From: Polyangium sp. 15x6
Lineage (GTDB): Bacteria; Myxococcota_A; Polyangia; Polyangiales; Polyangiaceae
Assembly (NCBI RefSeq): GCF_029960785.1
Contig: NZ_JASBQE010000061.1
Coordinates: 1 to 64,000, forward strand
Direction: 5' to 3'
Length of the DNA stretch: 64,000 nucleotides
The notes beneath the pieces were generated by a model. It had not been told where the DNA came from. It did no database searches and saw nothing but the letters and a program-made list of their open reading frames with translations. The translations under genes and the position numbers were made by a program. Shown here piece by piece: positions 1-64,000 of this stretch (its first letter is position 1; each line of letters opens with the position of its first letter).

Positions 1-126
1 CACGGGCCCGTCGGATGAACCGCGCATCGCGCGGTTCATCCGCCCTCGGTCCAGGCAGTGCCTGGTCCGGGGTGCAGGGGGCGGACAGCCCCCTGCTGGG
101 GTGCGGGGCAACGCCCCGCTCCGCTG
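1..126. repeat. Right half of the convergent-junction multi-hairpin element (copy R1, truncated by window edge)
   Basis: Contains three or four hairpins in the same order as the right arms of the other copies: a stem built on gatgaaccgcgc/gcgcggttcatc (about 13-42), ccaggc/gcctgg (about 51-65), gggggc/gccccc, and cggggc/gccccg at about 106-120. Relative to the other copies the first stem has C-G pairs where they have T-A, a paired change. It lies directly against the stop codon of the minus-strand kelch gene, so the missing left arm should be outside the window, probably beside the 3' end of a plus-strand gene. Confidence 0.8.
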
Positions 127-1614
127 TCAGGGCTGCGCTTCGGCCCCGGTGCCGAGCGCGCCATTGGCGTCGCGGCCGCCCCACACGAGGATGCGCGCGC
201 CGGTCCATACGGCTGTCGCGTCGCGGCGTGAGCTTAGCGTGGGCACCTCGGGGATCGGCTCCCAGGTCCCGCCGTTCATGCCCGGCGTATACCGCCCGCC
301 GTCGCCGAGGCTCCCGGTGCAGACGAGATCGCCGCAGCCTCCCCAGACGACCATGGACGACCCGGTCCAGACCGCGACGTGGGATCGCCGCGCGCTCGGC
401 GCGCCCGTCGTGCTCATGGGCGCCCACGTGCCTTGCGCGCCCTCCTTGGGGTCGAAGATCCCGCCGGTGTCGAGGTAGGGCCCGCCGTTCCATCCTCCCC
501 AGATGTAGATTTCCGAGCCCGTCCATACTGCCGTGTGGGACTCGCGGAAGGATGCTGCGTTCGTCGTGGAGGTCTTTGCCGTCCACTTGTCGTCGAACGG
601 CGAGTACATCGCGCCGTCGCCGAGCCAATCGAAGAAGTCCATCCCGCCCCACACGATCATCTGCTCGCCGGTCCATGTCGCGGAGTGCTGCGTGCGTGGG
701 CTCGGCGCGCCCACCGTGCTCGTCGGGGTCCAGGTCTTCGTCGGGATGTAGTAACGGCCGCCGGAGAGCAGCGCCTGGTTGTTCCCCGACGTCCCTCCCC
801 AGACGATCATGTACAGGCCCGTCGCGACGGCCGAGTGCCGGATGCGCGCTGCGGGCTCGTTCGCCGTCGGGAGCGGCGTCCAGGTATCGGTCTTCGGGTC
901 GTAGCTCGCGCCTGCGCCGACCATCCCGTTCGTCGAATAGCCGCCCCACACCATCATGACCTGGCCCGTCCAGACCGCCGTGTGCCCGAAGCGCGGGGAG
1001 GGGGCGTTGACGGTGCTCATGGCTTTCCACGTCTTCGCCATCGGATCGTAGAGCGCGCCGTCGCCGAGCAGCGGATCGAGGCCACCGCGCTCGCCGCCCC
1101 AGATGATCATGTGCGTGCCGGTCCAGATCGCGGTGTGGTTGAAGCGCGGCGAAGGCGCGTTCTCCGCGGGCAACGGGACCCACGAAAGGCAGGCTCCGCC
1201 GACGGCCGTGTGTGAGATCATGCCCGTCTGCGGATCACAGGAATCGCTCGTGCACGGATCGCCGTCGTCCGTGGCGACTGGCTTCGGCGCGCACGCGCCC
1301 GCCGCGTCGCAGGCGAAGCTCTCGACGCAGGGCTCCGGGGTGCCGCACGACGTACCTATCGCGAGGGGCGTCGACGCGCATGCGCCGGCTGTGCATGTGT
1401 CTGCCGTGCAGGGGTTTCCGTCGTCGCAGCTCGTGTCCGAGGTGCAGCCTGCGTCGCCGCCGCTGTCGGGCGCGCCTGCGTCCGGGGCGTCCGTGTCTTC
1501 GGGGATGAGATCGTAATCGATCTCGGCGATGAGCACGCAGCTCGTGACCGACGACGCGGCGAGCGCGGCGAGGAGCGCGCTCGCGAGGGCGAGCGACGCG
1601 CGGCGGGGAGACAT
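127..1614 (-). CDS. Kelch-repeat lipoprotein
   Basis: 495 residues. The start at 1614 gives a short basic n-region, a hydrophobic core and a lipobox ending ..SSVTSC, and is preceded by an AAAAGGG-type ribosome site; an upstream in-frame start would add 65 non-signal residues. After the lipobox comes a cysteine-rich stretch (CTSDTSCDDGNPCTADTC and similar) of the kind common in myxobacterial surface proteins. Then follow at least six ~50-residue kelch-type blades, each with an H[TS]AVWTG...WGG pattern and a YDP/W segment. Kelch blades form a beta-propeller used for binding, so an extracellular binding role is likely but the ligand is unknown. It is divergent from the downstream c-heme operon. 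Confidence 0.9.
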   Translation of the reverse strand: MSPRRASLALASALLAALAASSVTSCVLIAEIDYDLIPEDTDAPDAGAPDSGGDAGCTSDTSCDDGNPCTADTCTAGACASTPLAIGTSCGTPEPCVESFACDAAGACAPKPVATDDGDPCTSDSCDPQTGMISHTAVGGACLSWVPLPAENAPSPRFNHTAIWTGTHMIIWGGERGGLDPLLGDGALYDPMAKTWKAMSTVNAPSPRFGHTAVWTGQVMMVWGGYSTNGMVGAGASYDPKTDTWTPLPTANEPAARIRHSAVATGLYMIVWGGTSGNNQALLSGGRYYIPTKTWTPTSTVGAPSPRTQHSATWTGEQMIVWGGMDFFDWLGDGAMYSPFDDKWTAKTSTTNAASFRESHTAVWTGSEIYIWGGWNGGPYLDTGGIFDPKEGAQGTWAPMSTTGAPSARRSHVAVWTGSSMVVWGGCGDLVCTGSLGDGGRYTPGMNGGTWEPIPEVPTLSSRRDATAVWTGARILVWGGRDANGALGTGAEAQP

Positions 1615-1838
1615 CCCTTTTCGGTACCAAGGATGTCGTCGAGCTTCAAGAACTCCTTCCCATCGCGGGAATAGGGGCGCATAATCCGGATCTGATCTCT
1701 CCTCGTCCTCGATCCTCGAGACGAGGCGAATCGAGGCGAGGACGTGCGGATCGATGCCGGACAAGGCGCGCGCCCTCGGGTTCCCGGGCCTCCCCGGGTG
1801 GACATGCATCGATCCACCTGGATCACCCTCGATCCTTT

Positions 1839-3068
1839 ATGGCAGTGAAAACTTCTCGTGAAATCGGATCCTGGAGCCGCTCCATTCTGGGGCTGCTCTT
1901 GTCGCTCGGCGTTGTGGTCACGATCGCGGGGATGAGCGCGTGTTCGAGCAATGACTCGGAGGGCTCGTCGGAGGGGACTGGCGCGAGCGGGGGCGGGGGC
2001 GGGGCCGGTGGGGGTGAGCCTGCGGGGCCGACGCCGTACGAGCTTTTCCTGAAAATCGAGCCCGACCTCGTGGCGAATTGCAACATCTGCCACAAGAAGG
2101 GCGGCTCGGCGCCGGCGCCGTTCCTCGCGGGGGAGACGCCCGAGGAGCGGTACCAGACGATAACGTTCTGGCCGGGCATCGTGGTCAACGCGGCCGAGCA
2201 AAGCATTCTGCTCACGCACCCGGAGTCGGCGAACCATGGCGGCGGCGAGGCGCCGAGGATCCCGGAAAACGTCAAGCCCGGCGTGATCACGTGGCTCACG
2301 GCGGAGGCCGACGGCTTGCCGGATAGCAGCGTGGATATCGGGCCGAGCGTGCGTCCGTTCCGTCCTTTGCCCGGCGGCGCGCTGAACACGGTCTACCTCG
2401 ACGCGCTCGGCGACGATTTCCAGTACATGTCGATCGCGTTCTTCGCCGAGGCGCTCGGCGGCACGAGCGACGCGCCCACCATGCTCCGGCTGACGAACAT
2501 CACGGTCCACCCCGTGGTGGACAAACCGCTGCACATCGTGCACCCGGTCTTCACGGTGTACGTGCCTGGACAACCGGGCGATCCGGACCCGGTCGACAGC
2601 TTCTCGAACCTCGACCAGACGTTCACGCTCGGCGGCGACAACACGCTCGGCACCGGCGAGGTCGTCCTGACGAACTGGCAGAAGGGGGCCTATCTCGGGA
2701 TCGCGTTCGAGCTCATCGAGGTCTACGGCGGCAATGCGGGCCCCGGGACGGGCTGCAACGATCTCGTGAACTTCCAGCAGAACGTCGTGCCGGCCATGCA
2801 GACGTGCATGATGAAATGCCACGGCGGGGCGAACCCGCAGGCGAAAGGCACGATGGATCTGTCGGAGCTCAACGCGATGATGCCCACGGCGGCATGCCAG
2901 GAGGTGCGGGCGCGCATCAAGCCGGGTGATCCGGCGGCGAGCCAGATCCTGCAGGTGACGGATCCGGTTCAGCCGATCGTGCACATGTACAAATTCGACG
3001 GTGATCTGAACGCATACAACGCTTTCAAGACCAAGGTGGAGCCTTGGATCATGGCGGAGCAGCAATGA
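1839..3068 (+). CDS. CxxCH lipoprotein, first gene of c-heme-type operon
   Basis: 409 residues with a hydrophobic N-terminus and a lipobox-like ..AGMSAC at about 31-35, followed by a Ser/Gly linker. A heme-c style CNICH motif lies at 81-85 and a second, CxxxCH-like motif (CMMKCH) near 324-329. The middle (about 170-310) looks beta-rich and resembles the jelly-roll part of copper-monooxygenase-like proteins, but I cannot identify the HH/HxH ligands. It overlaps the next gene by ATGA, so the two are probably translationally coupled. Likely exported and possibly redox active; the substrate is unknown. The start is ATG at 1839; a start nearer the hydrophobic core is possible. Confidence 0.85.
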   Translation: MAVKTSREIGSWSRSILGLLLSLGVVVTIAGMSACSSNDSEGSSEGTGASGGGGGAGGGEPAGPTPYELFLKIEPDLVANCNICHKKGGSAPAPFLAGETPEERYQTITFWPGIVVNAAEQSILLTHPESANHGGGEAPRIPENVKPGVITWLTAEADGLPDSSVDIGPSVRPFRPLPGGALNTVYLDALGDDFQYMSIAFFAEALGGTSDAPTMLRLTNITVHPVVDKPLHIVHPVFTVYVPGQPGDPDPVDSFSNLDQTFTLGGDNTLGTGEVVLTNWQKGAYLGIAFELIEVYGGNAGPGTGCNDLVNFQQNVVPAMQTCMMKCHGGANPQAKGTMDLSELNAMMPTAACQEVRARIKPGDPAASQILQVTDPVQPIVHMYKFDGDLNAYNAFKTKVEPWIMAEQQ

Positions 3069-4381
3069 CAATGAAATGGGGCAAGAGAGCGTGGACCGGG
3101 ACCGCGCTGATGGGACTTTCTTTGGTCCTTTCTGCGTGTAACCCGGACGATCCCAACCAGCTCCTCGGCGGGCCGCCCGCCAATGGGGGCAAGCCCTGCC
3201 CGCCCTCCGCGGGCGGCGAGGGCGGATCCACGGCGTCGGCCACCGTCGGCAATGGTGGATCGGGCAGCGATCCGACGACGACGAGCGGCGGGACGACCGG
3301 CGGCGGCGTGAAGACCGTGCTCGACGAGCGCATCGTCTCGTACAGCGAGGCGCTGCGCACCGCGAGCCTGAAGCTCGTCGGCAAGCTGCCGAAGAACGAC
3401 GAGATCGAGGGCATCCGGAGCGCCGCGGACCCGAAGCAGGTCTACGAGACGTTCGTCGACGAGTACATGAAGTCGCCGCGGTTCGCCGCGATGATGCTCG
3501 ATTACTGGAAGAACACGTTCCGCTCGGGCGCGATGGCGCCGAACGAGGCGCCGAACCGCAACAACGCGCCGCTCTTCGCGGCGAAGATCACCGTCGAGGG
3601 CGGCGATTATCGCCAGATCTTCACGGCCACGAGCGGCACCTGCCCCTCGTTCGATCCGGCCACCGGCACGTTCACGCCCGTCGATTGCGCGAATGGCCCC
3701 GCCGCCGCGCCCGCGGCCGGCGTGCTCACGGACGCGGGCCTCATGGCCCAGTACGCGAGCGCGCTCGCGTTCCGGCGCGTCCGCTTCATCCAGGAGACGT
3801 TCTCCTGCCGCAAGATGCCGGCCGAATACCGGGCCACGCCGGAGCCGAAGGGCGGCGGGTTCTATACGTCGCCCTGGCCGTTCGAATCGATCGGCGGCGC
3901 GGCGAACGGCGGCCGTGTCGACTTCCTCGATGCTTCGTCGACGATCTGCGCGAACTGCCACGGCTCGATGAACCATCGCGCCCCGCTCTTCGCGGCCTAC
4001 GACGACGCCGGCAAGTACGTCGAGCCCGCCGCCGGAATGGACGGCGTCCTCGAGTTCGCGGCCACGGTGCCCATCGACGGCAATCCGAAGGTCAAGATGA
4101 GCGATTACCTGCCCCCCGGCGAGACGACGGCCTTCAAGTTCGGCCAGCCCGCGGCGAACCTCCTCGAGTTCGGCCAGCGCATGGCGGCGGACGACGAGGT
4201 CGCGCGTTGCGCGGTGGTCCGCGTCTGGAACTACGCCATGTCGAAGGGCGACGCGGTCTACGATCTGGCGGACGTGCCCGATTCGGTCATCGCCCCGCTC
4301 GTCACGCAATTCAAGACAAACTACAACCTGCGCGAGATCATCCGCGCCGCGTTCGTCCACGACGACTTCGTGAGGTATTGA
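3065..4381 (+). CDS. DUF1592/DUF1588/DUF1585-like cytochrome-associated lipoprotein
   Basis: 438 residues. The start ATG at 3065 overlaps the previous stop (ATGA). The signal ends with lipobox ..VLSAC, then a Gly/Pro/Ser/Thr linker. The body has the ERIVSYSEALRTASLKLVGKLP segment, a 'SPRFAAMMLDYW' stretch, a central CANCH heme-type motif near residue 300, and a C-terminal NLREIIRAAFVHDDFV ending. This order is typical of planctomycete/myxobacterial proteins with DUF1592, DUF1588 and DUF1585 domains, which is a family-level inference from memory. Probably anchored in the envelope and acting with the adjacent gene products. Confidence 0.85.
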   Translation: MTMKWGKRAWTGTALMGLSLVLSACNPDDPNQLLGGPPANGGKPCPPSAGGEGGSTASATVGNGGSGSDPTTTSGGTTGGGVKTVLDERIVSYSEALRTASLKLVGKLPKNDEIEGIRSAADPKQVYETFVDEYMKSPRFAAMMLDYWKNTFRSGAMAPNEAPNRNNAPLFAAKITVEGGDYRQIFTATSGTCPSFDPATGTFTPVDCANGPAAAPAAGVLTDAGLMAQYASALAFRRVRFIQETFSCRKMPAEYRATPEPKGGGFYTSPWPFESIGGAANGGRVDFLDASSTICANCHGSMNHRAPLFAAYDDAGKYVEPAAGMDGVLEFAATVPIDGNPKVKMSDYLPPGETTAFKFGQPAANLLEFGQRMAADDEVARCAVVRVWNYAMSKGDAVYDLADVPDSVIAPLVTQFKTNYNLREIIRAAFVHDDFVRY

Positions 4382-4383
4382 TC

Positions 4384-5217
4384 ATGGCGCGGAGCTTCCT
4401 CGGCTGGGCGCTGCCCGGCCTGTTCTTCACGATCGGCTTCGGATTCGCGGCGTGCCTCGGCAGCGCGGATCCGATGGGCGAGGACTGCGTGCCGACGACG
4501 TCGGGCCCCGGCGTGGGCGGCAGCGGCGGCACGGGCGGTACGGGCGGCGCGGGCGGCGGCAATGCCGGCGCGGGCGCGCAATCGAACGGCGATCCCGAGA
4601 CGAGCGAGAATGGCAGCAACAACTTCCACCACCCGATGGACCCGACGCAGGCGGGCCAGGACGATCCGTTCGAGATCCTGAAGAAGCGCGCGGCCGAAGG
4701 ACCGCCGGAGATCCGCACGCGGCTGCATTCCTGCAGCAAGCTCACGTATGCGGCGCTCGGCGATCTGCTCACGACGCGCGGCGTGGATCTCGACAAGGTC
4801 GCCGCGGCGGGCCAGCCTCCGACGGCGGGTCAGCTCTACAAATCGGCGGCGACGAAGGATTCGCTCGGCGTGGCGAACTTCGACGCGCGCATGGGCGAAT
4901 CGTATTTCTACACGATCTCGGCGGCCGCGAAGGTGCTCGACATCTTCATCCAGGCCGCGCCCGAGATCATCCAGAACATCGAGAACGCCGAGGAGTGCAA
5001 GATCAACGGCGTGGGCAATCCCATGTTCGACGCTGCCACGGGCAGGTGCGTCTACAACTCGCTGAGCTGCATCATGGGCCGGCCGGCGACCGAGGACGAC
5101 ATGGACCTCTGCAACCTGATGATCGAGCAGGCGAACAAGGCGGATCCCAAGGATCTCGCGAACAAGCGCGCGCTCACCGTCGCTGCGTTCCTGAGCGCGG
5201 CGCATACCTGCGAGTAG
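4384..5217 (+). CDS. Lipoprotein of unknown function in c-heme operon
   Basis: 277 residues. ATG at 4384 lies two bases after the preceding stop. A hydrophobic segment ends in a lipobox-like GFGFAAC, followed by a long Gly/Thr/Ser-rich linker (about 45-70). The C-terminal two thirds are globular and contain several cysteines (LHSCSKL, AEECKI, GRCVYNSLSC, LCNLM, AHTCE) but no CxxCH. No family recognised. Position between a DUF1592-like and a twin-arginine protein suggests an accessory subunit of the same surface complex. Confidence 0.8.
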   Translation: MARSFLGWALPGLFFTIGFGFAACLGSADPMGEDCVPTTSGPGVGGSGGTGGTGGAGGGNAGAGAQSNGDPETSENGSNNFHHPMDPTQAGQDDPFEILKKRAAEGPPEIRTRLHSCSKLTYAALGDLLTTRGVDLDKVAAAGQPPTAGQLYKSAATKDSLGVANFDARMGESYFYTISAAAKVLDIFIQAAPEIIQNIENAEECKINGVGNPMFDAATGRCVYNSLSCIMGRPATEDDMDLCNLMIEQANKADPKDLANKRALTVAAFLSAAHTCE

Positions 5218-5228
5218 GAGATCGGGCC

Positions 5229-6752
5229 ATGGCAAACTACAAACTCAAGGATTTGCGCGGCCCTCAGCGCCGGAACTTCCTCCGGCTGATGGCCGCGGCG
5301 GGCGCGGGCTTCGCGCTCGAGCGCTCGCGGCTTCTCAATTTCATCGCCGACGAAGGCGGCACCGCGCTCGCCGCCGAGGCGTGCGGCGAGACGAACCGCC
5401 ACGTCGGTATCGTCTCCGGCGGCGGCAATTTCTGCCTCTGGCAGCTCATGTGGCCGCTGCCCGACGTCGCCGCGGCCAAGAACGCGGCCTTCGCGTACGA
5501 CGCGATCGACCAGGGGTTCATGACGAACTACGTCGACGAGACGTCGTATTTCAAGTCGGGCGCCGCCGACCGTCCGTTCTATTACGGCCCGGATTCGCCG
5601 TTCGTCGACCAGGCGTCGCAGACCGTGATCCGCCCGATGAGCGCGTACCTCGTCGCCGACACGGCCGTGCACCACCGAAAGCCGCTCCGCCAGATCACGA
5701 TCGACGGCGCGCTCCCGGGCAACACGAACAACAGCGGCGACGGCATCGTTGGCAACAGCGTCACGCTCTTCGCCGCGATCGGCGCATTGCAACGCACGAC
5801 GACCTCGATCCTGCCGTCGATCGGCGTCGCGCCCGCCTCGATTGGCTCGGCCCCCGGCGCGCCCACGCTCTCGGTCGTGCCGAGCGCGGACTCGATGGTC
5901 GACCTGTTCAACAGCGCCGCGTCGAAGGCGATCCTGCTCGCGCAGGAGGACAAGTCGATGTTCGAGACCTATTACAAGGCGATCCTCGGCCTGCGCGAGG
6001 CCGCCGGGCGCCCGACCTGGGCCCGCGAGCTCGACATCGCCAAGAAGGCCTCGAACCTGATTGGCCGAAACCTCGCCGCGCAGCTCATGCCGACGACCGC
6101 GGACCTCGCGTTTTACGGGGCCACCGAGGTTCAGGACATGGCGGCGAGCATGTTCTTCGGTGGTCAGAACGGCAAGGACAGGCTCCTCAACCTGGCGAAG
6201 GCCCTCATCATCACGAAGAAGGCATTCTCGCTCGGATTGACGAACCAGGTGATCATCGGCGTCATCGCGGAGACGGGCGGCGGCATCTTCACCGATCCGC
6301 ACGAGACCTTCGCGCAGATCGCCGGCGCGCGGAACGTGATCAAGTATTACGGCATGTTCCTCGACCGGTTCTACCAGGACCTGGCGAACTCGCCGGATCC
6401 GGCCTGCACCGCGAAGAACCTCGACAAGACCGTCATCACCACGGTGCACGGCGATCACCCGCACGACCCGCTCACGCGGCCGGCGTGGCCCGACTCGACG
6501 CCGGGCGGCGCGAACTGGATCTACGTGATGGGCAATGGCTACCTCCCGGCCGGTTGGCACGGTCATCCGAAGACCAACAACACGGCGCTCGGCATCGACC
6601 CGACGACGGGCCTGAGCACCGATTACAACGGGACGAAGTCCGTGCACGCCGCGAGCGCCGCGATCCTCTACGCAATCGCGAACGGCGACATGAAGAAGGT
6701 GACGGAGTTCTACAAGGGCGACGCCATCACCGCACTCGTGAACAAGGTGTGA
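5229..6752 (+). CDS. Tat-type exported protein, DUF1501/DUF1552-like
   Basis: 507 residues starting at ATG 5229, 11 bases after the previous stop. Residues 13-17 read RRNFL followed by a small-residue hydrophobic stretch, a good twin-arginine signal. The remainder is rich in Asp/Asn/His and contains HGDHPHDPLTRPAWPDSTPGG near 400, reminiscent of sulfatase-like DUF1501/DUF1552 proteins that are regularly encoded next to DUF1592-type proteins. That pairing is known in Planctomycetes and Myxococcota and supports the call, although the exact family is uncertain. Last gene of the operon; a strong terminator follows. Confidence 0.75.
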   Translation: MANYKLKDLRGPQRRNFLRLMAAAGAGFALERSRLLNFIADEGGTALAAEACGETNRHVGIVSGGGNFCLWQLMWPLPDVAAAKNAAFAYDAIDQGFMTNYVDETSYFKSGAADRPFYYGPDSPFVDQASQTVIRPMSAYLVADTAVHHRKPLRQITIDGALPGNTNNSGDGIVGNSVTLFAAIGALQRTTTSILPSIGVAPASIGSAPGAPTLSVVPSADSMVDLFNSAASKAILLAQEDKSMFETYYKAILGLREAAGRPTWARELDIAKKASNLIGRNLAAQLMPTTADLAFYGATEVQDMAASMFFGGQNGKDRLLNLAKALIITKKAFSLGLTNQVIIGVIAETGGGIFTDPHETFAQIAGARNVIKYYGMFLDRFYQDLANSPDPACTAKNLDKTVITTVHGDHPHDPLTRPAWPDSTPGGANWIYVMGNGYLPAGWHGHPKTNNTALGIDPTTGLSTDYNGTKSVHAASAAILYAIANGDMKKVTEFYKGDAITALVNKV

Positions 6753-6771
6753 CCGAGTCACCTGTTCGATG

Positions 6772-6808
6772 ACGTCGGCCGCGGAGCGATCCGCGGCCGA
6801 TGTCTTTT
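6772..6808 (+). terminator. Intrinsic terminator of the c-heme operon
   Basis: Perfect 11-bp inverted repeat (tcggccgcgga at 6775-6785, complement at 6790-6800) with a GCGA loop, extendable by three more pairs, followed by a T-rich tgtctttt. It closes the 1839-6752 operon and separates it from the next lipoprotein gene. Confidence 0.85.
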
Positions 6809-6894
6809 GTGGGTACGAACGCCGAATCGCGCGACGGCGAAGAGGTGTAAGGTCGAGTCCGGCGCGAACGTTGTGCGGAGGCGAGGTGGAGCGA

Positions 6895-8343
6895 ATGAAG
6901 CGGAGCATGGTGTGTTTTGCGGCATTTTTCGCCGCGGGTGTCGGGCTCGCGATCGGGTGCGGGGGTGGGCCCGCGGTCGTGCAAAGCAGTGATCAGGCCG
7001 CCGAGCCGCTCTCCTCGCAGGGGAAGCAGGCGAAGACCGAGCCCACGGGAATCACGACCAGCGCGGGGCCCGAGGTGGCGACAGGGCCGACCGAATGGGG
7101 GATCGTGGCGCCAGCGCCGGAGCCGACCGTGAATTACCAGAGCGTCGTGGCGAAGGTCGAGTCGATGATCCGCGACCGCGATGTCCTCGAGGGGGCGAAT
7201 CGCCGCGGTTTGTCGGTCACGAAGGTGACGTGGGAGGACACGGCCCGGGCGAAGGGGTCGTCGCTGGGACCGAACATTTCGGATCTGACGTTGCAGGTGC
7301 GGTTCCACGACGAGAGCGGGAGTTATTACAAGACGGCGCTGATGCCGGTGCTCCGATTTCCGAATTTCACGGACCGCACGGGCGACGTCCCGGCCGACCG
7401 GTTTTTCGTGCGCGTCGGCAATCAGAAGGCAGACGGCGGGTCGATCGAGTCGGTGCCGCTGAAGGACGTGCTCAAGAACATTCGCGCATTCGCCAGCCTG
7501 CCGAGCTCGATCCTCGGCAGCGGCAACCTGCTCGCGCCGCGGGACACGCATTTCCTGGTGAGCGCGCAGGCCGTGTTCCTGCCGATTCCGAAATCCGGTA
7601 AGGCCGAGTTCAACCCGGTCATCTTCAATTATCAATCGGCCCCGAAGTCACCGGCCGTGCTCACGCTCCTGGTGACGCGCGAGGGGACGAGCATCAGCGT
7701 GATCGAGAACCGCCGCGAGGACATGGGCATGCGCGGGGGAGGGCAAGATCTCTATTTCAACAACAAGGGCCAGCGCGCCGCGTTCACGGCCGAGCGCCGG
7801 AGCGACGTGAAGGCGCGCATCGAGGCGCAAGGCGGGCCAAAGACGGAGGCGGATCAGAGCGCCCTCGCAAAAGGAGCGGACGTGCTCTTCTTGGTGCAAG
7901 TGCCGCTCGTGCACGCGAACCGCGGGCAGCTCGGCGGTCCGATTCCGACCATGCCGAGCCTGGAGCCGAAAGGCGGCGGGGCGCCGATGCCCATGGCCAC
8001 GGCCACGACCAAGCCGTCGAAGAAGGCAGCCGACCTCGCAGTCACAGAGGACAGCGACGTGGAGCAAGCGGTGCTCGGCCACGGCCCGAACCTGGGGCCC
8101 TACAACGAGGGGCGAGACCTCAAGCTCGTGCGCGATCCCAAGTTCCCGATCCGGGTGACGGTGCAGTTCTACAAGGCGACGAGCAACGGAGTCGTGGACG
8201 AGTCAGACCTCGACGGAATCGCAAAGTCGATCGGGAGCGTGTACGAGCACGCCGATTTCGTCGGCTCACTCGTAGTGCCGGAAGGAGATCCGCGCAGGCC
8301 GACGGCATGGCAGACAATCCCCGGGGAGTGGTTCCCCTGGTGA
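6895..8343 (+). CDS. Lipoprotein of unknown function
   Basis: 482 residues. The start at 6895 is chosen because it gives a basic n-region, a hydrophobic core and lipobox LAIGC, with a purine-rich ggaggcgaggtgg ribosome site just upstream. The mature protein alternates predicted beta-rich stretches with a Pro/Met/Ala-rich linker near 350-390 and ends with SLVVPEGDPRRPTAWQTIPGEWFPW. No known domain recognised. Its 3' end faces the TPR gene across a convergent-junction element. Confidence 0.85.
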   Translation: MKRSMVCFAAFFAAGVGLAIGCGGGPAVVQSSDQAAEPLSSQGKQAKTEPTGITTSAGPEVATGPTEWGIVAPAPEPTVNYQSVVAKVESMIRDRDVLEGANRRGLSVTKVTWEDTARAKGSSLGPNISDLTLQVRFHDESGSYYKTALMPVLRFPNFTDRTGDVPADRFFVRVGNQKADGGSIESVPLKDVLKNIRAFASLPSSILGSGNLLAPRDTHFLVSAQAVFLPIPKSGKAEFNPVIFNYQSAPKSPAVLTLLVTREGTSISVIENRREDMGMRGGGQDLYFNNKGQRAAFTAERRSDVKARIEAQGGPKTEADQSALAKGADVLFLVQVPLVHANRGQLGGPIPTMPSLEPKGGGAPMPMATATTKPSKKAADLAVTEDSDVEQAVLGHGPNLGPYNEGRDLKLVRDPKFPIRVTVQFYKATSNGVVDESDLDGIAKSIGSVYEHADFVGSLVVPEGDPRRPTAWQTIPGEWFPW

Positions 8344-8349
8344 TGTCTC

Positions 8350-8670
8350 ATGTCGAAGCCGCTGCGCTGGGGCTTCGCCCCAGGCCCCACCAGGGGCTAT
8401 CCGCCCCTGGACCCGGACCAGCGCAAGCGCTGGACCCGGGGTCGATGAACTGCGCGATGCGCAGTTCATCGAACAGGCCCGAGCCAAGACCAGCCACGAC
8501 CCTGCCAGCCAAGACAGCCGCGCTGCCCTTTCGACGGGCAAGGCTCTCTCACCGGCCGTTGGAAGAACTGCGCGGAGCGCAGTTCTTCCACCCCGAGTCC
8601 AGGGCTTGCCCTGGTCCGGGTCGAGGGGCGGACAGCCCCCGCGGGGTCCGGGGCAGAGCCCCGGCGAAGC
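8350..8670. repeat. Convergent-junction multi-hairpin element, copy R2
   Basis: The 335-nt gap between two facing stop codons is filled by two arms of four hairpins each. Left arm: ctggggc/gccccag (8367-8383), ccaggggc/gcccctgg (8390-8410), ccagcgc/gcgctgg (8418-8433), gatgaactgcgc/gcgcagttcatc (8444-8470). Right arm in mirrored order: ggaagaactgcgc/gcgcagttcttcc (8561-8589), ccagggc/gccctgg (8599-8614), ggggc/gcccc (8625-8639), ccggggc/gccccgg (8648-8664). The right arm is close to the reverse complement of the left arm. About 90 nt of less ordered sequence separates them. No coding sequence is evident. Confidence 0.9.
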
Positions 8671-8678
8671 GCTCCGCC

Positions 8679-11600
8679 TCAGGCTGGGAGCGAGAGTGCT
8701 TCCTCCACCCACGCGCGCGCCTTCGCGGCGAGCGCGGACAGGCGCTCGGCGTCCCACATCGCGCGTGGCAGCAGCATCTCGCGGCGGTTCATGGTGTTCC
8801 TCGTGTCGAAGAGCTCGCAGAAGGACAGGAGCGCGAGGGCCTTCCGGAATCGATCCACCGGCGCGCCCTCGTCTTGCTCGTGTAGATACGCCTCTGCGAG
8901 CCGCGCCATGCTCTGGAGCTCGTTCGCTTCCCAGAGGAGGGGGACGTCGAGGAGCCGCTGCGCCGCGCCTGCGTCCCCTCGCGCGAGCGCCTCGTCTGCG
9001 GCGACGACGATACGCAGGTAGTCCCGCGTCAGGGCTTGCGTGGGCGTCCATGACCTCTCCTCCGAGAGCGGCACGCAGAGCGGGATGAGCACCTCGGGCT
9101 CGCACTTGCCTTCCTCGCATGCGGCCGAGCGATCGAGCTCGACGAGCGCCGCCTCCGGTTCGTCGAGCATCATCAGCGTGATCCCGCGCATGTGGTGAAG
9201 GTGCTTGGCCTCCGCGGGCTCGCGGAAGCGCGAAGGATCGACCCCTGCGAGGTGATCCAGCACCTCGCGCCACCGTCCGGCGATGGCGAGCGACCGGCTG
9301 TGTCCCAGCCGGATCCTTGGATGATCGGGGAACCGATCGCATCCAAGCGCGTTGACGAACCCTGCGCTCGTCCCCTCGCGGAGACGAAGAAGCGCGTGCT
9401 CGAGTGCCAAGACCTCGTCGGGACCTGCCTTCCGCCGCGCCCACTCGATGCGCCGAGCGATCCCTTGCTTGCTCTCCCGCCGGAGCGCGCGCTCCTCCGC
9501 GACGGCCGCTGCGAGATTTTTCCCCGTGGGCTTGTGGCAGTCGAGGTGCTTCGCGTGCACCGTGCTCCTGGGCAAGCTCGGGAACTGGAACGCGGCGACG
9601 GCTTCGCCCTCGACGGCCTTCGGGGGCACCGGGCCGAGCGGCACGATCTCGTGGTGATCGTCGTGCGCCACGACCAGCGCCGCGCGCCTCCCGTCGGCGG
9701 TCCCTGCGATCAGCGCCCGCCGGGGCACCCGCACCCGGTACTTGATCGCGAGCCCGTCCTCTCCGTCCTCCAGGCCGAAGAGCAAGCGCCCATCGTCCTC
9801 GAGGTCGAACAGCACGAAGCACATCCCCGTGTCGAGGCTTGCGATCGCCGTCGCTTCGCGCACGGCGTGCACGCCTTCGAACAGACGCATGGGCCGCGCG
9901 CCGTGGGAGTCGATCTCGAAGAAACCCCACCGCGCGGCGCGAGCGTCCTTTGGGCCTTCGGGATCGCTGGTGACGCCGACGATACGCTCACCGTCCGGGG
10001 CTGCGACGACCGAGCGCGCGAGGAGCGCGTCGCTCGGCAACGTGGGGCCAGAGGGCGACCCACGGGAGCCGTAGAAGGTCGTGCGGCCCTCGTCCTTGTC
10101 GTCGTCGAACTGGCAGACGACCACGCGAGGTACCTTCGATCCGACGACCGCGCCCGAGTGGACACGCGTGGCGCGATGCTCGCGGATCTCGCGCGCGAGC
10201 CGCAGGTCCGCGAGATCGTAGACGGAGAGGAGCCGGCGAATGCTGTCTTTCCTGCTGGTCGACAGCGTGTTGAGCCAGAGCCACCGCCCATCCGCGGTGA
10301 CGGTCGCCTCCTCGACGTGCACCTCGGGCAGGACCATCTTGTCGACGTCCTCGAACTCGCGGGTCGGCAGGACCGCGTCACCGTTGCCGAGCACGTTCGA
10401 GCACCACCGCTCGACCGTCCAGTCATCCATGTCGATTTCGAGCAGGCTCGCGCGCTTGCCGGCGAGGAGCAGGCGTCGGTCGCGGATCGCGGCGGCCAAG
10501 AGCTCGATCGGGTTTGGCGTGCGGAGCGTGACGCGCGTGAGGAGCGCTCCCGTCGCCATGTCGATCACGCGGACGAACACCCACGCGTCCCTCGTCTGGG
10601 GGACGATGAGGACGACCTCCTCGCGCCCGTCGCGCATCCGCACGAGCATCGTCTCCCACTTCCACCGCGGCGGGACGCGTGCGTCGTGGAGCTTCGCCGC
10701 CGGGGCTTCGCCTCCCTCGAACGTCTCGACCTGCACCGAGAACTGGCGCCGCACCTCCGCGCGGATCTCCCCGCGCAGGGCTGCGATCCGCGCCGTGTCC
10801 TCGCCCTCCACGCGCGCGGCGAGCTCTTCACACACGGCGAGCGCGCGCAACGTATCCCCCTCGCGCCGGAGCTCTGCGATCGACGCCGCGAGCGTTTGCC
10901 GTTCGAGCTTGCGCTGCACCTCCGTGCGAAACCGATCGAAGACCGAGGCCTCCTCCTCCGGCAGATCCTTTCGTTGCACCTCGCCGAGGATCTTGCTCGC
11001 CTGCGCCGTATCGCCTTCCTCCATCACCCGCCGCGCCGCCTCGACCCGCCCCGTCGCCACGCGCCGACGTTCCTCCGCGATCGCGGCCTGCGCTCGCTTT
11101 CGTACGTCCTCCGCAGGACCGAATCCTTGCAGCACCTTCGCGTGTCCGTCGACGAGCTCCATCGCTGCCTCCGGCGCTCGCTCGGCGATCTCCGCGGCGC
11201 GGTGGAGCGCGACGATCGCGGCCACCGCCGGCTTCACCTTCGCGCCCTCGCCGGGCGGCGTGACGGCATCCATCCACGCGAGGAGCTTCGATCCCGCGTG
11301 CTCCTTCACCTGGATGCGCCCTGCTGCGGGGAGCGCGGCGTACGCGGCGAGCCCCTCGGCGAGCGCGCCCGCGCCGATCATCTCGGCGATCGACGCGGCG
11401 TGCGCTTCGTCTTCCCGCGCTCGGGCCTCGGCGAGCTTCGCGGCGATCCGTCGTTCGGCGGGCGCCGCCTCGTGCTCCGGCAGCCCGAGGCCCTTCGCCG
11501 CTTCGAGCAGCGCGACGGCTTGCACGGTCTCCCCCTGATCGAGCGCATCGTGCGCGTCGTCGAGCTTTCGCCGCGCCTCGTCTCGCTTCTTTTGCTCCTC

Positions 11601-12629
11601 GACACCACGGAGGATCCTCCGGGCGACCTCGCTCTCCGGGTGATCCGCGAGGATCTCGCGGGCTCGTTCTTCCGCCCCGCGGAGATCACCCTCCGCGAAG
11701 AGCCGTGACGCCTCCGCTTCTGCGGGACCTCGCGTCGCGGCCCGCGCCTTCGCGAGCGCGCTCGTGAGGCTGGCGAGCTCCGGGTGTGTGGCGTCCATGG
11801 CTCGTGCCCGCGCGAGATCGTCCGCGGAGACGGCGAGATTTCCCGCCGTGAGCGCGCCTCTCGCGAGCGCCACGAAGATCTCGGCGAGGCGCGCCGGTGG
11901 AGCCTTCGCGTTCGCGGCCGGAAGCAGACGAAGGGCGCGGGCGCGGTCGTCGAGCCTCGCGGCGGCGAGCGCGAGGAGCAGACGCACGTGCACATCGGCA
12001 AGCGTCTCCGCGGGGAGCGTCTCGCCGAGCTCGAGCGCATCCGCGTCGACGCCGAGCGTGGTCACGAGCAGCGAGAGCAGCGCGCTCGCGGCTCGTGCGT
12101 CACCGCCGCTCCGGGCGAGCGCCTCTTCGAGGTGGTTCCGCGCGAGCTCGTAGTCGTACTCCGCGAGCGCATCCTCGGCCGCGCGGAGCAGATCCGGCAC
12201 GGCCTCGCCCGCGCGGCTGCCTTCGTGCGGCCGTGGCGTGGTTTTTCGCGGCGCTTCGGGGGTCGGGATCGCAGGGGATGAGGCCGTGTCGATCACGCGC
12301 TGGACGAAGGAGCGCGCATCGTCGTCGAGCTCCGCGATGACGGCGTGGCAGGCGTCGAGGCCCGAGGGACGATGGTGGAGGAGGACGACGCCGGGCTGAT
12401 CGGGCTCGGGGCGGATCTCGATGTCGTCGCGAAAGTGCGTGACGAGCACGCTCTGGAGGCGGCTCTTCAGGGCATACCGCCGCGCCGTCTCGCGCCGATC
12501 GAGGCCGAGGTCGGTGGGGTTGACGTCGCGGATCAGGGCGACGAGCTCTCGCGCGTCGGGGCGTACCCGGCCGGCGATGACGTCTTCGGGGTCGAGCGAG
12601 GCGCCTCGCTTCTTCTTGTCCTTGGCCAT
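8679..12629 (-). CDS. Large TPR protein with beta-propeller-like middle region
   Basis: 1316 residues. ATG at 12629 (MAKDKKKRG) chosen; a slightly longer frame exists. No signal peptide, so probably cytoplasmic. Residues ~140-600 consist of Ala/Glu/Arg-rich helical repeats typical of tetratricopeptide arrays (for example LFAEGDLRGAEERAREILADHPES). Residues ~630-1010 switch to beta-rich sequence with repeated 'DG R..V' and aromatic turns, suggestive of a propeller. Residues ~1060-1316 return to TPR-like helices. Function unknown; TPR plus propeller suggests a scaffold. It is separated from asd by a 21-bp repeat array upstream. Confidence 0.85.
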   Translation of the reverse strand: MAKDKKKRGASLDPEDVIAGRVRPDARELVALIRDVNPTDLGLDRRETARRYALKSRLQSVLVTHFRDDIEIRPEPDQPGVVLLHHRPSGLDACHAVIAELDDDARSFVQRVIDTASSPAIPTPEAPRKTTPRPHEGSRAGEAVPDLLRAAEDALAEYDYELARNHLEEALARSGGDARAASALLSLLVTTLGVDADALELGETLPAETLADVHVRLLLALAAARLDDRARALRLLPAANAKAPPARLAEIFVALARGALTAGNLAVSADDLARARAMDATHPELASLTSALAKARAATRGPAEAEASRLFAEGDLRGAEERAREILADHPESEVARRILRGVEEQKKRDEARRKLDDAHDALDQGETVQAVALLEAAKGLGLPEHEAAPAERRIAAKLAEARAREDEAHAASIAEMIGAGALAEGLAAYAALPAAGRIQVKEHAGSKLLAWMDAVTPPGEGAKVKPAVAAIVALHRAAEIAERAPEAAMELVDGHAKVLQGFGPAEDVRKRAQAAIAEERRRVATGRVEAARRVMEEGDTAQASKILGEVQRKDLPEEEASVFDRFRTEVQRKLERQTLAASIAELRREGDTLRALAVCEELAARVEGEDTARIAALRGEIRAEVRRQFSVQVETFEGGEAPAAKLHDARVPPRWKWETMLVRMRDGREEVVLIVPQTRDAWVFVRVIDMATGALLTRVTLRTPNPIELLAAAIRDRRLLLAGKRASLLEIDMDDWTVERWCSNVLGNGDAVLPTREFEDVDKMVLPEVHVEEATVTADGRWLWLNTLSTSRKDSIRRLLSVYDLADLRLAREIREHRATRVHSGAVVGSKVPRVVVCQFDDDKDEGRTTFYGSRGSPSGPTLPSDALLARSVVAAPDGERIVGVTSDPEGPKDARAARWGFFEIDSHGARPMRLFEGVHAVREATAIASLDTGMCFVLFDLEDDGRLLFGLEDGEDGLAIKYRVRVPRRALIAGTADGRRAALVVAHDDHHEIVPLGPVPPKAVEGEAVAAFQFPSLPRSTVHAKHLDCHKPTGKNLAAAVAEERALRRESKQGIARRIEWARRKAGPDEVLALEHALLRLREGTSAGFVNALGCDRFPDHPRIRLGHSRSLAIAGRWREVLDHLAGVDPSRFREPAEAKHLHHMRGITLMMLDEPEAALVELDRSAACEEGKCEPEVLIPLCVPLSEERSWTPTQALTRDYLRIVVAADEALARGDAGAAQRLLDVPLLWEANELQSMARLAEAYLHEQDEGAPVDRFRKALALLSFCELFDTRNTMNRREMLLPRAMWDAERLSALAAKARAWVEEALSLPA

Positions 12630-12876
12630 GGGCGTGGGGGGACGGCGTGCCGTTCGGACCATCGGAGGTCCGGACGGGGCGTCGTGTCAAGGGAAGGGAA
12701 GGGGGCCCACGTTGGAATGCTCCCCTCAGCGCGTGGACCGCTCTTCAGGGCGCAGGGGGTGGTCCCGAAGCCCCGGAGAGCCTGCACGTCGCGCTCCGGG
12801 CTACGTGGGACGAAAAAGCAATCGCGTGGGAAGGTCGCGCGGGCCTGCATGAGGCAACGGCACACGCCCGGGGAGC

Positions 12877-12981
12877 GAAATGCTTTTCCGTGGGAGTGAA
12901 ATGCTTTTCCGTGGGAGTGAAATGCTTTTCCGTGGGAGCGAACCGCACTTCCGTAGGAGCGAACCGCACTTCCGTAGGAAG
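12877..12981. repeat. 21-bp tandem repeat array A, five units
   Basis: Three near-identical units beginning gaaatgcttttccgtgg and two beginning gaaccgcacttccgtagg, each exactly 21 bp (starts 12877, 12898, 12919, 12940, 12961). The shared core is TTCCGTRGGAG. The length is a multiple of three so all frames stay open, giving false heptapeptide repeats. It lies in the gap between the 3' end of asd and the start of the TPR gene. Apart from this array and the asd terminator, I see nothing else in 12630-13094. Confidence 0.9.
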
Positions 12982-13049
12982 GTAGGCGTGTGATGTAGCT
13001 TTCTTTACTCGGACCGGTGGGAAGCTCGCTCGAACGTGTCGGAAGGAAC

Positions 13050-13082
13050 GGCAGGGCCGCAGGAACGATCCGCGGCCCTGCC
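13050..13082 (-). terminator. Probable terminator of asd
   Basis: Perfect 11-bp inverted repeat ggcagggccgc/gcggccctgcc with an 11-nt loop, just downstream of the asd stop on the minus strand, followed in that direction by a moderately T-rich gttccttcc. Confidence 0.65.
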
Positions 13083-13094
13083 CTCCCGGCCCCC

Positions 13095-14099
13095 TCAGCC
13101 GACGAGCCGCTCCGCGATCTGCACCGCGTTCAGCGCCGCGCCCTTCCGCAGGTTGTCCGCGACGATCCACAGGTTGAGCGCCCCCGGCACCGCGAGGTCG
13201 TCGCGCACGCGGCCGACGAAGACGTCGTCCGTGCCGGCCGCCTCGCGCGGCTGCGGGTGGTTGCCGGGCGCGTAGGGCTCGTCGAAGAGGCGGACGCCTG
13301 GGGCCCGGCGCAAAAGCTCGCGCGCCTCGGTCGCCGTCATCGGGCGGTGGAACTGCGCGTGCACGGCCTCGCTGTGGCCCGTGACGACCGGGACGCGCAC
13401 CGTCGTCGGCGTCACGCCGATCTCGGGATCGCCCAGGATCTTGCGCGTCTCGTTCACCATCTTGAGCTCCTCCTCCGACCAGTCGGGCAGGCTCCCGGTC
13501 TTCCAGTCCATGAGGAGGTTGCCCGCGAGCGAGCCCGGGAAGATCTTGGCCGTGGGCTCGGCGCCGGCCGCGAGCTCGCGCGTCTGCGAGATGAGCTCGT
13601 CCATCGCCGCGTGGCCCTTGCCGCTCGCGGCCTGGTACGTGGAGACGACGACGTGCTTGAGCCGCGCCGCGGCGTGCAGCGGCCCGAGCGCGACGACCAT
13701 CTGGATCGTGCTGCAGTTCGGGTTCGCGATGATGCCCTTCGGGCGGTTCTTCGCGGCGTCCATGTTCACCTCGGGCACGACGAGGGGGCAGTCCGGATCC
13801 GCGCGCCACGCGCTCGAGTTGTCGATGACCACCGCGCCGCGCGCGGCCGCGAGCGGCGCGAGCTCGCGCGCGGCGGCGGCGCCGGCGCTGAAGAGCGCGA
13901 TGTCCACGCCGTCGAAGGCCTCGGCGCACGCGAGCTTCACTTCGAGCTCGCCGCCGCGGAAGGGGACACGGCTCCCCGCGGAGCGCGCCGAGGCGAGGGC
14001 GCGCACTTCGGTCGCCGGAAAGCGCCGAAGCTCCAGGGTCCGCAACATCTCCCGCCCCACCACGCCCGTGGCGCCCACGACAGCAACGACGCACGACAT
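13095..14099 (-). CDS. asd: Aspartate-semialdehyde dehydrogenase
   Basis: 334 residues, normal length for the family. Reduces L-aspartyl-4-phosphate to aspartate semialdehyde with NADPH, feeding lysine/diaminopimelate, threonine and methionine synthesis. The N-terminus MSCVVAVVGATGVVG is the dinucleotide-binding glycine loop; NPNCSTIQ places the catalytic cysteine at 129; later ..PVVTGHSEAVHAQF and a C-terminal DDVFVGRVR..LNLWIVADNLRKGAA are typical. The start at 14099 is set by the Rossmann loop; an upstream in-frame start would add 12 residues. Single gene followed by a hairpin terminator. Confidence 0.97.
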   Translation of the reverse strand: MSCVVAVVGATGVVGREMLRTLELRRFPATEVRALASARSAGSRVPFRGGELEVKLACAEAFDGVDIALFSAGAAAARELAPLAAARGAVVIDNSSAWRADPDCPLVVPEVNMDAAKNRPKGIIANPNCSTIQMVVALGPLHAAARLKHVVVSTYQAASGKGHAAMDELISQTRELAAGAEPTAKIFPGSLAGNLLMDWKTGSLPDWSEEELKMVNETRKILGDPEIGVTPTTVRVPVVTGHSEAVHAQFHRPMTATEARELLRRAPGVRLFDEPYAPGNHPQPREAAGTDDVFVGRVRDDLAVPGALNLWIVADNLRKGAALNAVQIAERLVG

Positions 14100-14178
14100 G
14101 TGCCCGCTATAGCGCCCGGCGCGCGGTCCGCGCAAGAACGCTGCGCCTCGGCGAGCCGCGCGCTAGCATGCTTGCGTG

Positions 14179-17100
14179 ATGCGAGGCTCCTCCCGCGTTT
14201 CGACGTGCCTCCTCGCGCTTCTCGCGCTCGCGCCGCTCACGTCGCTCACCGCGACAGGCTGCAAACCCGGCGCCTCGGGTCGCGCGGTGCAGGGGGCTCC
14301 TGCTCCCGCGGCGAACGCTGCGGCCGTCCCGGAAAAGCTCGTCCCGATGGTCTCGCCGTCGCGGCTCTTGCCCGACGTGCGCGGCGATCGCGGGTTCGTC
14401 GCGTACGAGGCGGGCGCGCGGCGCGTGCTCGTCGATCGCATGCGGCTCATCGTGTACGAGGACGGGACGACGGAGCGAGCGAACGAGCTCTTGCCGCTCG
14501 GTCACGTGAACGCCGTGGCGCTGCCGAGCCGGCTCGGCGGCGGGTTCGTCTTCCACGCGACCTCGGGCGGCGGCACGCAGCTCTGGCGGGCTTCGTCGTG
14601 GCTCGGAAAGCTGCGGCCGCTCGTGCAGTTCTCGTCGACGACGAGCGAGGTCGTCCCGGGGTTCGACAGGCTCTACCTGCGGCTCACCGCGAACGGAAAG
14701 CTCGTCGCGGTCGATCCCGAGTCGGGCGAGGTGCGTTCGCTCGCGCCGCTTCCGCCGGCCGCGGCGTACGGCGGGCTCGCGTTCGCCGACGGGTTCACGG
14801 GGGTCGTCGACGCCGATCTGCGCGGCGTGCTCGCCACGTTCGACGCGGGCGCGACGTGGAGGCCGCTGAAGCTCCCCGAGCGCCCCGCGGCGATCTCGAT
14901 CGCGGGCGGCGAGCCGACGATGTTCGTGGCAGGCGGGAAGTACGTGCTCGATGCGCGCGGCAACCTGACCTTCCGCGCGAACCAGGTCGCGACGGACGAC
15001 GAAGGCGACGTGACCACGGCGGCCGCGCCGAAAGGCCCGTTCGGGAAGAAGGTGCTGCGCGCGGCCGTGGAGGACGGTTTTCCCGACACGCCGCGCACGG
15101 CCGTCGTCGCGCGGGCCGGGGCGCTCGCGCGCGTGTCGCTCGACAAGGGCACGATCGTCGATCTGAACCTCACGGCGTTCCCCGAGCGCGAGGCGAACTG
15201 CCACGCGGTGCGCCTCGGCGCGTCGTACGGGTTCGTCTGCGGGGAGCGCGAGGGGCCGACGAACGTGTACGCGTTCGTGCCGCCACTCGCGATGCAGAAG
15301 GTGCTCTCGTTCAAGGGTCCGCGGTTCGTGTCGGCGAACGGCGCGGGCGCGCTCGTGGTGCGCGGGACGTGCGGGGACAGCGAGAGCGAGGCGCGAGGGC
15401 CGGGCGCGAAGGCGGCGAGCGCGGCGAGCGACGCGGGCACGCGCGTGTACTGCGTGCGCGCGGCGAGCGGGGCGACGCGCGAGGTGCGGGTGAAGGGGGA
15501 TCTCGGGGTCGAGCGGGTCGTGGCGCTCTCGGACGAGCGGGTCGCGATCCTGGTGCCGCCGCGCGCGGGCAGCACGGGGCAGCTCACGATCCTGAAGGGC
15601 GCGGAGATGACGAACGTGCCGCTCGCGCTGCCGCAGAAGCCGCGCAGCGTGGCGCGCGAGCTCAGGCGCGGGATGTGGCTCGAAGGGTTCGAGGAGCGCG
15701 AGCCCGGCGTGCTCGGCGGCTGGGTCGAGGCAGGCGGGCCGGTGATCGGCGTGCGCGTGAAGCTCGACGGCACGGTGACCGCGGGCGAGGCGCGCGACAA
15801 CGAGAACGGCGTGGTGATCTCGGGTCGGTTCGCGCTGTCGCCGGGCGAGGGCGGGCGCGCGGCGGAGTCGAGCGACGGGGGCATGACGTGGAAGGTCTTC
15901 GATCTGCCCGAGCACGACGTGGAGCCGGGCGACGCGCCGACGCGGGCCTGCGGGCCCGTGGGGTGCGTGCTCGCTGGCTGGATCCGCGTGGGCTGGGGCA
16001 AACCCGCGATCTCGGGGGATCTCGGCTCGGCCGAGGCGCCGCCGTCGCTCTACGTGCCGGTGAAGACGACGCCGACGGTGCGCGTCTCGTGCGCGCCCGT
16101 GGGCAAACCCGTCACCGAGCCGCTCCCGGACAAGCCCGCGAAGAAGGAAGTCGCGGTCGCGCCTCCGCCGCCCGGCATGGGCGGCTTCGGCGGCTTCGGC
16201 GGCTTCGGGCGCATGCCGCCGCAGCCGCAGAAGACGCCCTGGAGCACGTTCCGCAACCTGCCCGCGCCGACGCTGGAGAAGGACGAGATCGGGATCGACA
16301 ACGGCGCGCCCTACGATCTCGTGAGCCTGCGCGCGTACGCCTGGGGCAAGAAGGGCTCGGACTGGTCGCGGACGGGGCATTTCCTGGTGCGATTCGACGA
16401 TCGCTTCGATCCCGCGGGCGGCGTTCGATCCACGGCGACGAGCGCGCCGCCCTGGCCCGACGAGATACAGGCGGCCGAGGGGATGGGCGTCGGCTCGTAC
16501 CCGCTCGCGTCGTGGGGATCGTTCCTCGATCCGAGCGGCCGTCACGCGCTTTCGCACGTGTGCCGAGGCACGAGCTGCTCGCTGCTCGCGGCGAGCGAGG
16601 GGCAACCGGTGTTGCTTCTGCGCGACGCGGCGGGGCGGACGACGGGGTTCGCGAGGCCGCTGCCGCAGGGCGCGGTGCGCCTCGGCGAGAGCTGGTTTCT
16701 CCTCGTGCAGGGCGTGTCGTACGACACGGTGACGCTGCACCGCGTGGATCTCGGCGTCATGCGCCTGGTGACGTCGTTCTACCGGCCGAGCCCCTCGCGG
16801 TACGCGCTGCCGGAGCCGCCGCGGCTCGTGCGTCGCGCGCTCGGGACGGGTCTCGGGCTTCTCGTGACGAGCATCCCGGATCCAGGCGATCGTTTCGGCG
16901 GGATGTACGTGCACCCGCTCGATCCGGAGACGGGCGCAGTGGGCGAGCCCATCGCGCTCGGCAAGCGAGATCTCGGCGGGATGCTGCCGCCGCGCTGCGC
17001 GGAAGGGCAGGACGGCTGGATCATGGATACGTCGCTCGACGCGTCGCCCGCGGTGGATATCCCAGGCGGGCGGGCCGCGCTCGACTCGATCGAGATGCGG

Positions 17101-17286
17101 CTGCGTGTCGATCCAGGATCGGTGTGCGTGGAGGGGATCGCAGCGCGTCTCGACGGGACATTCGTGCCAGACAAGGAGGCGAAGGCGTCGCCCGCAGAAA
17201 AACCGTCGCCGGCCGGGGCGGTGCCGCTCGCAGCGACGGAGCGATCGACGGGGCGGCGGTGGAACTTCGCCTGCAGTCGGCGCTGA
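14179..17286 (+). CDS. Large lipoprotein with Asp-box/propeller-like repeats
   Basis: 1035 residues. The signal ends in lipobox LTATGC. Two S/F-x-D-x-G-x-T-W Asp-box-like motifs (FDAGATWRPL near 215, SSDGGMTWKVF near 565) and many DG/VDPESGEV turns suggest beta-propeller folding as in BNR-repeat proteins. A Gly/Phe-rich insertion (GMGGFGGFGGFGRMPP) lies near 670. Cysteine pairs (RACGPVGC, VCRGTSC) suit an exported protein. ATG at 14179 is preferred over the adjacent GTG at 14176. No enzymatic motif seen; surface binding is only an inference. Confidence 0.85.
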   Translation: MRGSSRVSTCLLALLALAPLTSLTATGCKPGASGRAVQGAPAPAANAAAVPEKLVPMVSPSRLLPDVRGDRGFVAYEAGARRVLVDRMRLIVYEDGTTERANELLPLGHVNAVALPSRLGGGFVFHATSGGGTQLWRASSWLGKLRPLVQFSSTTSEVVPGFDRLYLRLTANGKLVAVDPESGEVRSLAPLPPAAAYGGLAFADGFTGVVDADLRGVLATFDAGATWRPLKLPERPAAISIAGGEPTMFVAGGKYVLDARGNLTFRANQVATDDEGDVTTAAAPKGPFGKKVLRAAVEDGFPDTPRTAVVARAGALARVSLDKGTIVDLNLTAFPEREANCHAVRLGASYGFVCGEREGPTNVYAFVPPLAMQKVLSFKGPRFVSANGAGALVVRGTCGDSESEARGPGAKAASAASDAGTRVYCVRAASGATREVRVKGDLGVERVVALSDERVAILVPPRAGSTGQLTILKGAEMTNVPLALPQKPRSVARELRRGMWLEGFEEREPGVLGGWVEAGGPVIGVRVKLDGTVTAGEARDNENGVVISGRFALSPGEGGRAAESSDGGMTWKVFDLPEHDVEPGDAPTRACGPVGCVLAGWIRVGWGKPAISGDLGSAEAPPSLYVPVKTTPTVRVSCAPVGKPVTEPLPDKPAKKEVAVAPPPPGMGGFGGFGGFGRMPPQPQKTPWSTFRNLPAPTLEKDEIGIDNGAPYDLVSLRAYAWGKKGSDWSRTGHFLVRFDDRFDPAGGVRSTATSAPPWPDEIQAAEGMGVGSYPLASWGSFLDPSGRHALSHVCRGTSCSLLAASEGQPVLLLRDAAGRTTGFARPLPQGAVRLGESWFLLVQGVSYDTVTLHRVDLGVMRLVTSFYRPSPSRYALPEPPRLVRRALGTGLGLLVTSIPDPGDRFGGMYVHPLDPETGAVGEPIALGKRDLGGMLPPRCAEGQDGWIMDTSLDASPAVDIPGGRAALDSIEMRLRVDPGSVCVEGIAARLDGTFVPDKEAKASPAEKPSPAGAVPLAATERSTGRRWNFACSRR

Positions 17287-17291
17287 GGGGA

Positions 17292-17600
17292 GCGTAGCGC
17301 CGGGGTTTCACCCCGGACCCGACGAGGGGTTGTCCACCCCTCGACCCGGACCAGCGCAAGCGCTGGACCCGGGGCGACAGCGCGCGATGCGCGCAGTCGA
17401 CAGGGAAGACGTCCCCAGCACGTACGGCAGCGCTGCTGTCTCGCTGGGCAAGGCCTTCGTGGTCTTGCCACGGCCTCTGTTCGATGAACTGCGCATCGCG
17501 CAGTTCATCGACCCCGAGTCCAGCGCTTGCGCTGGTCCGGGGTGCAGGGGGCGGACAGCCCCCTGCTGGGGTGCGGGGCAAAGCCCCGCGCATGCGCATC
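17292..17600. repeat. Convergent-junction multi-hairpin element, copy R3
   Basis: Fills the 331-nt gap between facing stops. The left arm has ccgggg/ccccgg around 17300-17317, gaggggt/acccctc-type and ccagcgc/gcgctgg (17352-17367) stems, with a diverged fourth stem. The right arm has gatgaactgcgc/gcgcagttcatc (17483-17509), ccagcgc/gcgctgg (17520-17535), cagggggc/gccccctg and cggggc/gccccg. The right arm of R3 is nearly the reverse complement of the left arm of R2, showing the dyad design. The middle ~80 nt differs from the other copies. Confidence 0.88.
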
Positions 17601-17617
17601 CCTGTGACAGCACCCTC

Positions 17618-18391
17618 TCAGGGTTTTTTCGCGATGACGATGTACTGGTCGGGTAGGGTTTCCTGGATGGTCTCGGCCTTGAGGCCTGCGGCCTCGAGCT
17701 CGGCGATCATCGCCTCCGGCGTGATGCGGTGCTCCTTCGGCGGGCCCTTCGTGGCCTCCATCGTGAAGTCGACGATGACGAGCAAACCGCCGGGCTTGAG
17801 GCCGTCTTTGAGCTTCGCGGCGTAGTCCTTTCGTCCGTCGATGTGGTGCCACGTGTCGACGATGAGCACGCGATCGACGGTGGCCTGCCCGAGCCCCGGA
17901 TCGGACAGCCCGACCTGACGCGCCTCGACGTTGTCGAGCTTCTCCTTCACCGCGCGCTCGCGCAGGTAGCGCACCATGTCGGCCTCGACGTCGAGGGCGA
18001 GCACCTTGCCGCTCGGCCCGACGGCGCGCGAGAGGTGCGGCTCGAAGTACCCGGTGCCCGCGCCGATGTCCGCGACGACGAGGCCCGGCGTGATGCGCAT
18101 CGCGGCGACGACCTCGGCCGGCTTCTGCCACGCGTCGCGCGCCGGATCGTCGAACTCCTTGGCCCAGTCCTCGGCCTTCTCGAAGCGATGCACGAGCGGA
18201 CCGCCGTGCCCGTGATGGCCGCCGCCATGCCCGTGATGCGGTTTGCCGGGGAGTGCCCCATGCCCCTGGGTTTGCCTCGCCACGAGCTCGTCATGCGGCA
18301 TCGTCTCCGCCGTGCTGTAGACGGGCTTCGGGGGAGGTTTGCTCGCACAGGCGATGACGGGAAGCAGGAGGAGGCAATGGTAGGGCCGCAT
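17618..18391 (-). CDS. Lipoprotein with class I SAM-dependent methyltransferase domain
   Basis: 257 residues. ATG at 18391 gives a short hydrophobic leader with lipobox-like PVIAC. Residues 52-68 are a His/Gly cluster (HHGHGGGHHGHGG), possibly metal-binding. From about 95 follows a class I methyltransferase fold: VVADIGAGTGYF (SAM loop, 107-116), VLALDVEADMV (acidic residue after strand 2), VDRVLIVDTWHH, LKPGGLLVIVDF and a C-terminal ETLPDQYIVIAKKP. SAM is not known outside the cytoplasm, so either the leader does not export the protein or the domain has another role. It sits 11 bp after trmO in the same orientation. Confidence 0.88.
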   Translation of the reverse strand: MRPYHCLLLLPVIACASKPPPKPVYSTAETMPHDELVARQTQGHGALPGKPHHGHGGGHHGHGGPLVHRFEKAEDWAKEFDDPARDAWQKPAEVVAAMRITPGLVVADIGAGTGYFEPHLSRAVGPSGKVLALDVEADMVRYLRERAVKEKLDNVEARQVGLSDPGLGQATVDRVLIVDTWHHIDGRKDYAAKLKDGLKPGGLLVIVDFTMEATKGPPKEHRITPEAMIAELEAAGLKAETIQETLPDQYIVIAKKP

Positions 18392-18402
18392 CGGACGATG
18401 CG

Positions 18403-19311
18403 TTAGCACGCCGCCGGTTCCCCGCCCGGGGGAAAGCGGGCGTTGAAGGCGCGGTGGACGGCGACCGCAGGATCGTCGGACAGCGCGAGATCCCGCTCGC
18501 GGTAGCCAGTCCCGATCGACAGGACCGTCACGTCGCGGCGCTCGACCCGGAACCGGATGCGGAAGTCTTTGTGCGCGAGGCGCAAGGTCCCGTCGGGCAA
18601 CGCGCGGATGCGTCGGTACGGGTGCGGCTGCGGGCCGAGGCGGAGGGTGCGCGTGACGGGCGCGACGAGGTCGATCCCGTGTTCGTCCTTCAGGTACGCG
18701 GCCTGCTCCGCGGCGTACGGACTCCACGTGACGGAAAAACCCGGCTCGGGATCCGCCGGGATTTCGCCCGCGCTCTCGTTCTCCGCGGCGAGCGGCTCGA
18801 GCCAGCCCGTGCGCGCGCCGGGGCGCGCCTCCGCGTAGGGGATGTACGGTTTGATGTCGAGGACCGGGCTCTCGTCGATCATGTCCACGTCGCGCACGTG
18901 GATCACGAGGCCCTCGACGGAGACGAGCCGCACGAGCGAGAGGCCGATGGGGTTCGGTCGGTGCGGTGATCGCGTGGCGAGCACGCCGCGGCGCTTTCCT
19001 GTGCTGCGCGGGGGCAGAACCTTGGGCCTCCAGTGGTACACGCCGGGGGCTCCGCTCGGACGAGCCGAGCTCTGCCCCCGGACCCCCGCGTTGAGGTGGA
19101 AGCAGAAGACGACCCAGAGGTACTCCCAGCCTTCGAGGTCGCTCACCGCGTGCTCGAGCCCGAGGCCGGAGGCGAGCTCGATGCGGCCCTCCGCGCCCTC
19201 CGAGGCGTGTGGCTGGCGCGGCGTGCTCACGCGATCGGGGAACGGCGTGCGCAGGATCCCGATCGGCGTGAACGAGAACGGCTGGAGGCGGGGATCGTCG
19301 GGAGGCAGCAA
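18403..19311 (-). CDS. trmO: tRNA (adenine37-N6)-methyltransferase TrmO
   Basis: About 302 residues from a TTG start. TrmO methylates N6 of t6A37 in threonine tRNA. The family signature FSFTPIGILRTPF opens the domain, then EGWEYLWVVFCFH, RSPHRPNPIGLSLVRL, VLDIKPYIPY, and a C-terminal Arg-rich barrel (RRIRALPDGTLRLAHKDFRIRFRV). The start is uncertain: no ATG lies in frame, and the frame stays open upstream through three 51-bp repeats that each carry a TTG (19362, 19413, 19464). The TTG at 19311 is chosen because TrmO homologues begin just before the PIGILRTPF segment. Confidence 0.9.
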   Translation of the reverse strand: MLPPDDPRLQPFSFTPIGILRTPFPDRVSTPRQPHASEGAEGRIELASGLGLEHAVSDLEGWEYLWVVFCFHLNAGVRGQSSARPSGAPGVYHWRPKVLPPRSTGKRRGVLATRSPHRPNPIGLSLVRLVSVEGLVIHVRDVDMIDESPVLDIKPYIPYAEARPGARTGWLEPLAAENESAGEIPADPEPGFSVTWSPYAAEQAAYLKDEHGIDLVAPVTRTLRLGPQPHPYRRIRALPDGTLRLAHKDFRIRFRVERRDVTVLSIGTGYRERDLALSDDPAVAVHRAFNARFPPGGEPAAC

Positions 19312-19326
19312 TGGGCTCGGGGGTTT

Positions 19327-19479
19327 GGGGGCGAAGCTCGGCTCGCCGAGCGTAGCCCCCAAGCGTAGACCATCAATGGGGGCGAAGCTCGGCTCGCCGA
19401 GCGTAGCCCCCAAGCGTAGACCATCAATGGGGGCGAAGCTCGGCTCGCCGAGCGTAGCCCCCAAGCGTAGACCATCAAT
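19327..19479. repeat. Perfect 51-bp x3 tandem hairpin repeat
   Basis: Three identical 51-bp units at 19327, 19378 and 19429. Each is a 34-nt imperfect palindrome (gggggcgaagctcggc, TC loop, then gccgagcgtagccccc; 14 of 16 pairs) plus a 17-nt spacer aagcgtagaccatcaat. The last unit ends one base before the stop codon of the esterase gene, and the first ends at the start of trmO. Unit length is 17 codons, so the array can be read in frame with trmO. Confidence 0.95.
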
Positions 19480-22400
19480 TCACTCGGTCCACATCGACTC
19501 GGTCTCGCCCATCGTGCGGTAGTTCGTGTCGATGTGGTTCATGAGCTCGAGCCACCACGTCTCGAGCTTCGCGCCGCTCTGGAGCGGGCTCTCGCCGAAG
19601 AACGTGCCGCGAATGCACTCGGCCTTGCCGTCCGGACCGACGCGGCAGCGGCCGTCGACGAAGACGAGGATCATCTTCGGCAAGCGGCTCTCCGCGCTGT
19701 CCGCCGGCGAGTTCATGAACGTCTTGATCAAGGCCGACGCCGCGACGAGATCCTGCGGCTCCTGGCCGTAGCCGTGCAGCGCGTAGACGACCGGGTAGCG
19801 CCGATCCTTCTGATCCTTGTGCGAATAACCGGGCGGCAGCGCCACGCTGACCGGGCCGACGCGGCCGAGCGATGATTTGAACTCGAACGAACAGGCGCCC
19901 TGCACCTCGCACGACTCCGCCTCCGGATCCGGGTCGTCGTTGCTCTCCAGGACGAGCGTGCGCAGCTCCGGATCGGGCCAGCGCGAGCTGATGAAGTAGA
20001 GCGCGCTCTGCAAGCGGGCGACGAGCTCGTTCGCCGTGCCCACGTGCTGGCCGCTGCCGCTCTCGATGTCCTCGGCCGTCGGATCGAGCTTGCCGTACCG
20101 CTGGAGCACGATGCCCGGCAGGTCCTCGTAGGGCACGCGCGAGGGCGCGTAGCCGCTCAGGTTGCCCGGCGTGAGCTCGGGGTGCTGCGTGAAGTCCGAG
20201 AAGTACGTGACGTTGCGCCTGCGCGCGCCGAACGCGCCCGCGAGGTGCTGCGCGCTGACGGCGAAGTTGAAGAGGTCACGCGTGCCGCCGTCGGTCCACA
20301 CGTCGATGCGACGCATGGCCGCGTCGTCGAGCTCGCCGCCGGGCGGCGTGTCGCGCGTGATGCGATGCACGATCGAGTGCGCGTCGCGCTCCCAGAACCG
20401 ATCGAGCCCGCTCGCGACCGTGAACTTCCCGTCGCCCTCGCCGACGTCGTAGCCGTCGCCCTCCTTTTGCCAGCCGCCGGGCGGTTGCTGCTTCGTGCCG
20501 GCCACGCCGTCGAGGCCGACGTCCTGGAACGGCTCGCCGTCGTCGAAGCGCATGTTGCGCTCGGTGCCGCCCGGGTTGTACTGCGCGTCGTAGTCGTCGC
20601 CGGCGGGATCCTCGTTCACGCCGGGCATGTAGCCAGGCTCCTGGGTGCTCGGGATCCCGTCCTTGCCGACGTCGTCCCAGGGCTCGTGGCCAGCGCGGAT
20701 GATCGGCTCGAGCTCGTCGCGCTTGCCGTTGCCGTTGTAGTCGACCGCGAGCGCGAGCTCGAGCGGGAAGCCATTGCTCTCGTCGGTCCACCAGTTCGAG
20801 TACGGCGTGCGCTCCTGCTTCTGCGGCGAGCCGTCGCAGACGGTGATCACCGGGAAGGTGCCGTCGGGGTTGAACTCGTCGTCGAAGTAGTTCGTGAGCG
20901 TGAGCGTGTTCGCGCAGCGCTCCGTCGGGCAGTTCTGCGCGAGCTCCTCCTGCTTGTCCTTGTCCGGCCCGTCGAGCGGATCGACCCAGAGCGTGCACTC
21001 GTCCGTCGGACGACCACCGGTCTGGCTCGGATCGTTCGGACGAACGCCGGCGGGCAGGTTCTCCGCGCCGGGCGTGAGGTTCTCGCCGTTCGGGTTGCCG
21101 AACATGACGGCGAGGTCGCGGAAGATCTGCACGTACGCCTCGCGGTTGAAGCTGCCGCCGGTGCCGCTGCGCGGGTACTCGAACCACCACTGGTTGAAGA
21201 CCTGCGTGTGCTCGTACGGGTCGCGCGGCGGCAGCATCCAGGCGCACTTGCCGGGCGATCCGTCGATCACGCCGATGCACGTCTCGTCCTGCGCGCACTC
21301 GGCGTTCGTCTGGCAGAGCGTGGGCTCGAGGTTGATGTCGCCGAGGACCGTGCCCTTCTGGATCGGTCGGAATCCGCCGACGTAGTGGCGTTTGACGGCG
21401 TCGAGCATCCACGTCCAATCGACCGGGCCGCCGAGCGGGGCGAGGACGTCGAAGAGGTGGTGGTGGCGCATGCCGAACATGGCCGTGCCGCCGCCGCCCA
21501 TGGAGACGCCGAGGATCGCGCGGTGGGTGAGCCTGCGCGGGAAGGCGTTCGTGCCCGCGTCCTCCGCCACGACGGCCTGGTAGGTGCCGAGCCGCGGCGC
21601 CTTGAACGAGAGCGCCCATCCGTCGCCCATCTTCACGAAGCGAGCGTCCGCGACGGGGACGACGCGCGGCTCCTTGAAGGCCGGGCCCGAGTACGAGACG
21701 GCGAGGTGCCGGAGGCGCGCTTTGTCGGGCAAACGCGCGGGGTTCACGGGGATGGTCATCGGCACGTCGCGCTGGAACTTCGAGGCGACCGGGCCGAACG
21801 TGACCGCAGGGCCGAGGGCCGTGTAGCCCGCAGGGGGCTTCGTGTCGGCGCAGGCGATCGTCGCGTCGAATTTGGGGACGCTCCAGAGGAAGCTGCCGCT
21901 GTTCGGGTTGCTCGCGCGCTCGGGCAGGCCGAGGCTCGCCGCGGCAAGGCTGCCCTTCGCGGTGAGCGTCGTGCCGCCCTCGACGGGGCCCGCCGCGCCG
22001 TCGCCAGACGCGCAGGTGAGGTCCGCGGTGCCAGACGTGTCGAGCACCTCGACTTCGAGCGTGGCCTCGGCGTCGGTGCCGTCGCCGCGGGGGAGGAAGG
22101 CCTTCACCGTGGCGCTGCCGCCGGTCTTGCCAGGGGCGACCGCGACGTCGACGCCGGCCTTGTACAGATCGAGCGTGTCGGCCTTCGGCGCGGGCGTGAC
22201 GTCCGCGCTCGAGGTCTCGAAGCGGATGGCGGTCTTCGTGCAGAAGTCGGGCTCGGCGACGAGGCGGACCGACCGCGACGCGCACGTCGCGCCGTCCGCG
22301 CACTTGGCGAGGAACACCCGGCTCGGCTCGAAGCGGAGCTTGACCACGTCGGGCGACGGCGCCGAGCAGTAATCACCCGGCCGGAGCGTCGGGTCCGTGC

Positions 22401-22536
22401 CGCCGGGGTTCGTCCCCGGCGTGGTTTCGGTGGTGCAACTCGGCGCGGCGACGGCGCCGATCGCGCCGAGCAGCGCGAGGACGAAAGCCGCGCGTGTGCG
22501 CTTGGAAGAAAAGCCCCCTAGGCGAGCGGTTGTCAT
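19480..22536 (-). CDS. Esterase-like lipoprotein, possibly circularly permuted
   Basis: 1018 residues with lipobox-like VAAPSC near 34. A nucleophile elbow (THRAILGVSMGGGGTAMFG, Ser345) lies in the first half, followed by FDVLAPLGGPVDW typical of the segment after the elbow in D-type esterases. Residues ~590-650 hold Asp-rich calcium-type motifs (DYNGNGKRDELEP). The last 130 residues carry what is normally the beginning of such an esterase: RYPVVYALHGYGQEP (oxyanion HG, about 921-922), MILVFVDG, CIRGTFFGES and HIDTNYRT. It ends where the elbow would be expected. Exported hydrolase likely; substrate unknown. Confidence 0.8.
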   Translation of the reverse strand: MTTARLGGFSSKRTRAAFVLALLGAIGAVAAPSCTTETTPGTNPGGTDPTLRPGDYCSAPSPDVVKLRFEPSRVFLAKCADGATCASRSVRLVAEPDFCTKTAIRFETSSADVTPAPKADTLDLYKAGVDVAVAPGKTGGSATVKAFLPRGDGTDAEATLEVEVLDTSGTADLTCASGDGAAGPVEGGTTLTAKGSLAAASLGLPERASNPNSGSFLWSVPKFDATIACADTKPPAGYTALGPAVTFGPVASKFQRDVPMTIPVNPARLPDKARLRHLAVSYSGPAFKEPRVVPVADARFVKMGDGWALSFKAPRLGTYQAVVAEDAGTNAFPRRLTHRAILGVSMGGGGTAMFGMRHHHLFDVLAPLGGPVDWTWMLDAVKRHYVGGFRPIQKGTVLGDINLEPTLCQTNAECAQDETCIGVIDGSPGKCAWMLPPRDPYEHTQVFNQWWFEYPRSGTGGSFNREAYVQIFRDLAVMFGNPNGENLTPGAENLPAGVRPNDPSQTGGRPTDECTLWVDPLDGPDKDKQEELAQNCPTERCANTLTLTNYFDDEFNPDGTFPVITVCDGSPQKQERTPYSNWWTDESNGFPLELALAVDYNGNGKRDELEPIIRAGHEPWDDVGKDGIPSTQEPGYMPGVNEDPAGDDYDAQYNPGGTERNMRFDDGEPFQDVGLDGVAGTKQQPPGGWQKEGDGYDVGEGDGKFTVASGLDRFWERDAHSIVHRITRDTPPGGELDDAAMRRIDVWTDGGTRDLFNFAVSAQHLAGAFGARRRNVTYFSDFTQHPELTPGNLSGYAPSRVPYEDLPGIVLQRYGKLDPTAEDIESGSGQHVGTANELVARLQSALYFISSRWPDPELRTLVLESNDDPDPEAESCEVQGACSFEFKSSLGRVGPVSVALPPGYSHKDQKDRRYPVVYALHGYGQEPQDLVAASALIKTFMNSPADSAESRLPKMILVFVDGRCRVGPDGKAECIRGTFFGESPLQSGAKLETWWLELMNHIDTNYRTMGETESMWTE

Positions 22537-22584
22537 GGGGACGGGAGGATACCGAAGCCGCGCGCCGCTCGCGACGGCCGTGAA

Positions 22585-24231
22585 TCAGGGCTCGGGCGCT
22601 CCGGGATCGGGCGCAGGCTCGGGCGGCGGCTCGGGGGGCATCTCCTCGCCGAGATCGGGGAGCACGCCCGTGACCGGAGACTTGTCGATCGGCGCGACGA
22701 TCACGCCGTCGGTCACGGTGCCGAGCCACGAGCCCTGGAGCGAGACGGGCACCGCGATGTCGTCGACCGTCGCGCCGGCCGCCGCGAAGATCTGGATGAG
22801 GCCGATTTTTCCCTCGATGGCAGAACCATCCTGGGCCGCGTCCCAGCGCGCGGTGAGCGCTTCCTGACAGAGGCCCGCGAGACACGTGGCGTCGCAGGTC
22901 CCGAAGCCGCCGAGGGCTTGGCCGAGCGCGTCGCAGCCCGCGATCGTCGCGAGCGCGTCGCCCATCGTGCTGCCTTCGGGCGCGCCTTCGAGCGCCGCGC
23001 TTTTGCACGCGCCGCCCACGTAACGCGTGGGCAGCCAGAAGATCTCGCCGCTCGTGGAGATGTTGTCGCCCGGCTCGGACGCGATCTTCACGAGGTGCGT
23101 GCCGGGCATGCCGGCTTCGTCGGCCGGAACGACGCCGAAGCGGCTCGGCGAAAAACTCCCGTACCCGGGGACGGCCGTGATCGCGGTGAGGCGACCCGCG
23201 AGCTCGGTCGGCGGCGCGGCGGTGGCCGTCTGCAAGAAGCCTTCGATCGCCGCGCGCAGCGACATCGGCTGCGCGGCGAGGTGATCCTTCGTGATCGTGT
23301 CCCAGCCGCTCGCCGCGCGAGCCTCGGCGAAGAGCACGGCGTCTTGCTCGGACACGCGCGCGGCCATCTCGTCGAGCAGCACGCTGGCCATCTCGACATC
23401 GGCGGGCGAGAACCCGTCCAGCAAGCTCTTGCCCGCGGCCGTCATCATCGACAGGAACGGCGTCTGCGCGGGCGAGAAGGTGAACGTCACGTCGAGGTCG
23501 GTCTTGCCGACCACGACGGGTTTGTCGATGATGTTGACCTTGATCGTCTGCGTCGTGCCGGCGATGAGGCCGCTCGCCGTCGCGCAGCCCCAGGCGTAGT
23601 GGCCGGCGCGCACCGAGACCGCGATCGTCGGGCCCACGGGCGCTTTTTCCACGAGCAGCGGCGTGTCGACGGGCGCGCTGCCCACGAACTCGGCCGGGGC
23701 GTTCTCCGGCAGGAGCGGCGCGACCGCCTCGCACGTCGAGCGCGGCAGCAAGCTGACCGTCCACTCCGTGACCTCGCGTTTGCCCTTGTACTGCGGCACG
23801 ACCTCGAGCGTCGCGAAGCCGTCGCTGCTCACCGTGACCGGGAGCTCGGCCTCGGGGCCGTCCTTGATCCATGCGCGAAGCCGGTACTTCGTCGCCTTGT
23901 TCGGCGCGCGCATCGTCACCGTGGCGGTGCCCGCCGCGTCCATCGGCGCGGCCACGCGATCGAGCGTCGCGTCGAGCGAATCGCCGAGCAGGATGAACCT
24001 GACCTCGTCCGACGACGGCGGCTCCGTGCGCACCGTGATCGTGGCCATTTCACGCATGCCGAGCGTGAGAGGTCCCTCGTTCGTGAAGATGAGCTGCGTC
24101 TTGCGGGCCGGTTCGACGGGCGGCGACCAGGGCGTCTCCGCGCGATTCTCTTCCTCCGCGGAGCAGCCGAAAACGGCCGGCCCCGCCGTGGCGAAGAGGA
24201 CAAACCAGGAAAGTCGAGAAGGAAAGCGCAT
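22585..24231 (-). CDS. Lipoprotein with Ig-like N-terminal region, unknown function
   Basis: 548 residues. The start at 24231 gives a clear signal and lipobox AVFGC. Residues ~45-160 look like one or two beta-sandwich (Ig/Big-like) modules: LTLGMREMATITVRT and AGTATVTMRAPNKATKYRLRAWI. The middle includes an acidic helical segment (about 300-360) and several cysteines (STCEAV, GCATASG, CDATCLAGLCQ). The C-terminus is a Pro/Glu tail. No family recognised. It is upstream of the esterase-like gene with a 48-nt gap and probably co-transcribed. Confidence 0.85.
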   Translation of the reverse strand: MRFPSRLSWFVLFATAGPAVFGCSAEEENRAETPWSPPVEPARKTQLIFTNEGPLTLGMREMATITVRTEPPSSDEVRFILLGDSLDATLDRVAAPMDAAGTATVTMRAPNKATKYRLRAWIKDGPEAELPVTVSSDGFATLEVVPQYKGKREVTEWTVSLLPRSTCEAVAPLLPENAPAEFVGSAPVDTPLLVEKAPVGPTIAVSVRAGHYAWGCATASGLIAGTTQTIKVNIIDKPVVVGKTDLDVTFTFSPAQTPFLSMMTAAGKSLLDGFSPADVEMASVLLDEMAARVSEQDAVLFAEARAASGWDTITKDHLAAQPMSLRAAIEGFLQTATAAPPTELAGRLTAITAVPGYGSFSPSRFGVVPADEAGMPGTHLVKIASEPGDNISTSGEIFWLPTRYVGGACKSAALEGAPEGSTMGDALATIAGCDALGQALGGFGTCDATCLAGLCQEALTARWDAAQDGSAIEGKIGLIQIFAAAGATVDDIAVPVSLQGSWLGTVTDGVIVAPIDKSPVTGVLPDLGEEMPPEPPPEPAPDPGAPEP

Positions 24232-24296
24232 CGGGGGGGAGTTTACCCCGGAACGAGGCCGGCGGCGACCTCTCTCTCGCACGATCGCCAGGTTTT

Positions 24297-26639
24297 TCAG
24301 GGCGGGAGCGGCACGCGGTCTGTCCGGACGTGCGCGAGAGCGCCCGCGGCGGGCAAACCCGGAGGCGCCGAGGTCTTGCCGGGTAGCCCGGGCGAAACCA
24401 GGAGCCGCGCCGCGTTCCCGCAGAGAATCAAGGCCTCGCCGAACGCGAGGCCCGCCGCGACGAGCGGGCTCAAAAAGCCCGCCGCGCAGAGCGGGATGAC
24501 GGCCGCGTTGTAGACGACGGAGACGAGGAGGCTCTGCCGCAGGGTCGCCCGCAAGGCGCGCGCGAGGTCGACGAGCCACGCGATGGTCTCCAGGCGGTCG
24601 TCCGAGAGCACGAGGGGCGCCGGCACCGCCACGGGCAAAGCGCCCGGGGCGACGGCGAGCGAGACGTCCGCCGGGCACTTTTTCGCGCGGTCTTCCTGGC
24701 CGTCGCTGATGTGGAGGACACGCGCGCCGGCCTGCTGGAGGTCACGGACGTGCAGGGCTTTCTCCACGGGGCCGAGGCCGCCGAGCGCGGGCACGCCGAG
24801 CCGGTGCGCGAGCGCGAGCGTCGCGTCCGGACCGTCGCCGCTCACGAGCCGGCAGCCGAGGCCGCGCTGAAAGAGCGCGCGGAACGCCTTCTCCGCCCCG
24901 ACCCGCGGCGGATCCCAGAGCTCGAACCAGGCCTCGACGGTGCCGTTTCGACGGACGCACACGACGCTCGCACCCTCGCGCGCGTCCGGAGGCAAGGGAT
25001 CGCCGGGGCGCGCGGTCGAGACTTCCACGAGCGCGCCACGCGCCCGGCCGACCACGCCGTCGTGCCGCACGTCCGGGGTCTCGTCGAGCGGGCCCGGACG
25101 CACGCCGGCCACGGCGAGGTGATGCGCGATGGCGCGGCCTGCCCGGTGCGTCGCGCAGGATTGCAGCGCGGCGACGTCTTCGAGGATCGAGATGTCCGGG
25201 AACTCGCGCCACGCAAGGCGCGTGACCCGCGGCGTGCCCAGCGTCACGGTGCCCGTCTTGTCGAAGCAGGCGACCGTGGCGGTCGCGAGGCTTTCGAGCG
25301 CCGCCGGATCCTTGACGACCACGCCGGCCGCGCGCGCCCGCAGGACGGCGATGGTCCGCGCCGCCGGCAGCGCGATCAGGAAGGCCGCGGGCGAGGCGCC
25401 GATGAGCACCGCGATCGCCGTGAGATAACCGTCGGGGTGGAAGGGGCCGCGGCCGAGCAGCGCGTGCACGACGAACGCGAAGCCAGCGAAGGAGACGGAC
25501 GCGACCGAAAGCGCGAGCGAGGCGATGTGCGCGAACGATTTCCCGCTGCGTTGCCGCGCGTCGCGCTCGATCCGCAAGGCGGCGCGATGCACCTCGGCGT
25601 CGGCCGCGGCGGCGACCTCCGAAGAGGGCGCGCGCGCCACGCGCCCCGTGACCTCGCCCGAGAGGAGCCGCGCGCCGGTCTCGAGGATCTGCCCGCCAGC
25701 CCGATCCTCGGCGTGGCCATCCGGCAGGGCCACGCGCGCCGCGCTGTCGAGGACGATCTCCACCGGCGCGATGTCGCCTTCGCCGAGGCGCACGCGGTCC
25801 CCGGGCGCGAGTAGGGCGCACGCGACGCGCTCGTCCACGCCGCCCGCGCCCACGCGGCGCACGCGGGCCTCGCGGGCCGATGCGGCGTGCGAGAGGCTCC
25901 GGAAGGCGCGCGTGAGCAGCGCCGTGTGGGCGTAGAGCCCGAGGATCGAAAAACCCAGGATCGCGCCGGACGCCTCGAACGCCGCGAGCGACAGGCCGTC
26001 GAGCTCGAGCCCGAACCTCGCGAGCTTCTCCATGATGGAGGCGGCATGGCTCGGGTCGAACAACATCGCGAGGACGCCCAGGGCGAGCGCGACCGTGGCG
26101 CAGGCCAGCGTGACGACCTCGGTGCCGAGGACGCCGCGGCGGACGAGGGCGCGGGCGCGGTGGAAGAGGGGCGGTCCGGCCACGGCGAACAGCAGCAGCG
26201 TGAAGCCGAGCTCGACCCAGGCGATCTCCCGCTCGGGGGCGCGCGTGGGCCGCCACGAGGCGAGGGCGATGAGGTTCGCGAGCAGCGCGACGACCAGGCC
26301 GAACCGTCCGGCGTCGAGCCGCGCTCGTTCGCTCGGCTGTGCGCCCGTAGCGGCCGTGAGCGTGAAGCCGCGCTGGGCCATGGCCTGGGTGATCTCGCGC
26401 TCGCTCGTGACCCGTACGTCGTAGATGGCCTGGGCGATCTCGCCGAAGAAGCCGACGGAGGCCGCGCGGACGCCGGGCAGCGCGCGCAAGGCTTGCTCGG
26501 CGTGGCGGGCGCAGCTCCGGCAGGAGAGGCCTTCGACGTGGAAGGTCGCCTCGTGCTCGAACGCGGGGCGCCCGCGGCCGCCCTCGCGTCCGGGACGAGC
26601 GTCTCCATCGACCAGCGCAGTGGGGAAGGATTTGTGCAT
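24297..26639 (-). CDS. Divergent heavy-metal (P1B-type) P-type ATPase
   Basis: 780 residues. An N-terminal HMA domain carries CRSC (Cys40, Cys43) and is followed by about eight membrane segments, a normal layout for a metal-exporting P1B ATPase of the inner membrane. The phosphorylation motif DKTGTVT is intact (Asp460). Other hallmarks are altered: the metal-binding CPC in the sixth helix is SPA (416-418), the HP dipeptide is HH (506-507), the GDGxND hinge is SDGQED (645-650), and I cannot find TGES in the actuator domain. It may be a non-transporting relative or use other ligands. Not close enough to a named subfamily for a symbol. Confidence 0.85.
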   Translation of the reverse strand: MHKSFPTALVDGDARPGREGGRGRPAFEHEATFHVEGLSCRSCARHAEQALRALPGVRAASVGFFGEIAQAIYDVRVTSEREITQAMAQRGFTLTAATGAQPSERARLDAGRFGLVVALLANLIALASWRPTRAPEREIAWVELGFTLLLFAVAGPPLFHRARALVRRGVLGTEVVTLACATVALALGVLAMLFDPSHAASIMEKLARFGLELDGLSLAAFEASGAILGFSILGLYAHTALLTRAFRSLSHAASAREARVRRVGAGGVDERVACALLAPGDRVRLGEGDIAPVEIVLDSAARVALPDGHAEDRAGGQILETGARLLSGEVTGRVARAPSSEVAAAADAEVHRAALRIERDARQRSGKSFAHIASLALSVASVSFAGFAFVVHALLGRGPFHPDGYLTAIAVLIGASPAAFLIALPAARTIAVLRARAAGVVVKDPAALESLATATVACFDKTGTVTLGTPRVTRLAWREFPDISILEDVAALQSCATHRAGRAIAHHLAVAGVRPGPLDETPDVRHDGVVGRARGALVEVSTARPGDPLPPDAREGASVVCVRRNGTVEAWFELWDPPRVGAEKAFRALFQRGLGCRLVSGDGPDATLALAHRLGVPALGGLGPVEKALHVRDLQQAGARVLHISDGQEDRAKKCPADVSLAVAPGALPVAVPAPLVLSDDRLETIAWLVDLARALRATLRQSLLVSVVYNAAVIPLCAAGFLSPLVAAGLAFGEALILCGNAARLLVSPGLPGKTSAPPGLPAAGALAHVRTDRVPLPP

Positions 26640-26774
26640 CGTCGCCGCGAACCGGAGTCGCCGGGTGCGCTAGCGAACTTCGGGCCGACCGGCCCGGGCA
26701 AGTCGTGCACGGGCCGAGGTCGGTAACACCGCGTAATTGCGGAAAATCGTGACGGGAAGGGAGAACGTGGAGGG

Positions 26775-26793
26775 CCGCCGGGACGATCGGCGG
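26775..26793 (-). terminator. Possible terminator hairpin
   Basis: Stem ccgccg/cggcgg with a 7-nt loop, about 30 nt downstream of the stop of the minus-strand lipoprotein gene and before the P-type ATPase gene. No clear T tract. Confidence 0.4.
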
Positions 26794-26824
26794 GGAGGCG
26801 GGGGGATCCGACCCTTCCGGGTCG

Positions 26825-27466
26825 TTACTTCTTGTAGATCTGGGCGGCGGCGAGGCCGGCGCCGCGGGTGGCCTTCACGATGACCTTGCCGGGGCCGCCG
26901 ATGGGCAGCGGGTTCTTGAAGCAACCGTTCGCCTTGCCGCCGAGGATGGCCGTGGCGCCCTGGCCGCTGCTCTGGGCGAGGACCTGGGGGGGCAGGGGGG
27001 CGGCGTGGAGGACGAGCTGCACGTCGAGCTGCTGGATGCCGACGCCCGAGGCGATGACCGAGTAGCACTTGCCGGCCTCGATGTTGATCGCCTGCTCGAG
27101 GACCTGGCCCTCCTGGAACTGCGCGGCGAAGGGCTGGCCGTCGGGCTGCATGCCGGGGGCCTCCGAGGAGGCGAGGCCCTGGAGCGCGAGCGTGGCGACC
27201 TGGGCGGCCGCGGGGGCGATCGGCGTGGCCGGGCTACCCCCCGTGGCGCCCGTCGCACCCGTCGCGGCGGGCGCCGGGGTGGTCGGGGTGGGCGTCACGG
27301 CGGGGGCGGGCTGCTGGTACTGGTTCGGGTTGTACGAGCCGGGCTGCTGGCCCTGGGCGTACTGGTTCTGCTGCGAGGGGTCGTTCGGGTCCGGGGTGTC
27401 GCTGCCGCCGCAGCCGACGGCGAAGAGGCCCAGCAGGGCCACGGGGAGGATCATCGAGAGGCGCAT
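26825..27466 (-). CDS. Small Gln/Pro/Thr-linker lipoprotein
   Basis: 213 residues. ATG at 27466 has a good AAGGAG ribosome site and gives signal MRLSMILPVALLGLFAVGC. The mature part begins with a low-complexity Gln/Asn/Pro/Thr/Ala linker (about 25-95). It ends with a compact ~110-residue domain (QFQEGQVLEQAINIEAGKCYSVIASGVG...CFKNPLPIGGPGKVIVKATRGAGLAAAQIYKK) holding two cysteines. This domain type recurs in myxobacterial lipoproteins of unknown role, as far as I recall. Confidence 0.88.
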   Translation of the reverse strand: MRLSMILPVALLGLFAVGCGGSDTPDPNDPSQQNQYAQGQQPGSYNPNQYQQPAPAVTPTPTTPAPAATGATGATGGSPATPIAPAAAQVATLALQGLASSEAPGMQPDGQPFAAQFQEGQVLEQAINIEAGKCYSVIASGVGIQQLDVQLVLHAAPLPPQVLAQSSGQGATAILGGKANGCFKNPLPIGGPGKVIVKATRGAGLAAAQIYKK

Positions 27467-27662
27467 GGGTTGGCTCCTTGGAAATCTATGCTGCCGTGGT
27501 TCGGGAGCGCGGCGGCGTCGCCGCACCTCGGAAGACGCTCGGGGCCGACGCTGCGGCTCACCGATGCTTGGGCTTTAAGACGGCCCAGGCGTCCGCTACT
27601 TACACCGAATTCGTGCTGTGAGGGGAGGGGTTTGGACGCGGCGTTCGTCGCAGAACCGTGCT

Positions 27663-27686
27663 CGGGGCCGAGGGGCCTCGGCCCCG
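27663..27686 (-). terminator. Terminator hairpin after the cysteine-rich lipoprotein gene
   Basis: Perfect 10-bp inverted repeat cggggccgag/ctcggccccg with a 4-nt loop, 7 nt beyond the stop codon at 27694 on the minus strand. Confidence 0.65.
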
Positions 27687-27693
27687 GCCGGTT

Positions 27694-28764
27694 TCACTTG
27701 GGCTGCTCGATGCAGCAACCCGTGAGGCAGTAGTAGCCGAAGTCGCAGGGCTCCTGGCCGGGCAGACCGCAGGGCTGGATGCCGGTCGGGCACTGCTCGG
27801 GGGGGGGGTCGCCGGCGTCCGTGCCACCCATGCCGCCGCCGCCGTCGACGCCCGCGTCGGGGGGCGGCGGGAAGCACTCGGGCGGCAGGGTGTCCTTGCC
27901 GATGCAGAGCTCGCACTTGCCGCATTCGTTGTAGCAGGCGCCCTTCACCTGGGTGCAGGGGGCGCACTTCTTCGGGTCGTCGAGGTTCTCGAGGTCGCAG
28001 GCGAAGTTGCCCTGGCCGTCCTCGGTGCCGAGCCAAACGGGACCGTACGCCTGTCCGTTCTTGTGAAGGACGCAGCAGCCGAAGCAATCGCAGCCGTTCG
28101 GGGTGAGCGACGGGCAGATCTGCTTGCAGGTGTCCGGCTGATTGTTGAGCAGCTCGTCACAGCTCAGGCCCGTGCCGGGCGTGTTTGCGTTCGGATTGTA
28201 CGCGCACGAGCTACCGTTCCACCACTCCGGGTTGTAGCCCGGCGCGACGGAAAGCGGGTCGCACTTGTGGTTCCAGTAGCATTCGTCGTTGCCCGAGCCG
28301 GAGTTCGAATCCCAGAAGCAGTCCGTAATGCACGCTGCGCCGGAGCCGCCGGGGATGCTCACGCCGAGGCCCGTCTCGCTGTTGTCGCAGGGGCCGAGGC
28401 ACTCCGAATCCTGCCAGTCGATGAAGCCGTCGCCGTCGTTGTCGATCGTGTCGCCGCACTGGTAGACCTGGTTGACGCATGCGGCCATGACGAACCCGCC
28501 GTCGGGGCCCCCCCAGCCATCCGGGCCGGCGTCCGGGATGTTGCCCGTGCCGCCGGAGCCGCCCGTGCTGCCGCCCACGCCGCCCACGCCGCCCACGCCG
28601 CCCGCGCCGCCCGCATTGCCGCCCGCGCCGCCCGCGCCGCCGCTCGCGCCCGAGCCGCTGGGACTCTGCGTCTGGGGATCATCGCTACAGCCCACGGCAA
28701 TGAGGGACGCGACGAGGGGGCTCGCGAGGAGCAGGACCATTACGCTCTTGGAGAAGGACGGCAT
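27694..28764 (-). CDS. Cysteine-rich lipoprotein with Gly-rich linker
   Basis: 356 residues. The start at 28764 has an AGGAG site and gives lipobox SLIAVGC. Next comes a ~45-residue Gly/Ser/Ala linker (GGVGGVGGVGGSTGGSGG). The body has about 30 cysteines and a calcium-type motif DNDGDGFIDWQDSEC, a pattern common in myxobacterial surface proteins (MopE/thrombospondin type 3-like). No catalytic motif. Likely a disulfide-rich surface protein; specific role unknown. Confidence 0.88.
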   Translation of the reverse strand: MPSFSKSVMVLLLASPLVASLIAVGCSDDPQTQSPSGSGASGGAGGAGGNAGGAGGVGGVGGVGGSTGGSGGTGNIPDAGPDGWGGPDGGFVMAACVNQVYQCGDTIDNDGDGFIDWQDSECLGPCDNSETGLGVSIPGGSGAACITDCFWDSNSGSGNDECYWNHKCDPLSVAPGYNPEWWNGSSCAYNPNANTPGTGLSCDELLNNQPDTCKQICPSLTPNGCDCFGCCVLHKNGQAYGPVWLGTEDGQGNFACDLENLDDPKKCAPCTQVKGACYNECGKCELCIGKDTLPPECFPPPPDAGVDGGGGMGGTDAGDPPPEQCPTGIQPCGLPGQEPCDFGYYCLTGCCIEQPK

Positions 28765-28951
28765 GTAAAGTCTCCTTGCCTGAAGCTCTGGCTCCGGGGG
28801 GCTCGGGTTCCCGGGCCGTGTCCACGGACGAACGAAGCGAAGGCAGAATGCACGAGGCGCGCCAGGCAGGCAAGGCATGGATGAGCGCCGAAATATCGCA
28901 TTTCAACGCGGGCGGCCGGCGTGGGTGGTTGCACGAGTGACCAGGTGTTGT

Positions 28952-28977
28952 CGTCAGTCGGGAATCGCCCGACGACG
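28952..28977 (-). terminator. Possible terminator hairpin after the CPBP protease gene
   Basis: Stem cgtc-a-gtcggg / cccgac-gacg with one bulge and a 5-nt loop, starting 14 nt beyond the stop at 28991. Confidence 0.45.
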
Positions 28978-28990
28978 GCGCGGGCAGGAT

Positions 28991-29776
28991 TCAGACGAGG
29001 CGCGAGAGGATGGCCCAGGTAATGTGGACCATTGCATGGGCGAGGATTGCGGCTTCCAGGCTGCGGCGGAAATAGAGCCAGCCGAAGACCATGCCGGCGC
29101 ATGCATTCAAAACGATGGTCCGCGCGACCACGGGGACCGTCAGCGAGACGCTCAGCCCGAGGACGGCGGGCAGGTGGGCTGCCCCGAAAACGAGGGCGGC
29201 GATCACGACCGCGGCCCACATCGTCCCCGCAGGAGGGCTGCCCGAGGCCTTCCCGCGGATACTTCCGATGAGCCAGGCGAGAAAGGTCGCGAGGCCCCAT
29301 CGAAAGATGAGCTCCTCGTTGATTCCCCCGGCGAGGGCGCCCGCGACCCTCTGGTTCAGGGGGAGGTCCTGGAGGATGCGGAGGCGCTGCGCCGCTTCGC
29401 CCATGGAGGGGGCGAAGAGTTGGTCGAGGACGGGGAGCACGAGCGCGGCGAGGACCCCGAGACCGAGGGCGAGCGGCGCTTCTTTCGAGAATCCCGGAGA
29501 AAGCTTCGGTTCACGCCCTGCCCATGCGGCGATGTGGGATCGCAGGTGCAATCGGGGCGCGAAGGCCATCCCGACCGCGACGCCCAGTGCCACGAAGAGG
29601 AGGGACTGGAACACCGACGCGACCACGAGCGCTGTCAGCGACGGCACGGGCGTACCGCTCGTCGTCGCCAATTGCCGGAGCTGCGGGATCAGGATGGGGA
29701 GCAGGCCGAGGACGCCCACGACCCCCATGCCGAAGAGTACGGCGAACTTCCTTCGTGAATGCTGCCCAGTTGCCAT
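28991..29776 (-). CDS. CPBP-family intramembrane metalloprotease
   Basis: 261 residues with about seven hydrophobic segments. The three motifs of the CPBP (CAAX prenyl protease 2-like/bacteriocin-processing) family are all present: EELIFRWG (Glu154, Glu155, Arg159), VFGAAHLP (His201) and ILAHAMVHITW (His247, His251). Members cleave peptides inside the membrane; the substrate is unknown here. ATG at 29776 is chosen because the longer frame adds 51 Arg-rich residues with no homology signal. Confidence 0.93.
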   Translation of the reverse strand: MATGQHSRRKFAVLFGMGVVGVLGLLPILIPQLRQLATTSGTPVPSLTALVVASVFQSLLFVALGVAVGMAFAPRLHLRSHIAAWAGREPKLSPGFSKEAPLALGLGVLAALVLPVLDQLFAPSMGEAAQRLRILQDLPLNQRVAGALAGGINEELIFRWGLATFLAWLIGSIRGKASGSPPAGTMWAAVVIAALVFGAAHLPAVLGLSVSLTVPVVARTIVLNACAGMVFGWLYFRRSLEAAILAHAMVHITWAILSRLV

Positions 29777-29802
29777 ATCGGCTTTCTGGGGCAAGCGGGC
29801 GT

Positions 29803-30411
29803 TCAGCGCAAGACCTCGATCCCACGCGCCGCGATGCGATCGAGGACCGCAGGGTCGTCGACCGAGCCGAGTCGAACGTCGAGATGCGCGAGCTTGGGGA
29901 GCGTTTCCAGGCTCGCCGCGTGCGTCCAATCGCCGGTCAGGGTGAGATGCGTGAGCTTGGCCAATCCTTCGAGGGGGCGGAGATCGCGGAGCTCGTCGAA
30001 AAAGCCGTGGCCGTCGAGATCGAGCGTCTCGAGGGCCTCGAGCGCGCCGATTCCTGCGAGCGAGCGGAGCGCATAGGTGTCGTCCTCGCCGCCGGTATAG
30101 ACGCCGGCGCCGCTTTCCATCATCATGTAGATCTCGTTTCCGCCGTCGAAATCGAGCCGATCGAGCCGCGCGACCTTCTTGCGATCGAGCTTGATCGAAT
30201 GCAGCCGGGCCATGGCCGCCCGGAGCCGATCCGTATCGTCGTCGCCCTCGATCCCTTCGAGCTTGGCCTCGACCCGCTCCGGATTCACGGCCTCGGCCTC
30301 CATCAGCGCGCCGAGCACGGCGATGTGCAGGCCGGGATCCGGGAAAACGATGCGGGTCTCGTCCTTGTCCTTGTCCGCGGCCTTCTTCGTCGCGGCTTTT
30401 TTCGTGGTCAT
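29803..30411 (-). CDS. Leucine-rich-repeat-like small protein coupled to the kinase fusion
   Basis: 202 residues, starting with a Lys/Ala-rich tail (MTTKKAATKKAADKDKDE) and lacking a signal. About 30-80 is a helical segment (PGLHIAVLGALMEAEAVNPERVEAKLEG). The C-terminal half contains three to four leucine-rich-like turns (LEALETLDLDGHGF, LAKLTHLTLTG, LPKLAHLDVR). The start ATG overlaps the stop of the upstream kinase fusion by ATGA, so the two are translated together. A binding or adaptor role for the kinase is a reasonable inference, not shown. Confidence 0.85.
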   Translation of the reverse strand: MTTKKAATKKAADKDKDETRIVFPDPGLHIAVLGALMEAEAVNPERVEAKLEGIEGDDDTDRLRAAMARLHSIKLDRKKVARLDRLDFDGGNEIYMMMESGAGVYTGGEDDTYALRSLAGIGALEALETLDLDGHGFFDELRDLRPLEGLAKLTHLTLTGDWTHAASLETLPKLAHLDVRLGSVDDPAVLDRIAARGIEVLR

Positions 30412-33400
30412 TGGGGTGTTTTTTCTCGGAAATCGTACGCCCGGCGCGCGCGGAAGGCCTCCAGCGGCGTCGGGAACCAGCGCAAATGGCGGAAGGCCTC
30501 CGGGATGTCGAGCTCGCCGTGCGGATCCGGCGGACCCTCGACGGGGGCGCTCGCGAAGATCGAACGCGCTTCGTCGAGGTACGCGGCCAGCGCGCTTTCC
30601 GGCTCGCTCGCGCGCATCGAGCGATATTCGAGCTCGCCCCCGCGGTAGGTCAAATCGTTCAGGCGGAGCGCGGGCCGGGGACGGCCGGCGACGTGTGTCC
30701 ACGTGCCCGTTTCGGCGTCGCACCGGTACATCGGGAGCAGCTTCCAGCCGTCGCTCGCGATCATGTGGATCGCGGCGACGATGTAGAGGAAGACCGCCTC
30801 CGTGATGAAGGAATTGAAATGAATCCGGACCCAGCCCGGCCGGATCACGCCGCTGCCGGCCTCGAGCGCGCCCGCGAAGGCCGCGGAATGCTCGTGGCCT
30901 TTGCCGAGGATGCGGCGGCCATGAGGAGCCGCCGAGGCGCATTCGCCACGCGCCTGGATGCCGAAGAGATCGTTCAGCAGGGCGACGACGAAGTTCCAGT
31001 GGAGGAACTGGTCGCGGTCGTGGCGGATCAGGAGCGATACGAAGGACAATCGTTCGAGGCCCGGATCGCCGAGCAGCCAGATCTTTCCGTTCGTCCGGAA
31101 CGAGGCCATGGCGCGGCTGACGAAATCGTTTTCGCGGGCGCGAATCGTGTCCGTGCCGATGGCCGCCTTGAGCTGGAAGGCAAGGCCCGCGCGGATGGAG
31201 CCGAGGACGGCTTCCGTGCCCGTCTCCTTGCGGCGGTCGACGAGCGAGCGCTTGGCGACGAGGACGCCGGGCGCGCCGGCGCCGCCGATGAATTCGTGCG
31301 GCGAGAGGAAGACGGCGTCCTTGTACGCGAGGGCGCCGTGGCCCGCGGGGTTCATTCGAATGTCGAGGGAAGGCCCCGCGGCGGTGTAATCCCAGAAGGA
31401 GAGCGCGCCGTGCCGGTGCAGGAGGGTCGTGATCGCGACGTCGTCCGAGAGGATGCCCGTCACGTGGGATGCCGCCGAAAAACTCCCGATCTTGAGCGGG
31501 CGGTCCGCATGTCGGACGAGCTCCGCTTCGAGCGCGTGCAGATCGATGCGGCCCTCGGCGTCCACGTCGATCGTCACGACGTCGGCGATGGATTCGCGCC
31601 AGCGGAGCACATTCGAATGGGGCTGGTAAGGTCCGATGAAGACGACGGGGCGCTCGTTCTCCGGGATCCGAGCCCGCAGGCGATACCGTTCGTCGAGCGC
31701 GGGCGGGACCTGGAGCCCGAGCGCGCGGATCACCTCGTCGATCGCGGACGTCGCGCCCGATCCGCAGAAGATGACGATGTCGTCGCTGCCGCCCCCCACG
31801 CTCTCGTGAATGATTTCACGCGCGTCCTCGCGGAGGAGCGACGTCTGTGTGCCGGTGCCCGAGGACTCCGCGTGTGCATTCGCGTGGAGCGGCATCACCT
31901 CGTTGCGGAGAAACTCCTCGAGGAAGCGTAGCGAGCGGCCGGAGGCCGTTTCATTCGCATAGACGAGGCGCCGTGGTCCGAAGGGCCCGGGAAGGACCAC
32001 GTCGTCCCCGATGACCGAGGCGCGCACCTTCGCGAGGAGCGCCTCCTTGTCGGAGCGCGCGTCGCGCGGGCATGCTTGCGGGCGGGTCGCGTCCGCATCG
32101 TCGATCGGGGCGTGCGGGACGTCGAGCAGGGTCCGGAGGCCTTCGACGAATCCGCTCAGGCTTTGCTCGACGAGCGTTTCCGTGCCAGCCGCGGCGGCCC
32201 GCATCGTGCTCGCCAGGGTCATTCGCATCAGCGTCTTCGTGCCCATCGTGCGATCGCTGTGCGTGCCCACGAGGAGTGCCTGCGTCGCACGCCGGGCGAT
32301 GCCGGCGTCCGTCTGCTGGAGGGCGTCGATGAGGTCGCGATTGATGGCCTCGGCGAGCATGAAGGCCATGGCGGGGCTCCATGCGAAGAGGCGCGCGAGC
32401 GGCTCGGGCGCGAGCTCGAGGAGCACCACGTCTTCCCGCGCGATACACGTGACCCGCTGCGGGCCGAGGTCGAGCAGCGCTTCCATGCCCATGGTCTTTC
32501 CGGGCCCGAGGACGGCGAGGTGCGTTTGCCTCGGGCCCGAGCGGACGGTGATCTCGACGGCGCCACGCGCGAGGATGAAGCCCGAGCCGCTGCGCGCGCC
32601 TTCGGCGAAGATCGTGCGCCCGCGCGGCACCACGCGCTCGACGAGGGCGCCCGCGACCTGCGCGATCTGTTCGATGCTGAAGGATTCGAAGAAAGGAAGG
32701 GCACGGAGGGAGACGGCGATGTGCGGGGAGATCGGCTGGCCCTCGCCGAGGTCCTCGGCCGGGGCCACGGCGGCGGAGGGCGCGGGCCCCGCCATTTCAC
32801 GGGTGACGGCCCTGAGCTCGTTGCAAAGGAATAGGGAGAGGCGGCGGAGGACCTTCAGCGCGGCGGGGTGGCGCGTGCGCCTGAGGTGCTCGAATTCGGC
32901 GATCTCCAGCGTATACCCCGACGCGCGCCGGACCGCGGTGACGGTGGCCGCGCGGAGCATGGGCTGGTTCAAGGCGAGCTCGCCGAGCACGCCGCCGGGG
33001 CCGCTCTCGCCGACGAAGATGCGGTCGTCGCCGGGCGTCCGGCTCGAGACCGCGAGGAGCCCGTCCTCGACGAGATAAAGCTTGTCGGCCGGCGAGCCCT
33101 GCATGCAAAGGACGTCGCCGACCTCGGCGCGGAAGGGCCGCATGAGCGAGGCCATCTCGCGGATCTCGTCGCCGTCGAGGTCCGAGAAGAGCGCCGTTCC
33201 GCGCAGCAACGAGGCGATCGCGTCGGGGCCGTTCGCCGTCCGCGTGGTGACGCCGGAGTCCGCTTTGGGCTCCACCTCCGCGCCCGCGGCGCGCCGAATG
33301 CCGCGGAGCACGGCGCCCGAGAGCTGCTCCCAGGCCTGGCTCCACGCCTCGGCGAGCTCGTCGGGCATCTGGCCGCCCTCGGAGAGATCGAGCTCCGCGC

Positions 33401-34649
33401 GGAGCGCCTCGCCGAACGAATCGACGTGCACCTCGCGGACGCCGTAAAGCACGTGCCGCGCGCCGAGCTCTTCGAGCATCGCGTGGAGCCCGTGCGCATC
33501 ACGCAGGCAAGCGACGCTCGCGGTCAAGGCGGTGACGAGCTTGCGCCCCTGGCCGGAGAGGTCGTCCGGGAAGAGATGCCGCATCTCGGGGTGGCGCGCG
33601 AAGAGGCGATCGTAGAATCGCTGGGAAAAGCTCGATCGCGAGAGCGCCCGCTTGAACATCATGCGCACGAGCTCGGCTTGTCGTTCCGACGGCGAGGCCG
33701 CGATCTCGGGGAGCAAGCCGAGCGCGCGGCTCGTCGCGACCACGCCTTCGAGGGCGTCCGCGAGCGCGTCCGCGGAGGCGAAGCGCTTGGCGGGATCCTT
33801 TTGCACCGCGCGATCGACGGTCGCGGCGAGCTCGAAGGGGACGTCGGGCCGGAGCGCGGCGATGCTCGGCAGGGGCTCTTTGAGGATCGCCTCGACGAGC
33901 TGCATCAAAGGCCGCTTGGGCCCATACGGCGGCGCGCCGGCGAGCAGCTCCCAGAGGATGAGGCCGAGGGAATAGATGTCGCTCGCGATGGTCGCGGGCG
34001 CGCCCTTCCACAGCTCGGGCGCGAGGTAGCGGGGCGTGCCGAGGATATCCCCTTTTCGGGTGACGTCGGCCGAGGGCATGCCCGCGGTGGCCACGAAGCG
34101 CGCGATGCTCTCGGGGCCCGCCTCCTCGGGCGCGGGCCGCGCCGGGACCTTGGCGACGCCGAAATCGATGAGCTTGCCAGCGCCCGCGCGGGTGCGCATG
34201 ACATTGGCCGGTTTGAGGTCCCGATGCAGGACGGAGGCGCGATGGGCGGCCGCGAGCCCACGCGCGACGTCGACGCCGAGCGCGAGGCTCTCCTGCCAGT
34301 CGAGCGTGCCGGCGAGCGTATCGAGGCTCTGCCCGGCGACGAGCTCGTACACGATGTAAGGCTGCCCGAGCGCCTCGCCGCTGCGGTAGACCGCGACCAC
34401 GTTCGGATGCTCGATGCGGCCGAGCGCGAGGGCCTCGAGGCGGAAGCGCTCGCGGTCGCGCTCCGCCGGAGAAGCGCCGCGGATCATTTTGATCGCGACG
34501 TGGCGATCGAGTGTGAGATCGAGGGCGCGCCAAACCTCGCCCATCGCCCCTTCGCCGAGCCGCTCGAGGAGGCGATACCCATCGAACTCCGTGAGGGTCC
34601 TCGCGGCAGAGGAAGCAGGCGGGGGGGTGGAGGGGCCCGATTCGAACAC
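30408..34649 (-). CDS. Ser/Thr kinase-globin-double cNMP-binding-class V aminotransferase-like fusion
   Basis: 1413 residues, cytoplasmic, no membrane segment. Residues 25-300 form a Hanks-type kinase: GEGAMGEV, Lys54, HRDLKPAN (142-149), DFG (162-164), APE. Residues ~320-455 match a globin: FYDRLFARHPEMRHLFP and a proximal-His pattern ELGARHVLYGV (His399). Two cyclic-nucleotide-binding folds follow at ~480-600 (LFSDLDGDEIREMA...GGVLGELAL) and ~645-770. From ~880 to 1270 lies a class V aminotransferase/cysteine desulfurase fold (VIFCGSGATSAIDEVI, SHVTGILSD, FWDYTAAGPS). There the PLP-binding 'SPHK' lysine reads SPHE (Glu1119, codon 31293-31295), so normal PLP chemistry looks impossible. It probably senses a gas ligand and a nucleotide and signals by phosphorylation. 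Confidence 0.9.
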   Translation of the reverse strand: MFESGPSTPPPASSAARTLTEFDGYRLLERLGEGAMGEVWRALDLTLDRHVAIKMIRGASPAERDRERFRLEALALGRIEHPNVVAVYRSGEALGQPYIVYELVAGQSLDTLAGTLDWQESLALGVDVARGLAAAHRASVLHRDLKPANVMRTRAGAGKLIDFGVAKVPARPAPEEAGPESIARFVATAGMPSADVTRKGDILGTPRYLAPELWKGAPATIASDIYSLGLILWELLAGAPPYGPKRPLMQLVEAILKEPLPSIAALRPDVPFELAATVDRAVQKDPAKRFASADALADALEGVVATSRALGLLPEIAASPSERQAELVRMMFKRALSRSSFSQRFYDRLFARHPEMRHLFPDDLSGQGRKLVTALTASVACLRDAHGLHAMLEELGARHVLYGVREVHVDSFGEALRAELDLSEGGQMPDELAEAWSQAWEQLSGAVLRGIRRAAGAEVEPKADSGVTTRTANGPDAIASLLRGTALFSDLDGDEIREMASLMRPFRAEVGDVLCMQGSPADKLYLVEDGLLAVSSRTPGDDRIFVGESGPGGVLGELALNQPMLRAATVTAVRRASGYTLEIAEFEHLRRTRHPAALKVLRRLSLFLCNELRAVTREMAGPAPSAAVAPAEDLGEGQPISPHIAVSLRALPFFESFSIEQIAQVAGALVERVVPRGRTIFAEGARSGSGFILARGAVEITVRSGPRQTHLAVLGPGKTMGMEALLDLGPQRVTCIAREDVVLLELAPEPLARLFAWSPAMAFMLAEAINRDLIDALQQTDAGIARRATQALLVGTHSDRTMGTKTLMRMTLASTMRAAAAGTETLVEQSLSGFVEGLRTLLDVPHAPIDDADATRPQACPRDARSDKEALLAKVRASVIGDDVVLPGPFGPRRLVYANETASGRSLRFLEEFLRNEVMPLHANAHAESSGTGTQTSLLREDAREIIHESVGGGSDDIVIFCGSGATSAIDEVIRALGLQVPPALDERYRLRARIPENERPVVFIGPYQPHSNVLRWRESIADVVTIDVDAEGRIDLHALEAELVRHADRPLKIGSFSAASHVTGILSDDVAITTLLHRHGALSFWDYTAAGPSLDIRMNPAGHGALAYKDAVFLSPHEFIGGAGAPGVLVAKRSLVDRRKETGTEAVLGSIRAGLAFQLKAAIGTDTIRARENDFVSRAMASFRTNGKIWLLGDPGLERLSFVSLLIRHDRDQFLHWNFVVALLNDLFGIQARGECASAAPHGRRILGKGHEHSAAFAGALEAGSGVIRPGWVRIHFNSFITEAVFLYIVAAIHMIASDGWKLLPMYRCDAETGTWTHVAGRPRPALRLNDLTYRGGELEYRSMRASEPESALAAYLDEARSIFASAPVEGPPDPHGELDIPEAFRHLRWFPTPLEAFRARRAYDFREKTPQ

Positions 34650-34908
34650 GCGGCGATGGTAGGCCAGCGTGTGGGGGCGGCAAGGCGAATCAGCGCGGGA
34701 AATCTGCGGCGGTCAGGACAAGGCTTACGCCTCGCCGTGCGCGGGCGATGTCTGCTCGACTTCACCGGTCTCCGGGTCCACGTCCTCAATGGGCTTGCGC
34801 TCGCGCAGGTAGCGGCGGATCGCCTCGTTCCGCACGAGGATCGGCCCTCGCCGCGCGCCGCGGGCCTTTCGATCGGCGCCGCTGTCGGAGGGATACTCGC
34901 CGAGGATC

Positions 34909-35223
34909 GATGTCCCGCGAGGGCGGGATCGTTTTCGGGAAGGCCGGGGCGATGTCCCGCGAGGGCGGGATCGTTTTCGGGAAGGCCGGGGCGATGTCCC
35001 ACGAGGGCGGGGAGACGTCCCGCGAGGGCGGCCCGGCGTCCCGCAAGGGCGGGGCGATGTTCCGCAAGGGCGGGCCGGCGTCCCGCAAGGGCGGGGTGAT
35101 GTTCCGCAAGGGCGGGGTGATGTTCCGCAAGGGCGGGGTGATGTTCCGCAAGGGCGGGGCGGTGTTCCGCGAGGGCGGGCACGCGTTCCGCAAGGGCGGG
35201 GCGGTGTTCCGCGAGGGCGCCCA
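34909..35223. repeat. 21-bp tandem repeat array B, fifteen units
   Basis: Fifteen consecutive 21-bp units. Units 1-4 alternate gatgtcccgcgagggcgg-type and cgttttcgggaaggcc-type (a 42-bp duplication); units 8 and 10-12 are gatgttccgcaagggcgg-type. The core TTCCGCRAGGGCGG recalls array A (TTCCGTRGGAGCG). All frames remain open, producing low-complexity pseudo-proteins on both strands. In the rest of the 614-nt gap (34650-35263), I see only a 60-residue minus-strand stretch ending at 34725 (..[26 protein letters not shown]) that looks protein-like but has no start codon of its own. Confidence 0.92.
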
Positions 35224-35263
35224 ATGTGTGCAACCGGAATCTTGGGAGAGGGGACCGACCGCC

Positions 35264-37354
35264 TCAGTTCCCTGCGTCGAGGAGCGGCAGCGTGCCGACG
35301 TTCTCGGGGAGAGGGCCGTCGAACACGGTGCTTCCACCGGCGGTGAGCTTCAGCGTTCCGCCGGCCTGGTCTTCGCCGAAGACGACCTCGACGCTCGTTC
35401 CGTCGTCGAAGGCCACGCTTGCGCCAATCGTGCCGGCGCTCGACGTCGGCGTGGAGGTTGCAATCGTGCCCCCCTTCGCGAGCAGCGTCAGGAAACGTGC
35501 ATGTCCGCCCGCGGCCGGGTCGCTGACGTCGAGCCGGTAGCCGCCGCTCATTTCCGCTTCGAGGGATGGCCAGGCGAGCACCTCTGCGCTCGGGAGCGCG
35601 GGGAAGAGCGGCTTTACCTCGAGGGAGCCTTGCGCGCCGCTCACCTCCCACCCCTCGCCGAGGGTTTTTGGCATGATGGGCGCATTGAGCTGCCACACGG
35701 CCTGGGCGCCGTCGTTCGTGTCCACGCGATCCATCACCAGGTAGGCGCCTGGCCCCTTCAAGAAGAGCACCTCGCGATCCACGCGGCCCACGGCCGCTTT
35801 GCCGCCGTAGACGGGCGTGATGTCCGCGCGCAGGTAAAGGAAATGCGGCGTATCGTGCAGGGCCACCAGGTGGGCCGCGCCATTCTGCATCGTGACCGTG
35901 GCGCCGTTCTGCTCGATGCGCACGAGGTTGTGCGCCTCTTCGTTCTGGTAGATGCCCGATTGGGACTGGATGTTCTGATCGTAGGCGAGCCATTCGCCCT
36001 GGTAGATCAAGAGCGAACCCTGGTCGCGGTGCGCGTGGCTCTCCGTGAAGGGGCCGGCGATGAAGGCGCCCCACGAAGCTTTCGTGTCCCAGCCGTTCCG
36101 GAAGTAGACGCTCCCCGTGCCCGGCGCGTGGTAGGTCGGGTGCAGGTCCGAGAGCGGGCGTTTTCCGTGCGCCTGCTTGTAATAGAGGAAGTCGTCGATG
36201 TACATGAACCGCTGATCCATCTGCGGCACCGCGCAATCGTCGAGCCACGTCTGCGCCACGTCCGTGAGCGGATCGTCCGGGCCGAGCAGGTGGGACAGGG
36301 TCAGCACGTACGAGCGGTGATAATCGAAGAGGGCCGCCGTGCTGTCGCGCGCGTGGTCGCCGATCGGCGCGACGCGATCGAGCGTGGGCACGGTGGAATG
36401 GAGGAAGCTCGGCAAGGACGCGCGCGTGTGGCCCGTGAGATCCCAGATCCGCTCGCCGGTGCTCGATTCCCACAGGTCGTAGAGCCGGAAGAGGTTCTTC
36501 ATCGCCACGCCATAACCGGTCCCCTCGCGTGAACCGCCGCCCTGGAGATCACTCGTGAACGTGGGCACGAGCTCGTTCTGGATCTTCGTCACGCGGAACG
36601 TGTCGATCCACGTCTGCGCGCTTTCGTGCTCTCCGAGGGACGTGAGGCCGAGGAGCATCGTCGCGCGCAGGAAGGAGTAATAGTAGTTGTTCGAGGGGTT
36701 CTCGATCGACCAGCCGCTCCACGGATAGGAGACGCCTCCCCAGCTCGCCTCCTCCGGGTGCCACACGTTCCAGACCGCCTGGTTGGCATAAGCGAGCCAG
36801 CGGGTGCGCTGCTCGGGCGTGGTGGCGTCGAAGCACCAATCGTGGACCAGCGCGAGGTCGCCGATGGTCTCGCCGACGTGGAGGTAGCTGTCGAAGGCCA
36901 CCTCGGCGCGCTCGCCGGCGGCGATCAGCGCCTCTTCCGCGGCCACGCGCGCTTCGACGGTGTCGACGGCGTATTTGCAATAATCCGCCTCGCCGGTAAG
37001 AGCGCCGAGGAGCGCGGCGAAGTGCGCCTCGAATGCGTAGACATTGCCGTTTTGCAGGTGGCCGTCCACCATGTCCCGGAAGCGCACGGCGGCCGGTTCG
37101 GCGCTTGCGAGCGCGGAGGAGAGTCGCGTGTGGTTCGCCTCGTTCAGGTAGATCCGCGGGTGTTCCGCGGGGATGACCGGGCCGCCCCCGCCGGCGGCGC
37201 CGCTCCCTCCCGTACCGCCGGAGCCGCCCTCCGCCGTCCCACCGCCGCCGCCCTGCCCGCCGGTGCCCGTGCTCCCGGGCGTGTCCGAGCAGGCCGCCAT
37301 GAACAGAGCCGCGAGTGCCGCGGCAGAGCTGAAAAATAGTCTGGAAGAAATCAT
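35264..37354 (-). CDS. Heparinase II/III-type polysaccharide lyase lipoprotein
   Basis: 696 residues. Signal with lipobox FMAAC, then a ~40-residue Gly/Ser/Thr linker. [14 protein letters not shown] opens an alpha/alpha-toroid domain (about 65-400), followed by a beta-sandwich domain. The junction contains [22 protein letters not shown], the heparinase II/III signature with its His-x-His and Asp. The family cleaves uronic-acid polysaccharides by elimination, suggesting surface degradation of such a polymer. Substrate cannot be named. It follows the W/Y-rich lipoprotein gene after an 87-nt gap containing an inverted repeat. Confidence 0.87.
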
Positions 37355-37370
37355 GGCTCATCATGCCCGA

Positions 37371-37417
37371 TACCCCGCGCGGCAGGGGCGAAAATCAACG
37401 CCCTGCCATGCGGGGTA
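37371..37417. promoter_or_regulatory. Long inverted repeat upstream of the polysaccharide lyase gene
   Basis: Two nested pairs: taccccgc (37371-37378) with gcggggta (37410-37417), and ggcaggg (37381-37387) with ccctgcc (37401-37407). It lies between the stop of the upstream gene (37442) and the start of the lyase gene (37354), so it may terminate the former or act as an operator/attenuator for the latter. Confidence 0.55.
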
Positions 37418-37441
37418 CCGTGCCGTGGCCACCGTTTCGCC

Positions 37442-38605
37442 TCAGTGTCGCGATAGGCAAGAAAGGATTGCGCCCCGCGAGAGTTTCACGGCGCTCTCGG
37501 GCGGGCTTTCTTCCGATTTCACGAGGGCCTCGTCGAGCCCCGCGTAACAATCACCGCCCACGCGCTCCGGACCGAAGGACGCCACGTAGGTGATTCCCGC
37601 CTCGAGGATCTCGGCCTCCTGCGCCGGGAGCGCCACGGTCCGATACCCCGAGGTGTCGCTCCAGTACCCTTCGACCCAGACGAGCTCGCCGGGGACCCAC
37701 GCCCCCTCGACCCAGTGCCCCTCGATCCAGATGTCCACCCATTGCCCCGGGGCGCACTCCGTCTCGTAGACGTCGGTGCACTCCTCGTACGTATACGCGG
37801 GATCGCATTGGGTCTCGTAGTACCCCGTGTCCACCCACTCGTCGGTCCACTCGATGCAGTTGCCCTCGTCGTCGTACCAGGAGCAGTAGCTCTCCCAGTA
37901 GCCATCTTCGACATACACGTCGTAGCAGGTCTCCTCGACCGAATACGTGTCGCACTCCGTGCCGACGTATTCGTCGTGGCAGGTGCCTTCCTGCCAGACG
38001 GATTCGTAGTATCCGTCGACCCATAGCTGCTCGTAGTACCCGTCCGTGCGGACCCAGGCTCCCTCGACCCAGGTGCCGCTTTCGACCCAGACGTCTTGAT
38101 ACGCGTGCTCCGATTCGGTGAGCACGAGGTAGAGCGATTCCCAGACGAGCTCCCCGGTGGGCTCCATCCGCGCGTCGGCGAAGCCCATGTCGCGGACGGT
38201 GCGGTTCCAGGCCGCGATGGCCTCGGTGTCGCTCCGGAGCACCCGGTCCGCGGCGTGCCCGAGAATGTCCACCCGGCTCTGCTCGGAGCCTTCGATCGGC
38301 GCCATGACGTCGGCCGAGATCAGCCCGATCGAGAGAAATGTCTCGACTTTGTCCCAGGTCGCTCCGACGGCAACGACCTCGCTCGGCCCGGGTCCCTCGT
38401 CCACGCGACGCGCAAACTCGGCGTCGAGCGTGCGCGCCTGATCGTCGAGCGTGCCCCGGGACATCGTTTCGTCGACCATCCGATCGAACTCGGCGAAGAA
38501 ACCCGCGCTGTGCTCGACGGGCGGGAGCTCACGCTCCCCCGATCCGAAGAAGCAGCCGCCGAGGAAGGGGACCATCAGGAGCGAGAGCGATCGAAGCAAA
38601 CCCAT
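37442..38605 (-). CDS. Trp/Tyr/Asp/Glu-rich repeat lipoprotein
   Basis: 387 residues. The start at 38605 has a GGAG site and gives lipobox FLGGC. Residues ~30-165 are helical. Residues ~170-335 are an extraordinary Trp/Tyr/Asp/Glu/Val/Cys-rich tract made of imperfect short repeats such as VWVESGTWVEGAWV, YYEQLWVDGYYESVW, GYWESYCSWYDDEG and WIEGHWVEGAWVPG. The pattern resembles aromatic beta-strand repeats of the 'YW..GxW' type. No family recognised. Strongly acidic and exported; it may bind metal or carbohydrate, but that is speculation. Confidence 0.85.
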   Translation of the reverse strand: MGLLRSLSLLMVPFLGGCFFGSGERELPPVEHSAGFFAEFDRMVDETMSRGTLDDQARTLDAEFARRVDEGPGPSEVVAVGATWDKVETFLSIGLISADVMAPIEGSEQSRVDILGHAADRVLRSDTEAIAAWNRTVRDMGFADARMEPTGELVWESLYLVLTESEHAYQDVWVESGTWVEGAWVRTDGYYEQLWVDGYYESVWQEGTCHDEYVGTECDTYSVEETCYDVYVEDGYWESYCSWYDDEGNCIEWTDEWVDTGYYETQCDPAYTYEECTDVYETECAPGQWVDIWIEGHWVEGAWVPGELVWVEGYWSDTSGYRTVALPAQEAEILEAGITYVASFGPERVGGDCYAGLDEALVKSEESPPESAVKLSRGAILSCLSRH

Positions 38606-38756
38606 GGTGACTCCTTGCGAAGTATCACGAAGCTTGACGTACGCCGCCGAGGTCTTGCAAGCAGTCTTGCAATCGGCGGCACCCGCCCTCCCAAAAACGC
38701 CCAGACCCGGCGTCGCGCCGTGCAAGCCCGCTCGGGCCCACTATCCTCGCGGCTCC

Positions 38757-41700
38757 GTGAACCGCGAAAGAATCATCATCCTGGGCGGAGGAATGGCCGC
38801 CCTGACCACGGCATTCGAGTTGACCAGCACGCCCGGCTGGGAGGATCATTACGAGGTCACTGTCTATCAGCAGGGGCATCGCCTCGGCGGGAAGGGCGCG
38901 AGTGGCCGGAACCACGAGCGATTCGATCGCATCGAGGAGCATGGCCTCCACCTCTTCTACGGCTTCTACGACAACGCATTTTCCGTGATGCGCCGCTGCT
39001 ACGAGGAGCTCGGGCGCCCCGCGGGCGCGCCGCTCGCGACCCTCGAGGACGCGTTCGAGCCGCACTCGCTCATCGTCTTCGAGGAGCAATTCGAGGGCGT
39101 CTGGCAGCACCAGCCCCTGCTCTTTCCCCGGAACAGCGAGCCTCCGGGCCTCGGCCGGAAGGTCCCCACCCCGGCCGAGCTGATCCCGATCATGCTGCAA
39201 TTCCTCCTCGACCTTTTCGACGCGCAGCCCGCGCTGCGAGGCGGCTCGGAGGCGAGATCGCGGCCGCTCGGCGTCGGGCTCCGTGTCCTCCGTCGCGGGG
39301 TCGCAGGCCTGCTCGCGTCCTTGCGCGAGCTAGTCGCCGCGCCCGCGGAAGACCTCGTCGCCGTGCGCCGCGAGGAAGTCCTCCGCCGGCTGCTCGCCTG
39401 GTCCGCGGCCGTGTTTCGCCGCTGCGAGCGGCTGCTCGCGCGGCAGCCGGAGATCCGGAGCGCCTGGGCGGCCGTGGACATCACGCTGGCGATGGTCCGC
39501 GGGATGATCGCCGACGGCCTGACCGACCACGACGACGTCGATTGGTTGCGCCTCGACCACGAGGATTTCCGGGCGTGGCTGCGGCGGCACGGCGCTTCCG
39601 AGGCCTCCGTGCGGGCGTCGACGGTCTCGGGCGTCTACGCCGGGGCCTACAGCGCCGGACGCGAGATCGGCGCGGGGACGGCGCTGCACTGGACGCTGCG
39701 GATGCTCTATACCTACCGCGGCGCGATTTTTTACAAGATGCAGGCGGGGATGGGCGACGTGATCTTCGCCCCGCTCTACCAGGTCCTCCGCCGGCGCGGC
39801 GTGCGCTTCCGTTTCTTTCATCGCGTCGACAAGCTCCGCCTCTCGGCCGATCGCCGGCGCATTGCGTCGATCGAGATGGGTCGGCAGATCGCGGTGAAGG
39901 GCGGCGCCGATTACGAGCCGCTCTTCGACGTGAAGGGTCTGCCCTGCTGGCCGAGCGAGCCGCTCTACGAGCAGCTCGTCGGGGGCGAGGCCCTGCGCGC
40001 GAGCGGCGAGAGCCTGGAGGACTGGGGCTCGCGGTTTCCCGATCAGGAGCCGCCCCTCGTCCTCGAGGACGGACGCGATTTCGATCGGGTCGTCCTCGGC
40101 GTGGGCCTCGGCGTTTTGCCCGCCCTTTGCGAGGAGCTCGTCGCCGACGCGAACAATCCGCGCTTCGCCGCGATGATCCGGGAGATCACGACCACGCCGA
40201 CCGTGTCGGCGCAGCTCTGGATCCGCGACGATCTCCGCGCGACCGGCTGGCATTTGCCGTCACCGGTCATGATCCCCTATGCCGAGCCCCTCGATACCTG
40301 GGCGGACATGAGCCACCTCCTGCCGCGTGAAAGCTTCCCCGAGCCCGGGGGCCCGCAGAGCATCGCTTACCTCACCGCCGCAATGGACGACGACGAACCG
40401 CCGCCGATCGAGCGTTCCGCCTACGTCGGTCACGCCGCCCGGCAGCTCGAACGCGTGCGTGCACTCACGGCAGCCCACCTCGACGCGTCCGTGGCCCACC
40501 TCTGGCCTGCGATCGTGAAGCCCGACGGCGCGCTCGATCGGAGCCGCCTCCACGCGCCGGCGTCGATCGACGATCCTCTCGCTTTCCAGCACTTCAGCCC
40601 GGTCCAGCACCCCTCCGATCGGTATGTGCTCTCGCCGCGAGGGACCACGCGCCACCGCCTCGCCGCGGACGAGTCCGGCTACGAAAACCTCGTGCTCGCC
40701 GGCGATTGGACCCTCACGCCGATGAACCTCGGCTGCGTCGAGGCGGCGACGATGTCCGGCATTCGCGCGGCCCAGGTGCTCACGGGCCTGCCCATTCCGA
40801 TGCACGACGACTGGCTCCGCGGCCGCCCACGTGCGCCGGCGAGCATCCCCGGGCCGCTTTACATCGAGCGAGGCGTCAACGAGTCGACCTCGCCGCCCTA
40901 CGACGCGCGGTCGAGCGTGATGGTCGCCGCCCTCCTCCGCGCCGATCCGCGCCGCCTGCGTGATCTCTGCGCCCGTCACCTCGGCCTGCACGAGGACCGC
41001 GTCTACATCCCGCTCGGTCCTTCGGTGGTCTTTTACGCGCAGGACAACCGCCTCCTCTCGGCCATAGACGCGCCCGGCGTGGTCGCGGAGCGTGATTTCG
41101 GCTTCCTCGTGCCGGTGGCGATTTGCGAGCGCCGCGGTGGACGCCTCGAACCGATCGCCGTCGGCGCCTATACGCCTTACCTCTGGGTCGATCTCGGGGC
41201 GGCGCTCGTCGGCGGCCGCGAGGTCCTCGGTTTTCCCAAAGGACACGCCGATCTCGGCTTCGATGCCACGGCCACGGGGAGGCTCGCCCTCCACGTCGAC
41301 GCATGGTTACCGCCCGAGGGCGGCGGTGCTTCTACCCCGTGGCGCCATGAACGGATCGTCGAGGCCCGCGACGCCGGCGAGGGGGCCAGCGAGACCTCGC
41401 TCCTCGACGCCCTGCGCGCGAGCCATGACGCGGCCTGGCTCGGGGCCGCGGGCCTCGACGCGCGCGCGCAGGTCAAACTCCTCGGCCTCGCGGCCGAGTG
41501 CTTGCGGACCGGCGCATTCACGATGGTGTTCCTCAAGCAATTCCGCGACGCCGCCCGGCGCGAGATCGCCTGCTACCAGGCGATCGTCGAGGCCCCTTGC
41601 CGTCGCATCGGCGCCCCCCGCGCGAGCGCGAGGCTTCCTCGTCCCATCGAGCTCTCCGTCTCGCGGCGTTCCGGCCTCGCGAGCACGCTCGGGCTCGTCG

Positions 41701-41831
41701 GCGAAGGCAGCGACGAGCGAATGCGTCTGCGAGCTCTCGCCGGCTTTTACATGGAGCTCGACTTCACGATCGGCGTCGGGGAGGTCGTGGCCCCGCGTTC
41801 GTCGCGAGCGAGTCGAGCGCTCATTGCCTGA
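38757..41831 (+). CDS. FAD-dependent oxidoreductase fused to acetoacetate-decarboxylase-like domain
   Basis: 1024 residues from GTG 38757, chosen because the Rossmann loop IIILGGGMAALTTAFEL follows at residues 6-22; the frame is open further upstream but overlaps the divergent gene. Residues ~1-680 form an amine-oxidase/carotenoid-desaturase-like FAD domain, with a C-terminal NLVLAGDWTLTPMNLGCVEAATMSGIRAAQ flavin motif. Residues ~740-1020 resemble acetoacetate decarboxylase: YTPYLWVDLGAALVGGREVLGFPKGHADLG, with Lys828 in the position of the Schiff-base lysine and Gly where the family often has a second lysine. The two activities might act in sequence on one lipid or polyketide-type substrate. 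Confidence 0.88.
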   Translation: MNRERIIILGGGMAALTTAFELTSTPGWEDHYEVTVYQQGHRLGGKGASGRNHERFDRIEEHGLHLFYGFYDNAFSVMRRCYEELGRPAGAPLATLEDAFEPHSLIVFEEQFEGVWQHQPLLFPRNSEPPGLGRKVPTPAELIPIMLQFLLDLFDAQPALRGGSEARSRPLGVGLRVLRRGVAGLLASLRELVAAPAEDLVAVRREEVLRRLLAWSAAVFRRCERLLARQPEIRSAWAAVDITLAMVRGMIADGLTDHDDVDWLRLDHEDFRAWLRRHGASEASVRASTVSGVYAGAYSAGREIGAGTALHWTLRMLYTYRGAIFYKMQAGMGDVIFAPLYQVLRRRGVRFRFFHRVDKLRLSADRRRIASIEMGRQIAVKGGADYEPLFDVKGLPCWPSEPLYEQLVGGEALRASGESLEDWGSRFPDQEPPLVLEDGRDFDRVVLGVGLGVLPALCEELVADANNPRFAAMIREITTTPTVSAQLWIRDDLRATGWHLPSPVMIPYAEPLDTWADMSHLLPRESFPEPGGPQSIAYLTAAMDDDEPPPIERSAYVGHAARQLERVRALTAAHLDASVAHLWPAIVKPDGALDRSRLHAPASIDDPLAFQHFSPVQHPSDRYVLSPRGTTRHRLAADESGYENLVLAGDWTLTPMNLGCVEAATMSGIRAAQVLTGLPIPMHDDWLRGRPRAPASIPGPLYIERGVNESTSPPYDARSSVMVAALLRADPRRLRDLCARHLGLHEDRVYIPLGPSVVFYAQDNRLLSAIDAPGVVAERDFGFLVPVAICERRGGRLEPIAVGAYTPYLWVDLGAALVGGREVLGFPKGHADLGFDATATGRLALHVDAWLPPEGGGASTPWRHERIVEARDAGEGASETSLLDALRASHDAAWLGAAGLDARAQVKLLGLAAECLRTGAFTMVFLKQFRDAARREIACYQAIVEAPCRRIGAPRASARLPRPIELSVSRRSGLASTLGLVGEGSDERMRLRALAGFYMELDFTIGVGEVVAPRSSRASRALIA

Positions 41832-41854
41832 GCATTGGTCTCATGAGGAACCGC

Positions 41855-42130
41855 CGCGCCGGGGTTTCACCCCGGGCCCGACCAGGGGTTGTCCACCCCT
41901 GGACCCGGACCAGCGCCAGCGCTGGACCTTTCATGGAAGAACTGCGCGTCGCGCAGGTCTTCCAACCGGCCGGTGGGACCGCGTTGCCGGTTGAAAAGCC
42001 AGGCCTGTGCGATGAACTGCGCACCGCGCAGTTCATCGTCCCGGGTCCAGCCCCTGGCTGGTCCGGGTCCAGGGGCGGACAGCCCCTGGTGGGGCCTGGG
42101 GCAACGCCCCAGCGCAACGGCTTCGACACG
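41855..42130. repeat. Convergent-junction multi-hairpin element, copy R4
   Basis: Occupies the 328-nt gap between facing stops. Left arm: ccgggg/ccccgg near 41859-41876, ccaggggt/acccctgg (41882-41902), ccagcgc/gcgctgg (41910-41925), ggaagaactgcgc with gcgcaggtcttcc (one mismatch). Right arm: gatgaactgcgc/gcgcagttcatc (42010-42037), ccagcc/ggctgg (42047-42061), ccaggggc/gcccctgg (42069-42090), ctggggc/gccccag (42096-42112). The ccagcc/ggctgg stem is a paired change relative to ccagcg/cgctgg elsewhere. Confidence 0.88.
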
Positions 42131-42159
42131 AGACCCGTGCGCAGCCCCGTGCGCGGGCG

Positions 42160-43446
42160 CTACTTGCCGCTCAGCGTCGCATACAGGATGTTCGTGCACA
42201 TCTCGTCGTTCGTCCCTTCGCCCCACGTCGTGGGGGTCGTGCGCCCCCGCGTGTCGAAGTCACACGAGATACCAAAGGTGCTCCCGGGGGCCACGTCGAT
42301 GGGCGTCTCGTACCACCACAGGTCTTGCCAGTGGAAATTCCACCGGTCGACGTCGGTGAGGCATTCCTCCCCGTCCGCTCGTTTCAGGAAGGTGCGCTGC
42401 GTCCGGCCGATCACGTGCATGTGCGGCATTGCGCCGTAGACGCGGATGCCGCCGGACGCATCGACGCCGCCGTAGGACCCCAGCAGCGAAAGCGACAGGT
42501 CGACGCTGACATTGGCTTGCGCATCCTTGGGGGGCAGCGAGAACTGAAAGCTCCCGACCGGCAGCAAATACGCTCGCGTCAAGGAGGTGTCCTTTTCGAG
42601 CTGGTACGTGACCTTGGAGCGGTCCGTGAAAGGTCCTCCCGTGAGCGGTACGTTGTAATGCACCTGGAGGGCGATCTTGCGGCCCGCGCCGTGGAAGATC
42701 CCCGTGCCCGCGGGCAGGATCGTCGCTCCGCTGCCCGGGACCCAGACACCGTAAAGGACGGAGTTTTGCACGCCGGCGGCGCCGAAGCACCGATACCCAG
42801 GCCCGGGATCCGCGGCGTCCAGGGCCTCCGCGTCGGCGTCGGCCTGGTCGTCGGCCAGGTAAAAGAGCGATACATGGTGCACGACGCGCGCATCCCCGGG
42901 CTGGATGTCGTACCCCGTGATGAACGTGTCCTCGGTGATGCCGGGGTCGACGACGAAGCAACGGTATTCGTCGAGCTCGCCCGGAGGAGGCTCGGGCGTG
43001 TAATCGAGGCCGATGTCGAAGGTCGCGAGCTCGCCCGCGAGCTTCGGGGTATCGAAGGCCGGCGGCGGGGGCGCGTCCTTCGGATCCCCGAGCGGCGCGC
43101 CGGCCTCGGACCAGCGCTGAAAGAGCGCGATCTGCTCGTCGTTCAGCCACCGGGCATTCTTGTAGGTCTGGCACGATCCGTCGTTGTTGACCGGCATCGG
43201 CGGCATCGTACGGGCCTCGGTCGCGGCCGCCATGGCCCCGGCCATGTTCGCCGCGGTCTGGGCGTCGGTCAGGGAGAACGGCGCGATACCGCCGGCCTCG
43301 TGGCAGCTCGCGCACGCCTCGTTCACGAGCGGCGCGATGTCCTTGTAATACGTGGGACCGGTCGAGCCGCCGGGGTTCTCGGCGCCGCCGCAGCCGGCGA
43401 CGCAGCCGAGAGCCAGGAGCAAGGACACGGCGATGGGACGTCTCAT
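42160..43446 (-). CDS. Heme-c plus copper type II monooxygenase-like lipoprotein
   Basis: 428 residues; ATG at 43446 gives lipobox GCVAGC. An N-terminal cytochrome-like module holds CASCH (45-49) and a downstream MPPMP. From ~150 a two-domain fold resembles peptidylglycine/dopamine monooxygenases: DARVVHHVSLF (His190-His191), ALQVHYN and PHMHVIG fit the histidine ligands of the CuH and CuM sites. A secreted copper oxygenase receiving electrons through its own heme is a plausible reading; substrate unknown. Two palindromic sites upstream point to control by the adjacent MarR protein. Confidence 0.85.
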   Translation of the reverse strand: MRRPIAVSLLLALGCVAGCGGAENPGGSTGPTYYKDIAPLVNEACASCHEAGGIAPFSLTDAQTAANMAGAMAAATEARTMPPMPVNNDGSCQTYKNARWLNDEQIALFQRWSEAGAPLGDPKDAPPPPAFDTPKLAGELATFDIGLDYTPEPPPGELDEYRCFVVDPGITEDTFITGYDIQPGDARVVHHVSLFYLADDQADADAEALDAADPGPGYRCFGAAGVQNSVLYGVWVPGSGATILPAGTGIFHGAGRKIALQVHYNVPLTGGPFTDRSKVTYQLEKDTSLTRAYLLPVGSFQFSLPPKDAQANVSVDLSLSLLGSYGGVDASGGIRVYGAMPHMHVIGRTQRTFLKRADGEECLTDVDRWNFHWQDLWWYETPIDVAPGSTFGISCDFDTRGRTTPTTWGEGTNDEMCTNILYATLSGK

Positions 43447-43518
43447 GGTTCCTCCATGCGCAGAGGGCGACAAGCAAAGACGAGCGGCCCGCCCGCTCGC
43501 ACGGAGAGTATCTTTGGA

Positions 43519-43570
43519 GATGTATCTGTCAAGATACATCCGAGGATGGATGTATCTGGCCAGATTCATC
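43519..43570. promoter_or_regulatory. Twin palindromic operators, probable MarR binding sites
   Basis: Site 1 (43519-43540): gatgtatct-gtca-agatacatc, perfect 9-bp half-sites. Site 2 (43549-43570): gatgtatct-ggcc-agattcatc, 8 of 9. Centres are 30 bp apart, close to three helical turns, so both would face the same side of DNA. They lie between the marR-type gene and the copper-oxygenase gene it precedes; site 2 touches the regulator's stop codon. Confidence 0.75.
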
Positions 43571-44076
43571 TATCCACGTCGTGGCGTTTTCTTTTCGGGC
43601 GCCTCGGAGCCATCCTCGCGCTCGCCTGCGCGCAGGACGAGGTCGTGGATCAGCTCCAGCGCCGCGAGCACGCGGGCCTTTTCGCGCGCGGTTGCGTGGG
43701 TGAGGAGGGGCTCGAGCGCCTCTTCGACGTTGCGCGTCATGCGCTGTTCGACGGCTTCCTTGTAATGCACGGTGGCCTCGATGCGCTGCTTGCGCCGGTC
43801 GTCCGCGTCGGGGTAGCGGCGGACGAACCCGTTGCGTTCGAGCTCGGCCAGGACCTGGGAAATGCGGCTTTGCGCGATCGAGAGCTGCGTGACGAGGTCG
43901 CTCGCGGTGAGCCCCGGGCGCTCGATCACGGCGCGCAGCACGAGCCGCTCGGCCACGGCGCGCAGCACGAGGTGCTCGACCGATGGCTCGTCGGGCACCC
44001 CCTCCGGAGCGGCCATCGCGCGCTCGGCAAGCATGGCCAGCCTTCGGCCGACGAGATAGAGGGAGGCAGCATCCAT
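43570..44076 (-). CDS. MarR-family transcriptional regulator
   Basis: 168 residues, usual size. A winged helix-turn-helix spans ~50-115: LRAVIERPGLTASDLVTQLSIAQSRISQVLAELERNGFVRR, with the wing PDADDRRKQRI carrying the typical D-x-R-x-x-R. The C-terminal helices would form the dimer interface. It is encoded immediately upstream of the copper-oxygenase-like gene on the same strand, with two palindromes in the gap, so it probably represses that gene in response to an aromatic or oxidative ligand (family knowledge). Confidence 0.92.
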   Translation of the reverse strand: MDAASLYLVGRRLAMLAERAMAAPEGVPDEPSVEHLVLRAVAERLVLRAVIERPGLTASDLVTQLSIAQSRISQVLAELERNGFVRRYPDADDRRKQRIEATVHYKEAVEQRMTRNVEEALEPLLTHATAREKARVLAALELIHDLVLRAGEREDGSEAPEKKTPRRG

Positions 44077-44173
44077 CCGCCCTTGCTCACGAAGATCACG
44101 CGTGCTGTCAAGACGGAAGCCCCCACCTCCACGCCTCGCCCCGCCGCTTCCCTTACGCTACGTTGTCGCCGCC

Positions 44174-44488
44174 ATGAGCGACGTGCGTCAACGGATCCAG
44201 GAGATCATCGTTCAAAACCGCGTGGTCCTCTTCATGAAGGGGACGAAGAGCTTCCCGCAGTGCGGGTTTTCTCAGCGCGCCGTGCAGATCCTCAAGGAGG
44301 CGGGGGCCGAGTTCGTGGACGTGAACGTCCTGAAGGACCCCGACATCCGCCAGGGCATCAAGGAGTTCTCGAACTGGCCGACGATCCCGCAGGTCTACAT
44401 CGACGGGAAGTTCGTCGGCGGAAGCGACATCCTCCTCGAGATGCAGGCATCGGGCGAGCTCGCGCAGCTCCTCACGCCGAAGAACTGA
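44174..44488 (+). CDS. grxD: Monothiol glutaredoxin (Grx4 family)
   Basis: 104 residues; ATG at 44174 gives the normal family length. The active-site CGFS (30-33) sits in FMKGTKSFPQCGFSQRAV, followed by WPTIPQVYIDGKFVGGSDIL, the cis-Pro and glutathione-binding segment. CGFS glutaredoxins bind and deliver [2Fe-2S] clusters. Divergent from the MarR gene and convergent with the uracil-DNA glycosylase gene across element R5. Confidence 0.97.
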   Translation: MSDVRQRIQEIIVQNRVVLFMKGTKSFPQCGFSQRAVQILKEAGAEFVDVNVLKDPDIRQGIKEFSNWPTIPQVYIDGKFVGGSDILLEMQASGELAQLLTPKN

Positions 44489-44493
44489 CTTCT

Positions 44494-44806
44494 CGAGGCC
44501 GCTGCGCTGGGGCGTTGCCCCAGGCCCCACCAGGGGTTGTCCACCCCTGGACCCGGACCAGCGCAAGCGCTGGACCCGGGGTCGATGAACTGCGCGATGC
44601 GCAGTTCATCGAACAGGCCGAGGCAAGACCAAGGGCGACCCTGCCAGCCAAGACCGCCGCGACGGGCAACGCTGTCCTGGTCTTGCCACCGGCCGGTGGA
44701 AGAACTGCGCATCGCGCAGTTCTTCCATCACGAGTCCAGCGCTTGCGCTGGTTCGGGTCGAGGGGCGAACAGCCCCCGCGGGGTCCGGGGCAGAGCCCCG
44801 GCGCGG
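44494..44806. repeat. Convergent-junction multi-hairpin element, copy R5
   Basis: Fills the 336-nt gap between facing stops. Left arm: ctggggc/gccccag (44507-44523), ccaggggt/acccctgg (44530-44550), ccagcgc/gcgctgg (44558-44573), gatgaactgcgc/gcgcagttcatc (44584-44610). Right arm: ggaagaactgcgc/gcgcagttcttcc (44698-44726), ccagcgc/gcgctgg (44736-44751), ggggc/gcccc, ccggggc/gccccgg (44785-44801). The centre holds a further inverted pair, gcaagacca (44623-) with tggtcttgc (44679-), and resembles R2 closely. Confidence 0.9.
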
Positions 44807-44824
44807 CGACCCCAAGCAAAGACC

Positions 44825-45532
44825 CTAAACGCGCGCTCGCTTTAGCGCTGCGGCCAGCACCTCGTCGAACATCGCCGCCGTGAGCCGGCCCGTCTGCGTG
44901 TTCTGCTGGCTCACGTGGTAACTGCCGAACAGCCACGCCTGGCCCCTGCCGCCGCGCGGATCCGGGATTTCTGCGCGTGCTCCGTGGGCGAAGGGAGGCG
45001 CGGCGGAGACATCGCCGTGCTTCTTGGCGAGCGTGAGGACCGCGTCGTAGCCGGTTTTTCCGAGCGCGAGGTAGGTGTGGGCCCGGTCGAGCAGCGCGAG
45101 CTCGGCTTCGAGCCAGGGGCGGCAGGAAGCGAGCTCGGCCGGCGTGGGCTTGTTCTCGGGCGGCGCGCAGCGGCATGGGGCCACGATGAAGGCGCCCGTG
45201 AGCGTCAGGCCGTCGCCGCGGCGCACGCTCGTCGGCTGCGAGGCGACGCCGGCTCGGTGGAGCGCGGCGTAGAGGAAATCGCCCGAGCGATCCCCCGTGA
45301 ACATCCGGCCCGTGCGGTTGCCGCCGTGCGCGGCTGGCGCGAGGCCCATGATGATCAGCGTGGCGTCGGGGTCGCCGAAGCCGGGGATCGGGCGGCCCCA
45401 GTAGGTCTCGTCCCGGTAGGCGCGGCGTTTGACGCGCGCGACCTCTTCGCGCCACGCGACCAGACGATCACAGCGGCGGCACTCGACGAGCGCTTCGTGC
45501 AAGAGCTCGAGCGAGCGCCGCTTGCTCGTCAT
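44825..45532 (-). CDS. Uracil-DNA glycosylase, family 5-type
   Basis: 235 residues. Removes uracil from DNA in base excision repair. Cysteines for the Fe-S cluster appear at VECRRCDR and APCRCAPP/ELASC. Motif A is GLAPAAHGGNRTGRMFTGDRSGDFLYAAL and the C-terminal motif is SYHVSQQNTQTGRLT, both typical of UdgB/family 5. The start ATG at 45532 overlaps the stop of the upstream lipase gene by ATGA, indicating translational coupling. Confidence 0.93.
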   Translation of the reverse strand: MTSKRRSLELLHEALVECRRCDRLVAWREEVARVKRRAYRDETYWGRPIPGFGDPDATLIIMGLAPAAHGGNRTGRMFTGDRSGDFLYAALHRAGVASQPTSVRRGDGLTLTGAFIVAPCRCAPPENKPTPAELASCRPWLEAELALLDRAHTYLALGKTGYDAVLTLAKKHGDVSAAPPFAHGARAEIPDPRGGRGQAWLFGSYHVSQQNTQTGRLTAAMFDEVLAAALKRARV

Positions 45533-46731
45533 GACACCCCACGCACGCTCGCCGGGGCGCTCTTCGGCGCGCGCTCGGACAGGGGCGTGCGCGCGTCGCG
45601 TAGCTCCTCGCCCACGATCATGCCGGCGACGATCCGATCCATCACCACGTCGAATCGCACGCGCTGGAACCGCGCGCCACTCGCGAGCCAGTCCGTGTGG
45701 CCTCCCGCGCCCGGGAAGTGACCGACGATGTCGAGGTGGTCCGCTTTGCCCACCCAGACGAGATCGCCCCAGATCTGCGAGGTCAAAGGAACCACGCCGT
45801 CGTTCGCCGTCGGAGGCAACGCCTCGCCGAGCATCGCCTTGAGCTTCGCTTGCGCGGCGCCGTCCGCCGCCGCGCACGGGTATCGCTCGTCGAGGCGGCT
45901 CGTCAGGTTGTAGAGCGCCGTGAAGATCGTCGCGCTCATGGCGGTCCACGGCGAGCGGAGCGCGGAGATCCAGTCGCGCACCGCGTTCGAAGGGGCATAG
46001 GTCGCGACGCACTGGTAGCGCACGCCGGGGCGGTCCTCGACGCCAGCCTGGAAGAGGTCCATCGCCTCGGGCATGAGCTGCACGATGGCGCCCTGATCGC
46101 CGCGCAAAAGGTCGAGCCAGGTGCGCAGCTCGCGGCTCGAGGCCTCATCGAGGACCTTGGCCACGGCGTCGACGGCGCGGTTGACCATCTCCAGCTCGAA
46201 GTTGCCGATCGAGAGGCGGCCGAACGCGGCGACGAGCGCGGAGGTGGCGGCGAGCGGGGGCGCGCCGAGCTTGAGCGCGGTCACGGTGAGCGCGGAGATC
46301 GCGTAGAGCATGCGCTGGCCGCTGACGGTCGCGAAGAAGGCCGCGAGCGGCGTGCCGTAGTGCGGCGTGTTCATGGTCGTGATCGACGAGAGCCGCGGCA
46401 GCCACGCGAGCTCCTTGCGGGTGACGCCGGGCAGCCGCGCGGTCGGGGAGGCGACGAGGCGCGCGTCGAGGCCGCCCGTCGAGTGGCCGACCACGTGGAT
46501 GGGGCCGTCGTCGTCGCCGGCCGTGGAGGCGATCATGTGCGCGAGCTTGGCCGCGCGGCGGCAGACGCTGGCCGTCGGGTGGACGTCGCAGACGAGGACC
46601 TTGGCGATGCGGCCGCGCTGGCGGAAGCGCTCTTCGAGCGCGACGACGAGGTGCTCGAAGTACTCGAACGACGCGAGCCGCGCGAAGCCGAACATGCCGG
46701 GAGAGAGGTAGATACGAACGGGAGGCGACAC
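45529..46731 (-). CDS. Triacylglycerol lipase-like alpha/beta hydrolase
   Basis: 400 residues without an evident signal. IHVVGHSTGGLDARL contains the nucleophile Ser84 in a GHSTGG elbow. MNTPHYGTPLA and, near the C-terminus, NDGVVPLTSQ and ADHLDIVGH fit the Asp and His regions of lipases. It opens with VRIYLSPGMFGF, an oxyanion-type segment. Substrate not determinable. Overlaps udg by 4 nt and follows the subtilase gene after 15 nt. Confidence 0.88.
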   Translation of the reverse strand: MSPPVRIYLSPGMFGFARLASFEYFEHLVVALEERFRQRGRIAKVLVCDVHPTASVCRRAAKLAHMIASTAGDDDGPIHVVGHSTGGLDARLVASPTARLPGVTRKELAWLPRLSSITTMNTPHYGTPLAAFFATVSGQRMLYAISALTVTALKLGAPPLAATSALVAAFGRLSIGNFELEMVNRAVDAVAKVLDEASSRELRTWLDLLRGDQGAIVQLMPEAMDLFQAGVEDRPGVRYQCVATYAPSNAVRDWISALRSPWTAMSATIFTALYNLTSRLDERYPCAAADGAAQAKLKAMLGEALPPTANDGVVPLTSQIWGDLVWVGKADHLDIVGHFPGAGGHTDWLASGARFQRVRFDVVMDRIVAGMIVGEELRDARTPLSERAPKSAPASVRGVS

Positions 46732-46746
46732 GAAGGAGAGGGTAGC

Positions 46747-49700
46747 CTAGCTGCGCGCAGGTCGCCGCCTCGCCAGCACGAGCGCGAGGCCCACGAAGAA
46801 GAGCCCCGCCGCGCGCCCGCCTTCGCGGCCCTGGCCGGCGGCCCGGCAATCGCAGCCTCCGGCGGCCTCGAGCGGCCGGGGGAGGCGAGCTTCCTCGCAG
46901 GTCAGGGCCGTGAGCGGGGCTTTGGCCTTGAGCAGCGTGCCCTGCGCGAGGCGGGTCTCGAGGCTCCCCGTGTTGCGGTTGTCGTGGTGGTAGCTCTCCC
47001 AGGCGATGACGCCGTCGGTGCGGCCGCGCGTGTGCCAGACGTGCAAAAAGCCGCTGCGCGTGCCGGCCGCGACCTCGAGCGTGCCGTCGCCGTCGAGGTC
47101 GCCGACGGCGGCCGTGGAGGCGATCCACTGGCCCGTGAACTTGGGAAAACCCGCGGGCTCGCGGCCGCAACCGTCGTAGGCGTGGAGGAAGTAGCCGCCC
47201 GAGCCGGTGATGATCTCGGGGTAGTCGTCGCCGTCGAGATCGGCGATCGCGTGGTTGTTGAAGAACGTGAAGTCTTCGAGCAGGAAGGGCGAGCCGGGGA
47301 GCATCGCGCCGGTCTTGCCGCTCCAGACCGCGAGCAGGTGCTCGCCCGCGCCCGTGCCGCCGCCCTGGAGCGCCTGCGCGAGCGAGAGCGAGCCGCCCGA
47401 GGCGACGACGTCGGGCACGCCGTCCTGATCGAGGTCGCCGACGGAGGGGCTCGAAAAGAGCGGGAGCATCGCGTTCGGCTGGGAGGCGCGCGAGAGCGGG
47501 CCGAAGATGCTGGAGGGATCGAGGCCGCGGATCGTCTTGTCCGGATCGCTGGGATCGGGGCGAGCGGGAAGGGCGTTCGCGGGCAGCGTGCCGAGCGAGG
47601 TTTGTTCGCCGGGCTCGGTGGGCACGACGAACGGCAAGCTGACGTTGCCGTGCGCGACGGCGGCGAGCGTGCCCTCGAAGCGCGCGATCGCCGGGGAGTT
47701 CGGGATGCCCTCGGCGACGAGCGGGAAGATCTCGAAGGAGCTGAGCGAGACGGGCCAGCCGGCGAGGATCGGGCCGTCGGGGGCCTTGGTGCCGCGGCCG
47801 TCGACCACGGTGATCCCGCCGAACTGACCACTCGTGCCGAGCCGCTCGTTCGAGCCGAGCACGAGGTCCATCACGCCGTCGCCGTTGAAGTCCGCGACCG
47901 CGGGCGTCGTGAGGATGCGGCTGCGCTTCGTGGGGTTGTTCTCGGGGTCGATGCGGATCTCGACGGGGAAGCCGGGCAGGGGGGCGCCAGCCGGGTCGAA
48001 GACGTGGACCTTGCCGTCGAACGCGGCCTGCACGATGTCGAGCCGGCCGTCGCGATCGAGATCGACGAGCACGGGCGCAGCGAAGGCGCCCCGCGTGATG
48101 CGCTGGTCCTCGTCCATGCAAGGGCCAGCGGGCGGAGGGAGGTCGACGCCGCGCGGGCACGAGGGGATGCGCGGCAAGCGGCGCGGAAAACCTTGGCGAA
48201 CGGAGCCGTCCGCTTCGAGGACGTAGATCGTCCCGGCGAAGGTGGTGGCGACGATCTCGATCGTGCCATCGTCGTCGAGATCGGCGATGGCGGGCGCGTT
48301 CATGAAGCCTTCACGCGCGAGGCTCGGATCGACCTTGCCCGACGCGTAGCCGGGCGCGGTGATGTGGCTCGGCGTATCGCTCTCGGGCGGAGCGGTGAGG
48401 CCGTCGATGGTGGTCGTCTGGAAGGGGAAGCCGGGGAAGGGGACGGGGCCGGCCTTCGTGAGCGTGAGGACGTGGATCGCGCCGCCGCCCGTCGGGACCA
48501 CGAGCTCGCGTACGCCGTCGCCGTCGAGATCGGCCATCTTGGGGCTCGCTTCGAGGCTGTCGCCGAGCCAGACGGGAAAACCGCGCGCGAGGTCGGGATC
48601 GCTGTGCACGTAGTAGGTGCGGCGCATCTCGCCTCGCACGTCGCCGACGGCGCCGCCGTAGTGCGCGGTCGCGCGGACACGCACGGTGATCGTGTGATCG
48701 TTTTCCCCGAAGGGGCTGTCGACGTCGCGCGGGTGGCTCACCGTGACGTTGCGGACGTCGAGGAGCGCGAGGGGCTCGGCGCTGCCGGCGACGAAGGTGG
48801 GATCCAGGTTCTCGCGATGATCGAGGACGTGCTTCTGGAAGTCTTCTTCGAGCGGCTGCACGCCGCTCGCCCACTCGACGACGTAGTCGTAGGCGTTCGC
48901 CCGCGGCGCGGAGATGGTGCCGCGGATCTGGATCGGGCCAGAAGCACGATCCTTGTAGAGGACCTCGAACCAGCGTGGCGAGACGATGTCGACCGAGGGC
49001 GGGATGCGGCCGTCGCGGATCGCCTCGAGCGCGCGGCTGGCGTTGACGCGGCCGTAGCCGAAGCGTTGATCGAAGCCGGGCTGCGAGAAGCGGTAGATCG
49101 ATCCGGGCTCGCGCGACTCGGGCACGTCGATGTCGTCGGCCGTGAAGAAGAAGATCGACTGCGCCTCGCCCGGCGAGAGCTGCGGCACGGTGTTGTACTG
49201 GAGCGCCGCGGAGTAAAGCAGGCCCGCGATGCCGCTGAGCTGGCCCGTGGCCTCGCTGGAGCAAGAGTTACCCGAGGCCGAGAGGAGGTTCTGGCCGCCG
49301 TAGTTCGAGCAGGGGTGGAAGTCGACGAAGCTGCGCGAGGTGCGGGCGCTCGCGCCGTCGTACTGGATCGCGTGCACCGGCAGCGTGTGGTTGCTCGCGG
49401 CCGGCATGTTGTGGTGGCGCGAGTTCTCGTCGGCCATCGAGGTGATGACGAGGACCTTGTTCTCGTACGCGTAGTCGAGCGCGGCCTGCGCGTAGCGCGT
49501 CATGTTCAGCGTGCCGAGCGCGCACTGCACGACCTTCGCGCCACTGTCGGTCGCGTACACGACGGCCTCACCGAAGGCCTGCACGTCGCCGATGAAGCTG
49601 TCGCCGACGCGGAGCGGGAGGAACATGCACCGCGGGCAGGCGCCCGCGAGGCCGATGCCGTTGTGGGCCTGGGACGACGAGTCTTCGGCCTCGCCCGTGC

Positions 49701-50370
49701 CGTGCCCGTACCGCGTGTCGTCGTACGGGTCGTTGTCGTTCTTCATGAAGTCCCAGCCCGAGATGTCGTCGATGTACCCGTTGCCGTCGTCATCGATGCC
49801 ATCCGAGAAGGCGAGGATCAGATCGCCGGCGTCGAGCACGCCGTTCGCGTTGCGATCGGAGGCGGGCAGCGGCATCGAGGTCGCGTAGTCCGAGACCGAG
49901 AACACGCCGTCGCCGTTGCAGTCGAAGCCGGCGAGATCGCCGGCGCCGCCGCAGGGGCCGCCGCCCGCCTGGAAAGGTTTGTGCGTGAGGAGCTCGCGGC
50001 GGTTCAGGTACGCCTTGTCGAGGAGATCGGGCTTCTCCCAGAAGATGCCGCTGTCGGTCACGGCGATGACGACGCGCGGATCGCCGATCGAGACGCGCCA
50101 CGCGCGATCGATGCTCATGCCAGACGCGACTTCGTCGGCGCGGCGGACGACGCCCGGCGCGGCGGGCGGGAGGAACGAGTAGTAGTTCCACTGGCCGTCG
50201 CGATCGTCCGAATGGGCGTAGCCCGGATCGTTCGGCCAGTTCGCGGGATCGGCCATGTCCGCGTCGGGCGACGGGGGCCAACTGGCGGACGCGGGGTGGG
50301 GCAGCAGGGCGCTCGCGAGGGCCAGGGCGGCGAGCAAGCCGCCGCGCCACGAGGGGCGGTACGTTCGCAT
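46747..50370 (-). CDS. Secreted subtilisin-like protease with FG-GAP repeats and MYXO-CTERM tail
   Basis: 1207 residues; ATG at 50370 follows a GAGGAG site and gives a signal peptide ending about ..ASA. The S8 protease domain has Asp106 (VIAVTDSG), His223 (RYGHGTG) and a serine motif CSSEATG (Ser372) in place of the usual GTSMATP. From about 600, FG-GAP/VCBS-like propeller blades repeat a DLDGDG..E or FNGDGVMDLV calcium pattern. The tail GGCDCRAAG...GLFFVGLALVLARRRPARS is a Cys, hydrophobic helix, Arg-cluster sorting signal of the MYXO-CTERM type. Likely a cell-surface protease. Confidence 0.93.
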   Translation of the reverse strand: MRTYRPSWRGGLLAALALASALLPHPASASWPPSPDADMADPANWPNDPGYAHSDDRDGQWNYYSFLPPAAPGVVRRADEVASGMSIDRAWRVSIGDPRVVIAVTDSGIFWEKPDLLDKAYLNRRELLTHKPFQAGGGPCGGAGDLAGFDCNGDGVFSVSDYATSMPLPASDRNANGVLDAGDLILAFSDGIDDDGNGYIDDISGWDFMKNDNDPYDDTRYGHGTGEAEDSSSQAHNGIGLAGACPRCMFLPLRVGDSFIGDVQAFGEAVVYATDSGAKVVQCALGTLNMTRYAQAALDYAYENKVLVITSMADENSRHHNMPAASNHTLPVHAIQYDGASARTSRSFVDFHPCSNYGGQNLLSASGNSCSSEATGQLSGIAGLLYSAALQYNTVPQLSPGEAQSIFFFTADDIDVPESREPGSIYRFSQPGFDQRFGYGRVNASRALEAIRDGRIPPSVDIVSPRWFEVLYKDRASGPIQIRGTISAPRANAYDYVVEWASGVQPLEEDFQKHVLDHRENLDPTFVAGSAEPLALLDVRNVTVSHPRDVDSPFGENDHTITVRVRATAHYGGAVGDVRGEMRRTYYVHSDPDLARGFPVWLGDSLEASPKMADLDGDGVRELVVPTGGGAIHVLTLTKAGPVPFPGFPFQTTTIDGLTAPPESDTPSHITAPGYASGKVDPSLAREGFMNAPAIADLDDDGTIEIVATTFAGTIYVLEADGSVRQGFPRRLPRIPSCPRGVDLPPPAGPCMDEDQRITRGAFAAPVLVDLDRDGRLDIVQAAFDGKVHVFDPAGAPLPGFPVEIRIDPENNPTKRSRILTTPAVADFNGDGVMDLVLGSNERLGTSGQFGGITVVDGRGTKAPDGPILAGWPVSLSSFEIFPLVAEGIPNSPAIARFEGTLAAVAHGNVSLPFVVPTEPGEQTSLGTLPANALPARPDPSDPDKTIRGLDPSSIFGPLSRASQPNAMLPLFSSPSVGDLDQDGVPDVVASGGSLSLAQALQGGGTGAGEHLLAVWSGKTGAMLPGSPFLLEDFTFFNNHAIADLDGDDYPEIITGSGGYFLHAYDGCGREPAGFPKFTGQWIASTAAVGDLDGDGTLEVAAGTRSGFLHVWHTRGRTDGVIAWESYHHDNRNTGSLETRLAQGTLLKAKAPLTALTCEEARLPRPLEAAGGCDCRAAGQGREGGRAAGLFFVGLALVLARRRPARS

Positions 50371-50477
50371 CGTCTCCTCATCGGCCCCGCGCGGCGCGGT
50401 TTCTGGCGAGGCCGCGTAAGTGTGTGTGCGCAAAAAGTACGGGAGAAGGAGCGGAGAGCAGCTAGATGTAGCAGCCG

Positions 50478-51878
50478 ATGGGCGAGGAGGAAACGCGAGG
50501 GACAGGGAGCGTGGATCTGCGGGGCATCCCACGGGTGGACCGTGTCCTCGCGAATCCGTCCCTCGCAGAGGCCAAGCGTAAGCTCGGCGCCGCTACGTTG
50601 ACGCGCCTCGTGCGGCGATTTCTCGACGAAGCACGCGAAGCGGTGCGCGGCGGCGCGCCGTGTCCCTCCGTGGAGGACGTGGCGCTCCGCGTCGCAGCGC
50701 ACGCCGAGCGAACGCTCCGGACGCGCGCGCGGCGGGTGATCAACGCGACGGGCGTCGTGCTGCACACGAACCTCGGGCGCGCTCCGCTCGGCGCGCGCGT
50801 GGCCGAGGCGCTCGCGAGCTCGGCCGCGGGGTACACGTCGATCGAGATCGATCTCGCGACGGGCCGGCGCGGGCGTCGCGGCGCGTTCGCCGAGGACGCG
50901 CTCTGCGAGCTCTCCGGCGCAGAGGCGGCGCTCGTCGTGAACAACAACGCCGCGGCCGTGCTCTTGATGCTGGGCGCGCTCGCGGCAGGCCGGCCCGTCG
51001 TGGTGTCGCGCGGCGAGCTCGTGGAGATCGGCGGAGGGTTCCGGGTGCCCGAGGTGATGGCGCGATCGGGCGCGCGGCTCGTCGAGGTGGGTACGACGAA
51101 CAAGACGCGCATCGCGGACTATGCGTGCGCGCTCGACGCGGCGCCCGACGCGGCGGCGATCCTGCGCGTGCATCAGGGAAATTTCCGTCAGGTGGGGTTC
51201 GTCGAGCGGCCGGAGCATCGGTCGCTCGCGGCGCTCGCGCGCGAGCGGAAGGTGCTCTTGCTGGAGGATCTCGGCGGCGGCGCGATCGTGGAGCTCGAGC
51301 CGCTTGGTTTCTCCGAGCCGAGCGTGCGGAGCTCGGTCGAGGCGGGATCCGACGTGGTTTGTTTCAGCACCGACAAGGTGCTCGGCGGGCCGCAGGGCGG
51401 GGCGATCGTGGGGCGCGCCGATCTCGTCGCGGCGTGCCGGAAAGATCCGCTGGCGCGCGCCTTGCGCCTCGGCCGGCTGCCGCTGGTCGCACTCGAAGCG
51501 ACGCTCGCCGCGTACCTCGAAGGTGACCTCGACGCGATCCCGACCCTGGCCGCGCTGCGCGCGCCGCTCTCCGCCGTGCACGCGCGGGCCGAGCGGATCC
51601 AGGCCGAGCTCGCGCAAAAAGGCGTGACGTCGTCCGTCGTGGAGCTCGGGGGCGCCGTGGGGGGAGGCGCGTGTGCCGAGGAGCCGCTGCCTTCGTTCGG
51701 CGTGGCGCTCGAAGCGACGGGCGGCGCGCTCGCGGCGATCGCGGAGCGCCTCCGCGCGGGAGATCCGCCGGTCCTGCCGCGCGTGCAGGAAGGCCAGATC
51801 CTCTTCGACGTGCGCACGTTGCTCGACGGCGAGGACGAGCCGCTCACCGCGGCGATCGTTCACGCCGTGAAAGGTTGA
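50478..51878 (+). CDS. selA: L-seryl-tRNA(Sec) selenium transferase
   Basis: 466 residues, normal length. Converts Ser-tRNA(Sec) to Sec-tRNA(Sec) with selenophosphate, using PLP. The sequence contains INATGVVLHTNLGRAPL, NNNAAAVLLML, EVGTTNKT and the PLP lysine in CFSTDKVLGGPQGG (Lys300). Selenocysteine synthesis is therefore encoded, but no selB, selC or selD is in the window. Its stop is only 3 nt from the facing MBL nuclease stop. Confidence 0.97.
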   Translation: MGEEETRGTGSVDLRGIPRVDRVLANPSLAEAKRKLGAATLTRLVRRFLDEAREAVRGGAPCPSVEDVALRVAAHAERTLRTRARRVINATGVVLHTNLGRAPLGARVAEALASSAAGYTSIEIDLATGRRGRRGAFAEDALCELSGAEAALVVNNNAAAVLLMLGALAAGRPVVVSRGELVEIGGGFRVPEVMARSGARLVEVGTTNKTRIADYACALDAAPDAAAILRVHQGNFRQVGFVERPEHRSLAALARERKVLLLEDLGGGAIVELEPLGFSEPSVRSSVEAGSDVVCFSTDKVLGGPQGGAIVGRADLVAACRKDPLARALRLGRLPLVALEATLAAYLEGDLDAIPTLAALRAPLSAVHARAERIQAELAQKGVTSSVVELGGAVGGGACAEEPLPSFGVALEATGGALAAIAERLRAGDPPVLPRVQEGQILFDVRTLLDGEDEPLTAAIVHAVKG

Positions 51879-51881
51879 GCC

Positions 51882-53285
51882 TCAAACGATCTCGAGCCTG
51901 TCGTTCGGCGCGGGGATCACGATCGTGCCGTGCCCCCGCTCGCGCATCTTGTCCGCGAGCACGCGTTGCGGTTGCGGCTCGCCGTGCACGAGCGCGATCG
52001 TCCCGGCCGGCCCCCGCGATCGGCAAGCGTCAGCGTAGGCCACGAGATCCCGCTGATCGGCGTGTGCGCTGAAGCCGTTCAGGACCACGACATCCGCGCG
52101 CCGCTCGCGCTCGACCCCGAAGATCCGGACGCGCGCTCGTCTCTCCACGAGCCTCCGGCCGAGCGTGTGTTGCGCCTGGTAGCCCACGATCAGCACGGTG
52201 TTCCGTGGATCCTCCACGCCGTTCTTCAGGTGGTGGAGGATCCGACCGGCCTCGCACATGCCGCTCGCCGAGATGACGATCGCGCTGCCTTCGCCGCCGA
52301 GCTCCTTGCTGCGCTCCTTGTCCTCGATGTACTCGAGGTCCTCGAAGTCGAAGGGCGTGTCCGTGCCACGGAGCAGCTCGCGCGCCTCGGCGTCGTAACA
52401 CTCGGGGTGGAGCTTGAAGACGTCCGTGATGCGGACCGTGAGCGGCGAGTCGACGTAGACCGGCACGCGCGGGATCTGCCCGGCCTTGCGCAGCTTCTTC
52501 AGCGCGAAGATCACCTCCTGCGCGCGCTCGAGCGCGAACGAAGGGATGAAGACCTTGCCGCCCCGCGCGACCGTTCGCGTGACCACGCGCGCGAGGTCAT
52601 CCTCCATCTTGTCGACGCCGTCGTGTAGCCGATCGCCGTACGTGCTCTCGGTGACGAGGACGTCGGTGCCCTCGGGGACCTCGGGATCCCGCAGGATGGG
52701 CCGCCCGGCACGTCCGAGATCCCCGGTGAAGACGAGGCGCCGCTTCTTCCCGCGCTCTTCGAGGTCGAGCACCGTGATCGCGCTGCCGAGCACGTGCCCG
52801 GCGTCGAAGAAGGTCAGGCGCACGCCGTCCGCGATCGGGATCGAGCGGTGGTAGGGGACGGAGACGAACCGCGAGATCGCGTCGAGCACGTCCTCCTCGC
52901 CGTAGATCGCCTCGACGAGCTCGTCCTCGCGGCCCTCCCGCACGGATTGCTTGTTCAGGTAGCGCGCGTCGGCCTGCTGGATCGCCGCCGCGTCGCGGAG
53001 CATGAGCGCCGCGAGATCCCGCGTCGCCGGCGTCGCATACACGAGCCCGTCGAAGCCGTTCTTCGCGAGCATCGGCAGCGCGCCCGAATGATCGATGTGC
53101 GCGTGGGAGAGCACCACCGCCGAGATCTCGCGCGCGGGCACGCGCAGGCGGCGGTTGTACTCGAACGACTCGCGCCGCCGCCCCTGGAACAGGCCGCAGT
53201 CGAGCAGCACGGTGGCGTGCTCCGTGCGGACGACGTGCATCGAGCCAGTGACGGTCTGCGCCGCGCCGACGAACTGGATGTCCAC
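51882..53285 (-). CDS. MBL-fold/beta-CASP RNA-nuclease-like protein
   Basis: 467 residues. The metallo-beta-lactamase motif SHAHIDHSG (His61, His63, Asp65, His66) is intact. A beta-CASP insertion follows, with VTESTYGDR, FIPSFALERAQEV and ISASGMCEAGRILHHL, then the RMMBL-type end NGFSAHADQRDL and ALVHGEPQ. The family includes CPSF-73-like and RNase J-like enzymes that cut RNA, so an RNA-processing role is likely. It is 9 nt downstream of the TonB-receptor gene and probably co-transcribed. Confidence 0.93.
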   Translation of the reverse strand: MDIQFVGAAQTVTGSMHVVRTEHATVLLDCGLFQGRRRESFEYNRRLRVPAREISAVVLSHAHIDHSGALPMLAKNGFDGLVYATPATRDLAALMLRDAAAIQQADARYLNKQSVREGREDELVEAIYGEEDVLDAISRFVSVPYHRSIPIADGVRLTFFDAGHVLGSAITVLDLEERGKKRRLVFTGDLGRAGRPILRDPEVPEGTDVLVTESTYGDRLHDGVDKMEDDLARVVTRTVARGGKVFIPSFALERAQEVIFALKKLRKAGQIPRVPVYVDSPLTVRITDVFKLHPECYDAEARELLRGTDTPFDFEDLEYIEDKERSKELGGEGSAIVISASGMCEAGRILHHLKNGVEDPRNTVLIVGYQAQHTLGRRLVERRARVRIFGVERERRADVVVLNGFSAHADQRDLVAYADACRSRGPAGTIALVHGEPQPQRVLADKMRERGHGTIVIPAPNDRLEIV

Positions 53286-53294
53286 GCGAAACCT

Positions 53295-55943
53295 CTACAG
53301 CGTGTGCTGGAAGAAGCCCATGATGCGGCGACCGACGCGGTTGCCGAAGGGGTGCATCTGCGGCGCTTCGTCGACGAGGCCCCCGAGCGCGTTGTACACG
53401 ACGAGCGAGACCTCGCCGGTCGTGCTGGCGATCGGGAAGCGCCACCCGACGCGCCCGTTCAGGAGGGCGTAGCCGGGGATGTCGAAGGTCTGCACCTGGA
53501 TGCCCGAGAGCGTGGCGACCTGCTCGGCCCACGTCTGCGCCGACTGGTAGTGGAAGGTGATCTCGCCGTCGATGCCGGGCTTCGTGCGGAGCTGGACGCC
53601 GGCGTTGATCTTGTGCCGGCTCGTGCGCTGGTCCGTCGGCGCCGAGCAGCCGTCGGGCAGCTCCTGCGAGGAAATGTTCAGCGCGTAGTTCGCGAAGATG
53701 TCGAGGCCCTCGATCGGGTAGAGGCGCGTGCCGACCTCGCCGCCGAACACGTTCTGGATGTCGCAGCGGTTCAGCCACCCGCCGAAGCCGACCGTGTAGC
53801 GGCCCGTCTCCGGGTTGAGCCCGCCGAGCCCGTCGGCGCGGTTCGCCAGCGTGAGCGGCCGCTCGCCGGCGAGCGCGATCAGATCCGAGATGCGGTTGTA
53901 ATAGGCGGTCGCTTCGAACTCGAAGCGATCACTCATCTGGTTCAGGTAGCTCGCCTCGGCCGTGATGATGCTCTCGGGCCGGAGCCGGAAGGCCGTGTCC
54001 TCGTAGCGCTGCGACGCCGAGATCAGCTCGACGCCCGGGAGCTGAAGCTGGATCGGCAGATCGAGGTACGACTCGAGGAAGGTCGTGTTGCGGAACGCGG
54101 TCGAGCCGCTCACGCGGATCGACTGGAGATCGGTCGGCTTGAAGATGAGCGAGCCGCGCGGCGAGACCTTCACGGTCCCGAGGTAGGGCACGTAGTCGGC
54201 GCGGCCCGAGACGACGAGCTGCACGCTCTTGCCGAAGTGCAGCGTGTCCTGGAGGAAGAGCGAGCCCCAGTTCTCGATCGGCGTGTCGTCCTGCAGGTAC
54301 GTCCAGGTGATCGACTTCAAGCGGTACGCGGCGCCGGCGCGGAGGCTGTGCTCGACCGACTTCGGCCACGTGACGTCCTTGAAGAAGTTGAGCTCGGCGT
54401 CGACGACGTTCTGGTTCGCCTGGCTCGGGAAGAGCGTGTGGCCGTAGTAGTCGTGGTTCGACGAGGTCTGCGCGGCGACGCGGGCGTAAAAGACGCGCGC
54501 GGAAAAGTTCTCGGTCTTGAAGAGCGCGGTGATGTCGGAGTTGTCGAAGCGGGCGCGGTAGTCGTTGAACGGGCCGATGCCGTAGACGTCGATGTCGCTG
54601 CGCGCGAAGCCGCCGCCGATCTGGAGCTCGCGGTTGTTCTTGAAGCGCTGCGCGAGGCGGATGTCGACACGCAGGTTCTCCGCGCCGAGGTTCTGGTTCG
54701 GATCGAAGACCACGATGTCCTTTCGTCCGTCCTGCACCTCGCGGGTCCAGCGTGAATACCGGGTGTAACCGACCGACGCGCGATACCCGAGGTCGCCGTC
54801 GCGCCCCGTAGCCCACGCCGAACCGTAGCCCTGGCCGCTGTCGCCGTATCCCACGCGGAAGCCCGTGCGTCCCTCGCCCGGCGCGATCGTGATGATGTTG
54901 ACGACGCCGGCGAACGCGTTCGCGCCGTAGAGCGCGGAGCCCGGGCCACGCACGACCTCGATGCGCTCGATCTGATCGACGTCGATCGAGAGCGTCTCCC
55001 AGAACGTCGCGCCGAGGATGTCGAGGTACGCGGGCCGCTGCCCGTTGATGAGCACGAGCAGCTTGTTCGCGAGGCGGCTGTTGAAGCCGCGCATCGAGAC
55101 GTTCGTGTCGCCGCCCGTGATTTGCATGACGTCCATGCCGGGCACGCGACGCAAGAGCTCGGGGATACGCGTGATGCCCGAGAGGCGGATGTCCTGCCGC
55201 GTGATGATCGTGGTCGAGTTCGGCGAGTCGAGCGGGCTCTGGGCGCCACGCGAGGCCGTGATGACCGTCTCGCGGTAGACGTCCTCGTCGCGCGCCTTGC
55301 CGACGATCTTGTTGACGTCGGCCTGCGCCTGGCCGTCGCCGGACGTGGTGTCGCCGGGCTTGGTATCGCCGGGCTTCGTATCGCCGAGCTTGGTGTCGCC
55401 GGGCTTCGTATCGCCCGGTTTGGTGTCGCCGGGCTTGGTATCACCGGGCGTGGTGTCACCGGGCTTCGCGTCGCTCGGTTTGGTGTCGCCCTCGTTCGTC
55501 TTCGGCGGCTCGGTGTTCTTCGTTTGCTCGGCGCGCTGCAGCGCGAGCTTCTCTTCGAGCTGCTTCAGGACCTGCGCGGCCTCGGCGCGGTCGGGCGGAT
55601 CGGACGCGACGTACTGCTTGTACGCGTTGATGGCCTGCTCGAGGTTGCCGGCCTCGGCGTGCGCGCGGGCGATGTTGAAGAGGACGTTCGGGTGCGGAAG
55701 GATCTCCTGCGCGCGCTCGAGCTCCTTGATGCCCTCGGGATAGTTGCCCTTGCTGATGAGCTCCATGCCCGCGCGGAAGTGCCGCCTCGCCTCGGTGCGC
55801 GCGTCGGCCATCGCGGGGCCCGCGGCGAGGGCCGTGGCGAAGGCGAGGGCGAGCGCGACGAGCGCGCGCGTCGAGCGCGTGCGTCGTGGCTCCGTGGAGG
55901 AAGAGGGCGCGTCACGGTGGGCGGATGAGGGCTCGGACGACAT
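53295..55943 (-). CDS. TonB-dependent receptor with N-terminal TPR and GDTKP linker
   Basis: 882 residues. Signal peptide ends near ALAAGPAMADA. Residues ~48-135 are TPR-like (AGMELISKGNYPEGIKELERAQ; LEQAINAYKQYV). A repetitive linker of GDTKP-type pentapeptides covers ~152-204. The plug starts near 220 (ETVITASRGAQSPLDSPNSTTIITRQDIR..IPELLRRVPGMDV, RIEVVRGPGSALYGANAFAGVVNIIT) and a ~20-strand barrel follows, ending with an aromatic-type RRIMGFFQHTL. It should import a ligand across the outer membrane; ligand unknown. Confidence 0.92.
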   Translation of the reverse strand: MSSEPSSAHRDAPSSSTEPRRTRSTRALVALALAFATALAAGPAMADARTEARRHFRAGMELISKGNYPEGIKELERAQEILPHPNVLFNIARAHAEAGNLEQAINAYKQYVASDPPDRAEAAQVLKQLEEKLALQRAEQTKNTEPPKTNEGDTKPSDAKPGDTTPGDTKPGDTKPGDTKPGDTKLGDTKPGDTKPGDTTSGDGQAQADVNKIVGKARDEDVYRETVITASRGAQSPLDSPNSTTIITRQDIRLSGITRIPELLRRVPGMDVMQITGGDTNVSMRGFNSRLANKLLVLINGQRPAYLDILGATFWETLSIDVDQIERIEVVRGPGSALYGANAFAGVVNIITIAPGEGRTGFRVGYGDSGQGYGSAWATGRDGDLGYRASVGYTRYSRWTREVQDGRKDIVVFDPNQNLGAENLRVDIRLAQRFKNNRELQIGGGFARSDIDVYGIGPFNDYRARFDNSDITALFKTENFSARVFYARVAAQTSSNHDYYGHTLFPSQANQNVVDAELNFFKDVTWPKSVEHSLRAGAAYRLKSITWTYLQDDTPIENWGSLFLQDTLHFGKSVQLVVSGRADYVPYLGTVKVSPRGSLIFKPTDLQSIRVSGSTAFRNTTFLESYLDLPIQLQLPGVELISASQRYEDTAFRLRPESIITAEASYLNQMSDRFEFEATAYYNRISDLIALAGERPLTLANRADGLGGLNPETGRYTVGFGGWLNRCDIQNVFGGEVGTRLYPIEGLDIFANYALNISSQELPDGCSAPTDQRTSRHKINAGVQLRTKPGIDGEITFHYQSAQTWAEQVATLSGIQVQTFDIPGYALLNGRVGWRFPIASTTGEVSLVVYNALGGLVDEAPQMHPFGNRVGRRIMGFFQHTL
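55332..55490. repeat. 15-bp coding repeats (GDTKP) inside the TonB receptor gene
   Basis: About ten tandem 15-bp units, plus-strand form gtatcgccgggcttg with small changes, encode the GDTKP/GDTTP linker. Variable unit number would keep frame and alter linker length. Confidence 0.85.
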
Positions 55944-56020
55944 GGCGGTTCCTCGGGGGCAAACCGCACTCTACACGAGCATTCAACCGCCCTCACCGCC
56001 ATTTCGGCGGACGGCGCGCG

Positions 56021-57730
56021 TCAGTATGGATTGCCTTTGTAAGGATCCGGCTTGTAGTTCGGATCCTTGTTGCCGCCGGTCTTCGTCGTGGCAGGCGCGG
56101 TGCGCACGCCGCCCGCGGCGGCGTCGAGCGTGACCTTCACCTTCTCCTCGACGACCGTGACTTTGATGGTCTTCGACTGGTAGCCCTTCTTCGACAGCGT
56201 GAGGCTGTGCACGACGTCGGCCGCGGCGCCGGCGCCGCGGAACGTCACGTCGCAGGGCGTGCCGCCGCAGAGCGTCTCGTTGCCCTCCATGACGCTCGCG
56301 CCGGAAGGATCACTCTCGATGTGCACGACGCGATCGCCCGGACGCGCAGGCGCCTGCGGCGTGGTCTGCGTGGGCGTGGGCGGCGGCGTCGTCGCGGGCG
56401 AGGCGCTGCCCGCCGTCGGGTCGCCGGAGCCGCGGGTCTGCGTGAGCGTGATGATGATGCCCACGAAGCCGAGCACGAGGACGCCCGTGATCAACATGAA
56501 CCGACGTTTGCCGCTCTGGCCGGCGAGCGCGTCGGGGTCGGGCAGGGGCATCGGCTGCGAGGCCGTGAGCGGATCGCTGAGCGTGTTCGGGCCGCTGAAG
56601 CCGAGCGCCGCGGGACGCGCGCCGGAGAGCGAGAGCGACGTCGAAGGGCCGCTGTCGCCGGGCGGACTTGAAAGCCTGCGCAGCGGGCCCGAGAGGCCGG
56701 TCGTGTCGCCGGGCGGGAGGCTGTCGAAGCTTCGCGGCCGGTGGAACGCGCCGGAGTGCGCGTAGGCCTGGTACGGCCCCGTCATCATCTCTTCGGCGCC
56801 GCCGCCGCAACGCTTCAGCGCGCTCAGCAGTTCGTCCATGGTCCCGAAGCGACGCTGCGGATCCTTCTCGAGACAGCGGAGGACGATCGCCTCCATCTCC
56901 TCGGAGATCGCGAGGTTCGGGTTGTAATGGATCATCGGCGGCGGCGGGTCGTTCACGTGCGCCATGAGCGTGCCGACGCCGGGGCCCTTGTCGAAGGGCA
57001 CCTTGCCGCAGAGCATCTCGTAGAGCATCACGCCGAGCGAGTAGATGTCGGTGCGGCCCGAGACCTCCGCGCCCACGATCTGCTCGGGCGCCATGTACTT
57101 CGGCGAGCCCATGAACAGGCCTTGCTGCGTGAGATCCTCCGCCTCGCCGGTCACGTCCTTGACGAGGCCGAAGTCGAGGACCTTCACGTTGTCCCGTTCG
57201 TCGCCGTGTTGTGTCAGGAGCACGTTGCCCGGCTTGAGGTCGCGGTGCACGACGCCGATCTGGTGCGCCTCGCGCAGCGAGCGGCAGATCTGCCGGGCGA
57301 CGTGACACGTGCGGCCCTCGGGGAACGGGCCTTCTTCGCGCAGCACGCGGTGGAGCGTCTTGCCGTCGACGAACTCCATCGCGATGTAATAGATGTCGTC
57401 GCTCTGCCCGTAATCGAACACGGTGACGGTGTTCGGGTGCGTGAGCTTCGCGGCGATCGACGCTTCGAGGAAGAAGCGCTTGTGGAACTCCGGATCGCGG
57501 TCGCCCTCGTACTTCGGGGAGAGGACCTTGAGGGCGCAGATGCGTCCGAGCGGCGCTTGCTCGGCCCGGTACACCTTGCCCATGCCGCCGCGGGCGATGA
57601 CGCCGACGATCTTGAAGCGACCGCCGATGGTCATCCCGATGAGGGGATCCGGCGCGGCCCCCCTCGGGTCATCGACGCCCTCCGCCTGCTGGTCTTGTCG
57701 GGACGCGCCCATATGTGGAACCTGGGCCAT
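56021..57730 (-). CDS. Transmembrane Ser/Thr protein kinase with PEGA domain
   Basis: 569 residues from ATG 57730 (an in-frame ATG at 57712 is also possible). The kinase domain ~38-300 has GVIARGGMGKV, Lys68, HRDLKPGN (162-169) and DFG (186-188). A disordered Ser/Pro region leads to one membrane helix (MLITGVLVLGFVGIIITL, about 415-435). Outside lies a Pro/Thr stretch and a PEGA domain (VVHIESDPSGASVMEGNETLCGGTPCDVTF...LTLSKKGYQSKTIKVTV), a surface-binding module. Typical envelope-sensing kinase of myxobacteria. Confidence 0.94.
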   Translation of the reverse strand: MAQVPHMGASRQDQQAEGVDDPRGAAPDPLIGMTIGGRFKIVGVIARGGMGKVYRAEQAPLGRICALKVLSPKYEGDRDPEFHKRFFLEASIAAKLTHPNTVTVFDYGQSDDIYYIAMEFVDGKTLHRVLREEGPFPEGRTCHVARQICRSLREAHQIGVVHRDLKPGNVLLTQHGDERDNVKVLDFGLVKDVTGEAEDLTQQGLFMGSPKYMAPEQIVGAEVSGRTDIYSLGVMLYEMLCGKVPFDKGPGVGTLMAHVNDPPPPMIHYNPNLAISEEMEAIVLRCLEKDPQRRFGTMDELLSALKRCGGGAEEMMTGPYQAYAHSGAFHRPRSFDSLPPGDTTGLSGPLRRLSSPPGDSGPSTSLSLSGARPAALGFSGPNTLSDPLTASQPMPLPDPDALAGQSGKRRFMLITGVLVLGFVGIIITLTQTRGSGDPTAGSASPATTPPPTPTQTTPQAPARPGDRVVHIESDPSGASVMEGNETLCGGTPCDVTFRGAGAAADVVHSLTLSKKGYQSKTIKVTVVEEKVKVTLDAAAGGVRTAPATTKTGGNKDPNYKPDPYKGNPY

Positions 57731-57857
57731 CGGGTTTTGGATCCTCGGCGAGCGGCGGCCCCCTAAGGCACGCTCCGGTTGCGCGAAAAGTCTGCCGGTC
57801 GCGCGCTCTTGTGTCAATTGTGCTGACCATTCGCCCCGGTGCGAGGGGCCCGGGTGA

Positions 57858-58478
57858 TCAGCCGAGGGAAGTTCGTCCAGGGGGCGTCGGCGTCGACGGA
57901 ACGACCTGCCCCGATGCAGGACCCGGGCCCGGCGGGGGCGTCGAAGGGTTGATGGGCGCGCGCGGCGCGGAAGCCGGCGCGTCGGCCGCCGTGAGGTCGG
58001 GGAGCGGGATCGCCATCCCGATGCCGCTTGGCATGGGCGCGGCCTTGGGGATCATCGGGACCTGCGCGGAAGGCGGAGTCACGGCGAGCATCGCGGGCGT
58101 GCTCACCTTGCCCGAGGACAGCGGGCGCGTGTCGGAGCCCTCCACGAGCACGCCGTCGACCTCCATCATGAGCGTCGCCGAGGTGACCACGATGTGCCGG
58201 CCGAGGCGCTTGACGAGCAAGACCGCGCGCGCGCCGGGCGACCAGCGCGGCAAGACACGCGCCTTGTCGGACTCCTCGTCGACGAGCCACCCGACGAGCT
58301 CCGAGCCCACGAGCTGCGACGACGTCGCGGCCACGAGCTTGCCGGCCTTCAGGCGATACCGGCTGTTCTTCGTCTCGAAGACCCGATCGCCAGACACGTC
58401 GGGGCGCAGCCTTCCCTCGAGAAAGGCGTCGATGCTCACGCGGACGACGCGATCGGTGTCGGGCTCGAGGAAGTTCAT
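57858..58478 (-). CDS. Hypothetical protein with PilZ-like N-terminal domain and Pro-rich tail
   Basis: 206 residues. ATG at 58478 is preferred to 58490 because GGGAGG precedes it at proper spacing. The first ~120 residues are beta-rich and basic (RVVRVSIDAFLEGRLRPDVSGDRVFETKNSRYRLKAGKLVAA), somewhat like a PilZ-type barrel but without the RxxxR..DxSxxG signature. The rest is Pro/Ala/Ser-rich and probably disordered. No signal. It lies upstream of the kinase gene on the same strand. Confidence 0.75.
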   Translation of the reverse strand: MNFLEPDTDRVVRVSIDAFLEGRLRPDVSGDRVFETKNSRYRLKAGKLVAATSSQLVGSELVGWLVDEESDKARVLPRWSPGARAVLLVKRLGRHIVVTSATLMMEVDGVLVEGSDTRPLSSGKVSTPAMLAVTPPSAQVPMIPKAAPMPSGIGMAIPLPDLTAADAPASAPRAPINPSTPPPGPGPASGQVVPSTPTPPGRTSLG

Positions 58479-58556
58479 GGCGCCTCCCATGGGGGAACCC
58501 CGTCATGCCTCGATTATCACGCCCTGTCGCGGAGATACATCCCCCGGCATGCGGAT

Positions 58557-58601
58557 CCCGAGAGACCACCCGGCCGGCGTTCGGCCGCATGGTCTCCCGG
58601 G
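58557..58601 (-). terminator. Hairpin terminator after the riboswitch-controlled gene
   Basis: Stem of 4 + 7 bp with one mismatch (cccg-a-gagacca with tggtctc-c-cggg), with a second inner stem cggcc/ggccg in the loop. It starts 30 nt beyond the stop at 58631, so the riboswitch unit appears monocistronic. Confidence 0.6.
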
Positions 58602-58630
58602 CTACCACATGAAACGGGATTCGCAGGGGA

Positions 58631-59842
58631 TCAGGGAACGCGAGCCACGACCGCGAGGACCGTGGTGTCGCTTCCGCGTTGACCGACCACCCAGATCCGA
58701 TCTTCGTCGTCCGTGAAGAAGGGGAGCGACGTGCCGGCCGTGGCCGCCGAGAGGAGCACGCCCGGCGTGCCCTCCGCGACGACGGCCCCGCTTTGCACGC
58801 GGTAACGCTGCGCGACGACGTCGAGCGCATCGAACGTCGTCCCATCGATGGGCTGGAACGCGAGCACGCCGGCGTCGTCGGATCCGGGCGCGATCGCGGC
58901 GAGGCTGCCCGCGTAGCCCGGCAGCGTGAAGAGCGACGCGCCGGCGGTGGGTGCCGCGCCTCGCGCGACCTTCTCCGCCGCGTAGCCGCGCGCGTCTTGA
59001 TCCCCGCTCGCCTCCGACATCACGACGAACACGTTGCCCGCGCGATCCGCGGCGAGGGGACCGGACGCGACGCCGAAAATGTCGACCGCCGCCGGCGCGC
59101 TGCACGTCATGTCGCCATCGGGCACGAGCCGCGGCATCGACGCCGCGGTGCCGCAGGCGTCAGCCGCGTAGAGGGCGTTCGTCTTCGTCGCGGCGTCGTT
59201 CACGGCCGAGATCCCCGTGTAGATCAGGCGCCCGAGCGTCTCGTCGCCCAAGCCGACGCCCGCATAGAACCCGTTCACCGGGTAACGCGTCGCGACGGTC
59301 GTGTCGTCGAGCAGGATGATCTCGCCCGTGAGATCGGAGGCCGTGTACGAGACGACCGTCCAGCCGAAGAACGGCAGGTCGATCGCTTGAGCACCAAGGA
59401 ACGTCATCGCCGGGATCTTCGTGTCGACGTCGGCCTTCGTGATCGTGAGCTTGCCCGTGGCGCCCTCGGGCGGCGTGAGGCGCTCGATCGTCACGGAGCC
59501 GGGCGCGGGCGCGGCGCTCACCGCGACAGGGCCGCCGTGCCTGCCCCACGTCGAGGGCAGACCGACGACCGCGTCGGATTCGTACAGCCCGACGACGCAG
59601 AACGCGGCGTCCTTCACGGTGAAGAGATCCGCGTACGTTGAAGCGTCGAGGCACGCGCTGCCGCCGCCGCCTCCGGCGCCGCCGCTACCACCGCTGCCGC
59701 CGCTACCGCCGCTGCCGCCGTTGCCGCCGTTGCCGCCGCTTCCGTTCGAGTCGTCGCTGCACGCGACCATCATCAAGCTCGCGCCGATCGCGAGGGCGAG
59801 CGCGAGCCGCGCGCTCTTCCAGCGTTTCGATTCGTCGTTCAT
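58631..59842 (-). CDS. Lipoprotein of unknown function under cobalamin riboswitch
   Basis: 403 residues. The start at 59842 has GGAGAC upstream and gives lipobox SLMMVAC followed by a long Gly/Ser/Asn linker (GGNGGNGGSGGSGG). The mature domain is beta-rich with four or five cysteines (SACLDAS, AAFCVVG, DACGTAAS, MTCSAP) and repeated acidic turns, suggesting a propeller-like fold. No known family recognised. The B12 riboswitch in its leader implies a job in cobalamin capture or in replacing a B12-dependent function. Confidence 0.87.
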   Translation of the reverse strand: MNDESKRWKSARLALALAIGASLMMVACSDDSNGSGGNGGNGGSGGSGGSGGSGGAGGGGGSACLDASTYADLFTVKDAAFCVVGLYESDAVVGLPSTWGRHGGPVAVSAAPAPGSVTIERLTPPEGATGKLTITKADVDTKIPAMTFLGAQAIDLPFFGWTVVSYTASDLTGEIILLDDTTVATRYPVNGFYAGVGLGDETLGRLIYTGISAVNDAATKTNALYAADACGTAASMPRLVPDGDMTCSAPAAVDIFGVASGPLAADRAGNVFVVMSEASGDQDARGYAAEKVARGAAPTAGASLFTLPGYAGSLAAIAPGSDDAGVLAFQPIDGTTFDALDVVAQRYRVQSGAVVAEGTPGVLLSAATAGTSLPFFTDDEDRIWVVGQRGSDTTVLAVVARVP

Positions 59843-59999
59843 GTTCGTCTCCGCATGGGCGACACACCCGCGCCCTCGGGTCTCGTGGACGGGATCGAGT
59901 GATCCCGCCGAAGAGCGGCGCCGGCGTGGGCATGGACGGAGAGACGCGGACGCGAGGGCCCCCGCGCCGCATGCTCCACCCCGGAGGCCGCGGTCGGGC

Positions 60000-60172
60000 C
60001 TCGACGCAGCAGGTTTCCTGGCTCCCGGATCGTCCTCGGGCGGACCTTCCCGCGCGTTCGCGCCTCCCCGGCTCGCACCAGGGAAGAGCTCTCCGCGCAG
60101 TGGATCTTCCGCCTTCGTCCCCGGCTACAGTGGCGGGGGCCGCGCCGGCGTTGGACCGGCTTCCCTGTTGTC
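60000..60172 (-). promoter_or_regulatory. Cobalamin (B12) riboswitch
   Basis: Read on the minus strand, the conserved blocks occur in order: aGGGAAgCCGGTCcAA near 60168-60150, GCgGcCCCCGCCACTGTA near 60144-60125, GGGACGAAGGCGGAAGA, tCCACTG, GGGAAGG, and the diagnostic GAGCCAGGAAACCTGC at 60024-60009. These match the cobalamin aptamer consensus. It sits about 160 nt upstream of the lipoprotein gene at 58631-59842 on the same strand, with no intervening gene. The GC-rich expression platform between 59850 and 60000 can form several hairpins. Confidence 0.93.
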
Positions 60173-60179
60173 CGGCGCG

Positions 60180-60601
60180 TGCGCCCGGCGAGCCTCGACT
60201 CGCCGCACGAACGCGCCCACTGCTCGAGATTGGCGGACCCCAGAATTTCCATCCCGGAGCCAGCACGGGGCGGCGTAGGCGATGAACGAGCGTGCAGTCA
60301 AGAAGAGGTTCATCGACGGGAGCGCTCGCTCACTCGCCGGCTTCTCGGGCGTGGGGAGGCGACCACGGGGGGGCCACAAACAGCAGCGGTAGGGGGGACG
60401 CGAGGGGAGGGGCCACGGGCCGCCCGGGCCGCGCGGTGGGCCCGGACCGACCCCGAAACCCCGGAAAACGCTTGTCCGCGCGGGAAGGTACTCGTTCTTG
60501 AAAAGGACTCGTTGCGCTCTCGCCCGAGATGGACGACGCTTGTGGGAAACCAGCACCGTCCCGACCCACTGGGCAACGAGGCGGCTGACCCTCTTCTCGT
60601 C
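60180..60601. other. Intergenic region upstream of the kinase-FHA gene
   Basis: No gene with convincing coding character. The frame upstream of the kinase start is open from 60179 but Arg/Pro-rich, overlaps riboswitch DNA and has no domain, so it is treated as untranslated. Promoters for the divergent units probably lie here, but I could not pick a defined -35/-10 or sigma-54 site. Confidence 0.5.
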
Positions 60602-62290
60602 GTGACCAACAGAACTCCTCCCCCCCCGATCACTCCCGGAACGGTCATCAACGACCGATACGAAATCCGACAAAGCCTCGGCAAGGGTGGCATGGGCGAG
60701 GTCTTCCTCGCATTCGACCGATCGACGCAGCAAGAGGTCGCGCTGAAGGTCGTGCGCGAGGAATCGCGCATGCCCGGCGACGACGAGGCGCTGCGGCAAG
60801 AGCTCTTGCTTGCGCGATCGGTCGCCCATCCCAACGTTTGCAAGGTCTTCGATCTCGCCCCGAGCCTCTGGGGGCCCATCCTCGTGATGGAGAAGATCGC
60901 CGGACAAACCCTCCACACGCACATCCGGAAGAAGAAAGCGCAAGGCGGCTACACCGCCGACGAGTTCCGGAAGATCGCGTCGGAGGTGTGCAGCGGCCTC
61001 GCTGCCATCCACGCGCAGGGGCTCGTGCACGGCGATCTCACGCCGGGCAACGTGATGGTGAGCGAAGGCCGCACCGTCATCCTCGATTTCGGCTTCGCGC
61101 AGGAGCGCGCCCGCGCTTCGGCGCGTCGCCCCGGAGCGCCTCCGGACGGCGGCACGCCGAACTACATGTCGCCCGAGCGCCTGCGCAACGGCGGCGCCAG
61201 CGTCGACGACGACGTCTACGCCATGGTGCTCACGCTCTGGGAGATGTGGACCTGCCGCGTCCCCGAGCCGGGCTACAAGCCGCGCGCGCGGCCCATGCGC
61301 CAGCAGATCATGTTCGACGTGCCCGCGGGTCTCGCGACCGACGAGGTCAAGCAGATCTTCCGCGGCATGAACGAAGACCCGACGATGCGCCCCCAGGCGC
61401 GTCACCTTCGGTTCTTCAACCCGACGCAGCTCACGACGAGCCCGATCCAGCTCCCGCGCGAGCGCCTCGAGCCAGGGCCGCCGCCGGGCCGCGCCCAGAC
61501 CGCCGCGTTCACGCCCGGCGCGCAGTCGCTGCTCATCACGTACGCGACGAACGCGCCGGAGATCGTCGGGCAGATCCTGCCCCTCGACAAACCGATCATG
61601 ACCCTCGGCCGTCGCGCCGATCAGGACCTCGTGATCCCCGAGGCGACGGTGAGCGGCCAGCATGCGCTGCTCCGCTGCCAGTCGGGTTCGTGGACGATCG
61701 AGGACCTCGGCAGCACGAACGGCAGCTACGCGGAGTTCGGCTTCGAGCGCAAGAGCCAGATCACCTTCATGCACAACGGCGAGGTTCAGGTCGGCGAGTG
61801 CCGCCTGAAGCTCGTGAGCTTCGGCCCCGAGTCGCCCTCGCACAAGCGCGCGCGCCAGTATCTCGCGAAGCGCGACGGCCTCACGGGCTTGCTCGTGCGC
61901 GAGCACCTCATGAAGGCCATCGACGAGGACGGGCTCTTCGCCGAGTGGGCCGAAGTGAACGTGCAGGTCGCGCGCTACGAGCTGCGCGGCCCGAACCGGC
62001 AGGTGAGCGAGAGGCCCACGATCCTCGAGATGCTCGCGCTGCGCAAGGCGGCCCAGCGCGTCGTCGACCTGACGGAGATGCTCATGTTGAGCCTCACGCC
62101 CGTCGTCGCCGGCCGCACCGGGCCGCTCAAGTTCGTGGTGTCGATGGTTGGCCACTCCCTCGAAGAGGCCCGCCACGTCGTCGAGCAAGTCCTCTCCCAG
62201 GTGCAAGGCACGCTGCCGGATTCGCTCGAGCTCACCGCCACCATCGTCAAGGGCGAGCCGGGTCGACCGGCCCGGACCCTCCTCGATTAA
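60602..62290 (+). CDS. Ser/Thr kinase-like protein with FHA and GGDEF-remnant domains
   Basis: 562 residues from GTG 60602, just before the kinase domain. Kinase motifs: GKGGMGEV, Lys49, DFG (162-164). The catalytic loop reads HGDLTPGN (143-150), lacking the usual Arg of HRD. Residues ~335-425 form an FHA phosphothreonine-binding domain (MTLGRRADQDLVIPEATVSGQHALL...DLGSTNGSY). The C-terminal ~125 residues begin like a GGDEF domain (RDGLTGLLVREHLMKAI) but have no GG[DE]EF loop, so diguanylate cyclase activity is not expected. Probably a cytoplasmic signalling protein. Confidence 0.9.
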   Translation: MTNRTPPPPITPGTVINDRYEIRQSLGKGGMGEVFLAFDRSTQQEVALKVVREESRMPGDDEALRQELLLARSVAHPNVCKVFDLAPSLWGPILVMEKIAGQTLHTHIRKKKAQGGYTADEFRKIASEVCSGLAAIHAQGLVHGDLTPGNVMVSEGRTVILDFGFAQERARASARRPGAPPDGGTPNYMSPERLRNGGASVDDDVYAMVLTLWEMWTCRVPEPGYKPRARPMRQQIMFDVPAGLATDEVKQIFRGMNEDPTMRPQARHLRFFNPTQLTTSPIQLPRERLEPGPPPGRAQTAAFTPGAQSLLITYATNAPEIVGQILPLDKPIMTLGRRADQDLVIPEATVSGQHALLRCQSGSWTIEDLGSTNGSYAEFGFERKSQITFMHNGEVQVGECRLKLVSFGPESPSHKRARQYLAKRDGLTGLLVREHLMKAIDEDGLFAEWAEVNVQVARYELRGPNRQVSERPTILEMLALRKAAQRVVDLTEMLMLSLTPVVAGRTGPLKFVVSMVGHSLEEARHVVEQVLSQVQGTLPDSLELTATIVKGEPGRPARTLLD

Positions 62291-62325
62291 CCCCGTGTCC
62301 TCCCGGTGAAGAGCTTCGGCCGACG

Positions 62326-62964
62326 ATGATCAGGCCCCCGCTGTCGTCGAGCCCGCCGTCGCAGCCGTCCCCTTACCGCTACCTCGGTCGCGGCGGGGGC
62401 GAGCGACCCGTGCGCATGCAGATCATCTTCGCGCTCGTCGCGGGGATGATCCTCGTCGCCGTTCCGCTTTATCTCTGGCGCGGTCCGCGGCCCGATTCGA
62501 TCCCTTCGGCGGATGCGGCCGTCGCGGACGCGGGCACCCCGCTCGACGCGAGCGCCCCGGTGTTCGTGGTCGACGCGGGCCCGCCGCCGGTCACCCTTTC
62601 TCCGTTCACCACGATTCGTTGCGAGAACCCGGGGCCCGGCAAGACTCCACCGGAGCGGTGCGATCACGTTACCTTCTTCGAGGACGGCCTCGCCCGCGCC
62701 ATCCGCGAGAACACAGCGTGCGCGCCCACCGGAAAGTCGCAGACCACCGTGAGCTTCGTGCTGGAGATGGACTTCCGCACGAAGAAGACGAACCTCTTCG
62801 TCGGCAAGTCGTCGAGCATCAAGCGCGACAAAGCGAAGGAGCTGCTCCGCTGCGTCAAGCGCGCCATGCCGAAGCCCGACTGGCCCACGATCCCGCACCA
62901 GTACGTCCGCTACAAGGTGAACGTCGTCGCGACGTATCCGCCCGCGGACAAGCTCGGGCTCTAG
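62326..62964 (+). CDS. Membrane-anchored protein of unknown function
   Basis: 212 residues. One membrane helix (MQIIFALVAGMILVAVPLYLW, about 31-51) follows a Pro/Ser-rich head; a Pro/Ala/Asp linker leads to a ~130-residue periplasmic domain with three cysteines (TIRCENPG, ERCDHVTF, NTACAPTG, LLRCVKRAM). It lies 35 nt downstream of the kinase-FHA gene and overlaps the likely start region of the following Omp85-like gene, suggesting an operon. No family recognised. Confidence 0.8.
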   Translation: MIRPPLSSSPPSQPSPYRYLGRGGGERPVRMQIIFALVAGMILVAVPLYLWRGPRPDSIPSADAAVADAGTPLDASAPVFVVDAGPPPVTLSPFTTIRCENPGPGKTPPERCDHVTFFEDGLARAIRENTACAPTGKSQTTVSFVLEMDFRTKKTNLFVGKSSSIKRDKAKELLRCVKRAMPKPDWPTIPHQYVRYKVNVVATYPPADKLGL

Positions 62965-64000
62965 CCCTCGCGGCGCTTTTCGTTTCGTCGTTCTCCTCGT
63001 CCCTCGCGGGTGCGGCCGAGGAGAGCGACGAAGCGCCGCCGCCGCCCGCGTACTCGCCGTACGAGCGCGAGACGATCAAGGCGGTCCTCGCGGCGCAGGG
63101 CAAGACGATCGACGAGTCGCCCGAAGGCAAGACCATCGAGTCCGTCGACGTCGTCACGCTCGACGTCATCGAGCAGCGCGATCCGGTCCCGAACTTCGTC
63201 AACATCTTCCACGCCACGACGCGCAAGTACATCGTCCGCCGCGAGGTCCTCCTCGAGCCGGGGCAACCGTACAAGCAGGAGCTCGCCGACGAGACCGGCC
63301 GAAACCTCCGCAACATCCCGCAGTTCTCGCTCGTCCTCGTGTTCGCTGCGCGCGGCAGCAAGCCCGATCGCGTGCGGCTCCTCGTCGTCACGAAGGACGT
63401 CTGGAGCTTGCGCGTCGGCCTGGGCTACCGCTTCGCCTCCGGCCGCCTCGAGTACCTGCTCGTCCAGCCGAGCGAAGAGAACCTCTTCGGCACGCACCAC
63501 TCCGCGCTCGTGCAGGCGTACTTCCAGCCCGAGACGTACGCCCTCGGCGCGCGCTACTCGATCCCGCGCGTCGGCGGCAGCCGCATCCTCTTCAAGGCCG
63601 AGGGCAACGTCGTGTGGAACCGCGAGAGCGGCAAACCCGAGGGCTCCTTCGGCTCGTTTCAGTACGGCCAGCCTCTCTACTCGACCCGCGCCGAGTGGTC
63701 GTACATCGCGCAGATCGCGTGGCGTTACGAGATCGATCGTCGATACGTCGGCGGCCAGCTCGCCTCCTTCGACGCGAAGTCCACCGAGCAGGACGACGCG
63801 ATCCCTTTCCGTTACCGAGCCGACGTGATCGCGGGCTCGTACACGCTCACGCGATCCTTCGGTCGTCGCACGAAATACGACGCCAGCGTGGGCGCCGAGG
63901 TGAGCCGCCGCGTCTACCGGCAGGACGACCTCTCTCGGTATGCGCCCGACGCCGCGCGCGAGTTCGTCGACTTCGCCGTGCCCCGCAGCGACACGCGCAT
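62949..64000 (+). CDS. Omp85/BamA-superfamily outer membrane protein, 3' truncated by window
   Basis: At least 350 residues, continuing past the window. A hydrophobic leader (ALALAALFVSSFSSSLAGAAEE) precedes a POTRA-like module (IVRREVLLEPGQPYKQELADETGRNLRNIPQFSLVLVFA). A beta-barrel follows with alternating aromatic strands (WSLRVGLGYRFASGRLEYLLVQ, FGTHHSALVQAYFQPETYALGARYSIPRVGG). The start codon is unclear: between a GTG at 62718 and the leader there is no in-frame ATG, GTG or TTG, only a CTG at 62880. It overlaps the preceding gene. Confidence 0.8.

Follow-up and report, generated by a model that had tools for sequence, protein, structure and literature searches.

The window analysed here is the whole stretch of 64,000 nucleotides under study. 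It corresponds to bases 1-64000 of contig C233 (71 kb in full) of Polyangium sp. 15x6, whose draft genome amounts to 13.38 Mb in 275 contigs. Four convergent gene junctions of the window are each filled by one structured element that reaches from stop codon to stop codon (Table 1). A sequence-only reading had placed one element in each of these gaps with correct coordinates and gene map, and the 3-nt gap that it gave for the remaining convergent pair (51878/51882) is confirmed. Its inventory of four copies holds as far as it goes but overlooked a fifth copy, truncated where the window begins.

The gene before element 4 is real, since it matches Grx4 glutaredoxin with 148.1 bits against a cut-off of 117.1. 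The left end of element 3 retains the terminal repeat CTGAGCATTGGTCTC, and the left gene stops at the TGA of this repeat. Folding of two copies gave z = -15.5 for element 1 and -15.0 for element 3, and none of 100 shuffles folded equally well. At the curated threshold, an Rfam scan of the window returned no match to the elements, the sole match being a cobalamin riboswitch elsewhere.

Table 1. Position of the elements, their arms and other features of the window
Feature	Position	Strand	Description
Element 1	8344..8678	+	type B/C; between convergent genes 6895-8343(+) and 8679-12629(-)
Element 1, left arm	8361..8472	+	class B, four hairpins
Element 1, right arm	8560..8670	-	class C, four hairpins
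Element 2	17287..17617	+	type A/D; between genes 14179-17286(+) and 17618-18391(-)
Element 2, left arm	17293..17397	+	class A
Element 2, right arm	17481..17588	-	class D
Element 3	41832..42159	+	exceptional A/B pairing; between genes 38757-41831(+) and 42160-43446(-)
Element 3, left arm	41853..41964	+	class A
Element 3, right arm	42011..42119	-	class B
Element 4	44489..44824	+	type B/C; between Grx4 glutaredoxin gene ending at 44488(+) and uracil-DNA glycosylase gene 44825-45532(-)
Element 4, left arm	44501..44612	+	class B
Element 4, right arm	44697..44807	-	class C
Fifth, partial copy	1..126	-	cut by window start; arm about 14-118, adjoining the stop of the minus-strand gene ending at 127
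21-nt tandem repeats	12850..12975		unit GGGAGTGAAATGCTTTTCCGT; inside tandem gap 12630-13094
51-nt repeats	19326..19479		unit with its own dyad, three perfect head-to-tail copies, just before the gene ending at 19480
Repeats spaced 21 nt	34866..35264		about a dozen, at the border of overlapping candidate reading frames
Cobalamin riboswitch	60011..60166	-	Rfam RF00174, 66 bits; upstream of minus-strand gene 58631-59842

Architecture of the element

We compiled an own-genome sample of 1,616,077 bases from eight contigs chosen for strong matches or for the window. Because contigs were picked for matches, the density of copies in this sample is biased upward, while the placement statistics should be less affected. 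An arm profile search found 128 arms that make up 77 elements (51 two-arm and 26 single-arm). In the later target-site and between-species comparisons, palindromic matches to hairpin 4 alone, which had given many spurious overlaps of plus- and minus-strand arms, were removed by a score cut-off.

In a member of the family, which is about 330 nt long, a homologous centre is flanked by a left and a right arm, each made up of four local hairpins; the ends are terminal repeats, a minority of which still read CTGAGCATTGGTCTC. The alignment of 103 arms contains 35 pairs in the four hairpins, and 96.2 % of the cells are paired compared to 89.5 % in shuffles. Changes on both sides of a pair account for 225 cells (77 in shuffles), and shifting the hairpin partners by 1-3 columns brings pairing down to 34-45 %.

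We defined four arm classes (A, B, C and D) from the sequence of hairpin 1. The two-arm copies comprise 28 B/C, 9 A/D, 7 A/C, 1 B/D, 2 A/A and 1 A/B, plus 3 with one arm unclassified. The element is polar: 45 of the 48 classified two-arm copies join one A or B arm to one C or D arm. Single-arm copies are found for class A (12), B (7), C (4) and D (2), with 1 unclassified. The sequence-only reading had described the right arm as an inverted copy of the left around a variable centre, and neither part of this description is borne out. B and C arms are 80.5 % identical within one element and 81.2 % identical between different elements, and the centre is homologous among copies and aligns in one direction. 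We therefore reject a symmetric dyad, as arms of the same element are no more alike than arms from different elements. Arm identities, class pairing and the directional centre together indicate that local hairpins and polarity are kept, not a long dyad.

A recognisable GCATTGGTCTC-like tip is present at 22 ends among 199 arms scanned (12 of 128 in the own sample and 10 of 71 in regions from relatives), the other ends showing none; one copy, in the sister genome G002, has an intact terminal repeat of this kind at both ends. The tip motif is preceded by TGA in 19 of the 22 ends and by CTGA in 18. At 9 of the 22 ends the flanking gene is called to stop at this TGA and at 10 it is not, so that the TGA appears to be part of the element. 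Among stop codons beside arms, TGA accounts for 62 of 95, below the genome value of 878 of 1158 called stops (p 0.017); being rarer and not commoner beside arms, TGA is no required target. Among 122 two-arm copies of several species we detected no target-site duplication: no offset stood out, and the longest flanking repeat measured 4.78 nt compared to 4.66 nt (sd 0.08) with shuffled partners.

Placement at gene ends and empty sites in sister species

Junctions were derived from the calls of a dicodon gene caller (score of at least 28) and not from the reference annotation. On these calls, 70 junctions accommodate 71 of the 77 elements: 45 of the 212 convergent junctions are occupied, 18 of the 726 tandem ones and 7 of the 216 divergent ones. 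The remaining six elements are at contig ends, each adjoining the 3' end of its one neighbour gene. Compared to all other junctions (25 of 942), the excess at convergent junctions corresponds to an odds ratio of 9.9 (Fisher p 1.4e-18). Expressed per kb of gap, there are 2.04 occupied junctions for convergent, 0.20 for tandem and 0.12 for divergent pairs. The median convergent gap is 14 nt when unoccupied and 335 nt when occupied. The convergent bias is a strong enrichment, not exclusivity. The sequence-only reading had supposed a strict placement; the excess that it predicted is found, but tandem and divergent pairs make up 25 of the 70 occupied junctions. Likewise its statement that tandem and divergent gaps are free of copies is correct for the window and its whole 71-kb contig (on which 4 of the 6 convergent junctions have a copy, and none of the 28 tandem and 7 divergent ones), but such copies, and single arms, exist elsewhere in the sample, outside the window. 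The two-arm tandem copies (n = 14) include 11 in forward-strand pairs, with an arm 3-44 nt past the upstream stop codon, and in 10 of these 11 pairs the arm is farther from the downstream gene than from the upstream stop.

For the comparison with sister species we used 16 regions tiled for synteny and not for elements, with query stretches from element-rich contigs and the 3.8-kb contig L137 omitted. The 61 convergent comparisons (43 junctions) were empty in both species in 36 cases, filled in both in 15, filled here only in 10 and filled in the relative only in none. The corresponding numbers for 199 tandem comparisons (137 junctions) are 189, 2, 2 and 6, and all 69 divergent comparisons (44 junctions) were empty. 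When a copy is present in either species, occupancy is shared in 15 of 25 convergent compared to 2 of 10 tandem comparisons.

The family is mobile. The idea of a mobile element, which the sequence-only reading had offered as one alternative, is directly supported by empty orthologous sites in sister species. At convergent junctions the element lies at or between the two stop codons, and in most of the empty alleles these stop codons abut. In the 10 comparisons filled here and empty there (8 junctions), the stop-to-stop gap of the relative is -4, 0, 1, 1, 2, 2, 2, 5, 120 and 313 nt. Eight of the 10 (7 of the 8 junctions) are within -4 to +5 nt, compared to 40 of 167 unoccupied convergent gaps in the host genome (Fisher p 5e-4, computed on comparisons). 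For one of these gaps, at C77:84521, the gene calls give 2 nt and the alignment gives -1.

Three elements of the window can be followed in this way, the gene pair around element 3 having no conserved counterpart in the sister species. The site of element 1 is empty in G004 and G005, with a gap of 2 nt each, and holds a different copy in G002. The site of element 2 is empty in G005 (gap 0) and has a shorter copy in G004 (248-nt gap), while G002 carries a different copy there with intact terminal repeats abutting both stop codons. The site of element 4 is empty in G005 (gap 1 nt), is a 120-nt spacer devoid of arms in G004 and is filled in G002. Elsewhere, C198:327815 is an empty site in both G004 and G005, the genes at C198:279109 overlap by 4 nt in the empty species with the element exactly between them here, and at C198:303602 the relative has a 313-nt gap lacking the element. 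The counterpart of the window's tandem gap 12630-13094 in G002 and G005 contains a copy of the family. Two single-arm copies, C198:296941 and C198:308088, are located at synteny breaks, as if the family seeds rearrangements.

Element-holding loci fetched from the relatives constitute a biased set and map to nine distinct junctions of our own sample, all of which are occupied here. Some of these copies are orthologous, being about as identical between species as their flanks, and others are of another class or in opposite orientation, so that one junction can hold different copies in different species.

Copies inherited in place keep their hairpins through compensatory change. In nine orthologous pairs, covering all or part of the element, divergence amounts to 9.0 % of sites in stems and 16.0 % at unpaired positions. 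Both sides have changed in 29 pairs compared to 6.2 expected if the sides were independent, and 26 of these 29 are still paired. One-sided changes in orthologous copies broke 60 pairs and kept 19 paired. Selection on the hairpins fits these observations; hairpin-templated repair could give the same sign.

Distribution, mobilising enzyme and possible origin

Among the genomes searched, the family is largely confined to Polyangium. An arm pattern that recovers 110 of the 128 arms with no false match in the 1.62-Mb sample was counted in six Polyangium genomes (G000 557, G001 51, G002 495, G003 271, G004 268 and G005 220) and in six genomes of other genera of the family Polyangiaceae, where it occurs 0 or 1 time each; a reversed-pattern control gave 0 in all twelve. 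A blastn search with element 1 over 39 genomes matched its own genome and the other five Polyangium genomes and 0 of 33 others. Under strict filters, a covariance model run over 183 genomes of the order found the six Polyangium genomes plus one locus in each of two other genera, scoring 61.8 and 41.6 bits compared to 106 to 138 bits among the matches listed in Polyangium. An exact 29-base arm pattern was also matched to the GTDB collection, and among the matches listed (at least 73 loci) all are Polyangium. The better of the two loci outside the genus, L154:163-275, belongs to another genus of the family and is an arm-like match with four hairpins of its own, upstream of an ORF starting at 351; the weaker one, L155:1501-1608, lies close to a stop codon by our reading.

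Six of 14 contig ends fetched (from C77, C133, C198, C233 and C242) terminate in an arm. This suggests that the repeat breaks the assembly and helps explain the 275 contigs of the draft.

Y1 transposases (PF01797) were matched in three of the six Polyangium genomes and not in G002, G004 and G005, which carry 495, 268 and 220 arms respectively; four Y1 loci fetched from other Polyangium genomes contain no arm. On present evidence we reject mobilisation by a RAYT. Facing arms frame stretches of 1.6 to 4.0 kb in three places (L212, C198:297052-300119 and C209:243715-247754) that encode seven proteins in all, among them beta-propeller-repeat, TPR and hydrolase-like proteins. None of the seven matches a transposase in Pfam, and four are devoid of any match over the Pfam cut-off. 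A fourth pair of facing arms, 363 nt apart on C133, is a wide element. End motifs were located at an arm in 16 of 17 cases, the exception being a lone end (CTGAGCATGGGTCTCAT...) at L126:15928 in G005 that resembles a truncated remnant.

The ORF beside the arm-like match L154 encodes a protein (P0001) for which no Pfam or NCBIfam match was found at E up to 0.01 and which has distant relatives on 10 plasmid records of Rhodococcus, Paraburkholderia and others. With no match in the six Polyangium genomes, P0001 is not the mobiliser here.

We hypothesize, with somewhat better than even confidence, that these elements form a non-autonomous mobile family of Polyangium that is aimed at, or survives at, abutting stop codons and that probably acts there as a bidirectional structured 3' end. 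A putative enzyme would insert the element preferentially at the 3' ends of genes. The terminal TGA may aid insertion, as it can serve as a stop codon so that the gene ends at the element. The hairpin arrays would then act on transcripts from both sides, so that genes otherwise nearly spacerless would be separated by a termination barrier or a structured 3' end. Such a possible terminator, barrier or insulator role, which the sequence-only reading had also considered, is compatible with the maintenance of hairpins in place and with the shared occupancy at convergent junctions. Counting against our proposal are the orthologous pairs broken one-sidedly, the under-representation of TGA, the two empty alleles of 120 and 313 nt, the scarcity of recognisable tips, and the searches that found neither a target-site duplication nor a transposase with these ends. 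In a bolder form, which we put forward as a doubtful conjecture, the machinery might recognise abutting convergent stops, or colliding transcription, the stop-codon tips would keep the genes intact, and the host might keep the element as a portable bidirectional terminator separating overlapping genes.

A purely parasitic MITE-like element, inserting unspecifically and persisting at convergent junctions as the least harmful location with no role for the host, is in our estimate unlikely, at about one chance in a few. Pneumococcal repeats and IS elements show a like bias that was read in this way by the authors, as far as the available part of that paper goes (PMC3049150). The tandem copies also look less stable than the convergent ones judging by shared occupancy (2 of 10 and 15 of 25), and divergent junctions are seldom occupied. 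Against it, near-spacerless convergent sites of -4 to +5 nt have been struck, whereas in the sample the tandem gaps, which add up to about 90 kb, and the divergent gaps, with 57 kb, have 18 and 7 occupied junctions, and the hairpins are maintained in place. The opposite extreme, a host-owned bidirectional terminator or insulator that is inherited vertically, does not move and differs between species through losses, would account for the 15 of 25 convergent comparisons with a copy here that are also filled in the relative, for the fact that 0 of the 36 comparisons empty here are filled there, and for the several orthologous copies with element identity close to flank identity. We consider it quite improbable: the alignments of empty sites disfavour it, since the empty alleles are mostly clean stop-to-stop junctions, copies at one and the same junction may differ in class or be oppositely oriented, and tandem and divergent copies exist, with six tandem comparisons filled in the relative only.

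Least of all do we expect an element of chromosome organisation, such as a landmark of the ter half or a topological barrier that absorbs supercoils between converging polymerases, a reading to which we attach very little probability. Its support is a regional bias. In the near-complete G005 (C1, 13.24 Mb), 62 of 73 loci of one exact arm subtype are in the half far from dnaA (p 9e-10), and none of the 73 comes closer than 1.65 Mb to dnaA, identified by its strong match at 11.65 Mb; a weak second match to PF00308, at 4.43 Mb, was disregarded. Copies are scarce on contig C209 of the host genome, which over one stretch matches a part of G005 located 0.9 Mb from dnaA: 3 of its 44 convergent junctions are occupied, compared to 42 of 168. 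Accessory genes and mobile DNA often build up away from the origin, however, and this general tendency explains the far-half accumulation with no need for a function; the mapping moreover covers one arm subtype.

Should the targeting in our proposal be real, the family would insert into a safe harbour, the ends of genes, which would be of use in engineering and in studying how mobile DNA locates a stop-to-stop junction. Should the barrier role be real, sister species would provide natural pairs of the same convergent junction with and without the element, and thus a direct test of the cost of transcription collision in a dense GC-rich genome.

Comparison with known repeat families

The sequence-only reading knew of no described family with this layout. 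Our literature searches agree: among titles and abstract starts on Polyangium and myxobacterial repeats we found no description of this family or of its stop-to-stop precision, and the only match to strings of four GGGGC..GCCCC hairpins was a Torque Teno mini virus paper. Its convergent 3'-end bias, on the other hand, has precedents in the accessible portions of earlier papers. REPs are mostly located between convergent or tandem genes and, in two genomes, the convergent ones are mostly less than 20 bp from the 3' end (PMC3733652). The pneumococcal repeats BOX, RUP and SPRITE are over-represented between convergent genes, SPRITE having been proposed as a co-opted terminator (PMC3049150), and stem-loops have been described as clustered at 3' ends (PMC1590033).

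The likeness to REP, BIME and REPIN sequences lies in high-copy palindromic repeats with a convergent or tandem 3' placement that are often thought non-autonomous, as described in the available part of PMC3733652; the location mainly 3' of genes is the same in our sample. The Polyangium unit differs in being a 110-nt array of four hairpins within a polar 330-nt element, compared to a palindrome of 20-40 nt for a REP. Of the 103 aligned arms, 15 have the GTAG tag of REPs at the corresponding place, and 14 of these 15 belong to class A, which has 22 rows in the alignment; the CGTC tag is near the arm start in 6 of 103. REPs have a cognate RAYT (IS200/IS605-like), whereas three of the six Polyangium genomes, all of which carry the family, gave no Y1 match.

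SPRITE, BOX and RUP are likewise interspersed structured repeats with a convergent excess, according to the same portion of PMC3049150. The Polyangium element is distinguished by a GC-rich composition, two different arms, the lack of a T-tract in the two copies scanned and insertion at abutting stop codons as seen from the empty alleles. As with MITEs, an example being the Correia elements named in the available text of PMC3049150, the copies are short, non-coding, structured and numerous, and presence or absence varies at orthologous sites; at a minority of ends there are what look like matching terminal repeats. Unlike MITEs, the family has no detected target-site duplication, is GC-rich and is placed unusually tightly at 3' ends, and the stretches framed by facing arms yielded no parent transposon. 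Intrinsic terminators share with it a GC-rich hairpin soon past the stop codon, one set per strand. The Polyangium element differs by its four hairpins in series, its dispersed copies and the lack of a T-tract in the scanned elements: a consensus scan of 8000-18000 for a hairpin followed by a T-tract found none inside element 1 or 2, one short terminator match straddling the right edge of element 2 at 17612-17624. Given the REP and pneumococcal repeat literature, as far as its accessible portions go, a convergent bias is a known kind of behaviour; the family itself, its polarity and its stop-to-stop precision are what our searches found no description of.
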